Source of the DNA: Semisulcospira habei
Taxonomy: Eukaryota; Mollusca; Gastropoda; Semisulcospiridae
Reading direction: 5' to 3'
NCBI GenBank assembly: GCA_036245525.1
Contig: BTPG01000001.1
Span: 224,654,545 to 224,718,544 of the forward strand
Length of the DNA: 64,000 nucleotides
Shown: piece by piece, positions 1 to 64,000 of the stretch
How the letters are laid out: the number at the start of each line of letters is the position of its first letter
Numbering within the stretch: the first letter of the stretch is position 1
Notes under the pieces: model-generated
What the model was told of the DNA's origin: nothing
Database searches by the model: none
Seen by the model: only the letters and a program-made list of their open reading frames with translations
Position numbers and translations under genes: made by a program

Positions 1-200
1 GGATGACAACATCACTCGGCACACCCTGAACGACCAAGCAGCCTTCTCTAGGGACAGCACTGCTTGCTCCACACGGAGAGGGGCCTAGAAAAGGTGGCCT
101 AACCAAAGCTCGTCCCCTCGCAACCCCAGTTGGCTAGCCGCGGTCAACGGGCATCTTCTCCTGCGGTCAAAAAACAAGAAAGAATAACGGATCCACTCTC

Positions 201-1073
201 ATGACGACCACGACCGGACTCAACGTAGCATGCTGGAACATCCGAACCATGCTCGACAAAGCAGACAGCGGACGCCCTGAACGTCGCTCCGCCCTCATTG
301 CCCATGAATTGCGGAGGTTAAACATCGACATCGCCGCGCTTAGTGAAGTACGTTTTCCGGACGAAGGCAGCCTCCAAGAACTTGGCGCTGGGTACACCCT
401 CTACTGGTCAGGCAGGCCTGAATCAGAAAGACGGCTCTCAGGCGTGGGTTTCATGGTCAAGACCTCCATTGCGACTAAGCTGGAAAACCTACCAACGGGT
501 CACTCAGACCGCATCATGTCCATGCGCCTCCCACTGAGACACCAGCAACACGTCACCCTTCTCAGTGTGTACTCCCCAACCCTCCTGGCAGAGCCTGCTG
601 AAAAGGACAAGTTTTACACTGACCTGCGCAGCCTCATACAGAGCACCCCTGCAGACGCCAAAGTCATCACCCTTGGCGACTTCAACGCCAGAGTGGGCCA
701 GGACTCTGAAGCCTGGAAAAGAGTCCTCGGCAAGCATGGCGTCGGGAACTGCAATGACAATGGCCGCCTACTGTTGGAGTTCTGTGCAGAGCAGCAACTG
801 GTCATCACCAACACTACTTTTCAGGAAAAGGACAGTCGAAAGACCACCTGGATGCATCCTCGTTCCAAACACTGGCACCTTATCGACTATGTCCTAGTGC
901 GTCAGAGGGACCGCAGTGACGTCCTCCTCACCAGAGTGATGCCCAGCGCAGAGTGCCACACTGACCACCGTCTTGTCCGCTGCAAACTCAGGCTCCACGT
1001 CAAGCCAAAACCCAAGAAATGGGGGCCCCCAAGAAAAAGCCTGATGTTGCCAGCCTTCAGCGTGACGACGTGA
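201..1073 (+). pseudogene. APE-type endonuclease domain of RTE-like LINE copy A
   Basis: The 290-residue frame starts in an exonuclease/endonuclease/phosphatase fold: LNVACWNIRTML near the start, ALSEVRF, VYSPTL, LGDFNARVG and TDHRLVRC at the end. These correspond to the conserved Asn, Glu, Asp-Asn and Asp-His blocks of the target-nicking endonuclease of RTE elements. In vertebrates a relative of this domain was captured in CFDP2, so automatic annotation often uses that name. The frame runs off into unrelated residues after about 1045. The next stretch, with KNKDWFDEN, continues in another frame at 1019-1300, which shows a frameshift. Confidence 0.85.
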
Positions 1074-1467
1074 AAGCTGCCTTTCAGACAGATTTACAGC
1101 GCAGGCTCAAAGACACAGCGGACCCAGCAGACTCCTCCCCTGAAACACTTTGGGAACAACTGAAAACTGCTATTGCAAAATCCTCTGCAGAAGTCCTGGG
1201 TTTCGCTAGAAAGAAGAACAAAGACTGGTTTGACGAGAACGATGTAGAGATTCAGGAACACCTAGCAAAAAAAAAAGAGCCGCCCATCAGGCCCACCTAG
1301 CCCAGCCTTTCTGCCCTGTGAAGAAGTCTGCCTTCCGCCTCGTCTGCAGCAGTCTCCAGCGCAAGCTCAGAGATCTCCAGAATGTGTAGTGGACCAGACT
1401 GGCACAGAGGACCCAGCTTTGCGCTGACAATGGTGACTACAGGGGCTTCTACGAAACACTGAAAGCA

Positions 1468-3405
1468 GTGTATGGCCCCAGACACCTGGTACAAAGTCCC
1501 CTGCGAAGCGCGAATGGCCAGGCACTCCTCACAGATAATACCTCCATCTTGAACCGCTGGTCGGAGTACTTTCATAGCCTCTTCAGCGCTGAGCGCACTG
1601 TTCAAGAAGCAGTCGTCCTACAAATCCCACAACTCCCAGTAAAGGTTGAATTGGATGAACCGCCCACCGCTGAAGAGACCCTCACAGCCATCCACCAGCT
1701 CAAGAGTGGCAAAGCAGCAGGCATTGATGGAATACCACCAGAGATCTGGAAACATGGAGGCACAGCACTGCACAACAAGCTCCATGACCTCTTTCTCTGC
1801 TGCTGGGAGGAAGGAACACTACCAAAGGATCTCCGTGATGCTGTCGTTATCACCCTGTACAAGAACAAAGGTGAGAAGTCAGACTGTTCCAACTATCGGG
1901 GATTTACCCTGCTGTCCATTGCTGGGAAAATGCTTGCAAGGCTGCTCCTGAATCGGTACCTGCCATCGCTGAAGACCACCTCCCAGAGGGCCAGTGTGGC
2001 TTCAGAGCAAACAGGAGCACCACCGATATGGTCTTTGTGCTGAGACAGCTTCAGGAGAAGTGCCGCGAGCAGAACAAAGGGCTGTACGTAACGTTTGTCG
2101 ACCTAACAAAAGCGTTCGACACTGTGAGCAGGCAAGGCATGTGGCAGATCCTGGAGCGACTTGGCTGTCCCCCAAAGTTCCTCAGCATGATTGTCCAGCT
2201 ACATGAGGACCAGCAAGGCCAGGTCAGACTCAACAATGTTCTCTCAGAACCATTCCCTATTCTCAACGGCGTAAAGCAGGGCTGCGTGCTGGCACCGACC
2301 CTCTTCACCATCTTTTTTAGCATGATGTTGAAGCTGGCCACAGTAGACCTCGATGATGACGATGCAGTGTACATCAGGTATCGTCTCGATGGCAGCCTGT
2401 TCCACCTCAGACGTCTGCAGGCCCACACGAAAACCCTAGACCAACTGATTCGTGAACTGCTTTTTGCTGATGACGCTGCCCTCGTTGCACACACAGAGAG
2501 AGCCCTGCAGCGCATCACGTCCTGCTTCGCAGACGCTGCCCAGCTCTTTGGACTCGAGGTCAGTCTGAAAAAGACAGAGGTCCTCCATCAGCCGGCACCC
2601 AAGACAGTGTATCGCCCTCCTCACATCACCATTGGCGAGTCTGAACTAAAGTCAGTGCACCAGTTTACTTACCTTGGCTGCATTATCACGTCGGACGCAA
2701 AGCTGGCTGGCAAAAGCGAACAGCGCGTTCGGGCAACTTTTCAAGCGGGTGTGGCACAATCAACAGCTGAAAACAGGCACCAAGATCAGCGTGTACAGAG
2801 CTGTGGTCCTCACCACCCTGCTGTATGGTTCCGAGTCCTGGGCCCTTTACCGCAGCCAACTACGACTCCTCGAACGTTTCCACCAGCGCTGCCTGCGTAC
2901 CATCCTGGGCATTCACTGGAGTGACTATGTCACCAACGTCGAGGTCCTTGAACAGGCTGAAACTGTGAGCATCGAGGCCTTGCTGCTGCGGACACAGCTC
3001 CGCTGGGCGGGGCATGTCTCCAGGATGGAGGATCATCGCCTACCAAAGATCACCCTGTTCGGCGAGCTTGCTACTGGACACCGTGACAGAGGGGCACCAA
3101 AGAAGAGATACAAAGACTGTCTCAAGAAGTCACTTAGTGCCTGCCAAATCGACCACCACCAGTGGTCCTCGCTTACTGTGGACCATGACACCTGGCGCTC
3201 CACCATTTACAAGGCAGCCGTCTCCTTTGAGGATTCTCGCAGAGCTAGCCTTAAGGACAAGCGGCTCAGGAGAAAAAACAGAGATGCCGCAACTCAGAAC
3301 CCTGGCCATACCTTCCCCTGCATCCACTGCGGTCGAACCTGCCTGTCCCGGATTGGCCTCTGCAGCCACGAACAAGCCTGCAGACGTCGTGGGCAACTCC
3401 TATAA
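1468..3405 (+). pseudogene. Reverse transcriptase and C-terminal finger of RTE-like LINE copy A
   Basis: The pieces are 1468-2043, 2028-2924 and 2674-3405, in different frames. Reverse transcriptase blocks are visible in order: the KAAGIDGIP region, NYRGFTLLSIAGK, FVDLTKAFDTV (first catalytic Asp), NGVKQGCVLAP, and LFADDAALVA (catalytic Asp-Asp). The last piece ends with a CxxC...H...C finger in CIHCGRTCLSRIGLC. Breaks are a frameshift near 1990-2030 and a loss of about 20 bases near 2700 relative to the copy at 33953-35363, which shifts the frame. The enzyme would copy LINE RNA at a nicked target; this copy cannot. Confidence 0.86.
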
Positions 3406-3437
3406 AATCTTCGTTCGCGAAGTCAAGCCAAGGGAGA

Positions 3438-4400
3438 GTACACCTTCTGAGGAACGCTTACCGTTGACAAAGACACACTGAGATCTATTGCTTAGATACG
3501 ATTTAAAGAAGGCAGCGGGATCTGTGTCTATGTGGTATGCCAACAGCTTCTGTAGCAACAGTTCATGGTTGACTAAGTCAAAAGCTTTAGAAAAAAATCT
3601 AAAAAATACCGCACCCGTTATTTCAGCATTGTTTATTGAAGTTAGCCAGGTATTGGTCAGATGAGACAGCCGTGTGACAAGAGTGGCGGGGTCTGAAGCC
3701 TGACTGTAACGGATAAATCAAGTAATGTGTCTCTAGAAAGTGACTCAGGTGCCTGTGGACACGTTTTTCTATCGGCTTTGACAAAGCTGATAAAAGTGAA
3801 ATTGGCCTGATTTTGTTGGGGTCAGTGAGGTCTTTAATTTTGGGCAGCAGAATGACTACCTATTTTCCAGCTTCTTGGAAAGGTACCTTGCTGGATTATA
3901 AATTGTAGATAAATGTTAAAGATTCAACCACATAGGGGACAGACAGTTTTAAAGTCATGACCAAGGAAGCGTTTATTTTTCAGCTGACCAATAGACTTGC
4001 CTACGTCGAAAACAATTAAGTACGAAATACTAGAAAAGTCGTTTGGCGCCAGTCTCTCGTCGCAAAAAATATTAAGTTTTACAGAAATAGTCGGCTTGTT
4101 TAGGTTATTAGTACTTTTATTGAAAAGTGAGAGGTCAACAGACAGGAAATGTTGGTTAAAAGTATCAGCAAGTACATGGTGGTGTTTGACGTGATTTGGT
4201 AAAGGCATTGAGCGCTCGCCACACAGTTTTATTATCCATCAAGCGCTGCGAGTGTTTTTTTCTGGGCCTCGAGCACCAGATACTTTACGCGGTTGCGCTG
4301 CTTGCTTGCGGAAAGTAGTATAATCTTTGTTCCGCTTCAGTTCATTTCGTAGAGCCATGGCATCTTTAATTTCCTTACTTAGCCACTGAGGTAACTGTGC
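3438..4400 (-). pseudogene. Reverse transcriptase remnant of CR1/jockey-like LINE
   Basis: There is no long open frame, but the minus-strand translation shows fragments of the palm domain. KAFDLVNHELLLQKLLAYH is near 3520-3575 and a FFKSYLSNRSQCVFVNGK stretch is just before 3440. A segment at 3924-4208 includes residues typical of the thumb-proximal linker. Multiple stops and shifts show it is an old copy. The part coding for the catalytic FADD block would lie beyond the inserted RTE element, outside this window. Confidence 0.65.
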
Positions 4401-4403
4401 GTT

Positions 4404-5132
4404 TTAGACTCTCTTCTCATGTAGTGGCGCTTGCTTGTCAAGTACACCAAGGAACAATCCGTACCATTCGGCCAACGCTTCTTCAGGAGTATCGTAGTTA
4501 TAAACTGACTGAAAAGAGATTCCGCTCAGGTCGGCGAGAAACGCGTCCCGATTGAAGTGTCTAAACGACCTGTAATGAATAGTGGTATGCTGGTTTTTAC
4601 GACATGGCTTGTCCACCTTCAGAGCCCAACTACAGCACTCAAGATAGTGGTCGCTAAACGCCACTTGAAGAACACGGGAGCTAAGGACCCTTGACTTGTT
4701 GGAAGTGTATACATGATCAATTAGAGTGGCAGACGATTGCGTAACTCTGGTTGCGGATGTGATAAGCTGCTTGAGGCCTACCATAGTAATAGTAGACTCC
4801 CAAGCAGGGTGTGGGGAAAACATGTTAATATTAAAGTCTCCGAGCAGTAAAATATCAGAGCTGCAATTGTTAACGGTGTCCGCCATTTGTAAGAAATCGT
4901 CGTACAACTCAAGTGATGCAGACGGATTTCTGTAGACAACTCCAACAAGCAAAGGGGCCGATTTGTTTGTCTTCACCTCAACCCACACGCTTTCAACAGA
5001 GTCTGATTCCAGGTCTGTTCTTCTGCGTGTAAAGTGCGCAATAGAATCATGAATATAGACAGCTAATCCTGTTTGTTGAGGACGTACAGGATCGCGCCGA
5101 ATTACAGAAAACACCGGTATCAAAATGGACAA
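4404..5132 (-). pseudogene. Endonuclease domain of CR1/jockey-like LINE ORF2
   Basis: The open frame is 242 residues. Recognisable blocks are SVWVEVKT, VGVVYRNPS, ILLLGDFNINM, TLIDHVYTS and the FSDHY block near the end, which match the APE-like endonuclease of CR1, L2 and jockey elements. The frame begins before the listed start without a stop-free initiator, since the endonuclease N-terminus continues upstream to about 5300 after breaks. It is closely similar in block order to the endonuclease at 48048-48521, so the two LINEs belong to related families. Confidence 0.82.
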
Positions 5133-5338
5133 ATCACTTATGTCAGAATGTAATCGAGACTATGTGATTCCCAAAATATTAAAGGGGGTGGGTTGAGTGA
5201 GAAGGACGGTCAAATGGGAAATCTTATTCAGTAAATGATAGGTATTTAGATGTCCCACGTGTAAACTGTGAAATTGTAATTAGCTACTCGACATCTTGGT
5301 TAAACCCCCTCCTTGAATACTCCAGACACCATACATGG

Positions 5339-5388
5339 GGAGGGGGGGGGGGGGGGGGTGAGGGGGGTGGGGGGGGGGGGGGGGAGAC
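5339..5388. repeat. G-rich low-complexity tract
   Basis: About 50 bases of almost pure G lie at the junction between the CR1/jockey-like LINE and the 5' part of RTE copy B. Confidence 0.9.
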
Positions 5389-5389
5389 A

Positions 5390-7330
5390 AGTCGTCTCTC
5401 GAAGGTTAGAGAGTAGTCCACCAGTATGGGTCCCCACTTCGACACTCAACTCTCACTTGTGGCTCCACGTAGCTGAAGCATGCCCAGCGGCCACACCACG
5501 GGCAACAGCTTCGACTGGCTGGTTAAACTAAGTGAGGGGAAACCGGGGGTCTCAAACCCTTGGTGAGGCAGGACTTGCTCGTCCTAGCATGCAAAGTCTG
5601 TCACCGGCCGACTGGGCGGAGGAAACTCGATCAAGGGTTCAACGGCTAAGAGGGCGGGTCAGCAGTGCACTGTGGAGTGTATAGGGCACGTCAGAGCACA
5701 GAAGAAAACATGGCCATCCACTGCAGCCAAGGAATTTACCAGTTGTAACGTCTCATCGTGCCATAGGACTCTGATTTCTGCGGCCGAGAGGGTGGGGTTG
5801 CTCCAGCGCAACAGCTTCTCCACCAAAATCTCCTTCACTCGCAGGATTTGTGCATAGATCTTCATCTTCACCAAGTCTGCTTCTTCGTCTTCTTTTTTTC
5901 TTCTGCCGCCTCCAGAAGCCCTGCGGCGATGGAGAACTGGCGAACCGACAAGTAGAGGTTACTACTGGGAGTCGTAGCTCCGAACCTGCACGAAGGCGGC
6001 CTGTGGACCAGTGGTCGCTCTTCCCTGTACCAGGGGCAGCAGGGAAGATTGGCAGCATCCCAGGCGACTGAGCAGCTTCTTCAGGACAGCACTGCTCACC
6101 CTAGTAAGGGAGGGAACTAGAAAAGGTGTTCCAAACATTGTCTGCCCTACACCAAACCGGGCAGCTTACCGCGGCTGGCGGTTTAACCCTTTTATGCGCT
6201 CGAAAAGAAAAACAAAGAAAGAAACGTATTCTCGGTACGTGGAACGTACGAACCCTGTTGGACAGAGATCAGACGCAGAGACCGCACAGAAGAATTGCCC
6301 TCATAGCCAGGGAGCTGGCGAGGTATAAGATCGACATTGCAGCTCTTAGTGAAACCAGATTTGCTGACGAAGGCTCGATCTGTGAACCTGAGGGTGGGTA
6401 CACCTTCTTCTGGAAGGGCAAAGCTGAGAACGAGGACAGGATACACGGAGTTGGCTTCGCCATCCTCACCACGCTCCTCTGACAGCTGTCTTCTCTTCCC
6501 ACCGGCATCAGGGAACGATTGATAAAGCTCCGTTTCCCCATCTCCCACACCAGACATGTCACTATCATCAGAGCCTATGCTCCGACACTCACCAACGCCG
6601 ATGACGACAAGGAGGCGTTCTATGAGAACCTCGACACCCTCCTGAAGTCCACCCCTGCAAGTGACAAACTCATCGTGCTTGGTGACTTCAATGCTCGAGT
6701 TGGGCACGAATGTGACTGCTGGGAAGGAGTGATGGGTCCACACGGGCTGGGCAAGATGAACAGCAATGGCCTGCTGCTGCTGACATTGTGCGCTGAGAAT
6801 GGACTTGCCATCACCAACACTCTCTTCAGGCTGGCTAATAAGTACAAGACAACATGGATGCATCCCAGATCCAAGCAGTGGCATCTCATAGACTATGTCA
6901 TTGTCCGCCAGCGGGATACTCGTGATGTCAGAATCACCAGAGCCATGAGAGGAGCCGAGTGCTGGACCGACTGGTGCGGTCTGTCCTCAACCTGCACATT
7001 GCACCAGCACACAGGAAGAGGCTGAAGCTCACCCGACCTCCATTCAACCTGCCCAAGCTGAAGCGCCCGGACGTCATGGAAAACGTCTAGTCCCACCTTG
7101 ATGACCTGCTAACTGCCCATGGACCGTTGACTGGCAACCCAACTGAAATGTGGAACCAGTTCAGGGGGATGGTGACGGAGTCTGCCAAAGACGTGCTTGG
7201 ACCCAACCAGAGGGTACACCAGGATTGGTTCGATGAGAACAATGAAGAGACCAACAAGCTACTGGGGCAATAGCGCAGTGCCTTCATCGAGTGGCAGAAC
7301 GACATCGATAGAGGTCAAGACGCGGGACAC
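5390..7330 (+). mobile_element. RTE-like LINE, copy B: 5' UTR and endonuclease only
   Basis: This is a second RTE subfamily copy. A GC-rich leader (about 5390-6180) precedes the endonuclease, and the sequence stops near 7330 in the linker between endonuclease and reverse transcriptase. Beyond that, ORF1 of the minus-strand CR1/jockey-like LINE resumes. Normal LINE insertions lose the 5' end, but here the 3' end is missing, which points to a later deletion or rearrangement. A 3' portion of the same subfamily is present at 38021-40178. Confidence 0.78.
6126..7025 (+). pseudogene. Endonuclease of RTE-like LINE copy B
   Basis: Two pieces lie in the same frame, 6126-6482 and 6519-7025, separated by a TGA at 6480-6482. 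Motifs are KRILGTWNVRTLL, IDIAALSETRF, IIRAYAPT, LIVLGDFNARVG, and WHLIDYVIVRQRD. After WTDW near 6970 the frame is lost by a shift; the continuing linker (VLNLHIAPAHRK and DWFDENNEE) is readable to about 7300. The endonuclease is therefore inactive. Confidence 0.82.
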
Positions 7331-8511
7331 CGGCAGCTGAGAAGGTGGCCGTGTTTTCGATAAACACAACCCCAGTCTTGCGGCAGGCGTGCCATAGGTT
7401 AGTGTTGGACAAGTATATGGGAAGTGTCAGCCCACACTGTGTCTTGGGAGGCAGGATGCTGGAGGCGTAAAGACGGGCCTAGGGGAACACGCGCCTGCAC
7501 TGCATTAGTATTTGGTCCCACAGGCGGCTGGTCACTTCGCCAGTCTTACAATCGTTTACACCCACATGCACAGTGGCCATCTGTACATTTGGGGTGTCTC
7601 AGTCTGTCGCTGCATCCAGTCCGCAAGAAATGCAGCTTTTTTTGAGACCAGACACAGAGATTAATTGGACCCTCTCGCGCCGTGAAGTCGCCATCTTGCC
7701 ACCCTTCATGTACTTAAGCGTGGAGCAGCCGATGACGAGATGTGTTATGTCCGGCTGGATACGGCTAGTGGCAAAGTTTTCAGCTGGCGACTGACTGCGG
7801 GGAGGGTTGGTGCGACTGACGGCACGGTCTGATGTGTTCTGATGCAGGGGTTGACCATCTGAGCAACAGTTATTTCTGGGGGTGATAACAACAGGTTTTG
7901 GGTCAGTATCAGACATAGACATCGGTGGCGAAACCTCAAGGGTATTAGCGCTCTGCTCGGTGGTAGGAGACTGCAGCGGCTGGACGGTGAAGGGGCCATA
8001 ATCTTCTTGACCCGATTCTTGTTGATCTCAGGAGCGGTCAAATACATTGGCTGGATGGAGGGTGCGCCGGGCGGGGCATTTTGGGGGGATGACCAGCTGT
8101 CAGCAGGACTGGTGGCGATAGAGGAGAACACACTGTCCATTAAGGTCATCCTCCATAGGAGTTTTACAAGATCAACAGGTTGATGAAACTCCGTCATGAC
8201 CCACTTCTCGCTCTTGACGCCCTGGATGAGACACGTGCCCCATTAGATCGTTTCTTTCTGTAGTAGAGAGTGATAGTGATGTACATGACGCCGGCCCGCC
8301 ATATCTGTACGAACGACTTGGCCAGGCAGTCTGGAAGAGCAGTGTTCTTGCTATGCAAGTTGAAATCACGTAGAATAATATCGTTTTCCTCAAAGTCAAT
8401 GTCTCTCCAAAGAATATAAAAGCTGTCGTAATTTTTCAACAGATGGTTGTACCTGACGTTGAGAGCTTTTCGCCAACGCTTCAGGACCGTTATATCACCA
8501 GTCTTAAACAC
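7330..8511 (-). pseudogene. LINE ORF1 with SGNH-hydrolase-like domain (broken)
   Basis: The minus strand reads through three frames: 8194-8511, 7745-8197 and 7599-7922 down to about 7330. The last part contains HLVIGCSTLKYMKGGKM, then ISVSGL, then MATVHVGVNDCKTGEV and a RLYASSILPPKTQ segment. That order (strand with a GxS-like turn, then GxND-like block) is what is seen in the esterase/SGNH-like ORF1 proteins of CR1-type LINEs. The usual nucleophile context is altered here (CST). At least two frameshifts break it. It is the 5' partner of the ORF2 remnant at 3438-5300. Confidence 0.62.
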
Positions 8512-8519
8512 CTTCTGTT

Positions 8520-9180
8520 GTCAACTTTGGTGTGTATGATGGTGGGAGTTGCGAGGGAGCCAAGGGGATGGAGACGGGTTGGCTGGTTTCCTATTACGGG
8601 GGACAACGTCGCCATTGTGTAGCAGATGTAGATGAAATACCAGCGAGGTGGGGTGGAGTGTCAGATAGGGGGATGGGCAAAAGAAAGGGAGGTAGGGGTG
8701 AAGAGGGAATGGGGCTCAGTGGTAAGTTGAAGGTACGGGATTGTCAGACTCTGAGCATCCTGACACTTAGCAAAACACCGCGAGGGGCTGAAGGATTAGT
8801 ATCACGGCGTTTGCACAGCTGTGGGTAGGGCGCCAGGGAGACTGGAGAAAGCGCTATAGCAGACCAGGCGTGTCGTAACCAGCATCCGGCATTGGCGTGG
8901 TCAAGAGGCACTTGAGTCTGGCAGCTTGGTCATGAGATATCCCGCTGACGCCAGCCACGTCACCGGTAACCGACAGGGCAACGAGGAAGATACGTTACAG
9001 AAAACATATGGCGAAAAGATCGTGTACAAATATGATGGTACTCACAAAGTCCAAATGCGCGTAGTGCCTGACAGCCGTGAGCAGTATGTTGATACCGTGA
9101 CTTTCACTTAGTAAGCACACACGATGACAGTCCGTGTAGTCCGAGTAAAACTCTCAGCAAGCTAACACAACCAGACACTG
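8520..9180. other. No gene recognised
   Basis: Short open frames occur (8532-8828, 8926-9111) but none shows a domain, repeat or splice context that I can support. Part of it may be the 5' leader of the minus-strand LINE whose ORF1 starts near 8511. Confidence 0.5.
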
Positions 9181-9239
9181 GTGTCAAAAACCTTTTTTTC
9201 TCTTCACATAGTAATGATAATTTTCAAATATACTGAGAC

Positions 9240-9500
9240 ACAAACACAATTACAGTATGATTAGTGTTCCATATAAACATTTGCAGCACAAATTTCGATG
9301 AAAGTAGTGACCTTAAACTCGTGAATAGTCACATTATTCCAACTAAACAAATTTGCGCAATAGGCTCAGTTTTCAAGAACACTGAAGCACGAACACAATC
9401 ACAATATAATATTCCATATGATAAGGTTGTCAATATAAACACGTTGCAGCACAAATTTCGATGTAATTGATGACAATGAACTCCTGAATAAACAGAGTTT
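9240..9500. repeat. Two-unit degenerate tandem repeat, about 150-163 bp period
   Basis: The string GCACAAATTTCGATG occurs at about 9286 and 9449, and ACACAAT(T/C)ACA(G/A)TAT occurs at about 9244 and 9393. The second unit carries about 14 extra bases. No coding content was seen. Confidence 0.7.
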
Positions 9501-9556
9501 TCACGGTGTTCGCACAATCAGTCAGGGGTCACGCTCTGCTGCACATTGGACCGACC

Positions 9557-9559
<3 letters not shown>

Positions 9560-9616
<57 letters not shown>

Positions 9617-9648
9617 GCAGACAGACAGACAGACAGAGACAGAGAGAG
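9560..9648. repeat. (GA)n and (GACA)n microsatellite
   Basis: A run of GA dinucleotides passes into GACA tetranucleotides, then back to GA. Confidence 0.95.
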
Positions 9649-9770
9649 AACTGAACTGAAACTTTATTTTGTAAGGATGAGAGTAGGCACGCAGGCCTTT
9701 TTTCGCGTCTGCCATTAAAATCACTATTATATATATCACTAGGAAAGGTAAATAAAAGTAAAAGGTATTT

Positions 9771-9821
9771 CACACACACACACACATACACACACATACA
9801 CACACACACATACACACACAA

Positions 9822-9863
<42 letters not shown>

Positions 9864-9866
9864 ACC
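9771..9866. repeat. (CA)n microsatellite, interrupted
   Basis: CA repeats with TA and AA interruptions. Confidence 0.95.
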
Positions 9867-10243
9867 CACACGATACATTTTTTCATAAACTTGAAAATGA
9901 TCATAAAACGTGTAAGAAGGCTACAGAAATTCAACCAAATACAGTTCCATACGCTGAAGTAATTAAACTTCGTATAAGCCCAGTGCGTTTCTCGTTTTCC
10001 AAACTCGGATAAACGAAATCATTTTTTTCCCCGTGGTCAAAGCCGGTCTTTCTATGAATAATATTTAACTGAAAATGGCTCGGTTTAGTCGAATTTAGAG
10101 TACGTCGATTGTTTCCAAACTGTCAAATATTGATGGTCTTTTGAACACACCGCGACATATTCACACCAGCACCTTTTGATCGTGTTTCGTTGTCGATTGC
10201 TGCACACCTCGAACTTCGGGCCTGTCGAACGTGGTCGTCATTA

Positions 10244-10266
10244 GAGTGGGGGGGGGGGGGGGGGGC
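10244..10266. repeat. Poly-G tract
   Basis: About 22 consecutive G. Confidence 0.9.
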
Positions 10267-10479
10267 CTTAAGATGGATATTTGAGGGTATCCTGCATATC
10301 TTGTTAGAAAAAAACTCAGTGTCATATACTGCACTTTGGACATCAGGGATTCATTTGAGCGTGGGAACCACGGTGTCACTCAACCGGAAATGGGCGTTGT
10401 CGGGTCCGAAAGTAGGTCACTGTAATGTTTTAATAATTTTCTGGGTGCTGGAATATTATTGTTTTTGGGAGGGGCTGAC

Positions 10480-10620
10480 GTGCGAAGCAAATGAGTCTGT
10501 GTTCTGGGCAAGTGGTCGTCCGTCCGTCGTCCGGTCCGTCTGCCGTCCGTCATCCGTAGTAAACTTTAACGTTGTCATTTTCTCAGAGAATAATTATTCA
10601 AGCCACATTCTTCAAACTTG
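10480..10620. repeat. Dispersed repeat copy with intact TTAA (empty site for a MITE)
   Basis: The reverse complement of this segment matches 43641-43680 plus 43895-43980: the GAAGAATGTGGCTTGAATA end, the GACGGACGGACGACC block and the GCTTCGCACG block. At 10566-10569 this copy has a plain TTAA where the other copy carries a 214-bp palindromic MITE. Confidence 0.8.
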
Positions 10621-11060
10621 ACCCAAGCATACTTTGTGGCAAGAGCTTTCTAAACATACCAATGCAATTTGAATGACCTCTCTCAAAGATCAACGTCACA
10701 GGGGATGAGGAAATAGGTCAAGAATAGCCACATTTTGACAAAATTAATTAGTTCTCAAATACTATTCACAACTTCAAACCCAAACTTCGTACAAAGGTAC
10801 TTGATATTAAGACCTTTATATGCATACTAATTTGGCTGATCCATCGGAAAGGACAACGGCCACAAGAGATCAGGAAATAGGTGAAAAATAGCCATATTTT
10901 GACAAAAGATTTGTTTTCTCTCAAATACTATTCACAGCTTCAAACCAACACTTGGTACAAAGATAATTGTTGGTAAGACATGTCTATGCGTTCTAATTTG
11001 GATGACTCATCGGAAAGGTCGAGGGTCACAAGAGGTCGGCAAATGTGTATGAAAATAGAC
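10570..11060. repeat. Degenerate tandem repeat, about 165 bp period, three units
   Basis: CTCAAATACTATTCACA(A/G)CTTC recurs about 165 bases apart (near 10752 and 10918). It is followed each time by a CATCGGAAAGG-like block and an A-rich TTTTGACAAAA block. The first unit near 10570-10740 is more diverged. No protein was recognised. Confidence 0.7.
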
Positions 11061-12420
11061 AAAAAATGCTTCATTCAGAGGGTGTCTAAGAGAGCATCCT
11101 GTTACATCGCAAGCTGTCGCACGCCCCAACCATTACACAAGAACCTTTCCGGTCTCGAGTAGTCTCGTAATTCGAGTATGCCCTTTGATAATTGGTTGAT
11201 CATTTGGGACGGCGCCATTTACAAACTGACGTGTACAGATCTTGATCTAGATCTGGAAAATTATATGATGTTTTAATGGATCTTAGTTACAGAAAGCTGT
11301 CTCAATTTAGCGGTAAGCAGTGGGAAATTCGCAAAAGGCGCACATTCTGAAAGTTTGAATTCATAACGACAAAACATTACGTGGGCACTTTTCTGCTTAT
11401 TTGAAACAAACTGATCGTTAAAACGATCAAATCTGCACTACATGTTTAAAAATAGTTTGAAGGTAAGCAGTCAGTCCCTCAGTCTGCACATCGTGATACC
11501 CCAAGTTTTTACACTGGTCACGAGATGACTTCGAGACCGGAAGACTTTCTGTGTACGGGCTAGGGCGCGCCACAGCTTAGGGTGTGACACATCCGCGCAT
11601 ATCAAAATTGGATGTCTCATTGAAGAGTTAAATGACCGTTTACAGAAAATCGATTGACCCATATTGGAGTCCGTAATTTTCATTATACATTTGACATTTT
11701 GGATATCGCTAGTTTGTGCAAAGACATTGGATGACTTCATTGGCCAGCTTTGTATCTCTTCAACCTTTTCGAAAATAAAAATTCTATACCGAAAAAAAAA
11801 TGTCAAAATTAAGACTCCTCGATTTCATCAGAAGAACCAGGCAGTGGCGGTGACGTAAAAGCACCAAACGCCGCAGTGTTTTATACAATGTTCCTAATTG
11901 ACGCAAAACATCAGCACGTCAGTGTATGAGCTGGCACAATATTCTTCTTCAAATAGGAAGACAGTCTCTCTACTTTTTTTTAATGATATTTGCGAACGTA
12001 TTGTGGGAAAGGTGGAAAATGCATGCAAGATCATACAGAAGAGGCCTGGGCATGGGCCATCCCACCTTGACCTTCAAAATAGCTGTGGCAGTAGGAAGCG
12101 CCGTGTGTCTGCCGACTGTGTATGCGTGTGTCATTGCCGTGGGGGGGGGGGAGGGGGTGAAGAGGTGGGGGGGGGGGGGGAGGGGGGGAGGAGAGAGAGA
12201 GGGAGAGAGGGGGGGGGAAGGAGGGAGTTAAAGTGGAGAGAGATGACTCAGATGGATAAGCTTAAAAACAGGAACAAGAATGTTTCTAAAAGTAAAACGC
12301 ACGTGAGCTCAAAACAATACGGCAAACTTTGGGAAGAAATCCTCACCTTGTTTTTCTCTTTGGTCGCGATCTGATGTTTTTCAGGGTAAATTCCTATTAT
12401 GTCATTTCTGCAAACTGTTT
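11061..12420. other. No gene recognised; G-rich tract at 12139-12220
   Basis: The segment is AT-rich with small open frames lacking recognisable domains. Positions 12139-12220 are mostly G with GA, which produces artificial glycine/arginine frames. Confidence 0.6.
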
Positions 12421-12711
12421 CTATCTGGCGAAAAATGCACATGGCAACGTGTTGGACCTGCCAGTGATGAGAACAATAATTTGTCTCTGTTTCCTCCTAC
12501 CACCTCTCCGGGTCCGTTTACGAGGCAAATTACACCCTATCCCCAAACTCCGAAGATGGAGGATGAGAGTGGGGTCCAGACGTATGGCCACAGGTCTAAT
12601 ACTCAACAAATCATCTCTAGAGTACTTGTGTTGTGGAAGAGTGGGCGGTAGATTAGAGGGGTTCACTGGCAGGCTGGATGATGATGGACTGGTGACACTG
12701 ACAGACTGCGT
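12421..12711 (-). pseudogene. LINE ORF segment, downstream half, cut by the Polinton
   Basis: The minus strand codes for a Ser/Pro-rich linker followed by KYSRDDLLSI and a basic RKRTRRGGRRKQR stretch. This resembles the segment that precedes the endonuclease in CR1/L2-type ORF2 proteins. The upstream half is at 28882-29251. With the Polinton and one copy of the direct repeat removed the two are in the same frame. The frame ends at a stop near 12418 and no endonuclease was seen beyond it, so the LINE is truncated. Confidence 0.68.
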
Positions 12712-12719
12712 CACTGTAG
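12712..12719. repeat. Left target-site duplication of the Polinton (CACTGTAG)
   Basis: The same eight bases stand immediately outside the right terminus at 28874-28881. Polintons usually duplicate 6 bp, so the true duplication may be CTGTAG with two matching bases by chance. Confidence 0.85.
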
Positions 12720-13033
12720 AGAGAGTATATAGGAGAATACAACCCCACCCATTTAAGAAACAATTGATTTATTTAATCCTTTCCGTAAATAAACAAACGC
12801 ACTTGACCAAATTCATTTAACAGATTTATCTGCCCAGTCAGGTCCCCCAACCCCTTGGAAACAAAAGGCTAGTTAAAATATCTTCCCGAGAAATACACAC
12901 CACCCACCCACCCCCCCACACACACACCCCCACACCCCACCACTCAATGCTGTCAGAGTTGGCCTTCCTGAGAAATAGTGTCTACTTCCTGTTCATACCA
13001 CCATTGTAAACAATAGTCTTCTATGTCCAAATA

Positions 13034-13116
<83 letters not shown>

Positions 13117-13717
13117 CACACAAAACAAATTAGCATTCCTTTTTGTGTCAACGCTTCAATGTATGTCACTAAACCACTATGTCATTTTTCTTACTCTGGG
13201 GCAAACCAAAAATATAGAACAAATCTCTAATATAGGTTATTTCGTAAATGAAACGTCCAACGTGAAAAATTGTGTGGAGGAAAATTTATCTGTGAAAAGT
13301 TTTCACTTCACACATCGTGACTGCTGCGACGCACACGGACATTGCGCTGTTGAACAATCGGCCTTTGTGCTCAAGACTGTCGCATGATGAAACCGGATTC
13401 CTGTTGGGTGCAGTTATTGCCGTCATAACCTGTAGGTAGAGACAGCTGTTGTGTAGTCATGTGAGTTTACAAGATTGCATCTATTTACTCACAACCAGAA
13501 AGTTGGGCTTGAAAATTGGTTGTGAAACGGTTTCCTGTTTTCGCTCCAGTGGGTGACAATCAGCCTTTCATACAGTTATTTATTACCCTGTCGCGTGATG
13601 CCTTTAAATTGAAACCCACAACTTTAATCCCGGGAGAGACCTCAATTATTCAATTTAGTATACACCCCACCATGTTTTACAAGTGTTTTAGATCACTCGA
13701 GGAGAAAATCGGGGAGT
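12720..13717 (+). repeat. Left terminal inverted repeat of the Polinton
   Basis: It matches the reverse complement of about 27862-28873. The outer 800 or so bases are nearly identical. The inner part (after about 13550) has insertions, deletions and substitutions but still ends in the shared ATCACTCGAGGAGAAAAT block. A C-rich tract lies at 12900-12945 and a (TC)n tract at 13037-13113. Confidence 0.93.
13037..13113. repeat. (TC)n microsatellite inside the left TIR
   Basis: 77 bases of TC; the counterpart in the right TIR is 71 bases of GA at 28484-28554. Confidence 0.95.
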
Positions 13718-13841
13718 GAGTTGTTAGTTTGAACCAGATCACGGACATTGCCTTGTCCTGTTATGCATTTAAATTGAAACCAGATCACGGACATTTGTGT
13801 TGCGTGCTGTTTACCCAACCAACATGATAATGGCGGACCTA

Positions 13842-13892
13842 TCTGTGATTTTAGACCTTGCAGCTTCTGGGTGTAAGGTCTAAAATCACAGA
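13842..13892. promoter_or_regulatory. Perfect 18-bp hairpin upstream of the ATPase gene
   Basis: The arms at 13842-13859 and 13875-13892 are exact reverse complements (TCTGTGATTTTAGACCTT) around a 15-base loop. It lies just inside the left TIR, 168 bases before the ATPase start. A role in replication or transcription is inference. Confidence 0.75.
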
Positions 13893-14059
13893 CCGCACAC
13901 CGTCACTGACGTCCAAGTAGGGAGAAAATAAAACCAGACAAGCTTTTCGTAGTCATTATTATAAGGCTTGCGGTGTGAGTGGTTAGTTTGAAACCCCTTT
14001 TATAACCAGAAAGGCAAGCATAGTGTTTTTGTACAAACAGATTATATTGTGTTTTTAAA

Positions 14060-14665
14060 ATGGACTTAATGACGCACGATTCACATTGCGGCCTATTTTG
14101 TGGCGCCACTTCGTGTGGGAAGACTGAATTTGTTCTTAACCTCTTACAAACAAGATACCTTCATCATTTCGAAAACATTGTAATATTTTGTCCAACAATC
14201 AAACACAACAAAGCTTATCACAACCGTTCATTCATTTGGACTGACAACAACATATACTTAGTCGACCCTGAGAAAAAACTGAATGATTACCTGCTATATT
14301 TTTACAAGCAATTTGAAGGACAGCCAACATTGTTCATAGTTGATGACTGTTCTGCAGAGAAAGACATTGTCAAAAAGAGAAACATATTAGCAGAACTTGC
14401 CTTCAGTGGCAGACATGCAAACATAAGTGTATGGATTCTCACTCAGAAATATAATGCTGTACTGAAAGATTTTCGAGAACAGTTAAAGTTTATCTGTTTG
14501 TTTTACTGTAAGGACCGTGACAGCTTTGAAGACTGTCTCAGAGAGAACGATGTCATTCCAAATAAGCAAGAACGGGATGATGTAAAAAATAAACTGAAAT
14601 CAACTAAGCATCTAAAGCTCATTTTAAAGACAGATCAACCCACTGGGTATGGGTTAGTAAATTAA
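14060..14665 (+). CDS. ATP: Polinton packaging ATPase (A32/FtsK-HerA type)
   Basis: The protein has 201 residues and is predicted to be the motor that packages DNA into the capsid. Walker A is GATSCGKT at residues 15-22, very near the N-terminus as in other Polinton and A32-like ATPases. Walker B is TLFIVDDC at about 90-97, and a sensor-like SVWILTQ follows at about 125-131. The start is the ATG at 14060, giving a compact MDLMTHDSHCG leader. The frame is intact. It is the first plus-strand gene inside the left TIR. A 97-residue unknown frame follows, and then the DNA polymerase, all on the same strand. Confidence 0.93.
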   Translation: MDLMTHDSHCGLFCGATSCGKTEFVLNLLQTRYLHHFENIVIFCPTIKHNKAYHNRSFIWTDNNIYLVDPEKKLNDYLLYFYKQFEGQPTLFIVDDCSAEKDIVKKRNILAELAFSGRHANISVWILTQKYNAVLKDFREQLKFICLFYCKDRDSFEDCLRENDVIPNKQERDDVKNKLKSTKHLKLILKTDQPTGYGLVN

Positions 14666-14692
14666 TTTATCTTTTTGGTTTGTCTATAAAAA

Positions 14693-14986
14693 ATGATGGA
14701 CGGACAAGAGGATCAAAATTGGCCTATTGGTAAATTCATGGATATTACATCGAGTTTCAGGGATTTTATGCTTATTAGTGACTTAAAAACACAAGTTAGA
14801 CGCCCTTTTTCAGAACTCCCATTACCGATGAAGATGTACATGACATATAGTTTTTATCTTGGATATTCTAATACTTTTCCACTTTATAATAATAGGACAG
14901 CAAATTTTTTAGTTTATGATGCTAAATCTGACTGGTTTAAGATTATGTTTTTAAAACATATACTATCAAATAAAAAAAGAAAATAA
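14693..14986 (+). CDS. Small Polinton protein of unknown function
   Basis: 97 residues with an aromatic- and lysine-rich C-terminus (HILSNKKRK). It lies 27 bases after the ATPase and before the polymerase on the same strand. I recognise no domain. It is not the adenovirus-type protease, since no His...Cys catalytic arrangement is seen. It could start at the first or second of two adjacent Met codons. Confidence 0.5.
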   Translation: MMDGQEDQNWPIGKFMDITSSFRDFMLISDLKTQVRRPFSELPLPMKMYMTYSFYLGYSNTFPLYNNRTANFLVYDAKSDWFKIMFLKHILSNKKRK

Positions 14987-15181
14987 AAATGTTAAATTTA
15001 TTACTGTCAGTAAAACGATATTACACATGCAAAAGCTTGAAAATGATACCACAGAAGACATATCAATGAAGTGGCTTATTAGTTGGTGATTAATTTTGTC
15101 TATTATATAGATTTTAGTCAATAAAGTGCCATTTTCATTATATAATTTTCTATTTATTTTTTTGTCGGACAAATAAAAAAG

Positions 15182-18100
15182 ATGGACAACCGTCAAAGAT
15201 TAAGAAACGTGTTTCACACAACTGACTTACCTATATATAATATTTACAATGTCTATGAATCAATAGAAAGATCTTTTTTAGTCATACAAAATAACCTTCT
15301 TTCTGATAGTGTAAAGATTCAGATTGTTGCAAAAATAGAATTTGTCAGAGATGTTGGTAAAGTTATTGTAACGTATATCTCGACAAGGCAGCACACAGTT
15401 AATTCGAGAAGAGAACTAGAGAAAGTGTTTAGAGAAAGATTGTTACCAGACTTCCATGAAGCAATTGACAGAGCAGAAATGCAAGGGTCTGGCTGGCATG
15501 AAGGCCTTGTACATGAACTACAACTAAAGCAGTCAAGATATCATCCTATTTTAGGCAAATCATGGATACCACTTCCAACTGAGGTTGCAAAAAAAAAGGC
15601 TGTCGTCAATATTCAGAACAATGATAATTTCTGTTTTATGTGGTGTGTGCTTTCTAAACTTCATTTTGTAAAAACAAAACCTGAACGTGTATCTAACTAT
15701 ACCAAATTTATAAACGAACTCAACTTCAGTGGCATTGAGTTCCCTGTTAAAATAGAGGACATAGACTTGTTTGAAAAACTAAATCCTGGTATATCTGTGA
15801 ATGTGTTTGTATGGGATAATCAATCTGAGAATAAGTTACAGCCAATTAGAGTATCACCAATTGCCCCAACATATGGACAGTCAGAAGATAAACATGTTGA
15901 TATGTTGCTAATAAGCTCTGGTGATAACTTTCACTACACAATTATCAGAAATATGTCACGTCTAATTCATAATCATGTATCAAAACATAATGGTAAACAG
16001 GAAGTGTGTAAGAGATGTTTACAAAGATTCTCCTCTATTGCAGTGGCACATAAACACATTCTACATTGTAGGTCAGCTGATGACATACAAACTGTACTTA
16101 AGTATCCAGAGTCTGGTAGTCAAGTGTATTTTAAAAACTATGGGAATCAACAAAAGCTGCCATTTGTAGTATACACAGATTTTGAATCACTCGTCGTTCC
16201 ATATGAAGGTCCAATTCCAGAGTCATTACCAAAGACTATAAAATTGAGTGACCAAGTGGTGTGTTCTTTTGGATACATTATTGTTAGGTCAGACGGTCTT
16301 CATTCAGAGCCTGTTATCTACAGAGGTGAAAATGCAGCATGTCTGTTTTTAACAGAAATGAGACATCTGTATAGTCAGGTAGTACAGTATCTCACAACAT
16401 GTCAGATGCCTTTAGTGATGACAGAAGAAGACAAACTGAAATTTGATACAGCTGAGATGTGTTGGATTTGTGAACAGCCTCTGGGAGGTGATAAAGTTCG
16501 TGACCACGATCACATAACAGGGAGTTACAGAGGTGCTGCACATAGCAATTGTAACTTGTTATTAAAAATAGATCCTAAGACATACAAGTTACCAATCTTT
16601 TTCCACAATCTCAAAGGATATGATTCACACATTATCATGCAGGCTGTAGACGAGTCGTACAAAAAAATTAGTTGTATTGCCCAGACAACTGAGAAATACT
16701 TGACTTTTAGGTTAGATAAATTAGCATTTTATGACTCTATGCAACATCTGTCTTTAGGGTTGGCTAGTCTAGCAGAAGGACTGACTGAGTATCCAATAAC
16801 AAGTAAATATTTTGAGCCAGAATTGATTAAGAAAGGAGTCTATCCATATGAGTACATCAGTGACTGGGTAGTTTTTGAAGAAACAAGACTGCCACCAAAA
16901 GAGAAATTTTATTCTACACTAACTGGCAAAGGTATTTCTGACTCTGAATATCAACACGCACTTGATGCATGGGGGAAGTTAGGATGTCAAACAATTGGTG
17001 ACTATCACGACCAGTACTTGAAAGCTGATGTTTGCTTGCTAGCAGACGTATTTGAAAGTTACCGTGAAAAGGGTTTGTTACACTACAAGCTTGACCCTGC
17101 TTGTTACATCACTAGTCCTGGCATGACATGGGATGCATTTTTGAAATCCAGTAAGATATTTATAGACCTGTTGTCTGATCGTACGATGGGTGAAATGGTG
17201 GAACGTGGATTGAGGGGAGGGATTAGTCTAGCAGCAAACAATTATGCCAAGGCAAATAATAAATATCTTGATGACTTTGACCCCTCAAAGCCAAGGTCAT
17301 TTATTACGTACGTGGACGCTAACAATTTGTACGGATTCGCGATGTGTGAATTGTTGCCATTAAAAAACTTTTGTTTGTATGATTTGTCACAGTATGGCAT
17401 AAAAAAAATTAACAAAATATATTATGGATCGAGGTCAAAATGATGAAAAGGGTTGGATCTTTGAAGTAGACCTGGAGTACCCACACCACCTACATGATTA
17501 CCACAATGATTATCCGTTGGCTGTTGAGAAAATGAGTATGACGGGGAAAAAAGAAGACACCAAACTTGTACCAAATTTAAATGACAAATTCAATTACGTT
17601 TGCCACTACTGCTTGTTGCAGTTTTACATCAGACACGGGTTAGTACTAAAAAAAGTTCACAGAGGAATTCAATTTGATCAGAGTGCTTTCATGAAAGATT
17701 ACATAATGAAGAACACAACCCTTCGTGCCAGAGACGGCAACACTGCATTTGACAAAGACTTCTTTAAGCTTATGAACAATGCCTGTTTTGGTAAGACGAT
17801 GGAAAATCCTCATCACCGCAAAGATGTGAGACTGGTCACAACTGAATCGGGTGCAATTAAACTTACAGGCAAGCCCCAGTACACAGGGTATAAAGAATTT
17901 CATTCATCATTGTATGCTGTGTCACTCAAAAAAAAGATTGTTAAACTGGACAAGCCAGTATTCATTGGTATGGCAATTCTTTAGTTGTCAAAATTATTAA
18001 TGCTTGAATTTTATTATGATTACTTTAAACCGAAGTATCCTGACTGCCGTCTGTTAAACACTGACACTGACTCTATGATCATAGACGTGCCTACTGAAGA

Positions 18101-18608
18101 CTTTTATGAAGACATGAAAACAGAACTACACATGTATGACACGTCTGATTACCCTAAAGACCATCCACTGTTTAGCACACAAAACAAGAAAGTGCCTGGA
18201 AAGTTTAAGGATGAACTAAATGGTGTGCCTATAGTTGAGTATGTTGGACTGAGATCAAAAATGTATTCTATACTGCATCAAAAGGGAAGTCAATCCAAAG
18301 CCAAAGGTATCAAGAAAACAGCGATAAAAAATAAAGACATTCGACATGAACATTATAAGCAAGTATTAGATGGAGAACTGATGCCTGATTATCCAAACAA
18401 AACACTGAGGTCAAATAGACACAATATTGAAATGATCCAAACACATAAGAAGTCTCTAGCAGTAGGGGACACGAAACGAGTGTTTTTCAGTAAGGAAAAA
18501 GCTTATGCACCAGGTCATTACAGACTCAAGTTATCTGAAGAAATAGCTGACGAACTGGTTGATGAACTAATCAATGAGTTAGTTGATGAAATGATTAAAA
18601 ATGCGTAA
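15182..18608 (+). pseudogene. POLB: Protein-primed DNA polymerase B of Polinton (frameshift plus stop)
   Basis: This would replicate the element DNA. The first frame (15182-17443, 753 residues) has an N-terminal Polinton-type region and a CxxC...H...C finger near 279-296. Exonuclease motif I is TDFESL (about 331), and a CxxC...DHDHITG...CN zinc/HNH-like insert lies at 427-455. Exonuclease II is in FHNLKGYDSH, exonuclease III near DVCLLADVFESY, and palm motif A is YVDANNLYG near 709. An A8 run at 17401-17408 marks a frameshift, and the next frame is open from 17403. It holds the VDLEYP block and motif B (NNACFGKTMEN). A TAG at 17982-17984 then interrupts the same frame. Motif C NTDTDSM follows at about 18055-18078. 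The gene ends 14 bases into the convergent integrase gene. Confidence 0.92.
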
Positions 18609-19554
18609 CGGTGTCTGGGGGAATAATCTGTAATTCTTCTCTGACAAATGCCCTCTGAGGCGCAGGCTCATACAGATAATATATTGTTGCGTCTGGACCA
18701 GGGATTATTTTTTTAATATTATGAACAGATGTTGACCATATGGGGTCTGTTGACCTGCGCCTGATGTCATTCTCAGCTTCCCCTGGTTGATATAAATATC
18801 TCACCTGTTTGGTAAATAAACTTGTGTCTGGAGGTGGGGTTGGCCCTTTTTTTGGCTCTGCAATTGTTTTCAATTTAATAGCATCAGCAGGCTTAGGGTG
18901 TCCTTCATTGTTCATTGCTTTTATCACATGTGGTAATCTCTTTACCCACTCAGTGTTACGGGTGTCATGCATGAGTTCCTTAGAATACTGGTAACTGAAA
19001 AGTCTCTCTGACAACTGTTTATTGAAATTTTCTACAATTGCCTGTGATCTGTGTACACCTGGAATGCCTCTTCTGACCAGTACACCATGCTTAGCAAATA
19101 ACTGATTAACTGCACCTTTGAATTCTGATCCATCATCAACCTGCACTAGTCTGGGGTATCTTAAAGGGCCTCGACCATATATTTTTGTTAATGCTGTAGC
19201 AACTGTGGTAGCTGTTTTGTCAGATATGGGTTCAGCGTCTTTATACCTTGAAGCAATGTCTACAACAGTCAGTGCATACTTGTATCATTTCTTTCTTATT
19301 GTGTCATGTGGTAAGAACAGGAGGTCCATTTGGTGTGTGTCATTTGGGGTAGTGTTTTCAAAATGGGGTCTTGTTATTTTTCTTGGAGCAGGTAAATATA
19401 TCTGCCAAATTGCCTGTCTCTGTAACCATTGCTTGACTTGATTGAGTGTTATATCTCCGCCCACAGCGGCATGTAATTTCTGAATAGCTGTTGCTCCTTT
19501 CCAATAGCCTGATGGAGAGTAATATATTTTTGATAGTTTATTTTCGGCTGCCAT
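18595..19554 (-). pseudogene. INT: Polinton retroviral-type (RVE) integrase with one in-frame stop
   Basis: This is the DDE integrase that inserts the element and makes the target duplication. The likely start is the ATG at 19552-19554 (MAAENKL), preceded by an A-run. Visible features are an N-terminal helical/zinc-like region and the first catalytic Asp in HQMDLLFLP (near 19330). The second Asp is in VQVDDGSEF (near 19140), with the Glu in AIVENFNKQ about 35 residues on. The C-terminal SH3-like/chromo region has VRYLYQPGE...DPIWS and AFVREELQIIPP. A TGA at 19282-19284 lies between the first Asp and the ALTVVDIASRYK strand, and the frame is otherwise open. It overlaps the neighbouring 144-residue gene at its 5' end. 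Confidence 0.93.
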
Positions 19555-19972
19555 TTTTTCTAGCAATGAAAACTCCTGTAAAATAAACAAATGTCATTCC
19601 CACTAGAACAAAGATTATCTCCCCGTTTCTTTGTTGTGTGCTTGGTTTGTAATAGTCACTTAGTTTTGGTTTTGGGATAGACATATCTTCACCCGTGACT
19701 AAAAAATACTCACGGATTGCTTCGTCTGTATTTGAAAACGTATGCTGTGCGTGACCTTCAAGCCTGAGTTTTTCATTGATGAAATCAAGTTTCTCAATTC
19801 TATTCTTTTCATAATCTTGCTGGGCTTGAGCAAGTTTTTCAGATGCTTCATTATGACGTTTTAATTCTTCTGCAGATTCTTCTCTACCCATTTTTGAAAA
19901 GAGATAATTAGAGCCACTAAATGCCAATGCGTTAACCATAGCACCTCCTATCATAATAGCTATCGTCGCCAT
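19538..19972 (-). CDS. Polinton-type two-membrane-segment protein
   Basis: 144 residues. There is a hydrophobic N-terminus (MATIAIMIGGAMVNALAFSG), then a long charged helical region likely to form a coiled coil (about 30-75), and a second membrane segment near 117-135 before a basic tail. This layout and the FINEKLR block are typical of a conserved Polinton protein of unknown function. A virion or membrane role is inference. It starts at the ATG at 19970-19972, with a TAAATAAAAATATT leader, and overlaps the start of the integrase gene by 17 bases. Confidence 0.72.
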   Translation of the reverse strand: MATIAIMIGGAMVNALAFSGSNYLFSKMGREESAEELKRHNEASEKLAQAQQDYEKNRIEKLDFINEKLRLEGHAQHTFSNTDEAIREYFLVTGEDMSIPKPKLSDYYKPSTQQRNGEIIFVLVGMTFVYFTGVFIARKNGSRK

Positions 19973-19983
19973 AATATTTTTAT

Positions 19984-20214
19984 TTACATAGAAACATTTT
20001 CAGGAATAATTCCCTGCTTGACAAGAAAATCTTTTGTCGCAATAGACGCTGTGACAACTACAATTAGCTTAGCACTGTCTTCGAAATCGAGTCTACTGAG
20101 GTCTGCTGATTTCATTTTGAGTAGACTTTTTCCCAGCATAGAATAAGCTACTGCTAATCCGCTGATTACGGCAGAGTGATACACAAGGTTCATTAAATTT
20201 TTTGAGTCGTTCAT
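19984..20214 (-). CDS. Small Polinton membrane-associated protein
   Basis: 76 residues with two moderately hydrophobic stretches (about 10-28 and 48-60). It lies 11 bases upstream of the 144-residue membrane protein gene on the same strand. Proteins of this size and pattern accompany it in other Polintons, to my knowledge without a known function. The frame is intact. Confidence 0.62.
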   Translation of the reverse strand: MNDSKNLMNLVYHSAVISGLAVAYSMLGKSLLKMKSADLSRLDFEDSAKLIVVVTASIATKDFLVKQGIIPENVSM

Positions 20215-20249
20215 TTCTTAGGCAAGAAAAATTAAAATAATTAATTTAT

Positions 20250-20681
20250 TTACTGCATGTAAAATGAGTCCAAAGGTTTTGACACTGTTGGTAATGTGGA
20301 GACTTCTTCTTTTATTTTTGGAGTGTCTGATTTTTTGGTCACTGTACGAGTCTGTGGTTTGTATTTTTTGTATAATTGATAACCTACATAACCAAATCCT
20401 ACAGCAAATCCAGCAACTATATATTTTGTTGTTTGAGGTTCGGGGTCAGGGTCAGACTTAGTTGTTTGTCTCTCACTTTCATGAAGGTGTGACGGTACTG
20501 ACACAGGTCCTGACGATCCTGACGGTGGATCAGTTACATGAGTCTTTTCTGTTTGTGCCTTAAGCTGTAATTTTTTTTGCCTATTATATTCAGCTAATCT
20601 TTTTCCAGCATCAACACAGCCTGGACTTTTAGTCTTCGTCACAGTTTGAACCTGTGTCAAAACTGGAGTCGTCTCGTCCAT
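20250..20681 (-). CDS. Polinton single-pass membrane protein with basic N-terminus
   Basis: 143 residues. The N-terminal half is Lys/Arg/Gln-rich with a PGCVDAGKRLAEYNRQKK region, followed by a Ser/Pro linker and one membrane segment at about 85-102 (YIVAGFAVGFGYVGY). A basic tail follows. The GKRLAEYN block is seen in other Polinton proteins. It overlaps the 3' end of the upstream 173-residue gene by about 50 bases in a different frame, as happens in compact virus-like genomes. Confidence 0.65.
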   Translation of the reverse strand: MDETTPVLTQVQTVTKTKSPGCVDAGKRLAEYNRQKKLQLKAQTEKTHVTDPPSGSSGPVSVPSHLHESERQTTKSDPDPEPQTTKYIVAGFAVGFGYVGYQLYKKYKPQTRTVTKKSDTPKIKEEVSTLPTVSKPLDSFYMQ

Positions 20682-21150
20682 TTGATACTTCTTTTTCTTC
20701 TGCAGTAAAATTTATTTTTGAAAAATCGATATAACTACTAGTTACCATCAAAGTTACGGCAGGTGCAAGGTAATTGCCAAACTTGTAAAACATGGTACAT
20801 GCTAATTTGCCAATCGAACTAGAAACTATAGGGTTGCTTTCGAGATCATGAGAAAGGCTGTCAGTGTCTATTGGTATGAAGTGATTAACAGCTTTTGTGT
20901 ATAGGTAAATAAGAGACCTGCTTAAATCGCGTGTCATTAGTGAAGCAATATGGTTTTCATATTTAGCATGAAGTTTTAATAGTTCGTCAGCGGTGAGAGA
21001 CTCTATGTCTTCTACCATGTATTGTTTTCCGAGATAAGTCTTTGATTTGCCTGAGACAATAACAGAAAGAATGCGTTGTTTTTTCGAGTCTAAGTCTTTG
21101 TTCTCTACCGCATTGATATCATTAAGAAGAAGTAATTCGTCTTGGTTCAT
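20629..21150 (-). CDS. Polinton protein of unknown function, 173 residues
   Basis: The protein is mostly helical by composition, with a charged acidic C-terminus (SSFDTGSNCDED). A hydrophobic stretch near 120-140 (APAVTLMVTSSYI) could be a membrane-contact segment. It is the first gene of the minus-strand block that runs toward the integrase, and it begins next to the hairpin-rich intergenic region 21151-21468. I recognise no catalytic motif. Confidence 0.6.
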   Translation of the reverse strand: MNQDELLLLNDINAVENKDLDSKKQRILSVIVSGKSKTYLGKQYMVEDIESLTADELLKLHAKYENHIASLMTRDLSRSLIYLYTKAVNHFIPIDTDSLSHDLESNPIVSSSIGKLACTMFYKFGNYLAPAVTLMVTSSYIDFSKINFTAEEKEVSNGRDDSSFDTGSNCDED

Positions 21151-21468
21151 TTTATAATAAAATAAAAAAAAACTTTGCCTGTGAATAACTTATGAAGTTA
21201 CTGTTCATGTAACTGTCTAGAATAATGTGATCTTACTTGATAACTAATTTCAAAGTTACCTACAACTTACAAGTAACTTTGACGTTAGTTATCATAAGTT
21301 CTTAACCCAAGTCATAAGACACTCGGACAGATTTCTCAAGTTACAAGGACAACAAGAAAACTTTTTTTTAGTAATAATCTGGTGGTGGGGCTGATGGCAT
21401 CAAATGAGCAGGCATGACATCTCTTTGCGAAGTGTATGACAAAAATAATGGATTACCAAAACCTATCA
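21151..21468. promoter_or_regulatory. Inverted-repeat-rich intergenic region of the Polinton
   Basis: The arms TGATAACTAATTTCAAAGTTAC (in two parts, 21238-21259) and 21273-21294 are reverse complements with two mismatches around a 13-base loop. The GTTAC/GTAAC and AACTTATGA/TCATAAGTT motifs recur several times across 21186-21345. It is one of the longest non-coding stretches inside the element, and a replication or transcription-control role is inference. Confidence 0.65.
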
Positions 21469-22094
21469 TTACTTGCTTGTAAGTTCTCGAACTTTTTTCA
21501 TAGTTTCTTCTACGCCTATCTTTTTTCCTTGTTCTAAAAAAGATTTCTTTAGCTCTTCAACATTTACAGCCTGACTACGCATCTTATTCTGTATTTCAGA
21601 TTTTTGTTGTTTATAGTTAGCCAAATCATCCTGGACTCGCTTAAATTCTTCGTCATCAATTTCATTATTTTCCAAAGCCTTACTAATAATAAGTTTTATA
21701 CTCGTCAGCTTAGCTGCTGCGAGCGTACTTAATGCTTCATGCTTCTGCAACTTCATATAAAATCTTTTGTTAATGGCTTCCATACCAAAGCATGCTAGAC
21801 TTGTGACAAGACCAATACCTTCAACAGCAATTCCTATAACACTTCCCACCCCCGTTGCAAAAAGAGTTATACCTCCTACAGATAATCCGGCTGAAACCAC
21901 CCCATGGCCATTGATGTGTTGTGTACAGAATTGAAAACCGTATTGTAACGGCGTTTACACCTCGAGTATTTTGCTTGTTCTTCTTCCAAATACTTCAACG
22001 CTTCTGTAATATTCATTAAACGAAATGAATCTGCCTTTAATGTTTTATCACGCTCAATAGGCTCAGGTGGTATTTGTGGATACAAGTTCACCAT
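21469..22094 (-). pseudogene. Polinton glycine-rich membrane/coiled-coil protein split by a frameshift
   Basis: There are two overlapping frames. 21876-22094 gives an N-terminal part with an EALKYLEEEQAKYSR helix. 21469-21900 starts with a hydrophobic Gly-rich segment (VSAGLSVGGITLFATGVGSV) and continues as a long charged helix. In other Polintons the same order is found in one protein. The switch point lies at the G run near 21896-21901, where one frame ends in unrelated residues. This is most simply a frameshift, though programmed shifting cannot be excluded from sequence alone. Confidence 0.66.
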
Positions 22095-22115
22095 TTTTTA
22101 TTTACAAATATTTTT

Positions 22116-23000
22116 TTAATCAGCAATTACATTTTGCAACTCTTCAAAATTATACAATTTGCTGGCATAATAAAATGCAACAAGATCAATGTGTTCAAGG
22201 TTTATGTAAGTTAGACGAACAAAAGTTGTTTTGTCAACCACCACCTTGACAGCTGGAATACTGCTCGAAACATTAATAACATCATTATTTTTTGTAATAG
22301 CAATAAAGACCTTTGATGATTCTGATACTGTTTCATCCCATGTAAGTTTAATTCCTTGTGCAATTTGAGCCTCTTTAGCAGTAGCAACAGATTTCATGAT
22401 AATTTCAAATACTATTGTCGCTTCTCTAGCCACGACTAAGCTTGCTGGCATAAACACAACAGAAGTATCTGATCTACCCTTTCTAGTTGTAAGAAGATAT
22501 CTTCGTTTCTCATAATTTTCAACTTTCAGTTTTTCTCTGTTATTGTTGTCTAGGGCAAAACTTGGAACAAGGCTTACAATAAGCGGCCCAGAATTAACAA
22601 CCTTCCTAAACACTAAGGCGCCTTCATCATCAGTGTATACATAAGGACTAATAAATTCAATCTTTATGTCCCAGTCAATTGTGGGTGGTGGTGCCGGTAC
22701 AGGTGAAACAACCCATTTAGTACCCACATGTATTAAGTTGTAGGGCACATTATTTACAAGATTAGGCGCAACAGGCACAGTAACATCACGTAGCTGACCA
22801 AGTTTAGGAATCTGTCTTTCACCATCTTTCATGTCAACAATTACTTTTCTCTTGTACATGCCATAGGAATCAAGTTCAAAACCATATATTTCTCCAATTT
22901 CTCCCTCTTTCTCAAAATCCTGTACGTCTGCCAAATCTTTCAACTCTGTTACTGGACACGCAACTGGTATGATTCTCGGCTTTGGACCAAGACCACTCAT
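22116..23000 (-). CDS. Polinton protein of unknown function, about 294 residues
   Basis: The likely start is the second Met (MSGLGPKPR at 22998-23000), preceded by ATAAAAATG. A start four codons upstream is possible. The protein is beta-rich by composition, with a PVPAPPPTIDW linker near 115. It sits directly downstream of the putative penton gene on the same strand, with about 20 bases between them. A structural role is plausible by position, but I see no diagnostic motif. The frame is intact. Confidence 0.6.
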   Translation of the reverse strand: MSGLGPKPRIIPVACPVTELKDLADVQDFEKEGEIGEIYGFELDSYGMYKRKVIVDMKDGERQIPKLGQLRDVTVPVAPNLVNNVPYNLIHVGTKWVVSPVPAPPPTIDWDIKIEFISPYVYTDDEGALVFRKVVNSGPLIVSLVPSFALDNNNREKLKVENYEKRRYLLTTRKGRSDTSVVFMPASLVVAREATIVFEIIMKSVATAKEAQIAQGIKLTWDETVSESSKVFIAITKNNDVINVSSSIPAVKVVVDKTTFVRLTYINLEHIDLVAFYYASKLYNFEELQNVIAD

Positions 23001-23020
23001 TTTTATAAACAAAAATAAAA

Positions 23021-23734
23021 TTATTTAATTTCCAAAACAACATAAAAATCATGCATTACAACTGGTTTACCATTCTGATTAGTTACAGATAAGCACAATG
23101 ATTCAAAGAAACTAGAACCTAATTTTTTAAACTGAGAATTAGGAAATCTAGCAACCACATTTTCACAATATGGGGCAGTTCCAGTTGGCAAGCATCTTAA
23201 CAAAGTTGAAGGCTTTCCATTGTGTACATTTTCAGTAGTGTTCAGTTCTTTCAAATGAACATTTAGCACTGTGTGTACTGACAAATGAACAGGATATCTG
23301 CCAGTTATTCTTGGTTTTTTTGGTGATAGTAGACTACCAACTGATTGTGACCAATCTTCATCTGGATGTGTTATTGTTTTAAAAAATCCAAGTAATAATA
23401 AAAGACTAATTGATAAAGAAAACTGACCACTTTTCGGAAAATCAATTGAAACAAGTAAATTAGCTGGGTTTAAAGTTGCTTTAATTTTAAATTCATTTTG
23501 AAGCCATTCAGCTAAAGTACAAAAGTCATAATATCCGGCTCGTAAAGTATCACCCTTCTCAATACCATCAAGAGTTCCACTTACAGAATAATTTTCATCA
23601 TCCGTTACATTAAACCACTTTACTGTGTAGAACATTTCATGGATAGCTACAGCCTTGCTACCATCACGATTATCAATCCCATTAGTTAACCACATTGGTT
23701 TGCTTGTGTCAATATTTGTTAAGGTTATAAACAT
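23021..23734 (-). CDS. Putative penton (minor capsid) protein of the Polinton
   Basis: About 237 residues from the ATG at 23732-23734, which has the ATAATAAAAATG leader. Features recalling Polinton penton single-jelly-roll proteins are a GYYDFCTLAEWLQ block, then SIDFPKSGQFSLSISLLLLLGF. A long strand PVHLSVHTVLNVHLKEL and a C-terminal SVTNQNGKPVVMHDFYVVLEI follow. It is divergent from the 408-residue gene at 23762, with only 27 bases between starts. The assignment rests on these patterns and on position near the major capsid gene, not on a profile search. Confidence 0.6.
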   Translation of the reverse strand: MFITLTNIDTSKPMWLTNGIDNRDGSKAVAIHEMFYTVKWFNVTDDENYSVSGTLDGIEKGDTLRAGYYDFCTLAEWLQNEFKIKATLNPANLLVSIDFPKSGQFSLSISLLLLLGFFKTITHPDEDWSQSVGSLLSPKKPRITGRYPVHLSVHTVLNVHLKELNTTENVHNGKPSTLLRCLPTGTAPYCENVVARFPNSQFKKLGSSFFESLCLSVTNQNGKPVVMHDFYVVLEIK

Positions 23735-23761
23735 TTTTATTATCACATAAAAAAAAAAAGG

Positions 23762-24988
23762 ATGGAATTTAAATCACCAACCATTACCACTACAAACGCA
23801 TTTCAATTCAATGTGAATGCCAAATATAATGTTGCACCTACTTATGAACAGAAAATAATTCAGTTAAATCAGCTTGATATTGCTGTGTCTGAACAAGATT
23901 TATTTCAAGTCAAAGTACCCAATCCGTTTGATCATTACCTAAACCCTCCAATAACAGACGATGCTACAGCAAGAAAGTGGTCTTCAAGTCCACTACAGAT
24001 GTTTCAAAACCAACTTAACTTTGCCATACTGTGTTCTACTACAGGCTGTGGTGTTTCATTTACAGACCATTTGAATCACTCAAACAAACTGATTAGGTCT
24101 GTGTATCGTTTCCATGTTTATTACCAGCTTAGACGTATACTGTCAGAACTGCATACACCACTACCAACTGAATCCAGTTTCAACAGGTTTAACAACCCCA
24201 TGGATATGAAAGCATTTGAACGCATCTGTAATGAATTTAACATAAGCACTAAGTATGACTTTACACAAAAACTTGATGATCACAAAGGCATGGGAACACT
24301 GTATTATGCTTTGAGTCATAGACAATACCCTCAAGATTACTGGCCTCCCTACACTTCATTCTCATCAAAATCACAAGTCTGGTTAGGTTCAATAGAACAG
24401 AAACAATCTAACGCATGGTCAACATTTGTCTTGGACAGGAGTGACGGATTTACTCAAGCAGGAGTCGAGCGCGTAAATGAGTCTATCAGAACATATGTCT
24501 GGTGTATATTAGGTGCACAATCATTAACAAAATCTAATATTCTGAATGGAAGTGGTAAATTTGAAACACAAAAACAGTTTCTCGCTAATCTTGAAGATTC
24601 AGTAAATTCATCAGTTGATCTCCCATCAAGCATACAGCGTTACCAAGATGTACTCAGATATGCCAGATCAAAAGTTGACTTTGTAGTTGGCACTGGGTTA
24701 TACATGTTACCATCTGACCTTCAACTCCAAATGGGTACAATAACAAATTATAATAATGAAATCATTGTTGCTGGGAGTGATCAAAAACTAGGTCTCAATA
24801 AATCTGTAAATTTAGGAGGAACAACTGTGCACGTACAGTTGAAAAAAACATTACAAGTGATTACTTCCCTTGCTCCAACAGCTATACAACCAGTACAGTC
24901 AACCCCTGACACACATGAATCCGAGAGAACTGCATTGGTAATTGGCCTTACTGGAGTAGGAATATTACTTCTTTACCTGTTTCATTAA
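23762..24988 (+). CDS. Polinton conserved protein with C-terminal membrane anchor
   Basis: 408 residues, intact. Recognisable Polinton-type blocks are FAILCSTTGCGVSF (about 87-100), SVYRFHVYYQLRRIL, the FNRFNNPMD segment, VLDRSDGFTQAGVERVNESIRTY, and QDVLRYARSKVDFVVGTGLYMLPSDL. A C-terminal membrane helix (about 390-406) ends the protein. Function is unknown to me; the anchor suggests a virion-membrane or host-membrane role (inference). It converges on the 408-codon minus-strand membrane gene, overlapping it by 24 bases. Confidence 0.72.
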   Translation: MEFKSPTITTTNAFQFNVNAKYNVAPTYEQKIIQLNQLDIAVSEQDLFQVKVPNPFDHYLNPPITDDATARKWSSSPLQMFQNQLNFAILCSTTGCGVSFTDHLNHSNKLIRSVYRFHVYYQLRRILSELHTPLPTESSFNRFNNPMDMKAFERICNEFNISTKYDFTQKLDDHKGMGTLYYALSHRQYPQDYWPPYTSFSSKSQVWLGSIEQKQSNAWSTFVLDRSDGFTQAGVERVNESIRTYVWCILGAQSLTKSNILNGSGKFETQKQFLANLEDSVNSSVDLPSSIQRYQDVLRYARSKVDFVVGTGLYMLPSDLQLQMGTITNYNNEIIVAGSDQKLGLNKSVNLGGTTVHVQLKKTLQVITSLAPTAIQPVQSTPDTHESERTALVIGLTGVGILLLYLFH

Positions 24989-26188
24989 ATAACCTATCAT
25001 TAACCCTCCTACTGTCACCAAAAAGATCCAAACATGCTCCGCCATAAACCCTACTGCCTTTGCCGCTGTACTAATCAACCAATTGACAACCGTGCCTAAA
25101 ATGCCAGGTAACGAGTCTACTGCTTTCAGAGCCAATTTCTTAAGCAAGTCTGATATGTGTGACAACTGTTTTTTTACCCATGACTGTAAATCTTTTGGAT
25201 CTGTGGGGACTGGGGTTGGTGGTGCTGGAGGTGGAGAACCACCACCCGTTACAGCCAACACAACTGTACTGATAATAAACCCCAGAGCTGTAATTAAACT
25301 GGCAATTGTGATACCCTGTTCTCTGAAAAGTGTTTTAAGTCTCTCAGCCAGAGTAGTGTCTTCGTGAAGTATTTTCTGAATAGTTTCTCTAATCCTGTTG
25401 ACCTGTGATTTCAGTTTTTCCCTTCCAATACTAATCGCTTCTAACCGTCCTGATCTTTCTATCTGCAAATCATTTAATCTGTGTTGGATTCTTTCTTTCA
25501 TTTCTGTGTCAAGATTCCCATTGTCTGCGGTAGCCAGTTTCTCTTTCTCACGTTCTATGTGTTTATCAAGCTCTCCCAGTTTGGCAAGATTATTAACCAT
25601 CTCACCTCTTATTGTCTGCAGTGATTTATCCAACCCTATAATCTCCCGCATTGACAAAGGTGGATCATCTATTGTTTTCAAAGCGTCATTTATTTGTCCT
25701 TCAGTAAATGAGGTTTCTTGTATCACTGTGTTTGCTATTTCTGGTAGGCTTGTTATTGGTGCCATTTCAATTTCTTGCCCTGTTGGTAACTTTGTTTGCG
25801 TGTCTTGAAGCACACTAACCAGTCTTGGCGTGACAGGAGACCCACCAATACCAAGTTGACGCAAGGCACTAACACCACCTTCATTTTTTATTGTACTTAA
25901 AGCCCTAAACCTACTAGGGTCTTTTTTGTTAGTCAATAGTACTTTTCCTTTGTCAACAGTATTTAAATATAAATGACCCTTGACATCAAGTTCAAACTGG
26001 TTAGGGTCTATGTTGTCTGGGCGATTACCAACATGATCATAAAATGAGTTCACTTTGGTTTCTAAAAGTTCATGACGTAAACTGTAAATATTTCTTGTAC
26101 CAGTCATATCTGCCATATCTGTTGTATTACCAAAATCATACATGTCATCCATTTCAAAATCTTCATGATTAAATCCTCCCGCGGCCAT
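24965..26188 (-). CDS. Large Polinton membrane protein with coiled coil
   Basis: About 407 residues from MAAGGFNHEDF (ATG at 26186-26188). The open frame extends 25 codons further upstream without support. The layout is an acidic N-terminus, a long coiled coil (about 185-270, rich in Glu, Lys, Leu), then FREQGITIASLITALGFIISTVVLAVTGGG as a membrane segment. A Pro-rich linker, amphipathic helices and a last membrane segment near the C-terminus follow. The REQGITIAS...ITGGG signature recurs in invertebrate Polintons. It is divergent from the major capsid gene across 41 bases. Confidence 0.75.
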   Translation of the reverse strand: MAAGGFNHEDFEMDDMYDFGNTTDMADMTGTRNIYSLRHELLETKVNSFYDHVGNRPDNIDPNQFELDVKGHLYLNTVDKGKVLLTNKKDPSRFRALSTIKNEGGVSALRQLGIGGSPVTPRLVSVLQDTQTKLPTGQEIEMAPITSLPEIANTVIQETSFTEGQINDALKTIDDPPLSMREIIGLDKSLQTIRGEMVNNLAKLGELDKHIEREKEKLATADNGNLDTEMKERIQHRLNDLQIERSGRLEAISIGREKLKSQVNRIRETIQKILHEDTTLAERLKTLFREQGITIASLITALGFIISTVVLAVTGGGSPPPAPPTPVPTDPKDLQSWVKKQLSHISDLLKKLALKAVDSLPGILGTVVNWLISTAAKAVGFMAEHVWIFLVTVGGLMIGYLMKQVKK

Positions 26189-26229
26189 TGTTTTTATTAA
26201 TTTAATTTTTTTTATTGTGCATAATAAAA

Positions 26230-27690
26230 ATGACACAGTCCTACGGATCAAAGTTAGACCCACACAGAAAACTACGTGAACCTTTCGGTGTTAAAGCAGT
26301 TAGACAATCAATTGTCATCACAAACAATCCTAGTACTATAGACCAAAACCAGACTCTTACTGTCAAGTTTCCAAACCTAGGCCCCAGTGACGTTATTGTT
26401 CCTGGTACTGCTCGCCTTGCTTTTAATATTGAACTTTCATCGGACGCAGATGACAAAAGAACACTAGTTAACAATCTAGGTAGAGCAATTATTAAGAATA
26501 TTAAAGTTAAACTTGAAGGACAGGAAGTGTTTAGTCTTGACGATGCTGATGTGTTCTACTGCTACACGGATTTGTGGCTTACAAGAGAAGAACGAGAAGA
26601 TCGTATTTACCAAGGCATACAGTCAGATAGCATTATGAAAATTCGAATAAATGCCTCAGACAAAACAACCACAGAAGGCAAGGACGTTATTGTGGCCGAA
26701 ACATATGGAAATAGGTTTTGCATTCCACTCGAATTTGAAATCCTAACAGGACATTCGCCTTATTACCAAGGGGCACTAAATGACCGCCTGAGCTTCGAAC
26801 TAACCTTCAATGATTACTCCAAAGTTATCAAATCAACGGATCTCAATGCATCATATAAGATCTCTAACATTTCCTTGGAATATGAGATTGTCACGCATAC
26901 TGAACTAGCCAGACTCATTCAAAATCAGTACCAGTCAAAACTTCCAATTTATTATGATCGAGTGATTAGACACAGTTTATTACCCAAAGACAAGAGCGAC
27001 CAAATTTGGAGTATAAACCTAAACACGCCTGCTAGGTCACTAAAAGGCGTTCTTATGTTATTTGTTGAAGCAAAAAGTCCTTACCAAGGAGATTCAGAAA
27101 AATTTTACAATCCGAAAATTACACATTTATCCTGTACAATCGAAGGCCGACCTAATCAAATTTTTGCGTCTGGAATGATGGGATATCAGCACTATGATGA
27201 GATCACAAAGTATTTTGCTGGGGGAAGTTCAGTCCTCTCTGCGCCGTCTGGTGCTTGAGGCGACTAGTTGTCGTTTCCGTAGCAAGTTTCTTTTTACAGG
27301 GTGGAGTCGCTAGCCCCACGCCTAACCCTCCTCCTTTATCCTGACTTGGGACAGGCAGTTAAGCCCCCAAAGGGGCCTCCCTGGTGGAGTTTTGCTGGGG
27401 GAAGACTTAGAGAAAAATCAGCAAATATTGCGTGCAAAGATCTGCATCTGTATGACGTAAGAATCGGTGAATACCTGACAGACAAGTACGCACTGTGGCT
27501 AGATCTACGTTCTACGGACGACAATTTCCTTCATGGTTCTGGCCGTATTATCGAAAACGGTAGTGACGGAATCTCAATTCAAATACAGAAAAAAACAGAA
27601 AAATCTGAAGCAATCAATATATATTTGTATCTGATTTATGATGCGCAACTAAACATCTCTGAGAGCAGGCTAAGTAGTCACATATATTAA
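26230..27690 (+). pseudogene. MCP: Polinton major capsid protein (double jelly-roll), split by an insertion
   Basis: The start at 26230 follows ATAATAAAA. The first part (to 27227) has an N-terminal strand region, VKFPNLGPSDVIVPGT, and the DVFYCYTDLWLT and YGNRFCIPLEFEILTGHSPYY blocks typical of Polinton capsids. The C-terminal part resumes at 27405 in the same frame (KYALWLDLRSTDDNFLHGSGR, then IYLYLIYDAQLNISE). Between them is a 177-bp insert flanked by 15-bp direct repeats. It keeps the frame but brings in stops, the first at 27256-27258. The protein would form the hexameric capsid units. Confidence 0.88.
27213..27404. mobile_element. 177-bp insertion in the capsid gene with 15-bp direct repeats
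   Basis: TTTTGCTGGGGGAAG occurs at 27213-27227 and again at 27390-27404. The unique segment is GC-rich, unlike the AT-rich gene around it, and has no poly-A tail. A CCTAACCCTCCTCCTTTATC stretch near 27321 reminds me of 3' ends of molluscan non-LTR elements or SINEs; that link is from memory and uncertain. Confidence 0.75.
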
Positions 27691-27861
27691 AAGTATTCAC
27701 TTAGCTTGGTTTTAATCCTTCACAGCCCATTTTGAATACCGAAATCACTATAAAATCCGAACGTATTAGTAGGCACGTCACGCTTGTGCTGAAACACGGA
27801 CTAAACTGAAAATAAAAGGCGTCGTTTCACTGAGGTAACCGTTTCACTACCGATTTCAACA

Positions 27862-28480
27862 TTCCCAATTTTCTCCTCGAGTGATCTAAAACACTTGTAA
27901 ACATGATGGGGTGTACTAGTAACTTGAATCATTTAGGTCTATCACTGGGATTAGAGTTATTGGGTTTTGTCTTTCAATTTAAATGCATCACGCGACAGTG
28001 ACTACGCAATAGCTTAAGCATAAAGACCTATTGTTCAGAAATGTCACCCACTGGAGCGAAAACAGGAAACCGTTTCACAACCAATTTTCAAGCCCAACTT
28101 TCTGGTTATTAAAGAGATGCAATCTTGTAAACTCACATGACTACACAACAGCTGTCTCTACCTACAGGTTATGACGACAATAACTGCACCCAACAGGAAT
28201 CCGGTTTCATCATGCGACAGTCTTGAGCACAAAGGCCGATTGTTCAACAGCGCAATGTCCGTGTGCGTCGCAGCAGTCACGATGTGTGAAGTGAAAACTT
28301 TTCACAGATAAATTTTCCTCCACACAATTTTTCACGTTGGACGTTTCATTTACGAAATAACCTATATTAGAGATTTGTTCTATATTTTTGGTTTGCCCCA
28401 GAGTAAGAAAAATGACATAGTGGTTTAGTGACATACATTGAAGCGTTGACACAAAAAGGAATGCTAATTTGTTTTGTGTG

Positions 28481-28556
<76 letters not shown>

Positions 28557-28873
28557 ATTTGGACATAGAAGACTATTGTTTACAATGGTGGTATGAACAG
28601 GAAGTAGACACTATTTCTCAGGAAGGCCAACTCTGACAGCATTGAGTGGTGGGGTGTGGGGGTGTGTGTGTGTGGGGGGGTGGGTGGGTGGTGTGTATTT
28701 CTCGGGAAGATATTTTAACTAGCCTTTTGTTTCCAAGGGGTTGGGGGACCTGACTGGGCAGATAAATCTGTTAAATGAATTTGGTCAAGTGCGTTTGTTT
28801 ATTTACGGAAAGGATTAAATAAATCAATTGTTTCTTAAATGGGTGTCGTTGTAATCTCCTATATACTTTCTCT
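27862..28873 (-). repeat. Right terminal inverted repeat of the Polinton
   Basis: Reverse complement of 12720-13717. The match is near-identical from 28873 inward to about 28045. Further in it contains indels, and it ends around the shared ATTTTCTCCTCGAGTGAT block. Confidence 0.93.
28484..28554. repeat. (GA)n microsatellite inside the right TIR
   Basis: Counterpart of the left-TIR (TC)n tract; six bases shorter. Confidence 0.95.
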
Positions 28874-28881
28874 CACTGTAG
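28874..28881. repeat. Right target-site duplication of the Polinton (CACTGTAG)
   Basis: Identical to 12712-12719. Confidence 0.85.
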
Positions 28882-29251
28882 GCAGACCAGAAGAGTTCAT
28901 CTGTAGACTGGTTGTACACACAGTGTATGACGATGCACTAGTGACACAGTCAGTCAGGGGCACAGTAGGTAGGCCAGACAAGCTCACATGCAGACTGCGT
29001 GTATTCACGGTACTACAATTTACATAGTTGAACTGTGACACTGAGGACAGCCTGTGTGAGTTCACGTGTAGACTGAGTAGGTGCAAAGGTACGGCAGGTG
29101 CAGTCAAGCGTGACTGCCACTGAGCCAGTAGAGCAAAAAACAGAAAAAGCCAAAGCATTTTCCACTCTGGAGGAAATGGTCCACAAAAAAGATACCAAAA
29201 TGTAGCCCAGTTCATCATGAACATGAAGATGACATACTCCAAAAGGGGCAA
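28882..29251 (-). pseudogene. LINE ORF segment, upstream half, cut by the Polinton
   Basis: The minus-strand frame opens with a hydrophobic stretch (MLWLFLFFALLAQW) and then a Ser/Leu-rich segment with LHV.S..LS.V repeats. The frame position at the junction equals that of 12421-12711, so both are one interrupted reading frame. Identity as a CR1/L2-type LINE N-terminus rests on the basic RGGRRKQR block in the other half. Confidence 0.6.
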
Positions 29252-29330
29252 TCAATACAGCCACAATTACACACGAAACAATGGGAGAGAGGTTCACTCT
29301 GCCTGTAAGGCGTATGAACACTACTCACAA

Positions 29331-31349
<2,019 letters not shown>

Positions 31350-31350
<1 letters not shown>

Positions 31351-31584
31351 GTTTTGACTGACTTTTCTGAACCTACTGGAAAGAATAATCGCAAGAAGAA
31401 ACGTGGCTCTAGAGGCGGTGTACGGAACAGATTGAGAAGAAATGGATTTAGGCCCCCACTATCGTCCATCACTCTGTCAAAAGTCCGATCTCTTTATAAC
31501 AAGATGTACGAACTTAAAAAAAAAAAAAATTATCGAAATAGCCAATACAAAGTAACGTTTGTGTTCGAATCTAAATGGACATAA
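31350..31584 (+). pseudogene. LINE ORF2 N-terminal fragment
   Basis: A 76-residue frame contains NRKKKRGSRGGVRNRLRRNGFRPPLSSITLSKVRSLYNKMYELK, cited in parts: a basic RGGVRNRLRR block, then ITLSKVRSLYNKM. This is the junction of the basic linker and the first strand of the APE-like endonuclease in CR1/L2-like LINEs, where the conserved NxRSL is expected. It is cut off shortly after, so only this tip is present. Confidence 0.6.
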
Positions 31585-31866
31585 GTTACAAAATGGATAA
31601 TGGTTTAGCTGTCTTACAGTTACTGCTAAGTGGGAGAGTATGTGTGTGTGCTACTGCTTGTCTGCGTGATTGCCGCGTGTATCTGTTCTGTTCTTTTAGT
31701 GCATGTTAGTATTTTTGTTCATACACAGTAAAATATTTGGAGATGACATTCACTATTCAAAATATAATCATATTAGGGAGAACATCCAAACACAATACGA
31801 TTGATGCGGCCAAGCACACGCCTTTCCTTACAGGTTACATTTTTGTTACATGCTCCACTCATTGTA

Positions 31867-32530
31867 TTAAACATGTGTAATTTTCCGGACGAGCAAGTCC
31901 TGCTCGAACATCCATACTATATCTAGCTTCTTTCCGTATCTGTATTTACCAACACACATTTTGGTGACAAGTATAATATGGTTGATAACTTTCACGTCAC
32001 TATTCTGCACGTTATCCACATCAAAGCCAAATAACACATCTTTTGCAGTTAACTGAAGAGCGATAGAAGTTAGTCTTTGAATGTGTTCTGTTGTGCTTTC
32101 CCAGAGTTTTCGATTTTTATTACATGACCAAAAGAAATGTTCTATGTAATCTTTATAAATCACAAAAGTCACATTTTTCAGAAGTCTTAATGCTTATCTT
32201 ATGCAAAAGAATATTTGTAGGATAATATATATATTATGCAGTGTTTTCCAGCGTAGTAGTCGCAGCCTTGTTTCTTTTGTACATTTTTCCGCTAAGGACC
32301 ACTGTGCCTTTGACAGAGTAACACCACACTTTCTCTGCCAAAAGGACAAGGCTGTAGGTACCGCTGTATCTGCCGTTACCAGAGATAAGCGGATAGCACG
32401 GGGTGCATAACGCAAAGTCTCCATATAGTTGCGTGGTACAAAAAAATACGTCGGGCTCCACGCGAGCCATACGTGCCCTAAGGGCCGTACACAAAGCGTT
32501 ATATTCAAGGCAAGGGTTGTTTCCCGACTA
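31867..32530 (-). pseudogene. C-terminal fragment of an L1/Tx1-like LINE
   Basis: Two frames on the minus strand. 32194-32538 contains WSLAEKCTKETRLRLLRWKTLHNIY, and 31867-32172 contains YIEHFFWSCNKNRKLWE followed by a helical tail. The HFFWxC pattern after a CxxC-like region is the C-terminal finger of L1/Tx1 reverse transcriptases. A stretch between the two, including the first Cys pair, is damaged. It is a separate copy from the plus-strand element beginning near 32.9 kb. Confidence 0.65.
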
Positions 32531-32949
32531 TTTGACATATTTTAAGAAAAGATATATAAAGAACAAACTCTTACGCTTATACATAATTTAAGAATTGTTC
32601 CACAAACATTGGTTTTTAGGCTGAAGGGGAAAATCATCTTTCGGTGAAATGGTAGTCTTATTATCACACCATATTGTCAATACTTCCATCCAAAAACACT
32701 TTTAACCAACCTTAGACCCGCAAATTGCTTGGCCGCTACATTAGAATGAAAACATGCTTATACATTGCCTAGAGCAGCGTACATGTAACGCGGAATAATT
32801 TTCCATTTTTCATGTTTTTTGAGTGGCAATGACACAAATAGTAAAGGTGTTGCCATGCTGTTTAGTAACAATTTTGCTTATAAACTGCATGAAGTGTGTA
32901 GAAGTGATAACGGAATGTACATAGTAACATTGAAATAGCAGATAAACGG

Positions 32950-33425
32950 ATGGCTGTCGTAAATGTTTATGGTCCTAGTAATGTGGACTGCCCATCTTTT
33001 TTTGACACTGTATTTAAGGAAATAGAAAGACTAGACAACCAGTATGTCATCATAAGGGGTGATCGGAATGTTGTTTCGAATGTTGATAAGGACACTATTA
33101 GGTATAGAAATTGTAATCGCCCACGCTCAATGAAAAAAGGGCTTGATATTATGACTGTATTTGATCTAGTGGATGCATGGAGAGAGCTTCCCCCTGTAAC
33201 CAGGCAGTATACATGGCATCGGTTGATATTATGACTGTATTTGATCTAGTGGATGCATGGAGAGAGCTTCACCCTGTAACCAGACAGTATTCATGGCGTC
33301 GGTTTAAATCGACCCAACAGGGGAGGATGGATTACTTCTTGATTTCAGAATGTTTAATGTTGGAGGTCATGTCTGCAAGGATTGAATCAGGTTATCGCTC
33401 CGATCACTCATTGGTGTCCATTTAA
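32950..33425 (+). pseudogene. Endonuclease of the L1/Tx1-like LINE with an 80-bp tandem duplication
   Basis: Residues MAVVNVYGPS, YVIIRGDRNVV and, at the end, GRMDYFLIS with YRSDHSLV mark an APE-like endonuclease. The 80 bases 33143-33222 are repeated at 33223-33302 with a few differences. Since 80 is not a multiple of three, the frame shifts at the second unit. Confidence 0.78.
33143..33302. repeat. 80-bp direct tandem duplication inside the LINE endonuclease
   Basis: TTGATATTATGACTGTATTT begins both units (33143 and 33223). The units differ at about four positions, such as CCCCCTG versus CACCCTG and CATGGCATC versus CATGGCGTC. Confidence 0.9.
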
Positions 33426-33939
33426 TTTTTTGCAAAACCTCACATTGAAAGAAGAACTTACTGGAAATTCAAAAACTCCTTACTAAAAGATAAGTCATAT
33501 GTTGATGTTGTTACAAAGGCTATTTTAGAGTTAAAGTGACATTATGGCATTGTATTGTATAATTTGGCTAATATTGGTAATGTTAAGAATAATGACTTAC
33601 AATTCAGCATTAATGACCAGACCTTTTTTTAAATGATTCTCTTAGAGGTTCGGGGCCGAACCATCTCCTATGCAAGTCACAAGAAAAAAGAAGATAATAG
33701 GAAAGAGGTTGCCTTGAAAAAGGAAATAAGTGACATGGAACTTAATATTCATGATGATAATATCCCACTCTTGGAAGAGAAAAAAATGAGCTTGTTGAAC
33801 TAAGAAGAAAAAAAAAACAGACGGTGTGATTGTTCGGTCCCGAGCTAAATGGGTGCAGGAGGGGGAGAAGGTTTCTAAATATTTTTGCAACTTAGAAAAT
33901 AGAAATTATGTTAGAGAAGGATAATGGTGATGTAGTACA

Positions 33940-33952
33940 TAATGACCAGTCT
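33940..33952. repeat. Left target duplication of RTE copy C (TAATGACCAGTCT)
   Basis: Identical to 35364-35376; 13 bp. Confidence 0.9.
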
Positions 33953-35363
33953 CTCTTGGCTTGACTTCGCGAACGAAGATTTTATAGGAGTTGCCCACGA
34001 CGTCTGCAGGCTTGTTCGTGGCTGCGGAGGCCAATCCGAGACAGGCAGGTTCGACCGCAGTGGCTGCAGGGGAAGGTATGGCCAGGGTTCTGAGCTGCGG
34101 CATCTCTGTTTTTTCTCCTGAGCCGCTTGTCCTTAAGGCTAGCTCTGTGAGAGTCCTCAAAGGAGACAGCTGCCTTGTAAATGGTGGAGCGCCAGGTGTC
34201 ACGGTCCGCAGCAAGCGAAGACCACTGGTGGTGGTCGATTTGGCAGGCACTAAGTGACTTCTTGAGACAGTCTTTGTATCTCTTCTTTGGTGCCCCTCTG
34301 TCACGGTGTCCAGTAGCAAGCTCGCCGAACAGGGTGATCTTTGGTAGGCGATGATCCTCCATCCTGGAGACATGCCCCGCCCAGCGGAGCTGTGTCCGCA
34401 GCAGCAAAGCCTCGATGCTCACAGTTTCAGCCCGTTCAAGGACCTCGACGTTGGTGACATAGTCACTCCAGTGAATGCCCAGGATGGTACGCAGGCAGCG
34501 CTGGTGGAAGCGTTCGAGGAGTCGTAGTTGGCTGCGGTAGAGGGCCCAGGACTCGGAACCATACAGCAGGGTGGTGAGGACCACAGCTCTGTACACGCTG
34601 ATCTTGGTGCCTGTTTTCAGCTGCTGATTGTGCCACACCCGCTTGAAAAGTCGCCCGAAAGCGCTGTTCGCTTTTGCCAGCCTGCTGTCAAGCTCCTTGT
34701 CCAGCTTGGCGTCCGACGTGATAATGCAGCCAAGGTAAGTAAACTGGTGCACTGACTTTAGTTCAGACTCGCCGATGGTGATGTGAGGAGGGCGGTACAC
34801 TGTCTTGGGTGCCGGCTGATGGAGGACCTCTGTCTTTTTAAGACTGACCTCGAGTCCAAAGAGCTGGGCAGCATCTGCGAAGCAAGACGTGATGCGCTGC
34901 AGGGCTCTCTCTGTGTGTGCAACGAGGGCAGCATCATCAGCAAAAAGCAGCTCGCGAATCAGTTGGTCTAGGGTTTTCGTGTGGGCCTGCAGTCGTCTGA
35001 GGTTAAACAGGCTGCCATCGAGACGATACCTGATGTACACTGCATCGTCATCATCGAGGTCCACTGTGGCCTGCTTCAACATCATGCTAAAAAAGATGGT
35101 GAAGAGGGTCGGTGCCAGCACGCAGCCCTGCTTTACACCGTTGAGAATAGGGAATGGTTCTGAGAGGTCATTGTTGAGTCTGACCTGGCCTTGCTGGTCC
35201 TCGTGTAGCTGGACAATCATGTTGAGGAACTTTGGGGGACAGCCAAGTCGCTCCAGGATCTGCCACATGCCTTGCCTGCTCACAGTGTCGAACGCTTTTG
35301 TTAGGTCGACAAACGTTACGTACAGCCCTTTGTTCTGCTCGCGGCACTTCTCCTGTAGCTGTC
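33953..35363 (-). mobile_element. RTE-like LINE copy C, 5'-truncated, with 13-bp target duplication
   Basis: It is in the opposite orientation to its host LINE. It begins (on the minus strand) within the reverse transcriptase near the QEKCREQ block and ends at the same 3' bases as copy A. The flanking TAATGACCAGTCT repeats show the exact insertion. Confidence 0.93.
33982..35283 (-). CDS. RTE reverse transcriptase C-terminal two-thirds (open, 433 residues)
   Basis: A single open frame holds NGVKQGCVLAP, LFADDAALVAH (catalytic Asp pair), the LGCIITSDAKLD thumb region, a long helical region with RWAGHVSRM and GAPKKRYKDC, and the CSHCGRTCLSRIGLRSHEQAC finger. It lacks the endonuclease and the first catalytic Asp block because of 5' truncation, so it cannot move itself. 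The absence of stops compared with copy A suggests this is the younger insertion. Confidence 0.85.
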   Translation of the reverse strand: MSRQGMWQILERLGCPPKFLNMIVQLHEDQQGQVRLNNDLSEPFPILNGVKQGCVLAPTLFTIFFSMMLKQATVDLDDDDAVYIRYRLDGSLFNLRRLQAHTKTLDQLIRELLFADDAALVAHTERALQRITSCFADAAQLFGLEVSLKKTEVLHQPAPKTVYRPPHITIGESELKSVHQFTYLGCIITSDAKLDKELDSRLAKANSAFGRLFKRVWHNQQLKTGTKISVYRAVVLTTLLYGSESWALYRSQLRLLERFHQRCLRTILGIHWSDYVTNVEVLERAETVSIEALLLRTQLRWAGHVSRMEDHRLPKITLFGELATGHRDRGAPKKRYKDCLKKSLSACQIDHHQWSSLAADRDTWRSTIYKAAVSFEDSHRASLKDKRLRRKNRDAAAQNPGHTFPCSHCGRTCLSRIGLRSHEQACRRRGQLL

Positions 35364-35376
35364 TAATGACCAGTCT
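35364..35376. repeat. Right target duplication of RTE copy C (TAATGACCAGTCT)
   Basis: Identical to 33940-33952. Confidence 0.9.
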
Positions 35377-35970
35377 ATTCTAAAGAAAACCCAATTTTTT
35401 TATGAACAGTTGTTTGCTTCTAGAGAAGCAGAACTGGTGGACATTGACCTAACTTCTACTGTTGTCAGTCCCTCGTTGTCTGAGGAGGAGAGAGAGTCGA
35501 TTGAAGGGCCTATCTCTTTGGATGAAGCACTTAGTGCTCTAAAACGAATGAGTAATAACAAATTACTGGTTTGGATGGTTTTACCTCCGAATTTTACAAA
35601 TTTTTGGGTGGACAGTGGTTGCTTTCTTGTCAGATCTGTTAACCATTAACCATGCTTTTCAGTGTGGTCAGATGTCAGTCACTCAGAGGCAGGGAGTGAT
35701 CACCTGTATACCAAAGGAAGGTAAACATAAAAAGTTTTTTTTTCTTTTTTAAACTGGAGGCCCATTACTCTCCTGCACACTAGTTATAAAATCTCATCAG
35801 CCTCTATATTCGAGCGATTGAAAAAGGTACTGCCCTCCATTATTCATCAGGACCAAAAAGGTTTTCTGAAGGGCCGATACATTGGGGAAAATATTCGTCT
35901 TCTATATGATGTACTTTTTTATACACTTGTCAATCAATTGTTGTCTGGAACTCTCTACCTATTAACATTA
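35377..35970 (+). pseudogene. L1/Tx1-like reverse transcriptase, middle part
   Basis: 35410-35649 reads FASREAELVDIDL, then ESIEGPISLDEALSALKRMSNNK, the segment leading to the KSPGxDG block. After breaks, the RPITLLHTSYKISS region (about 35760-35800) and GFLKGRYIGENIRLLYDVL (about 35860-35912) follow. Frames change at least twice. Confidence 0.72.
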
Positions 35971-35976
35971 GACAAC

Positions 35977-36401
35977 GTTCCGTGGCGCAGTGGTTAAGGC
36001 GCCTGCCACCAATGCCAAAGGTTCGAGTTTCGAAAACGGGTTCCGGCGTCAGACTTTTCTCCTCTGGAAAGTGTCACCGTTAATTCGGGCGGACCGTCGG
36101 GGGTTCTTTCTCCGGGTACTCCGGTTCTTCCACCCCCCACCCACCACCCCCCCCCCCCCCCCATCCCCCCACCCCCCACACTTTGGTACCGGTTTCAGGC
36201 CATTTTACAAATTTCAAATATAAGCGATCAAAAATCTCTGCAACTTCAGTAGCTGAACTAGCCCTTCGTTTGTCTTTTAATGTGTTTGTCTTAAATGGCG
36301 TAAATCCGTGTCTGTTACGTGAGTGTGCGTGTTGGGTTTCAGTTCGCGGCGCTTTGAGTCGATTTCCACAAAAATTGAGAAAAAACTCCAATATAATAAC
36401 G

Positions 36402-36458
<57 letters not shown>

Positions 36459-36537
36459 CTCATTCACTGCCTTTAAATCTGCCCTAAAGACCCACCTGTT
36501 CGATACCCCAGTGTAGCTCAGTTCTTTGTCATTATGT

Positions 36538-36578
<41 letters not shown>

Positions 36579-36583
36579 TGCAC

Positions 36584-36645
<62 letters not shown>

Positions 36646-36753
36646 GTGTATTGCAGAATCCGTTGTTTCTCTGGTTTTATCACACCCTCCACTCCCACTC
36701 TTTATTTGTAAAGCGCTTAGAGCTTATTCAAGGATAAGCGCTATATATGTAGC

Positions 36754-36789
<36 letters not shown>
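35977..36789 (+). mobile_element. tRNA-headed SINE with CR1-like 3' tail and (ATT)n end
   Basis: An A-box-like TGGCGCAGTGGTTAAGGC lies at 35983-36000 and a B-box-like GGTTCGAGTTTCG at 36020-36032. A GC-rich body with CCGGGTACTCCGG follows. After microsatellites, the end reads AAGCGCTTAGAGC...GATAAGCGCTATATATG before (ATT)n, a 3' end also seen, diverged, at 53215-53275 in a CR1/L2-like LINE. The head cannot fold as a complete tRNA. A clear target duplication was not found. It might be two elements in tandem, with an internal (ATT)n at 36404-36456. Confidence 0.66.
36540..36650. repeat. (TG)n microsatellite
   Basis: Interrupted TG repeat of about 110 bases inside the SINE region. Confidence 0.95.
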
Positions 36790-37980
36790 GCTTGGGCAGC
36801 TTCTCCTTGTAGACTTCGAGAAGGCGTTTGATTCAGTTGCCTGGTCTTTTTATAAACAAATGTCTGGACTTTTTTTCCAGGCATTAAGTGTTGGATCAGA
36901 ACTTTTTACAATCAGATAAATGCTTGCGTATCAGTCAATGGTCAATATTCTAGATGGTTCCAGGTATACCGGGGCTGTCGGCAAGGTGATCCAAGCTCGC
37001 CATATACCTACCTACTTTGTGCAGAAATTTTGGCTTCTATTCTACGTCAGAACAAAAATGTTAAGGGTTTAAATATTAGGGACATCGAGCTACTTCTCTC
37101 GCAATTTGCAGATGATACGTCAGTATTACTGGATGGTAGCAGAAAATCATTTGAGGAAAGCATTCATACCTTACGTTACTTTGCATCCTTTTCTGGTTTG
37201 AAAATTAATCTAGACAAAACGCAAGTGATTTGACTTGGATCCATGAAAAATTCTCCCACACGCCCCATGCCAGATTCTAACTTTATCTGGGATCCTGGGA
37301 TCTTTAAGGTACTTGGCATTAAATTTTCTACAGATGTGAATAGTATCACCAACATCGATTATGAAGGAAAGCTGGAAGAAATTCGACGGGTCCTACTTAT
37401 ATGGTCTAAGCGACAGCTTACTCCTTTAGGTAAGATCACGGTTATTAAAACACTTGCTGTGTCAAAGATTGTTCATCTTTTCACTAACTTACCAGACCCA
37501 CTTACACTTTTTCTCACAGAACTTAATAAAATGTTATTCTCCGTTCTGTGGGACGGTAAACATGATAAAATCAGTAAGTCTGTTGTTCAGCACATGAGAC
37601 AGGTGGTTTACGTATGCTGAACATTTTTTATTTTCTGACGGCTCTGAAAGTCAGCTGGTTGAAACGGCTATTTGGGTGTGACTCTCAACTGCAGAGGTTA
37701 GTGTTGACTTGTTGTCCTATGTATAGAGATATACAGGTATTTGGTAGGGAATTTGCAAATGTGTTGATGCATTAATGCAAAAACAGTTTTTAGGCTGATG
37801 TTGCCAAACACTTTAAGACATTGTATAATAGATGTGCACCAAAATATTTTAATGAGTTGCTGTCCGATTCTCTACACTATAATAAGAATATAATAAGAGA
37901 TAGAAGAACTGTACATTTACACGAATGGAAAGAAAGTGGGATTGTGGCAAAATGGTGATCTTTTAGACCAAAATGGGAAA
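36790..37980 (+). pseudogene. L1/Tx1-like reverse transcriptase, catalytic part
   Basis: LLVDFEKAFDSVAW holds the first catalytic Asp (about 36808). A degraded CRQGDPSSPYLYLL region lies at about 36975-37015. LLSQFADDTSVLLDG holds the Asp pair (about 37096). LKINLDKTQVI follows, then after a stop KVLGIKFSTDV and the thumb region (37243-37620). The L1-type RQGDP block, rather than KQGC, distinguishes this LINE from the RTE copies. Confidence 0.78.
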
Positions 37981-38010
37981 CTCCTCTGTGTTGTGCAATT
38001 TAAGCTGGTG

Positions 38011-38020
38011 TACCCTGAAG
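38011..38020. repeat. Left target duplication of RTE copy D (TACCCTGAAG)
   Basis: Identical to 40179-40188. Confidence 0.85.
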
Positions 38021-40178
38021 AGATCAACAAGCGAGTGGCAGAACGACATAAACTCTTTGTCCAAGAAAGACCGCTTCAAACACCTCCAGAGAAAAGCCCA
38101 GAGAGAGCTCCGCAACATGCAGGACACCTGGTGGGACGGCAAAGCAAAAGAACTTGAACACTTCGCTGAATCCAGCAACTCCAAGGAGTTTTTCAGCGCT
38201 ATGAAAGCTGTCTACGGCCCTGCCAGACCCAGCACAACCCCTCTCTTTTCCGCCGACGGCTTCACCTTGCTAAAGGACAAAGGCAGCATCACTTAGCGCT
38301 GGAGAGAACACTTCTCAAATCTGCTGAACCTGCCTTCCAATGTCGATCCCGGGGCCCTGGACATGATTCCCCAGACGCCGACACTGGATGACCTAGACCT
38401 CCCGCCAACCCTGGAAAGCGAAAGCGATCAACCAGACTAGCTCCGCAAGGCTGCAGGTATGGACGGCATCCCCGCAGAGCTCTTCAAGGCAGCTGGACAT
38501 GAGACCCTTGATGCCTTCCTCAACATTCTGACATGTATCTGGGCAGAGGAGAACATGCCACAGGAATTTAGAGATGCGACAACCGTCTCCCTGTTCAAGA
38601 ACAAGGGCAGCAAAGCAGACTGTGCCAATTACCGAGGGATCTCACTCTTGTCCATTGCTGGCAAGATCCTCGCAAGAGTCATCCTCAACCGCCTGATCAG
38701 CTCTGTATCTGAGGAAGCGCTCCCAGAGGCTCAATGTGGCTTCAGACCCGGCCGCAGCACAGTCGACATGGTCTTCTCTGTGAGACAGGTCCAGGAGAAA
38801 TGCATTGAGCAGCACATGGACATCTACGCTGTCTTCATAGATCTGACCAAAGCATTCGACACTGTGAACAGAGAAGCGCTTTGGGTCATCCTCGCAAAGC
38901 TCGGCTGCCCCAGGAAGTTCACCAACACCATCCGCCTCTTCCATGATGGAATGGTAGGAGTTGTCCAATCAAACGGCGACACCTCCGCACCCTTCGACAT
39001 TTCCAACGGTGTGAAACAAGGTTGTGTTCTTGCCTCCGTGATGTTCAACCTGTTCTTCACGTGTGTCCTGACCCATGCAGTACGCGACCTTGAGAAGGGA
39101 GTATACCTGAAGTACAGGCTAGACGGCACTCTCTTCGACCTCCGTCGACTGAAAGCCAGGACCAAGACCATTGAGAGACTGATCCTTGAGGCGCTGTTTG
39201 CCGATGACTGTGCGCTGATGGCGCATATGGAGTCTGACCTCCAGAACATCGTCAACAGGTTCTCGGAAGCCTCTCGATTGTTTGGCCTCACCATCAGTCT
39301 CAGCAAGACCCGAGGTCTTGCACCAACCGGCCCCAGGCACAAGAGCCCCCACCCCCCAAAGTGTACATCGAAGGCACCGAGCTGAAGACTGTCGACCAGT
39401 TCAGGTACCTGAGGAGCATCATCTCTTCTGACGGTACTATCGACAAGGAAATCGCAGCTCGCATCAGCAAAGCCAGCCAAGCCCTGGGTCGCCTGCGCAC
39501 TCGTGTATTGAATAAGAACAACGTCAAGCTCTCCACCAAGATCAAAGTCTACAAGGCAGTAGTTCTCCCCAGCCTCCTCTTCGGCTGTGACTCTGTACAG
39601 AAAGCACCTCAGGCAGCTTGAACATTTCCACATGAGATCTCGGTGCTCACTCATGGGCATCAAATGGCAAGACAAGGTGACAAACCTGTAAGTCCTGGAC
39701 AATGCTGGCTTAGTGAGTGTTGAAGCCTTGATCTTACAGACACAACTCCGCTGGACAGGTCATGTCATATGCATGAATGATTCTCGCATGCCACGCCAAC
39801 TCCTGTATGGTGCACTCTCAAAAAGCCACAGGAAGCAAGGACGGCCAAAGAAACGCTTCAAAGACTGCATAAGAGACAGCCTCAAGCACTGCGTCTTCCC
39901 GGTAAAGGAACTTGAAGCACAAGAACAAGACAGATCCGGTTGGCGTGCCGCCACCAAGAAAGCCTGCACACTCTTTGAACACAATCGGCGCGAACGGATC
40001 ACCAGTGCCAGAGCTCACAGAAAGACAACGTCGACTCTCCCCACAGCTACGTTGCAGTGCGCCCATTTCCCTCGCAGGTGTGGCTCCAGGATTGGCTTGG
40101 CCAGCGACACCCGCACCCACAAATAGAAGTCATGCACAATGACGACATCATCGGTTTCGATGGTCTACCCATTATTAT
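38021..40178 (+). mobile_element. RTE-like LINE copy D, 5'-truncated, (ATT)n tail
   Basis: It belongs to the same subfamily as copy B. It begins in the endonuclease-to-reverse-transcriptase linker at ATCAACAAGCGAGTGGC and ends in a short 3' UTR with three ATT units. The 10-bp repeats TACCCTGAAG flank it. Confidence 0.9.
38459..40126 (+). pseudogene. RTE reverse transcriptase of copy D
   Basis: The main open part is 38459-39385 (308 residues): MDGIPAELFKAAG, NYRGISLLSIAGK, FRPGRSTVDMVF, VFIDLTKAFDTV (first Asp), NGVKQGCVLAS and LFADDCALMAH (Asp pair). The thumb and C-terminal parts are in other frames at 39361-39621 and 39713-40126, the latter with LRWTGHVICMND and GRPKKRFKDC. The C-terminal finger region is damaged. 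An upstream linker piece lies at 37973-38296. Confidence 0.85.
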
Positions 40179-40188
40179 TACCCTGAAG
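40179..40188. repeat. Right target duplication of RTE copy D (TACCCTGAAG)
   Basis: Identical to 38011-38020. Confidence 0.85.
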
Positions 40189-40990
40189 TCTCAACTAATT
40201 TTCTCTTGTATACTGGTGTAACCAATGCCATTAGGGTTTATATTGACTCAACAGCACTTGATCCGGCTGGAGACAATATAAAGTCTGATAGCAAGGTATG
40301 GTCCCTTATTTTAGAAGGTGGATCAAAAATGGTTTATGCAACTCTTGTGAAAATAAAGTCTAATCCTGTCTGTGTTCGAAAGTGGAAGGAAATGTTTGAT
40401 GAGCTACCAGAATGGAAATGTATATTTTTGAAATCACCTAAAACAACCCCTGACTGTCAGCTCAGGTGGTTTCAGTTAAGGCTGATACACAGACTCTTGC
40501 CCACAAAACGCTTTTTGTTTTTACGTAAACTGTCCAACACGGCAATGTGTACATTCTGTCAGCATAAGGAAGAAACTATTACCCATCTTTTTTGGGGGTG
40601 TGTCATTGTGTACAGAAGTTTTGGACAGACATGGTAAAGTGGTTACAGGATGATTGTGCAAACTGTGCAAATCTTAGCTTTTTAAGGAGTTGATGCTTTT
40701 TGGAACTACCAAAAATTTCAAGTCAGACATTGTTATAGACCTAATGATTCTGGTTGCCAAGTTTCATATTTATAAATGCAGGTTACAGGAAACTCAGCGA
40801 AGAATTGAACACTTCATTAACTGTATGAAAAGTCGCGTTAAAGTGGAAAAGTACAGATATGGGATTCTAGGCGAAACTGAAAAATTTAATGGTGGTTTCC
40901 ATACAGAGCACTTTTCTGTCAGTAGACACTACCCCACATACACTTCCTTAGTAATTCTTCACCTTATCGTATCTCTCATAGTATAGCAAT
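40189..40990 (+). pseudogene. L1/Tx1-like LINE C-terminal region
   Basis: 40206-40637 contains WFQLRLIHRLLPTKRFL and the CTFCQHKEETITHLFWGC finger (CxxC...H...C). A helical tail LMILVAKFHIYKCR follows in another frame at 40690-40986. This is the usual end of L1/Tx1 ORF2. Confidence 0.75.
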
Positions 40991-41047
40991 CTTCTCCTTT
41001 TTTTCCCCCAATGTTGTGGCTTAGCTTGGCAGTGCGTCGGTGTTTAC

Positions 41048-41100
41048 GTGTGTGTGTGGGGGGGGGGAGGGGGAGGGTGGGGGTGTGGGGGGGTGTGGGG
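41048..41100. repeat. G-rich low-complexity tract
   Basis: Mostly G with T interruptions. Confidence 0.9.
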
Positions 41101-41625
41101 GGTATTTACGCGTGTAGGGTATTTTTGTTGTTGTTGTTGTTGTTGTATTGTACTCCTGTATTGTTTTGTACTACTATGTTTTATATTGTTTTGCAGTGTA
41201 CTTTATTGTAGTGTATTCTGTGCTGTGTCGTAATGTGCTGTATTGTGCATTGTAGTTTTTTTTTTTAAATCTTGTGATATATGTAAATAATGCAAAAACA
41301 TGAATTTTAACAAAATTTTAAAAAGTTTTGTGGGTGTCTGCGCGTGCGTGTGTGTATGTGTGTGTACGGGAGGTAGCGTTGTTTATACACCATCAGTATT
41401 GTAAGCTTGCTGTGATTGTATTATAACTTCTTAGTACAGCATGTTTAATAATTGATCAACTTTGATTGTGTTTTATCAGTGCCAATACTACCTTAGGATT
41501 TAATATGTGCAATAATGTCGTCTCTAGTGTTAAACGCAGGTTTTCGTTTATGAGATAGAGTACCGAGTTTAATCTATATTAATTTGTCTCTTACTGATAC
41601 ACCGGATTTGATAGTGCGCGCACTG

Positions 41626-42203
<578 letters not shown>

Positions 42204-42703
42204 NNNNNNNNNNNNNNNNNNNNNNNNNNNNNNNNNNNNNNNNNNNNNNNNNNNNNNNNNNNNNNNNNNNNNNNNNNNNNNNNNNNNNNNNNNNNNNNNN
42301 NNNNNNNNNNNNNNNNNNNNNNNNNNNNNNNNNNNNNNNNNNNNNNNNNNNNNNNNNNNNNNNNNNNNNNNNNNNNNNNNNNNNNNNNNNNNNNNNNNNN
42401 NNNNNNNNNNNNNNNNNNNNNNNNNNNNNNNNNNNNNNNNNNNNNNNNNNNNNNNNNNNNNNNNNNNNNNNNNNNNNNNNNNNNNNNNNNNNNNNNNNNN
42501 NNNNNNNNNNNNNNNNNNNNNNNNNNNNNNNNNNNNNNNNNNNNNNNNNNNNNNNNNNNNNNNNNNNNNNNNNNNNNNNNNNNNNNNNNNNNNNNNNNNN
42601 NNNNNNNNNNNNNNNNNNNNNNNNNNNNNNNNNNNNNNNNNNNNNNNNNNNNNNNNNNNNNNNNNNNNNNNNNNNNNNNNNNNNNNNNNNNNNNNNNNNN
42701 NNN
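42204..42703. other. Assembly gap (500 N)
   Basis: Exactly 500 N, which suggests a placeholder and not a measured length. Confidence 0.99.
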
Positions 42704-42923
42704 CAGGGGAAACATACATACACAAACACGAAGGTGCATTACTATATGTGGTCGGGTAAATACCCTGTATTCCCACAGTAGATGCACAGAACATTACACA
42801 ACAATGTAACGATACAAATTTGCCTCGAGTTATACTGAGATACTCACAAACCAGATAGGTGAGGCTAGCGCTGGCAGAATTGTACAACAAACCAAGGGGA
42901 ATTACTCAGCGCTGGACAACGAT
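42704..42923 (-). repeat. Inverted partial copy of the 370-bp unit next to the gap
   Basis: The reverse complement of this segment matches about 43194-43405, from the CCAGCGCTGAGTAATTCCCC block to the ATGTATGTTTCCCCTG block. Confidence 0.9.
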
Positions 42924-43640
42924 GTATCGTTACATTGTTGTGTAATGTTCTGTGCATCTACTGTGGGAATACAGGGTATTTACCCGACCACATATAGTAA
43001 TGCACCTTCGTGTTTGTGTATGTATGTTTCCCCTGCCTACTTCCTAAGTTCCGGAGAAAGACATGGGTTATATAAGAGACCTGATGCATCTTATTTGAAG
43101 ATGCAAATGATCGTCTTATTCTATACCTGCGTATTTCTCTGTGGGCTGGCGATTGGGTGCCTGATAGGCGGGGGCAGGGGATCTAACTGTTGTCCAGCGC
43201 TGAGTAATTCCCCTTGGTTTGTTGTACAATTCTGCCAGCGCTAGCCTCACCTATCTGGTTTGTGAGTATCTCAGTATAACTCGAGGCAAATTTGTATCGT
43301 TACATTGTTGTGTAATGTTCTGTGCATCTACTGTAGGAATACAGGGTATTTACCCGACCACATATAGTAATGCACCTTTGTGTTTGTGTATGTATGTTTC
43401 CCCTGCCTACTTCCTAAGTTCTGGAGAAAGGCATGGGTTATATAAGAGACCTGATGCATCTTATTTGAAGATGCAAATGATCGTCTTATTCTATACCTGC
43501 GTATTTCTCTGTGGGCTGGCGATTGGGTGCCTGATAGGCGGGGGCAGGGGATCTAACTGTTGTCCAGCGCTGAGTAATTCCCCTTGGTTTGTTGTACAAT
43601 TCTGCCAGCGCTAGCCTCACCTATCTGGTTTGTGAGTATT
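42920..43640 (+). repeat. Two tandem copies of a 370-bp unit
   Basis: TACATTGTTGTGTAATGTTC occurs at 42931 and 43301, and the whole unit repeats with only a few differences (for example TGTGGGAAT versus TGTAGGAAT). The open frames inside look incidental. Confidence 0.9.
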
Positions 43641-43680
43641 GAAGAATGTGGCTTGAATAGTCTCCGAGAAAATGCCACCG

Positions 43681-43894
43681 TTAACTCATTCTACCCCAGA
43701 CACACCACAGCAGGATAAGGATAGACCATGATAGTTCAAAGGTGATGCCAGAATAGCTTGGCGCCTACGGGCGCCAAGCTATTCTGGCATCACCATTGAA
43801 CTATCATGGTCGATCTGTGTCCTGCGCTGCAATACGGTCTTGAGAGGACAGGGGCAAAATTTAAGGATTTTGGTGTTGGGGTAGAATGAGCTAA
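43681..43894. mobile_element. Palindromic TTAA MITE, copy 1 (214 bp)
   Basis: It begins TTAACTCATTCTACCCC and ends GGGGTAGAATGAGCTAA (the last TTAA mutated to CTAA). A central hairpin with arms of about 45 bases surrounds the CTACGG loop region. It is inserted in the dispersed repeat whose empty version is at 10566-10569. Confidence 0.92.
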
Positions 43895-45471
43895 AGTTTA
43901 CCATGGACGACGGACGGACGACCAGTGGCCCAGAACATAAACTCACTTTTGCTTCGCACGCCAGCCAATAAAATGAAGATGATCATAGAATCACTTTACA
44001 TACCAGTTTGTAATTGGGAGCATTCCGCTGCCGTCCATGCACCCTCCTACCAGACGCACCCTCTGTGGCAGAGGCTGGGGGGCTATGATGCTGCAGCTGA
44101 CTAATTTTGCCATGGGCCTTGGTCATGTGCCAGGAAGGGGCGTGCTTGTCCACTTCCATAGATCCCGATGGGTTTGGACATCCTGCTGCCATCCGGCGCT
44201 GGGTGTGTGCAGAAAGTCCTGAGCCGGTGTGACCAAAACGGTGTTGCTGCAAACATGTCCAATACAACCATGTAAACCAATTGACATTTTGAATCAGATT
44301 GATTGTACATTGCTTAACGTCCCGACAGCAACAAGGCTTTCTCAGGACGTGCCTGCACTGCTTGTGAAAAAAACACCTAAACAGAACATTGAATGTATGT
44401 CGCCAGCCGGTCAAATACGTTAAATAAACCTAACACATGGGGCCTAAATAAAGCTAAGACCATTTAACAACACACATCCAATATCAAGAGCTACAGGCAG
44501 TGCAGACAGTAGGGAGTTTTAAAAAAGGCAAATACAGATGAATGGACAAAGGGTAGACAGAAACACATGCCCCAGAATAGAGAGACAAACCCACCCTGTG
44601 GGGCTGACCAGGGTGACCCTGGGAACTAAAAACTGGTAACACAGTAAAAAACGACACTTCAGTTGCACAATTACGAAAGACCTGTTTGTGGACGTTTGTT
44701 CTTCGAATCGCGAGGCAGTTTTGCGAACCAGGATTGAAATCTGGCGCCATTTAAAAAAAAAAGTCAACTCATACTGTGCATGCATGTGTCAAGTTACTTT
44801 TCGATCACTGACAATCACACATGTCAGAAAAAAAAGAAACAAACTCGCGTGGCAGATTGACCTTGTAATGGTGTTATTGAACGAATTCCTTTCATTGAAG
44901 AAGAAAGCTTTTGTTAAAATCGTGGGGTTCTATTATCATTTACTTCAAGACTCAACGGTCAGAGAGGCAGACACGGACCGAGCCACGGCCGAAGCAGACG
45001 CCTTATTTTTCTGGGCCAAACGGGTATCGGGGATTGGAGGCATCTCTCAGTTAAATAACTGCACTGAACAAGTATATTTGGGCGTGCTCTTAACTAAGAA
45101 ATATTGCATAAAGTACCTCTGCAAACGTGAAGGACGGCCAGGCAGGGGACGAAAGACGTTTTAGGAAGGGCAAGGGAAACAACTCCGTTCATCAGTGTTG
45201 GACTAACCAATCAGCAATCATCAAGTTGATCTGAAAACACTCGCTTCCGTGTCAACACACAGACCCAGGGCATCGCAAAAACACAACATGAAGTAAATCT
45301 GGAGAAATGGGGACATGCTATTTTGATATTTTTTTCTGACTTTTGAATGAAAGATAATGCAGAAACAACCCTCAGAAAAAATGGGTGCCTGACTTGGTCA
45401 CCCAGAATTTTACACACACCCATTTTGCATAAGGACGGTAAAGAAAGTCACTCATTTGAGTGGTTTCGTGT

Positions 45472-45569
<98 letters not shown>

Positions 45570-45712
45570 CAAAATGACAGGGTCTTGGGGGGGGGGGTGC
45601 GATGTAAAATGTGTTTATAGAAAGCGACTGCACGCTTGTGAAACAGCTACTCATGTGTAGGAATTTAGTGAGCAGGCAAAACACTACGATAAAGAGAGAT
45701 ATTAAGTAAACA
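43895..45712. other. No gene recognised; (CA)n at 45473-45568
   Basis: 43895-43980 is the other half of the dispersed repeat seen at 10480-10620. The rest has frames such as 44688-45164 without recognisable domains. The (CA)n tract spans about 95 bases. Confidence 0.55.
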
Positions 45713-46045
45713 TTAACAAGTAAAAAACAGAAGACCACAGGAAATCATTGACATGGCTGTTTTGGACATATTATCTACGTTTCTTTCAAGTTTGCTCAGA
45801 GATGTATTAAAAGCTTTCGTCCTAAACAATGGAAGATGTCTCGTTTGCTCTATATGTGGAGGAAGTGAGTTCCATAAATAGGCACCCGCGTACGAAAGGA
45901 TGGATTTAAACAGGTCAATTCGGGACCGCTCAATGACGAGACTGTTCCTCAAAGTGCTGTAAAACCCTTTCGTTCTCAGTGAAAAGCTTAGCCAGGTAGA
46001 GGGGGGCTTTCCCGTTCAGTGCTTTGTGCATAAGTACGCGCTTAT
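45713..46045 (-). pseudogene. C-terminal domain of the CR1/jockey-like LINE
   Basis: Next to the MITE the minus strand reads KRVLMHKALNGKAPLYLAKLF, then after a stop IERSRIDLFKSILSYAGAYLWNSLPPHI and LPLFRTKAFNTSLS. This is the usual C-terminal ending of jockey/CR1-type reverse transcriptases (AxxxWNxLPxxI). Confidence 0.75.
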
Positions 46046-46259
46046 TTAACTCATTCTACCCCAGACACACCACAGGAAGATAAGGATCGACCATGACAGT
46101 TCAAGGGTGATGCCAGAATAGCTTGGCGCCTCTGGGCGCCAAGCTATTCTGGCATCACCCTTGAACTATCATGGTCGATCTGTGTCCTGCACTGCAATGC
46201 AGTCTTCAGAGGACAACGGTAAAATTTAAGGATTTCGGTGATGGGGTAGAATGAGTTAA
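46046..46259. mobile_element. Palindromic TTAA MITE, copy 2 (214 bp)
   Basis: It starts TTAACTCATTCTACCCC and ends GGGGTAGAATGAGTTAA. The central hairpin arms are about 46 bases (from GATCGACCATGACAG to GGCGCC) with a TCTG loop. Removing the MITE and one TTAA rejoins the LINE reading frame across the site. Confidence 0.95.
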
Positions 46260-47937
46260 CGTAAGGTGTTGATGTAAAGGAAGGAGCCCTGTTGCCTGAA
46301 ACTTTTCCTCCAAAGTTAGAGAGGGGATTGGGAGGATTAGTTTAACTGCGCGATTGTATAGAGAATTAATCCGTTTAAGGTTAGTCTTACTACAGCCGTC
46401 CCAAATAGTAGATGCGTAGTCAATGTGAGATTTTATGTAGGAGTTGAAAAATAGCTTTCGTGTCTTAGTATCAATGATAGATTTTAATCTTGACAGTAAG
46501 AATAGCTTTTTTGATAATGTTTTCCCTAGTTGTGTTAAATGGGGCAACCAGCACAGTTGGTCGTCAACAATTACCCTGAGGAGGCGATATTCCTTGACTT
46601 GCACAATGGGAACTGAATCAAAAGAGAGGCTAAGCAAATGGGGGCGGAGCTGATGCTTTTGGCGTGTTGTGATTAGCATGCATTTCATTTTGGATGGATT
46701 AACAAGCATTTGATTTTTTTTGCACCACAGTGAGACCTCCTGAAGACTAAGCTGAAGATTGCTTGATATTTCAGGTAAAGTTTTCCCGCCAGCGGGAAGA
46801 GTTGAATCATCGGCAAACATGTCAAATTCTGTATTTGGATTGGATAATTATATGAAGTGGAAGATCATTTATAAATAAACAGAAAAGTGACGGTCCTAGT
46901 ATGGATCCCTGGGGCACGCCATACTCAACACGCTTTTCAGAAGAGAAGGTAGCATTGATGTACACAGTTTAAATTCTCCCTATGATATATGAACGAAAGA
47001 ATGAGAGTGTCCCTGGGCTGTTATTGTTAAAGTAGCAGTCTAGTTTCTCTAATAAAATTTTGTGGTTATTAAGGTCGAACGCTTTTTTTAGGTTTAGAAA
47101 GACAGCACCAGACATTTTGTTTCTGTTGATGTTGAGAGGCCAAGTGTCAATCATATGAACCAAGGCAGTGTGACACGAATGTTTAGGGCGAAAACCAGAT
47201 TGATATTGATTCAGGAGAGACTTTTCTTCCAGGAATTCGAGAAGATGTTTGTGTACATGCTTCTCAATAGGCTTCGACAGAATAGATAATATGGATATAG
47301 GCCGAAAATTATTTGGATCAGATGTGTCTTTGGGTTTGGGTATAGGTACCTCTTTAGATTTTTTGAAAGCCGCCGAAAAAATATTATTTTGAATACATGG
47401 GTTGTAAATATCGGTTAAGCTTTCCACAATGTATGGTAGAGAAAGTTCGAGGATAAAACCATTGATACCATCAATGCCAGCTGACTTTTTGTTCTTGAGA
47501 CTAGAGATAAATCTGCCCACTTCATGTACAGCGATGAAGGGGATATTAAAACCATCGCCCGCGGACAGTCTTTGCTTACAAAAGTCAGTAAGCTTCTGCG
47601 ATGCGACATGTTCCACCTGATCCAAACCTTCACCATGTAGTAAAGATTTCGGGGCTAAAATGAAGTGGTCGTTAAAAGCATCAACTGTAAGGTTGGCAGT
47701 CGTATTTGCAGAACAATTTTTACTATTGTTAGTTAGTAAGTTTAAAACTTTCCATATTAAAGACGGATTCCCGCTACGTATGGTTTTCTCTACCAGTGCT
47801 TTGTGTGCCTTCCGGATAAGGTATTTGACTCTGTTACGTAACCTTTTGAACTCAATAAAATCTTTGTCCCTGCTTGACTCGATTTCTGGCATCCATGGTT
47901 TGTTTAATCTCCTCCGTAATCCAGGTGGGGGGCTCAC
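46206..47937 (-). pseudogene. Reverse transcriptase of the CR1/jockey-like LINE
   Basis: Blocks are NKKSAGIDGING, NNFRPISILSILSKPIEK, NQYQSGFRPKHSCHTAL, and a mutated first catalytic block reading GAVFLNLKKAFDLNNHK (Asn where Asp is expected). After a break that includes the PQGSILGP-like block near 46905-46930, MFADDSTL contains the Asp pair. The loss of the first Asp alone would inactivate it. Confidence 0.8.
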
Positions 47938-48047
47938 GGCACCGGACTCGTTTTTTTTTTTTTAAAGGGACATGCTTATTTAGCACTCCGAGGAACAGCT
48001 CAAGCCACAGTGAGAGCGCTACATCAGGGTCATTGTGAATGTAAACT

Positions 48048-48693
<646 letters not shown>

Positions 48694-49099
48694 ACGTTTT
48701 TATTTAGGATAAAGTTTTAGGCATGCGATGCCTCTCTTACAAACTGTCCTGCTACTCTATACACATAAATATACATCGAGCAACACAGAAAAAATATAAC
48801 AAAAACAAAAACAAACGAACAAGAACATTTAAGTGTACGAAAAGCATAAAAGGCGAAAACAAAACCCCCCAAAAAACCAAAAACAAAACAAGCATAATAA
48901 CAGCGACATAAGCTGAAGGTCATCTTGTAATTAGAACATGTTTCTGAGAGTACAGCATGAATAGATGAGAATTGAATCGTGGTATTAGTTTAGAAGTAAA
49001 AAGCGATACAGGCGATCCTTAAAAATACTAACTTTATAAATAGACATAAGATGCTGGGGTAAATTATTCCATGTTTTTGCACCAGAAAAGACCAGGCTA

Positions 49100-49200
<101 letters not shown>

Positions 49201-49259
49201 AGTCTTGTTCTTGGTAGGTGGAGCGACCTGTTTCTCGTGTTCTGTCCTTGATTATCTGA

Positions 49260-49345
49260 AAACAGAGTTCGCAAATGGAGTGGGGCTCTCTCATGTACAA
49301 TCTTGTACATCGATACACACCGATTAAATTCGAATTGTTTGTTTA
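49260..49345 (-). pseudogene. Short LINE C-terminal fragment
   Basis: The minus-strand frame has ALNKQFEFNRCVSMYKIVHERAPLHL, cited in parts, similar in position to the Hxx(L/K)AP.YL block of jockey/CR1-type C-termini. Too short to classify. Confidence 0.45.
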
Positions 49346-49436
49346 ATGCAAGCAATTTATGAGATTTGATTTTTTTTGTCTGTGGGGGAGTCCAGTACGT
49401 ATGAGTCTAACACCTCGACGATACAGAGTATTTACC

Positions 49437-49443
<7 letters not shown>

Positions 49444-49509
<66 letters not shown>
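49444..49509. repeat. (GA)n microsatellite
   Basis: About 66 bases of GA. Confidence 0.97.
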
Positions 49510-49512
<3 letters not shown>

Positions 49513-49838
49513 CGCGCTCGTGTTCAGACTCTCACCGTTGGCCAAAATATCAAACAACGGAGGGAGGGGGAGGGGGGAAGACTCGCCAAAGTTTTAAACG
49601 TGGGTGAGGGGGGCGGGGGGGGGGGGAACCCCCCAGATCTGCCCCTGTAAAGCAATACATTTCAATCACTGTCAAGAAAGATTTCACTATTAATTTTCGC
49701 GTTGATTTCTTGTCCATAAAGGTAGTATGTTAAATCAAACCCAAGGGTGTCACATTTAATTCTCAAAATCGTCTTTGTACTATTTGCAGGTAGACACAGT
49801 CTTACTAGTATCGAGATTATCGTGTGCTCGACGTCACG

Positions 49839-49905
49839 ATGTGGACGACACGTGATTTCATTCTTTCAGTTTTCATCCTGGCGACGTGTCAAGGCAGCGT
49901 ACATG
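49839..49905 (+). CDS. Signal-peptide exon of a vWA/sushi/EGF mosaic gene
   Basis: The ATG at 49839 opens MWTTRDFILSVFILATCQGS, a short charged start, a hydrophobic core and small residues, as expected of a secretion signal. The exon ends 49905|GTGAAA after 22 codons plus one base (phase 1). That phase fits the acceptor of the first vWA exon at 53655. Joining these two is inference from phase, strand and the lack of other candidates. Intron 1 would be about 3.7 kb and contain a CR1/L2-like LINE. Confidence 0.6.
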
Positions 49906-51700
49906 GTGAAAACCTCTAAATATACTGTTTGTTAACATATTTCATGACATAGTTGAAGAGCGATGAACAGTGAGAAACGAACAACGAACATTACACATTA
50001 CGAACATATCACCATCCCCACCCCCCACCCCCCACCCCCCCTCCCCCCACCCCACCCCCACCCCCCACCCACCAGTAATGTAATGTTATGGATAAATCAA
50101 GCTCTGTGTGGACTGGTCCAGAAATTACGCGTTAAAGGCTGTCTAACGCCGTTGTTCGACTCGAGAGGTATAATTAGGACTTCAACAGATGCAGTGAGAA
50201 TCAGTCAGAATGAATGTGCAGTAGATCATACTCATAATTTATTTATGTGCTCCATAACATATGGAATACCTAGTCAAACTGCAAATAAGTCATGGCCATC
50301 CTGAGGATATGATATACTCAGTTAAACAGTCATATTGTGCAAAACCAAGAGTAGAGAATAGTGAAATTTCAACTGGAATTGTTGAAAATTGTCCAAATAA
50401 GCAAAAATGTAAGGCTACAGACTGGCTATTTCAATGGCCTGCATTTTCACATCATTATCATTGTTGTGGGAGCAACAAGCCGGAAGTGCTTTGTCAAAAC
50501 AATCACAATCACCGTCAGAGCCAGCACGATACGAAAATAGCCGAGAGTTGGCGGAGATGCTCTAGCGGTGTGTAACATCACAATAAGCTGTCTTTCTTTT
50601 TTCCCAGAGTTGACAACTTGTTATTGATGCACTTGAAATGACCGAGATTCAACTTGCAGCAGAGAGTCTTGACCCACATACCCAGTAAGCAAAGGTCTTC
50701 GGGCCCACGACGGCCGCAGTGGGCCCGCGCACGTCTGTGCGTGGGCCCACTGTGGCCGTCGTGGGCCCGAATACGTTTTGCAACTGGTTTAAGTATCCAA
50801 GCTTTTGACAAAGTTTCTTTCTAAATGTACTAAAAGAACACGTCTGGCTGATATTGCAATATGACAGAACAGAGGAATGCAGTGCAAAATAATCAGTCAA
50901 ACTCAAAGTGTCACATAATCTCCAAAAGCGTGATAAGGTCAAAACCTTGCTGTCCAAGGATATGTCTGGAACCAGGCAATTGCCAGAGTTATTGTCCATC
51001 GGGTTCCAAATATTAATACCTGTCTCATGCAACACAACGTATTTCCTGTCAGTCATAAGCAAATGTATTTGTAAACATATACCCCATTTAAAGGCAATGG
51101 CTGCTATTTCTGGAAAATCTATTTTGTCTGCAAAAAAGAACAATGACCGACTTTAATTTTAAGTTAATTTCAATTTCATTTCCATGTGCACATCCGATAT
51201 ATAGAACAACAAGAAAAAATTATGACCATTTGCCTGTGAATTGCCGCGTAATTTATTAAATAAGACAACTAGTTTAAAGAACGGTGCTATATGATCACAA
51301 AACGCATTTAAATGAAATTTTAATGATTTTCACCGAAATATCCTGGTGACTAATGCCATAGGACCCCCAACGACTTTTTCAAGGCTTTCAGTCCGACCAT
51401 GTGACCGGCACAACACGCTATGTTGTGAAAGTAGCGTGACTAATCTGTGGCATAATTCATCTTTTTGCCGATTTTGAATTGTTTCTACAATTCTATGTTA
51501 AATCTCAATATCTCTCCGATACTTTTTTGCACAGCATATTATGACCACTACGCACAGACGAGATTTATTTTTTGGTCGTAATTTAGCGTTTTCTTGCGGG
51601 ATGGCTCGTTCCGTGCGGTGTGTGGCTGCTTGGCTGACGGCTTGGTTAGTATATATAGTTTGGTTGGGTGGTTGGTAAGTTGGCTGGTTGGTAGTTCATT
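49906..51700. other. Putative intron 1, non-LINE part
   Basis: Contains a C-rich tract at 50008-50074 and an open frame at 50261-50575 with a run of Cys and His residues but no recognised domain. It also contains the palindromic element at 50690-50780. Low-complexity GGCTGGTTGG-like repeats lie at 51605-51705. Confidence 0.5.
50690..50780. repeat. GC-rich palindrome, about 90 bp
   Basis: Arms read GGGCCCACGACGGCC...GTGGGCCC against GGGCCCACTGTGGCCGTCGTGGGCCC around a CACGTCTGTGCGTG centre. Outer ends are GCAAAGG-like and CGTTTTGC. A related palindrome lies at 59071-59172 and a fragment at about 61485-61520. Confidence 0.85.
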
Positions 51701-51709
51701 CGACTGGTT

Positions 51710-53062
51710 GTGTTGTCGCAACTTCTCGACCATCTGAACCTGAATCATCTTCTTAGTCCCAATCAGTCTGCGTACCGTGCAGGTCATTCCACTGAAACTG
51801 CGCTTGCAAAAATTCTGAATGACCTCCTCGAGGCTCTTGATTATGGCAAAGTATCTGTTCTCGCACTGTTAGACCTATCTGCTGCCTTTGATACGATTGA
51901 CCATGACATTTTGCTACAACGTCTCTATTCTGTGTATGGCATTCATGAAACTGCTTTATCGTGGTTTAGATCATATCTGACAGACAGAACTCAGTGCATA
52001 GTTGTTAATGATAAACTATCCAGCCCATCCACCGTGCGCTTTGGCGTCCCACAAGGTTCGGTTCTTGGACCAGTCCTCTTTACCCTGTATGTCCAGCCAC
52101 TGGCCAGTGTCTTTAACCGTTTCTCTATATCACATCATGCATTTGCAGATGATACTCAACTCCATGACTCATGTTCACCTGATCAGATCATGGACACAAT
52201 CGAGAGCCTTCAGGAGTGTGTCTTGGATACTAAGATGTGGATGACTTCAAACAAATTACAGTTGAATGACGGAAAAACTGAGGCCATGATCATTGCTTCC
52301 CCGAGGTTGACGAAGACGCTGACACTCCCCCAGTCATTACAAATCTGTGGTGCCACTGTCCCCTTCTCCCCCCATGTAAAAAATCTGGGTGTCACACTTG
52401 ATAGTAACCTGTCCATGCGCCTTCATGTGAACAAAGTTTGCAGATCCGCCTATACTGAACTGCGACGTATTGCTTCAGTCCGCCACTATATGACACCTGA
52501 AGCAACTAAAGTACTTGTCTGCGCTTTTGTTTTGTCTAAATTAGACTACTGCAATGCTCTTTTGGCTGGCTGTTCCCAGTGTCTGATTGGCAAACTCCAG
52601 AAAATTCAAAACTCAGCTGCTAGGTTGATTCTTAGAGTCCCTAGATCAGATCATATCACACCCCATCTGTCTGCTCTTCACTGGTTACCTGTAACAGCTA
52701 GGATTCAGTACAAAATTTCATGCATGACTCACAGTTGTATTACCTGTTCCTGCCCACACTACCTTGCCTCTCTTCTCCAGCTGTATACGCCCTCAAGACA
52801 GAATTTGCGCTCTGCTGCCGACTCTCGAGTTTTACGTATCCCTCTTGTCAAAACAAAGTCGTTTGGTGAGAGGTCATTCAGATACCAAAGCCCAGTTGTT
52901 TGGAATGACCTCCCACGCGAACTGAGATACGTGGATTCGAGAGAGGCATTCAAGCGAGCCCTAAAGACCCATATTTTTTTCTGTCAGCTACAAATGACTT
53001 TGTCACACACCTGTCATGTTAATGTCATCTCTATCTATGTTAAAAGTAGTGTGTGTGTGTGA
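51710..53062 (+). CDS. Reverse transcriptase of CR1/L2-like LINE (450 residues, open)
   Basis: Visible blocks are LLSPNQSAYRAGHSTETAL, LLDLSAAFDTIDHDIL (first Asp), WFRSYLTDRTQ, GVPQGSVLGPVLF, and HAFADDTQLHD (Asp pair). Next come NKLQLNDGKTEAMI, VKNLGVTLDSNLS and the thumb and C-terminal domain, with KIQNSAARLIL, LHWLPVTARIQYK and SFGERSFRYQSPVVWNDLP. The N-terminus is lost by 5' truncation. The frame is open to its natural end, so the insertion is recent. Confidence 0.93.
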   Translation: MLSQLLDHLNLNHLLSPNQSAYRAGHSTETALAKILNDLLEALDYGKVSVLALLDLSAAFDTIDHDILLQRLYSVYGIHETALSWFRSYLTDRTQCIVVNDKLSSPSTVRFGVPQGSVLGPVLFTLYVQPLASVFNRFSISHHAFADDTQLHDSCSPDQIMDTIESLQECVLDTKMWMTSNKLQLNDGKTEAMIIASPRLTKTLTLPQSLQICGATVPFSPHVKNLGVTLDSNLSMRLHVNKVCRSAYTELRRIASVRHYMTPEATKVLVCAFVLSKLDYCNALLAGCSQCLIGKLQKIQNSAARLILRVPRSDHITPHLSALHWLPVTARIQYKISCMTHSCITCSCPHYLASLLQLYTPSRQNLRSAADSRVLRIPLVKTKSFGERSFRYQSPVVWNDLPRELRYVDSREAFKRALKTHIFFCQLQMTLSHTCHVNVISIYVKSSVCV

Positions 53063-53275
53063 GTGTGTGTGTGAATGCCAGTATGAGTCCATAAGCGTAG
53101 CACTTTTGAATGGTGACTTTATAGCTTGTTTACAGAGTGCGTTGTATTTTGTTTTTTGTACTTTTTGTAAATTGCATTTTTGTAATTAGTTATTTTTGTA
53201 CATTAGTTTTTGTTAAGCGCCTAGAGCTCTAATCTGAGGTTAGGCGCTATACAAGTACTCATTATTATTATTAAG
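51710..53275 (+). mobile_element. CR1/L2-like LINE, 5'-truncated, nearly intact 3' part
   Basis: It begins in the reverse transcriptase and ends with a 3' UTR whose AGCGCCTAGAGCTC...GAGGTTAGGCGCTATAC hairpin is followed by (ATT)4. Both sides are GGCTGGTTGG-type satellite, so the LINE sits within a low-complexity array inside the putative intron 1. Confidence 0.9.
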
Positions 53276-53654
53276 ACGGGCTGATCGGCTGGTTAGCTGA
53301 TTGGTTGGCTGGTGGGCTATTTGCTTGGTTTGTGTGGCTGTTTGGCTGACATGATTTTATTATTTTATTTATTTATTTATTTTATTTATTTTATTTATTT
53401 TATTTATTTTATTTATTTTATTTATTTATTTTATTTATTTTATTTATTTATTTATTTATTTATTTATTTTCTTTTAATTACATATTTTTTGCTTGTTTAC
53501 AAGTTTTTAAATAGTTACGATGATGCCTGCTTGCTTAGTTTATTGCTTGGGTGACTGGTGGATGGTATTTGGATTGGCATATGGATGTTAATGTCTATTT
53601 TTCTCGCTTTTATGTTATATCATTTTTCGTGTGATGTTTGAACACTTTCACAAG
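53276..53654. repeat. GGCTGGTT-type array and (TTTA)n
   Basis: A degenerate GGCTGGTTGG array (53278-53352) is followed by TTTA/TTTATT repeats at about 53354-53470. Confidence 0.85.
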
Positions 53655-53919
53655 CCTCGTGCCAGATCGCCCAAGCCGACATAGTCTACGTCCTCGATGC
53701 CTCCGGAAGTGTTGGAAATAGGAGCTTTGATATGCTAAAAACCTTCGTCCAAGAGCTCGTCAGAGATCTTCCCGTCGGGACAAACACAGTCCGGGTTGGG
53801 GTAGAGACGTATGAGAGTTCTGCCACAGCAGTGTTTCACCTCAACAGATACAGTGATTAGGCCAGCGTCGTCTCTGCTGTTGGGAATGTCGTTTACACCA
53901 GTGGTGGTACCAATACAGG
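53655..53919 (+). pseudogene. vWA domain exon 1 (contains an in-frame TAG)
   Basis: After the acceptor TTTCACAAG at 53654, the phase-1 frame reads ASCQIAQADIVYVLDASGS, the first strand and MIDAS (DxSxS) of a von Willebrand A domain. FVQELVRDLPVG and VRVGVETYESSATAVFHLNRYSD follow, then TAG at 53858-53860, then ASVVSAVGNVVYTSGGTNTG to the donor at 53920 (AG|GTCAGA). Apart from that stop the domain is well kept. The stop may be a true null, a polymorphism or a sequencing error. The second vWA exon follows at 54513. Confidence 0.82.
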
Positions 53920-54512
53920 TCAGACAGTCAGTTTGTTTATTTTAACCCGTTGGCTATCTTATTTTAACCCGTTGGCTGTAGGCAGCGGGTGTTTGTTTGT
54001 TTGTTTGTTTGTTTGTTTGTTTGTGTGGGTTTTTTTTTTTGGTCGCGATGACTCCTGCTTGAATTGGTTGACTAAATATGTACCATAGACAAAAACGTTT
54101 AGACGCTCACAAAATGCTAAATCAAGAGCGAAGAGGTGACTGCAAAGAAATGATGCAAAGAAAATCCGAGCAAGGCAAGACACATGCATAGAAGGGACAA
54201 GTACACACAGTTTAATAAGAAATTAAAACTTTTTTTTCAGAATGGACATACAGACAAGAAACCCATGCACTACTTATTTGTCTTGTGCGATACGTGTAAC
54301 TGTGTTGTACATAACGCAAAAGAAAGATAAGTAATGCATTATTTTCCATTTTAAAAAAAAGTGTTTAAGCCCAAACATGTGCTGAATTGTATTGTAGTTG
54401 TTTTATCTTAGCATGTTTCTTTCTTTGTTGGCATTTTTTTAAATAACGAAAACACGTATTCTTATGACGATAATTTTGCATAAATTGTCTGATCTATTAA
54501 CATTATCTACAG
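53920..54512. other. Intron between vWA exons
   Basis: It carries a partial TTAACCCGTTGG element (about 53943-54060, including (GTTT)n at 53991-54024) and otherwise nothing recognised. Confidence 0.6.
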
Positions 54513-54806
54513 CAACTGCTTTGGATTTCCTGAGGAACACCATGTTTACAACGTCGAACGGAGACAGGACTGGTGTACAAAACATTGGCATCGTCATTAC
54601 GGATGGTCAGAGCACAGGAACAGCCGCCGCCGCTCAAGCGTGTCGCAATGCTGGGATCATATTGTTTGCTGTTGGCGTGGGTAGCGGTGTGCCGCAGAAC
54701 GAGCTGCAGGACATTGCCAGCCAACCGTATTGCAAGCATGTCTTTACCGCGAACTCTTATCTACAACTAGATCCCCTCAAAGCTTCCATTCGTGATACTG
54801 TCTGTG
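54513..54806 (+). CDS. vWA domain exon 2
   Basis: The acceptor is TATCTACAG at 54512 and the donor TGTG|GTAAGT at 54807; both ends are phase 1. It reads ATALDFLRNTMFTTSNGDR, then IGIVITDGQSTGTAAAAQA (the Asp-Gly of the MIDAS), GIILFAVGVGSG, ELQDIAS and a closing Cys near the donor (IRDTVC). This completes the Rossmann-type vWA fold begun at 53655. vWA domains bind ligands through a metal ion, usually outside the cell. Confidence 0.88.
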
Positions 54807-56582
<1,776 letters not shown>

Positions 56583-56759
56583 CAATTCGCTGTCCTACGG
56601 AGCCTGATGTAGCTAACAGTCACAGGTGTTGCACAGACACCAATTTCTATCAGTCAGTATGTACTTACACGTGCAACGCCCCAGCATATGAGATACAAGG
56701 GAATCCTAAAGTCACCTGTCAGGCCAATTCACAATGGAGCAGTCTGCCATCTTGCCAAA
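56583..56759 (+). CDS. Sushi/CCP domain exon 1
   Basis: Acceptor CTTTCAG at 56582, donor CAAA|GTGAGT; phase 1 at both ends. The domain reads IRCPTEPDVANSHRCC, VCTYTCNAPAYEIQGNPKVTC and WSSLPSCQ, with the four framework cysteines, the Trp and the Gly expected of a complement-control-protein module. Two extra Cys form a CCT pair near the start. Confidence 0.88.
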
Positions 56760-57172
56760 GTGAGTTTTTATGTGCACACGAGCACTTTGTAGTAAGAAAG
56801 TACATTCTTCTATAAAAAGTTGGAAAAGAGAACTGGCATTGCTTTTGTTTGTTCATCTGGCTAAAATGGATAGATAACGTTGTACAAAAAACAACAACAA
56901 CAAAAACCCCAAAACAAACAAGACCGTTCACTATAAAACAAAGTCATTTCTGTCATATCACGATTTAAGTTCATTTGTATCTGGTTCCATGTGTTTACGC
57001 ATAGTTTGTTTTACGTATGTAATACAATTATGATTTACTGGAACTAATTATGACGCAATGTATTTCTTTGAGTGAGAGCATGAAAATGTTTTCTGTCACA
57101 AAACATGATAAAAAATATTATTATTATTATTATTTATTATTATTTTTTACAATTAACAACTTATATTTTCAG

Positions 57173-57343
57173 TGATCCAGTGCCCGTACCCGTTCATACA
57201 GAACAGCCAACGTTTTTGTACCAACGTCAACTGGTACTCGTCAGTGTGTACCTACACGTGCAACACAGGCTATGAACTACAGGGCAGCTCTATCGTACAG
57301 TGTTGGGAAGACAAAACATGGAGCGATCAGCCAGCTTGTCCAA
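57173..57343 (+). CDS. Sushi/CCP domain exon 2
   Basis: Acceptor ATTTTCAG at 57172, donor CCAA|GTAGGT; phase 1 at both ends. It reads IQCPYPFIQNSQRFC, VCTYTCNTGYELQGSSIVQC and WSDQPACP. It is the same length (171 bases) and close in sequence to exon 3, so the pair arose by duplication. Confidence 0.9.
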
Positions 57344-57911
57344 GTAGGTAGACCTATTTGGCCACACTGTAGAGCGAGCTTGAGTTTACTATTGAGGGCA
57401 TTTTTATTTACCACTGTAATAACAAATATCATTCAGCATTGATAGACATAATACGATTTCTAAACAAATATATTTTTGTTTGTGGATTTTGTTGTAAAGT
57501 ATTCTGACGTTTTATTTTGCAACTCATTTCGCAATGTCCGCCGGGGCACATTTATTACATTGTTTTTGTTGGTTTTCTTATACACAATACTTCCAGTGAC
57601 ACTTTAAAAAAAAATCGATTATATGCCACAGTTTTCCACTTAAAAGAATTAATCATGCGCGCATAATTAGGTCTTCAGGAAGGCGCCTTGAAAAGTGACT
57701 CCCATGAACTTAAATGTATTTGTATGTGTATGAATCACATCTGTGTTTCACTCATAAATTATGGCCTTATAATTATTTATCACTCAGTATCTTCCGTGTT
57801 TTACCCCGTCACTTACACAATAGCCACAATGAGTGAAACACAGTTAATTGTATCTATTCATGTACATGTGTATATACTTGTTATTTCTGGTGTATAATAA
57901 TGTACTTCCAG

Positions 57912-58082
57912 TGATCCAGTGCCCTTACCCCTCCGTTCATAACAGCCAGCGTTCTTGCACCAACGCCAACTGGTATTCATCAGTCTGCACCTACACATGT
58001 GACATTGGGTACCAGATTTCAGGGAATGCTACAGTAACTTGCAGGGCTGATAAGACATGGACCAGTCAGCCATCATGCCCGG
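57912..58082 (+). CDS. Sushi/CCP domain exon 3
   Basis: Acceptor ACTTCCAG at 57911, donor CCGG|GTAATG; phase 1 at both ends. It reads IQCPYPSVHNSQRSC, VCTYTCDIGYQISGNATVTC and WTSQPSCP. One NAT glycosylation sequon is present. Confidence 0.9.
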
Positions 58083-58268
58083 GTAATGAAGCGACTGACT
58101 CCACTTAGTCATTTTCATTTGAACGCAATCAAACTTAGTTTTAAGCAGGTCTATGCGTTTATAACTAGAATTGTGATGCAATCTGTGGTTGACTCGTGCT
58201 TCACGAACATTTTGTTGACAATAAAGACATCTTTAATATTAATTGGGACGTAGCAAAGTAATTCTCAC

Positions 58269-58347
58269 TTAACTCATTCGAGACGTGCCGCCTCGAATAC
58301 GGGGCATAAGCCGCGTATCAGTAGGCGGCACGTCTCGAATGAGTTAA
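58269..58347. mobile_element. 79-bp palindromic TTAA MITE
   Basis: Perfect 24-bp terminal inverted repeats (TTAACTCATTCGAGACGTGC and onward, through GCCGCC). The first 11 bases match those of the 214-bp MITEs. Confidence 0.9.
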
Positions 58348-58367
58348 AAGCTACTTGTCACAATTGT

Positions 58368-58581
58368 TTAACCCATTTAGTCCTGACGCACTACAGCAGG
58401 AGATGGATCGACCATGATAATTCAAGGGTAGTGCCAGATTAGCTTGGCGCCTGTTGGCGCCAAGCTAATCTGGCACTACCCTTGAATTATCATGATCGAT
58501 CCATCTCCTGCAACAGGTGCGTGGTCGTTAGATGACGCCTCCAAAATTTGAGAAATACGGTCGTCAGGCTGAATGAGTTAA
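58368..58581. mobile_element. Palindromic TTAA MITE, copy 3 (214 bp)
   Basis: It ends in TTAA on both sides. The central hairpin arms run GATCGACCATGATAATT...GGCGCC with a TGTT loop. It lies 30 bases before the EGF exon acceptor. Confidence 0.93.
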
Positions 58582-58611
58582 TGGGACTAAGATTTCAAAT
58601 CTATGTTCCAG

Positions 58612-58731
58612 AGGCGTGTTCGTGGGTGCGTCACCACTGCTGGCCGGGAGACTGTAGTGGAAATTACGCCTCCAACTGTGTCTGTCGTCCGGGATTTACC
58701 CGCAGACCTGGCAGTACCGCACTTTGTGATC
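58612..58731 (+). CDS. EGF-like domain exon
   Basis: Acceptor TGTTCCAG at 58611, donor GATC|GTGAGT; phase 1 at both ends. Six cysteines occur in an EGF arrangement: EACSWVRHHCWPGDC, NCVCRPGF and TALCD, with the aromatic and Gly between the last cysteines. It is one 40-residue module, in the same frame as the neighbouring exons. Confidence 0.85.
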
Positions 58732-58854
58732 GTGAGTTTTTGTTGTCAGATGACATCATTAACACGTTCACTGTCAATGCACGTATTTAAAAAAAAAAAA
58801 GTTAATTCAACACCGTCCAGTAAACATGGACACAAAGAGGTGTCAGAAAAAGGT

Positions 58855-58903
58855 ATAGATCCTCATGAGCCCCCGCAACTGCTGGGGCTCATGAGTATCT
58901 ATA
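58855..58903. repeat. Short hairpin (arms about 16 bp)
   Basis: AGATCCTCATGAGCCCC pairs with GGGGCTCATGAGTATCT around CGCAACTGCT. Confidence 0.75.
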
Positions 58904-59070
58904 TCTCTTGCAGTTGGGTGGTGTTCAAATTTTTTCGGCAGTTCAAAGGGTTAAACCTTTCTCTGTCAGTTGCAATAGGTGGTGTCTCAGGAACAATCGC
59001 AGTTTTACTGCTGGTTAAGCCTGGCTGCCCGAGGTACGCAAGTACAAATGATGAGAGCAAAAGACATTCC

Positions 59071-59172
59071 AATGCGCAAAAGGCGATCGGGCCGAAGTCG
59101 GCCACCGTTAGCCCGTGCTCAGGCGTGCGCGGGCCGACGGTGGCTGATGTCGGCGCGATGGCCTTTGCGCAT
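59071..59172. repeat. GC-rich palindrome, about 100 bp
   Basis: Ends ATGCGCAAAAGGC and GCCTTTGCGCAT. Inner arms are CGGGCCGA...GGCCACCGT and ACGGTGGC...CGGC. Its architecture is that of 50690-50780, with many compensating and non-compensating changes. Confidence 0.75.
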
Positions 59173-59730
59173 GTTTCTCATGAGCCCTTCGTGTATGCGG
59201 GAATCATAAAAACCTGTGTCTCTTTGCGATTGTATTTGTCTGATGCTCATTGTGCTCCGACAGTCAAGGGGTGAGCTTTCGCGACTTTATATTGATCGTT
59301 TCATATTGTGATAATCAGTGTTTGTTGTCACAAAAGCATACTGACAATGATTTCTCATTACACATTGCTCTTTTAAATCTAATCAACTTGCTTGCGACTG
59401 CTCAGTGAAGGCAACGGAAAAAAGAATTCAAGTCCATTTTCGTGAAAAGCGAGATTTTTTTTTTGTAACACAGTGCCAAAATAGACATACTGTCTTTCAC
59501 GTTCACAGGGCAGGCGTGTCACTATCACAGAATGATAAGTCGATGACAGAGTTGACATCGATGATGACAGACTATTTTGGGCTACGACGATTTCTCTAAG
59601 AATGCAATAATATTCTGACAGCACGAACCTTTCCGCCAACCCCCACACCTTCCCCTTCTTGATAGGTGAAATCCTTCCCCAGCCCCAGTGATAAATCTCC
59701 GTGAAGCAGGATTACTTCTCCTCGAAAAAG

Positions 59731-59944
59731 TTAACTCATTCAGTCCAACGGCCGTATTTCGCAAATTTTGGAGGCGTCATCTAATGACTATGCACCAGTT
59801 GCAGGAGATGGATCGACCATGATAATTCAAGGGCAGTGCCAGATTATCTTGGCGCCGAGAGGCACCAAGGTAATCTGACACTGCCCTTGAATTATCATGG
59901 TCAATCCGTCTCCTGCTGTAGTGCGTCAGTGCTGAATGGGTTAA
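59731..59944. mobile_element. Palindromic TTAA MITE, copy 4 (214 bp, reverse orientation)
   Basis: TTAA at both ends. The GACGCCTCC-type arm is on the left here and on the right in copy 3. The hairpin loop region is GGCGCCGAGAGGCACC, with some mismatches. Confidence 0.92.
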
Positions 59945-60031
59945 TGATAATCGACCCTATCGTCATCTTCGTCGACGTCGTCGTCGTATTCTTGTAATTT
60001 CACTTTCAGTCTAGCCGGGTTTTTTTTTCAG

Positions 60032-60292
60032 TTGACACCACACCAGAAGTCATATTTTGCCCTGTGGCGTTGACATCCACCCAGGGTATCACCTACAATT
60101 CCTCCTACCCTGACAACACCACGCAGTGTGGTAATTACAGCGAGACATGGATTCAGGCCGATCCAGAACGGATCCACTTCATGATCCACGTGGCCATGAA
60201 CCTGACAGTGGGACCCCTGGCCAACTACACCTCGCAGTCAGCAGTCGGAATCGTCGGCGCTCTTATGAAGCTAGTTAGGGTGGACGTGTCAG
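60032..60292 (+). CDS. Exon of unknown fold, rich in N-glycosylation sequons
   Basis: Acceptor is a long T-run ending CAG at 60031, donor TCAG|GTATGA; phase 1 at both ends. 86 residues with two Cys (VIFCPVAL and TQCGNYS) and five sequons (NSS, NTT, NYS, NLT, NYT). The sequence supports an extracellular domain; I do not recognise the family. Confidence 0.75.
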
Positions 60293-61708
60293 GTATGATA
60301 GCTAATTGTGGTAACCTTTCCTAGTCATTCCATTCGACCTCATTAGACCTCACTCTCGATGTGTACTGGTATGTGATTTCGTAACTTACGACACTAATTT
60401 GTGCGGTTACATCGTATGCAAGCACGCAAGCCACCTTGCTTGTTATCCAGGCCAAAAAGGTGACTACCAAGGGCGCAAAATACAAAGAAGTCTCCCTACA
60501 CCCAAAACAACAACAACGACAACAAAACGCCCGCTTAGAACAGACATGTACGACACGATAGTTTGCTACTTTTCCTTAATTTCTAAACTTGTTTCCTTCT
60601 TCGGATTTTGGGGAGCTGGGTGGCTCAGGTGGTAGAGCGTTCGACACTCGTCCGAAAGAAAGCGGGTTCAAATCCAGCTGGGGTAAGAATGTGTTCAAAC
60701 CCTGATCGGAGCCCCGTCTTTGAAATCACATTCGCGGTAGACAAATTCGTGGTAGTCGTAGTCGTAGTATGATGCAATCACACCAGACGCACGCACGTAG
60801 GGTTCTTGTAAAGAAATTTCACTCAGTTGCAACTCATCACACGTGGCATAAGATTGTAGACCACAATGGAATAACAGTTCCAACAATATGTTATTGCGGC
60901 GATGCGATCTCCACACAATGCATCCACAAATGCCTCTACTCTAATAAACTGTATGCTCTAAAATTCCACACACTCTTTAGACACACTGCGTCTCTCATAC
61001 AATGTACACACACTTTCTAACACGGTCTTTTATACTATTACAGATTTCAAGAATAATCCGGCAAATTCGCACAACACAACCAATCGGAAAAGAAAACTTA
61101 ACTAAAACTCATTAATATTCATGAAAAAGTACACTAGAATGAACTACAAAATTCAACTACTATTAGGCGTCTTTGATACAATGTTACGAAATGTAGCCGA
61201 CACTTTGACGTCATATCTGAGGTAACTAGAAAGATCGCGACCCTGCTCAAACCTTCCAGTCTAAAGTAGGCAAAACTACGCGTCACAACAAAAATCGATC
61301 GAAATTCTCCGTGCAAAAGAAAATGAATCCTACTAAAAAGGTACGTAATTCTTATCCAAAATAACTCAAATAGATATCGGATCTTTCCTATGATTAACAC
61401 ATACATGCTCTCAAAGAATAACACAACCTCAAACGAAACACGTAGTGTTACACTTGCAGCTTGTCTGATCATTATCAATAGCAAAAGCTCTTCGGGCCGA
61501 CGTCGGGCCGAGCGACTTGCGCACTTGGATCTATGTTATGAAACGAGCATTTATTTCCGTCCGTCCTCTGGGTCGCCTTGACATATTCTCCCCTCACAAT
61601 GAGGCACAGGTTGCTGCGCAGTAGTTATTGGTGTCCGCCTCATGAAGGGGGCAGAGGCTGGCGCACCTTTCTTGCTAAAGACGAAAACCTTTGCTTCTTG
61701 TCTCACAG
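60293..61708. other. Intron with a tRNA-like SINE head
   Basis: Apart from the tRNA-like segment at 60611-60683 and a GC-rich palindrome fragment at about 61485-61520, nothing is recognised. Confidence 0.6.
60611..60683 (+). mobile_element. tRNA-derived SINE head (not a functional tRNA)
   Basis: An A-box-like GTGGCTCAGGTGGTAGAGC and a B-box-like GGGTTCAAATCC are present. The D stem GCTC/GAGC can pair and an anticodon-like stem can form. The 5' GGGAGCT has no complementary 3' acceptor strand, and the T stem has a mismatch. The downstream body has no clear end. Confidence 0.6.
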
Positions 61709-61859
61709 GCGCTGAATTCTCAATACAACGTGAAAATTTGACTGAAGCTCCAGTTTGTGAACACAACGTAAGCGACACCAACCCTCTCAGTGATGGATCT
61801 GTGTTCATCTGTGAGGGAACTATCACGCCTCCGCAACTAAATCTGACCGGGGGTGAAAG
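61709..61859 (+). CDS. Exon of unknown fold
   Basis: Acceptor TCTCACAG at 61708, donor AAAG|GTAAGA; phase 1 in, phase 2 out. It reads GAEFSIQRENLTEAPVCE, SDGSVFICEG and PQLNLTGGE, with two Cys and two NLT sequons. It is probably one half of a domain that continues in the next exon. Confidence 0.65.
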
Positions 61860-62110
61860 GTAAGAGTAAAATGTAAAAATAAAAGTAAAAAAGTGTTTCA
61901 GATTAGCACGATACCAAAAAGGGACACTGAAAAGACGTCTGATTTGTGGGTGGAGTGCATATGGACTAGATATCCCATCTTCGCCAAACTGAAGTGAACA
62001 GATGTGCAAAATGTGGTGTTAAAATGACTGACAACGTTCGAAGTAATAGTTCACTGCTTATTACAGTAAATAACTTGTTTCAATCGATGATAAAATATAA
62101 AATAACCGGT

Positions 62111-62271
62111 TTAATCCCGACGCTCCACAGCAGGGGAAGGATCGACCGTGATAATTCAAGGGTAGTGCCAGATTAGCTTGGCGCCATCAGGCACCAAGCA
62201 AATCTGACACTACTCTTGAATTATTATGGCCAATCATCTCCTGCAACTCGTACATATGGTCGTTAGGTTAA
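62111..62271. mobile_element. Palindromic TTAA MITE, copy 5 (161 bp, decayed)
   Basis: Hairpin core as in copies 3 and 4, with many mismatches. The segment containing GACGCCTCC is deleted. Confidence 0.85.
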
Positions 62272-62499
62272 ACAAAAGCGAGAGAAGTGGCCGTGGGCTT
62301 AAAGGGCATAATAAAGACACAGTAAAACAATTACAGTCAGTTGGTGGTTTTATTTTGATTTGATTTGCTTTTTGGCGTGCGAGATGAGGACTGGCAAGGA
62401 CTGTAAAGAAAATATCATTTAGTTATGCAGCTTTCGTTGAACGTAAAATCCGTTTGTCATTTTCAGTCCTTTGTATTTTTATACCTTGTTTGTTGTCAG

Positions 62500-62627
62500 T
62501 CTATGCATGCACATAGACGGATTTTCTGGCGGCTATTACCTACTTCAAGACGACTCCCTGGGATTCAGAGGGGAGCATCTTTACGTACAGAGGGTTTCAG
62601 CGACCAAACGAATCTGCTTTTTTCGAG
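62500..62627 (+). CDS. Exon of unknown fold
   Basis: Acceptor TTGTTGTCAG at 62499, donor CGAG|GTAAGT; phase 2 in, phase 1 out, matching its neighbours. It reads LCMHIDGFSGGYYLL, then FRGEHLYVQRVSATKRICFF. With the previous exon it may form a small beta-rich domain. An alternative acceptor 34 bases upstream is possible but less likely. Confidence 0.6.
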
Positions 62628-62704
62628 GTAAGTACACATCCCGCTGTCTTTTCCAAGCAAGATATGAGCAATTATCAAACAGTAAACCTCGGCCGTTTTA
62701 CTAA

Positions 62705-62796
62705 TTTACCCCTTTGGGTGTCGGTAGCGGCTTTTGTCGTGATGATTCCTGCATGAATCATCTGGACTAAACCTCTACCGACAGCCAAAGGATTAA
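62705..62796. mobile_element. Degenerate short MITE with CCTTTGG ends
   Basis: TTTACCCCTTTGG on the left and CCAAAGGATTAA on the right, with GTCGGTAG/CTACCGAC inverted repeats. It shares GATGATTCCTGCA with the element at 62955. Confidence 0.65.
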
Positions 62797-62954
62797 TAAA
62801 GTTTATTGGTGATAACAGTTATAAGGGCTATCATGACGATCATGACAATCAGACTTAGAAGAGACAAGAGAACGAGAGGGATGCGATCAAGCGATTAATG
62901 TAAAGATAACGTGTGCGATCTGCTTTACCCTGCGGTGTTCCCTTCCTCTTACTT

Positions 62955-63026
62955 TTAACCCTTTGAGTACGGAGCGGTTTTAGTCGCGATGATTCCTGCA
63001 ACCGCTAGCGACACCCCAAGGGTTAA
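62955..63026. mobile_element. 72-bp TTAA MITE with piggyBac-like ends
   Basis: TTAACCCTTTG on the left and CAAGGGTTAA on the right, with an inner AGCGGTT/AACCGCT pair. Confidence 0.8.
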
Positions 63027-63083
63027 ATTCATACGGATGTAGCACATTCGTTTTAAAATTCTGTCCCTGCGTTTTTATTGCAG

Positions 63084-63233
63084 ATTGCTCTGATGGGTGG
63101 TACACACGTTCCTGTGACGTTGAGTGTCTGAACTGTGACGTCACGAGTTCTTGCGTTCGGGATACTGGCGTATGTGACTTTGGATGTAGTCCTGGATGGT
63201 TAGTCGGAAATGGCACCAGTTTCTGTAATACAA
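63084..63233 (+). CDS. Eight-cysteine EGF-like (laminin/MEGF type) exon
   Basis: Acceptor TATTGCAG at 63083, donor ACAA|GTAAGT; phase 1 at both ends. It reads DCSDGWYTRSCDVECLNC, SSCVRDTGVCDFGC and GWLVGNGTSFCN, with eight Cys spaced as in MEGF/PEAR-type EGF-like modules. One NGT sequon. It is the last exon that I can support; the gene may continue past the window. Confidence 0.82.
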
Positions 63234-64000
63234 GTAAGTTAATTATTATACATTTTTTATCCATTAGTACTCACTGAGTGTTTAAGGCGTACAGCGTCCA
63301 AATAAAGCATAGATTGTTTAGTAATGCTGTTTGACAAATATATTTCTTTCTATTATCATGAATGCACAATAATACTTATGATTATGGAACTTAGTACCAT
63401 AGCAGAGACACTTGCAGAATTAGTACAGTTAGCTTTGATTTTGTCGGGAAAGGCTAATAATGAATTTCATTAAAGTTTTATTCCCCAGGATCAAGCATCT
63501 CAACACAGTCAGAAAACTGTCTGCAACAGATACTGCTGACAGTATGTGTATAAGTCCTTTGTGTACTATCTTAGAGCTTTATGATCTAAGTACAATGCCA
63601 AATGTTGAAATTCATCGTTTGGAGGGTGGATTGTTTTTGTACCCGAGTCGCGAATTTATCGTCTGCATCGGTCTTGTCAGTTTTGAATTAATATGCATAT
63701 TTATGATGAGCCTACGTCACAAGGCAGAACCCGGCTATGAGTGTACAATACTGCAGGTCATGAGGTCATCGGCGTAATGTACACACGTGTACTGATGTTC
63801 CCCGCCATCCCTTTGACGTAATTTTTCACCAGAAAGTAGAATAAACCGTCCGTACTTGCTATGCTGTCAAAATCACAACTTGTGTCCTGCTCGACCTGCT
63901 AATAGTATTGTACTAGGAACGATCGTGCGTACAACAGTGCACCGATCGAGGTCTTGCGTCAGTGTTAGCGCCGCTCAGTCGCTCGCAAACTGCGAGCGTG
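63234..64000. other. No gene recognised
   Basis: The 105-codon frame at 63460-63777 has no domain. A weak splice acceptor (CCCCAG at 63483-63488) exists, but the following frame is not convincing as an exon. Confidence 0.5.

What the first reader, a model, noticed from the sequence alone, without database searches (positions are those of the whole stretch)
12720..28873. A near-complete 16.15 kb Polinton with exact ends
Both TIRs, the flanking direct repeat and the full core gene set can be read directly, so the element can be delimited to the base. It combines a polymerase, integrase, packaging ATPase, capsid and a dozen accessory genes, including several with no function that I know of.
Basis: partly seen in the sequence, partly recalled or inferred. 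Interest (0 to 1): 0.85.

Follow-up and report, generated by a model that had tools for sequence, protein, structure and literature searches.

The report
Damaged Polinton from a recombining family
This is an integrated, now broken copy of a Polinton (a virus-like mobile element), and its close siblings in the same genome are patchworks of one another, which suggests that they mixed while copying themselves.

Summary
The element is real: a Polinton/Maverick provirus of 16,156 bp at 12718-28873 (left end two bases earlier than stated), with ~0.84 kb TIRs and an exact 6-bp target duplication, CACTGT. ATPase, PolB, rve integrase and a capsid-family gene are present. It is not intact: PolB has a frameshift and a TAG, the integrase a TGA, the capsid gene a 162-bp insert with a 15-bp duplication, one accessory gene a frameshift. 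No protease was recognised. The PolB, integrase and capsid lesions were seen in no sibling read there. At least 28 other loci in the same 1.98-Gb genome carry TIRs at >=99% identity. Siblings are mosaics: two copies can match in PolB (0.0% rounded) yet differ by 6.8% in the 408-aa gene; PHI-type tests are significant in 7 of 8 gene pieces. Variants shared by copies show purifying selection, capsid-side genes included. Two of nine copies, the window's among them, have different alleles at their two ends. One sibling is a 15.5-kb palindrome of two capsid-side halves inside one 6-bp target duplication, so it probably integrated as one molecule. Best reading: a member of a known kind, from a recently active, recombining extrachromosomal pool; chromosomal gene conversion is the main rival.

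The parts
12712..12717 (.). left copy of the target-site duplication CACTGT
12718..13558 (+). left TIR (terminal allele AGAGAGAGTATATAGG...ACCCCA), with a (TC)38 microsatellite at 13037-13113
14060..14665 (+). packaging ATPase, Pox_A32 family (E 1.3e-13), 201 aa, open
   Evidence: phrog terminase 5.4e-7
14693..14986 (+). 97-aa accessory ORF; of 17 sibling pieces with a tblastn match, 5 carry the same allele (87.5-97.7% aa) and 12 a far diverged one (27-33% aa) in the same place. The 5 same-allele copies compared each lack one base that the window has
15182..17443 (+). PolB, first part, 753 aa: DNA_pol_B_2 (4.2e-5, 23 bits against a cut-off of 25.8) and endonuclease VII-like stretch (phrog 1.7e-6); frame lost at its 3' end
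17403..18608 (+). PolB, second part in another frame, interrupted by TAG at 17982-17984; holds DTDS, which I take for the palm motif from recall; no Pfam polymerase match of its own
18595..19593 (-). rve integrase, interrupted by an in-frame TGA at 19285-19287; rve 1.6e-7 (32.0 bits, cut-off 32.6), IS481-type 8.6e-11, retroviral integrase chains of the PDB 7.8e-8
19538..19972 (-). 144-aa ORF with hydrophobic ends, no known family
19984..20217 (-). 76-aa ORF, no known family
20250..20681 (-). 143-aa ORF, fast evolving (pN/pS 0.54 among 7 sequences)
20629..21150 (-). 173-aa ORF, no known family
21469..22097 (-). one accessory gene split over two frames in this copy (21876-22097 and 21469-21954); its counterpart reads as one frame in one arm of the palindromic sibling
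22116..23012 (-). 298-aa protein of unknown function; 6 homologs at E<=0.001 among 5.8 billion proteins
23021..23746 (-). 241-aa protein, probably the minor capsid protein (PX); label from recall, no family match
23762..24988 (+). 408-aa conserved protein with C-terminal hydrophobic helix; 556 homologs, confident AlphaFold model, no significant Foldseek match
24965..26263 (-). 432-aa protein, coiled-coil-like middle and C-terminal hydrophobic segment (by eye), no known family
26206..27690 (+). major capsid protein family gene (Capsid_N weakly but repeatedly), interrupted
27213..27404 (.). 162-bp insert (27228-27389) in the capsid gene, flanked by a 15-bp direct duplication (27213-27227, 27390-27404)
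   Evidence: absent from 14 siblings and both arms of the palindrome
28042..28873 (-). right TIR (terminal allele AGAGAAAGTATATAGG...ACGACA when read inwards), with (AG)35 at 28484-28554
28874..28879 (.). right copy of the target-site duplication CACTGT

Best explanation
A Polinton (polintovirus) provirus that integrated as a linear, TIR-ended DNA through its rve integrase and has since decayed. It belongs to a young, dispersed family. Its members descend from a pool of functional genomes that copied themselves with their own PolB (protein-primed replication: inferred from the family), were selected for their proteins including the capsid-side ones, and exchanged segments with one another before integrating. 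Shown: the anatomy, the lesions, the copies, the mosaicism, the selection, the hybrid ends and a palindromic sibling with its own target duplication. Inferred: recent activity, that the exchange took place between free replicating genomes, and that particles formed.
For: Ends and duplication. Genes. 40 TIR matches scored of 1162 candidates, each 99-100% identical over 294-303 bases: the window's own, 11 facing pairs and 17 single ends. PolB open across the place of this copy's lesions in 7 of 7 siblings that align fully, of 10 pairs fetched. Mean pN/pS 0.05-0.26 in ten core-gene pieces. Variants shared by two or more sequences 132 nonsynonymous to 300 synonymous, where neutrality expects 3.68 to 1; singletons 147 to 166; Fisher p 6e-6. 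E3-E5: 0.0% (rounded; pS 0.002 and 0.000) in the PolB pieces, 6.8% in the 408-aa gene; E1-E6: 4.6% in PolB5, 0.5% in the 408-aa gene. PHI-type p 0.001 in six gene pieces, 0.015 in a seventh. Two alleles of the 97-aa gene. Hybrid ends in 2 of 9. Palindrome with duplication GTGGTG.
Against: Gene conversion between chromosomal copies could also make mosaics. The capsid piece MCP5 gave no PHI signal (p 0.19, 10 sites). In the palindrome, the differences between the arms in the 298-aa gene are 8 nonsynonymous to 6 synonymous, unlike the 1 to 19 of the 408-aa gene. No protease was recognised. The capsid fold could not be confirmed: the partial model is poor and Capsid_N stays below its cut-off. Five of 11 insertions read share only 5 bp. 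No particle, transcript or free DNA was examined. Relatives in viral contigs: none in three scans.
Confidence: 0.72

Rival explanations
1. The copies are ordinary Polinton insertions, and the mosaicism arose later, by ectopic gene conversion between chromosomal copies.
For: Many dispersed copies with >=99% TIR identity are good conversion partners. The patchy differences between the two arms of the palindrome (13 in 22150-22420, 20 in 23841-24166, one elsewhere in 2484 bp) could be conversion tracts. Conversion reaching an end could also give hybrid ends.
Against: 97-aa alleles only 27-33% alike in protein at the same place are poor conversion substrates, though conversion from the flanks could carry them. 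The palindrome carries one 6-bp duplication round the whole, so that rearrangement most simply preceded integration. Hybrid ends inside one target duplication need no later event if a hybrid integrated.
Confidence: 0.25
2. Vertical, clonal descent: genes differ only in rate, and there is no exchange.
For: Genes do differ in mean divergence (mCP pS 0.009, PolB5 0.112).
Against: The ranking of pairs changes from gene to gene (E3-E5 alike in PolB and far apart in the 408-aa gene; E1-E6 the reverse), and PHI-type tests are significant in 7 of 8 gene pieces.
Confidence: 0.02
3. Assembly artefact: collapsed or chimaeric copies and a false palindrome.
For: Near-identical 16-kb repeats are hard to assemble (general knowledge); one-base indels in several copies may be read errors. 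No reads were examined.
Against: In 11 of 11 insertions read, different flanks carry a matching 5-6 bp duplication at both ends. The palindrome's arms differ by 34 substitutions in 2484 bp, so it is not a read folded on itself.
Confidence: 0.08

Closest known systems
Vertebrate Mavericks/Polintons (PMC8097293; section 7 read in full, passages of other sections)
   Same: Mean size 16.9 kb, TIRs within 46-1447 bp, 6-bp target duplication, (AG)3//(CT)3 among the end types, PolB + ATPase in one module and integrase + capsid genes in another; purifying selection on core genes.
   Different: Here no protease was recognised, capsid-side genes lie on both strands, and the copies inside one genome are mosaic, with hybrid ends and a palindromic derivative. 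The paper's intact elements have eight conserved ORFs (seven in Xenopus tropicalis).
Adintoviruses (PMC11071296; passages only)
   Same: PolB, rve integrase and hexon-like capsid gene, animal-associated; the preprint reports mixed Alpha/Beta pairings of hexon and PolB, which I read as exchange at a deep level.
   Different: Exchange here is among sibling copies in one genome. No named adintovirus sequence was compared.
Polinton-like viruses and virophages (listings, and passages of PMC11071308)
   Same: Capsid/ATPase module; related viruses of the same phylum.
   Different: According to PMC11071308 (passages), PLVs mostly lack the PolB and rve integrase found here.

Membership tests
Polinton/Maverick | TIRs with 6-bp target-site duplication | tested here: met
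   CACTGT exact in the window; of 11 insertions read, 6 share 6 bp and 5 share 5 bp
[quoted passage not shown]
   DNA_pol_B_2 4.2e-5, a little below the gathering score; palm motif named from recall; protein priming itself not testable
Polinton/Maverick | retroviral-type (rve) integrase | tested here: met
Polinton/Maverick | A32-type packaging ATPase | tested here: met
   Pox_A32 1.3e-13, above cut-off
Polinton/Maverick | double jelly-roll major capsid protein | tested here: inconclusive
   Capsid_N in 13 of 18 aligned members at E<=0.1, best 3.2e-4, 8 of 10 rescanned at E<=0.05, all below cut-off; model of the window's piece poor; no capsid in a PDB profile search
Polinton/Maverick | minor capsid (penton-like) protein | tested here: inconclusive
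   23021-23746 has no Pfam or PHROG match; label from recall
Polinton/Maverick | Ulp1/adenain-type cysteine protease | tested here: inconclusive
   no peptidase family among the ORFs scanned with Pfam; a diverged protease cannot be excluded
Adintovirus | capsid (hexon) sequence recognisable against named adintoviruses | not tested
   no named adintovirus sequence was at hand

The most novel reading that the evidence does not exclude
The genome holds an integrated sample of a co-replicating Polinton swarm: free linear genomes that exchanged segments, swapped ends and formed palindromic half-genome dimers before an integrase inserted them. That would be sequence evidence for an extrachromosomal, virus-like phase in an animal-type host, a phase that has been inferred but not seen.
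Probability: 0.45. Interest if true: 0.8.

Novelty: new member of a known kind. Interest (0 to 1): 0.58.

Why it matters
Whether Polintons move as transposons inside one genome or as viruses between cells is an open question, since particles had not been observed (abstract of PMC8097293, 2021). A genome with dozens of closely related copies, mosaic where compared, some with mismatched ends and one palindrome inserted with its own target duplication, makes an extrachromosomal recombining phase testable: the breakpoints and hybrid ends can be looked for in free DNA. The widespread 408-aa protein, with a confident model and no significant structural match, is a concrete target.
Full report
1. Ends. 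The inverted arms run inwards from 12718 and 28873 (blocks of 221, 218, 450 and 66 nt at 94-100% complementarity, partly overlapping). Reading the ends, the left flank ends in CACTGT at 12717 and the right flank starts with CACTGT at 28874; the element starts AGAGAGAGTATATAGG and ends CCTATATACTTTCTCT. The element is therefore 12718-28873, 16,156 bp. The two TIRs align over 855 columns with 8 mismatches and 23 gap columns.

2. Genes. Plus strand on the left: A32-type ATPase (Pox_A32, 1.3e-13, above cut-off), a 97-aa accessory ORF and PolB (DNA_pol_B_2, 4.2e-5, a little below cut-off), with an endonuclease VII-like stretch. Minus strand: rve integrase, five small accessory genes, a 298-aa protein and a 241-aa protein that I take, from recall, for the minor capsid protein. 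Then a 408-aa gene (+), a 432-aa gene (-) and the capsid-family gene (+). The capsid label rests on Pfam Capsid_N: 13 of 18 aligned family members match at E<=0.1, best 3.2e-4, and 8 of 10 rescanned at E<=0.05, all under the cut-off. The structural model of the window's capsid piece is poor, so the double jelly-roll is not shown here. No peptidase family was found in the ORFs scanned.

3. Lesions of this copy. PolB: frame lost near 17403-17443 and TAG at 17982. Integrase: TGA at 19285-19287. Capsid gene: a 162-bp insert with 15-bp duplication. Accessory gene 21469-22097: two frames, one frame in an arm of the palindromic sibling. The 97-aa gene differs by one base in length from 5 of 5 same-allele copies. 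In 10 other TIR pairs fetched for PolB, 7 align over the full 1301 bp (95.9-97.9%), one partly, two not; in 7 of 7 the frame is open for 418 aa. Siblings carry other changes: frames broken by a stop or by indels in 2 of 18 (ATPase), 3 of 15 (PolB5), 2 of 13 (PolB3, one the window's), 4 of 14 (integrase, one the window's), 3 of 12 (298-aa), 4 of 15 (mCP), 2 of 14 (408-aa; one of them has one inserted and one deleted base), 3 of 9 (432-aa), 2 of 14 (MCP5) and 0 of 17 (MCP3) sequences, the window's own included. Only sequences covering 90% of a piece in one alignment were counted, so grossly broken copies are left out; one-base indels may be read errors.

4. The family. A search with 301 bp of the left TIR gave 40 scored matches of 1162 candidates, each 99-100% identical: the window itself, 11 facing pairs (22 ends) and 17 single ends. 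This is a lower bound, as only the best 40 are scored. Of the 11 pairs, eight (E1-E8) are element-sized and their pieces follow the window's gene order, E8 lacking about 1 kb of PolB; one is a palindrome (E9); one is a 4.9-kb rearranged derivative (E11); one reads partly N and was left out. Of the 17 single-end pieces, three gave no gene match. The genome has 1.983 Gb in 507 contigs; eight contigs, whose lengths are given, sum to 1.963 Gb.

5. Selection. Genes were compared with up to 18 sequences per piece. Mean pS ranges from 0.009 (mCP) to 0.112 (PolB5) in the core genes; pN/pS is 0.10, 0.14, 0.05, 0.10 (ATPase, PolB5, PolB3, integrase) and 0.24, 0.26, 0.16, 0.21, 0.17, 0.24 (298-aa, mCP, 408-aa, 432-aa, MCP5, MCP3). 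Two-state variants found in two or more sequences are 300 synonymous, 132 nonsynonymous, 2 stop; singletons 166, 147 and 6; the neutral expectation is 3.68 nonsynonymous per synonymous. So most variation arose under selection, and singletons are twofold less constrained (Fisher p 6e-6), as expected if some are neutral changes after insertion. Variants that share descent or tracts are not independent events, so the p-value is only a guide. In single small genes the counts are few: mCP has 3 shared synonymous and 3 shared nonsynonymous variants.

6. Mosaicism. E3 and E5 differ by 0.0% (rounded) in both PolB pieces (pS 0.002 and 0.000) but by 6.8% in the 408-aa gene; E1 and E6 differ by 4.6% in PolB5 and 0.5% in the 408-aa gene; E4 and E7 show 0.0% in mCP and MCP5 and 3.7-6.0% in PolB and the 408-aa gene. 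Across 36 pairs of nine copies, 30 are heterogeneous between genes at p<1e-6; gene rates contribute to that count, so the reversals of rank are the stronger point. A PHI-type permutation test of my own (1000 shuffles) gives p 0.001, its floor, for the ATPase, PolB5, PolB3, integrase, 408-aa and 432-aa pieces, 0.015 for the 298-aa gene and 0.19 for MCP5, which has 10 informative sites; mCP and MCP3 were not given to the test. Of 17 sibling pieces with a tblastn match to the 97-aa protein, 5 hold the window's allele (87.5-97.7%) and 12 another at 27-33% identity in the same place.

7. Ends and target sites of siblings. Nine full-length-sized copies read at both ends (window, E1-E8) show three terminal alleles. 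Seven have the same allele at both ends. The window and E4 have different alleles at their two ends, within one shared duplication (6 bp exact in the window; 5 bp in E4, in C-rich flanks, so weaker). In the 11 insertions read, 6 bp are shared in six (window, E1, E5, E6, E7, E9) and 5 bp in five (E2, E3, E4, E8, E11).

8. The palindrome. E9 spans 15.5 kb and is made of two capsid-side halves head to head, with a central spacer of about 110 bp. Read in the left arm: TIR, capsid gene, 432-, 408-, 241- and 298-aa genes and accessory gene; in the right arm the same except about 2.2 kb with the 432-aa gene, which was not fetched. The pieces show no ATPase, PolB or integrase, and the total length leaves no room for them. 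Its flanks share GTGGTG. The arms differ by 3 substitutions (and 32 gap columns) over 1821 columns at the ends, by 8 (and 19 gap columns, most at the edge of the aligned stretch) over 1255 columns near the centre, and by 34 in 2484 bp between, of which 33 lie in two patches. Of the 20 in the 408-aa gene 19 are synonymous; of the 14 in the 298-aa gene only 6 are. So the arms are not one simple fold-back copy that later drifted evenly: they contain tracts from different alleles. One duplication round the whole suggests that the palindrome was inserted as a unit. Fold-back or end-to-end joining during replication of linear TIR-ended DNA is the mechanism I would name (from general knowledge of protein-primed replicons, not from a call).

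10. What is known. Vertebrate Mavericks have similar size, TIRs, 6-bp duplications, (AG)3 ends among others, and purifying selection (PMC8097293: section 7 read, other passages). Mixed lineage pairings are reported for adintoviruses (PMC11071296, passages). For palindromic Polintons, 'polinton' with 'palindrom' is held by 44 papers, of which 12 were listed, none with a title on it, and 'polinton' with 'inverted dimer' by none. Searches on recombination and mosaicism (12 of 243 listed; 12 of 44 listed) showed no title on mosaic sibling Polintons in one animal genome; only the listings were seen, and most subscription papers are not in the library. I therefore rate the element a new member of a known kind, and the mosaic, hybrid-ended, palindrome-bearing family as the interesting part.

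Noticed in passing
G000 C1:317399854-317415348 (L005, L006, L009, L010, L045, L048, L087): Palindromic sibling of two capsid-side halves with a central spacer of about 110 bp and a 6-bp target duplication GTGGTG.
   Followed up: yes
G000 C4:163047461-163052338 (L047): 4.9-kb derivative with both TIRs, a capsid/432-aa piece in inverted order and the ATPase end; 5-bp shared flank AGCCC.
   Followed up: partly
window 27228-27389: 162-bp insert with 15-bp duplication in the capsid gene; no other copy of it in the window or in the loci fetched, so its family is unknown.
   Followed up: partly
L068 (G000 C1:185964600-185970650): ATPase and PolB together with 298-aa and mCP pieces at lower identity (93.6%, 86.2%), which do not lie this close in the window: a rearranged copy.
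   Followed up: no
window 20250-21150 compared with E2, E3, E6: The 143-aa accessory gene has pN/pS 0.54 (7 sequences); three siblings each show 30 deleted bases in it and one stop codon in the 173-aa gene.
   Followed up: no
window 138-1070, 33985-35379, 38441-39382, 46972-47961, 48051-48716, 51695-53059: LINE-type endonuclease and reverse transcriptase fragments around the element.
   Followed up: no
window 42001-43000 and 42923-43639: A stretch of 21% GC next to a 370-bp tandem repeat of 1.9 copies at 98%.
   Followed up: no
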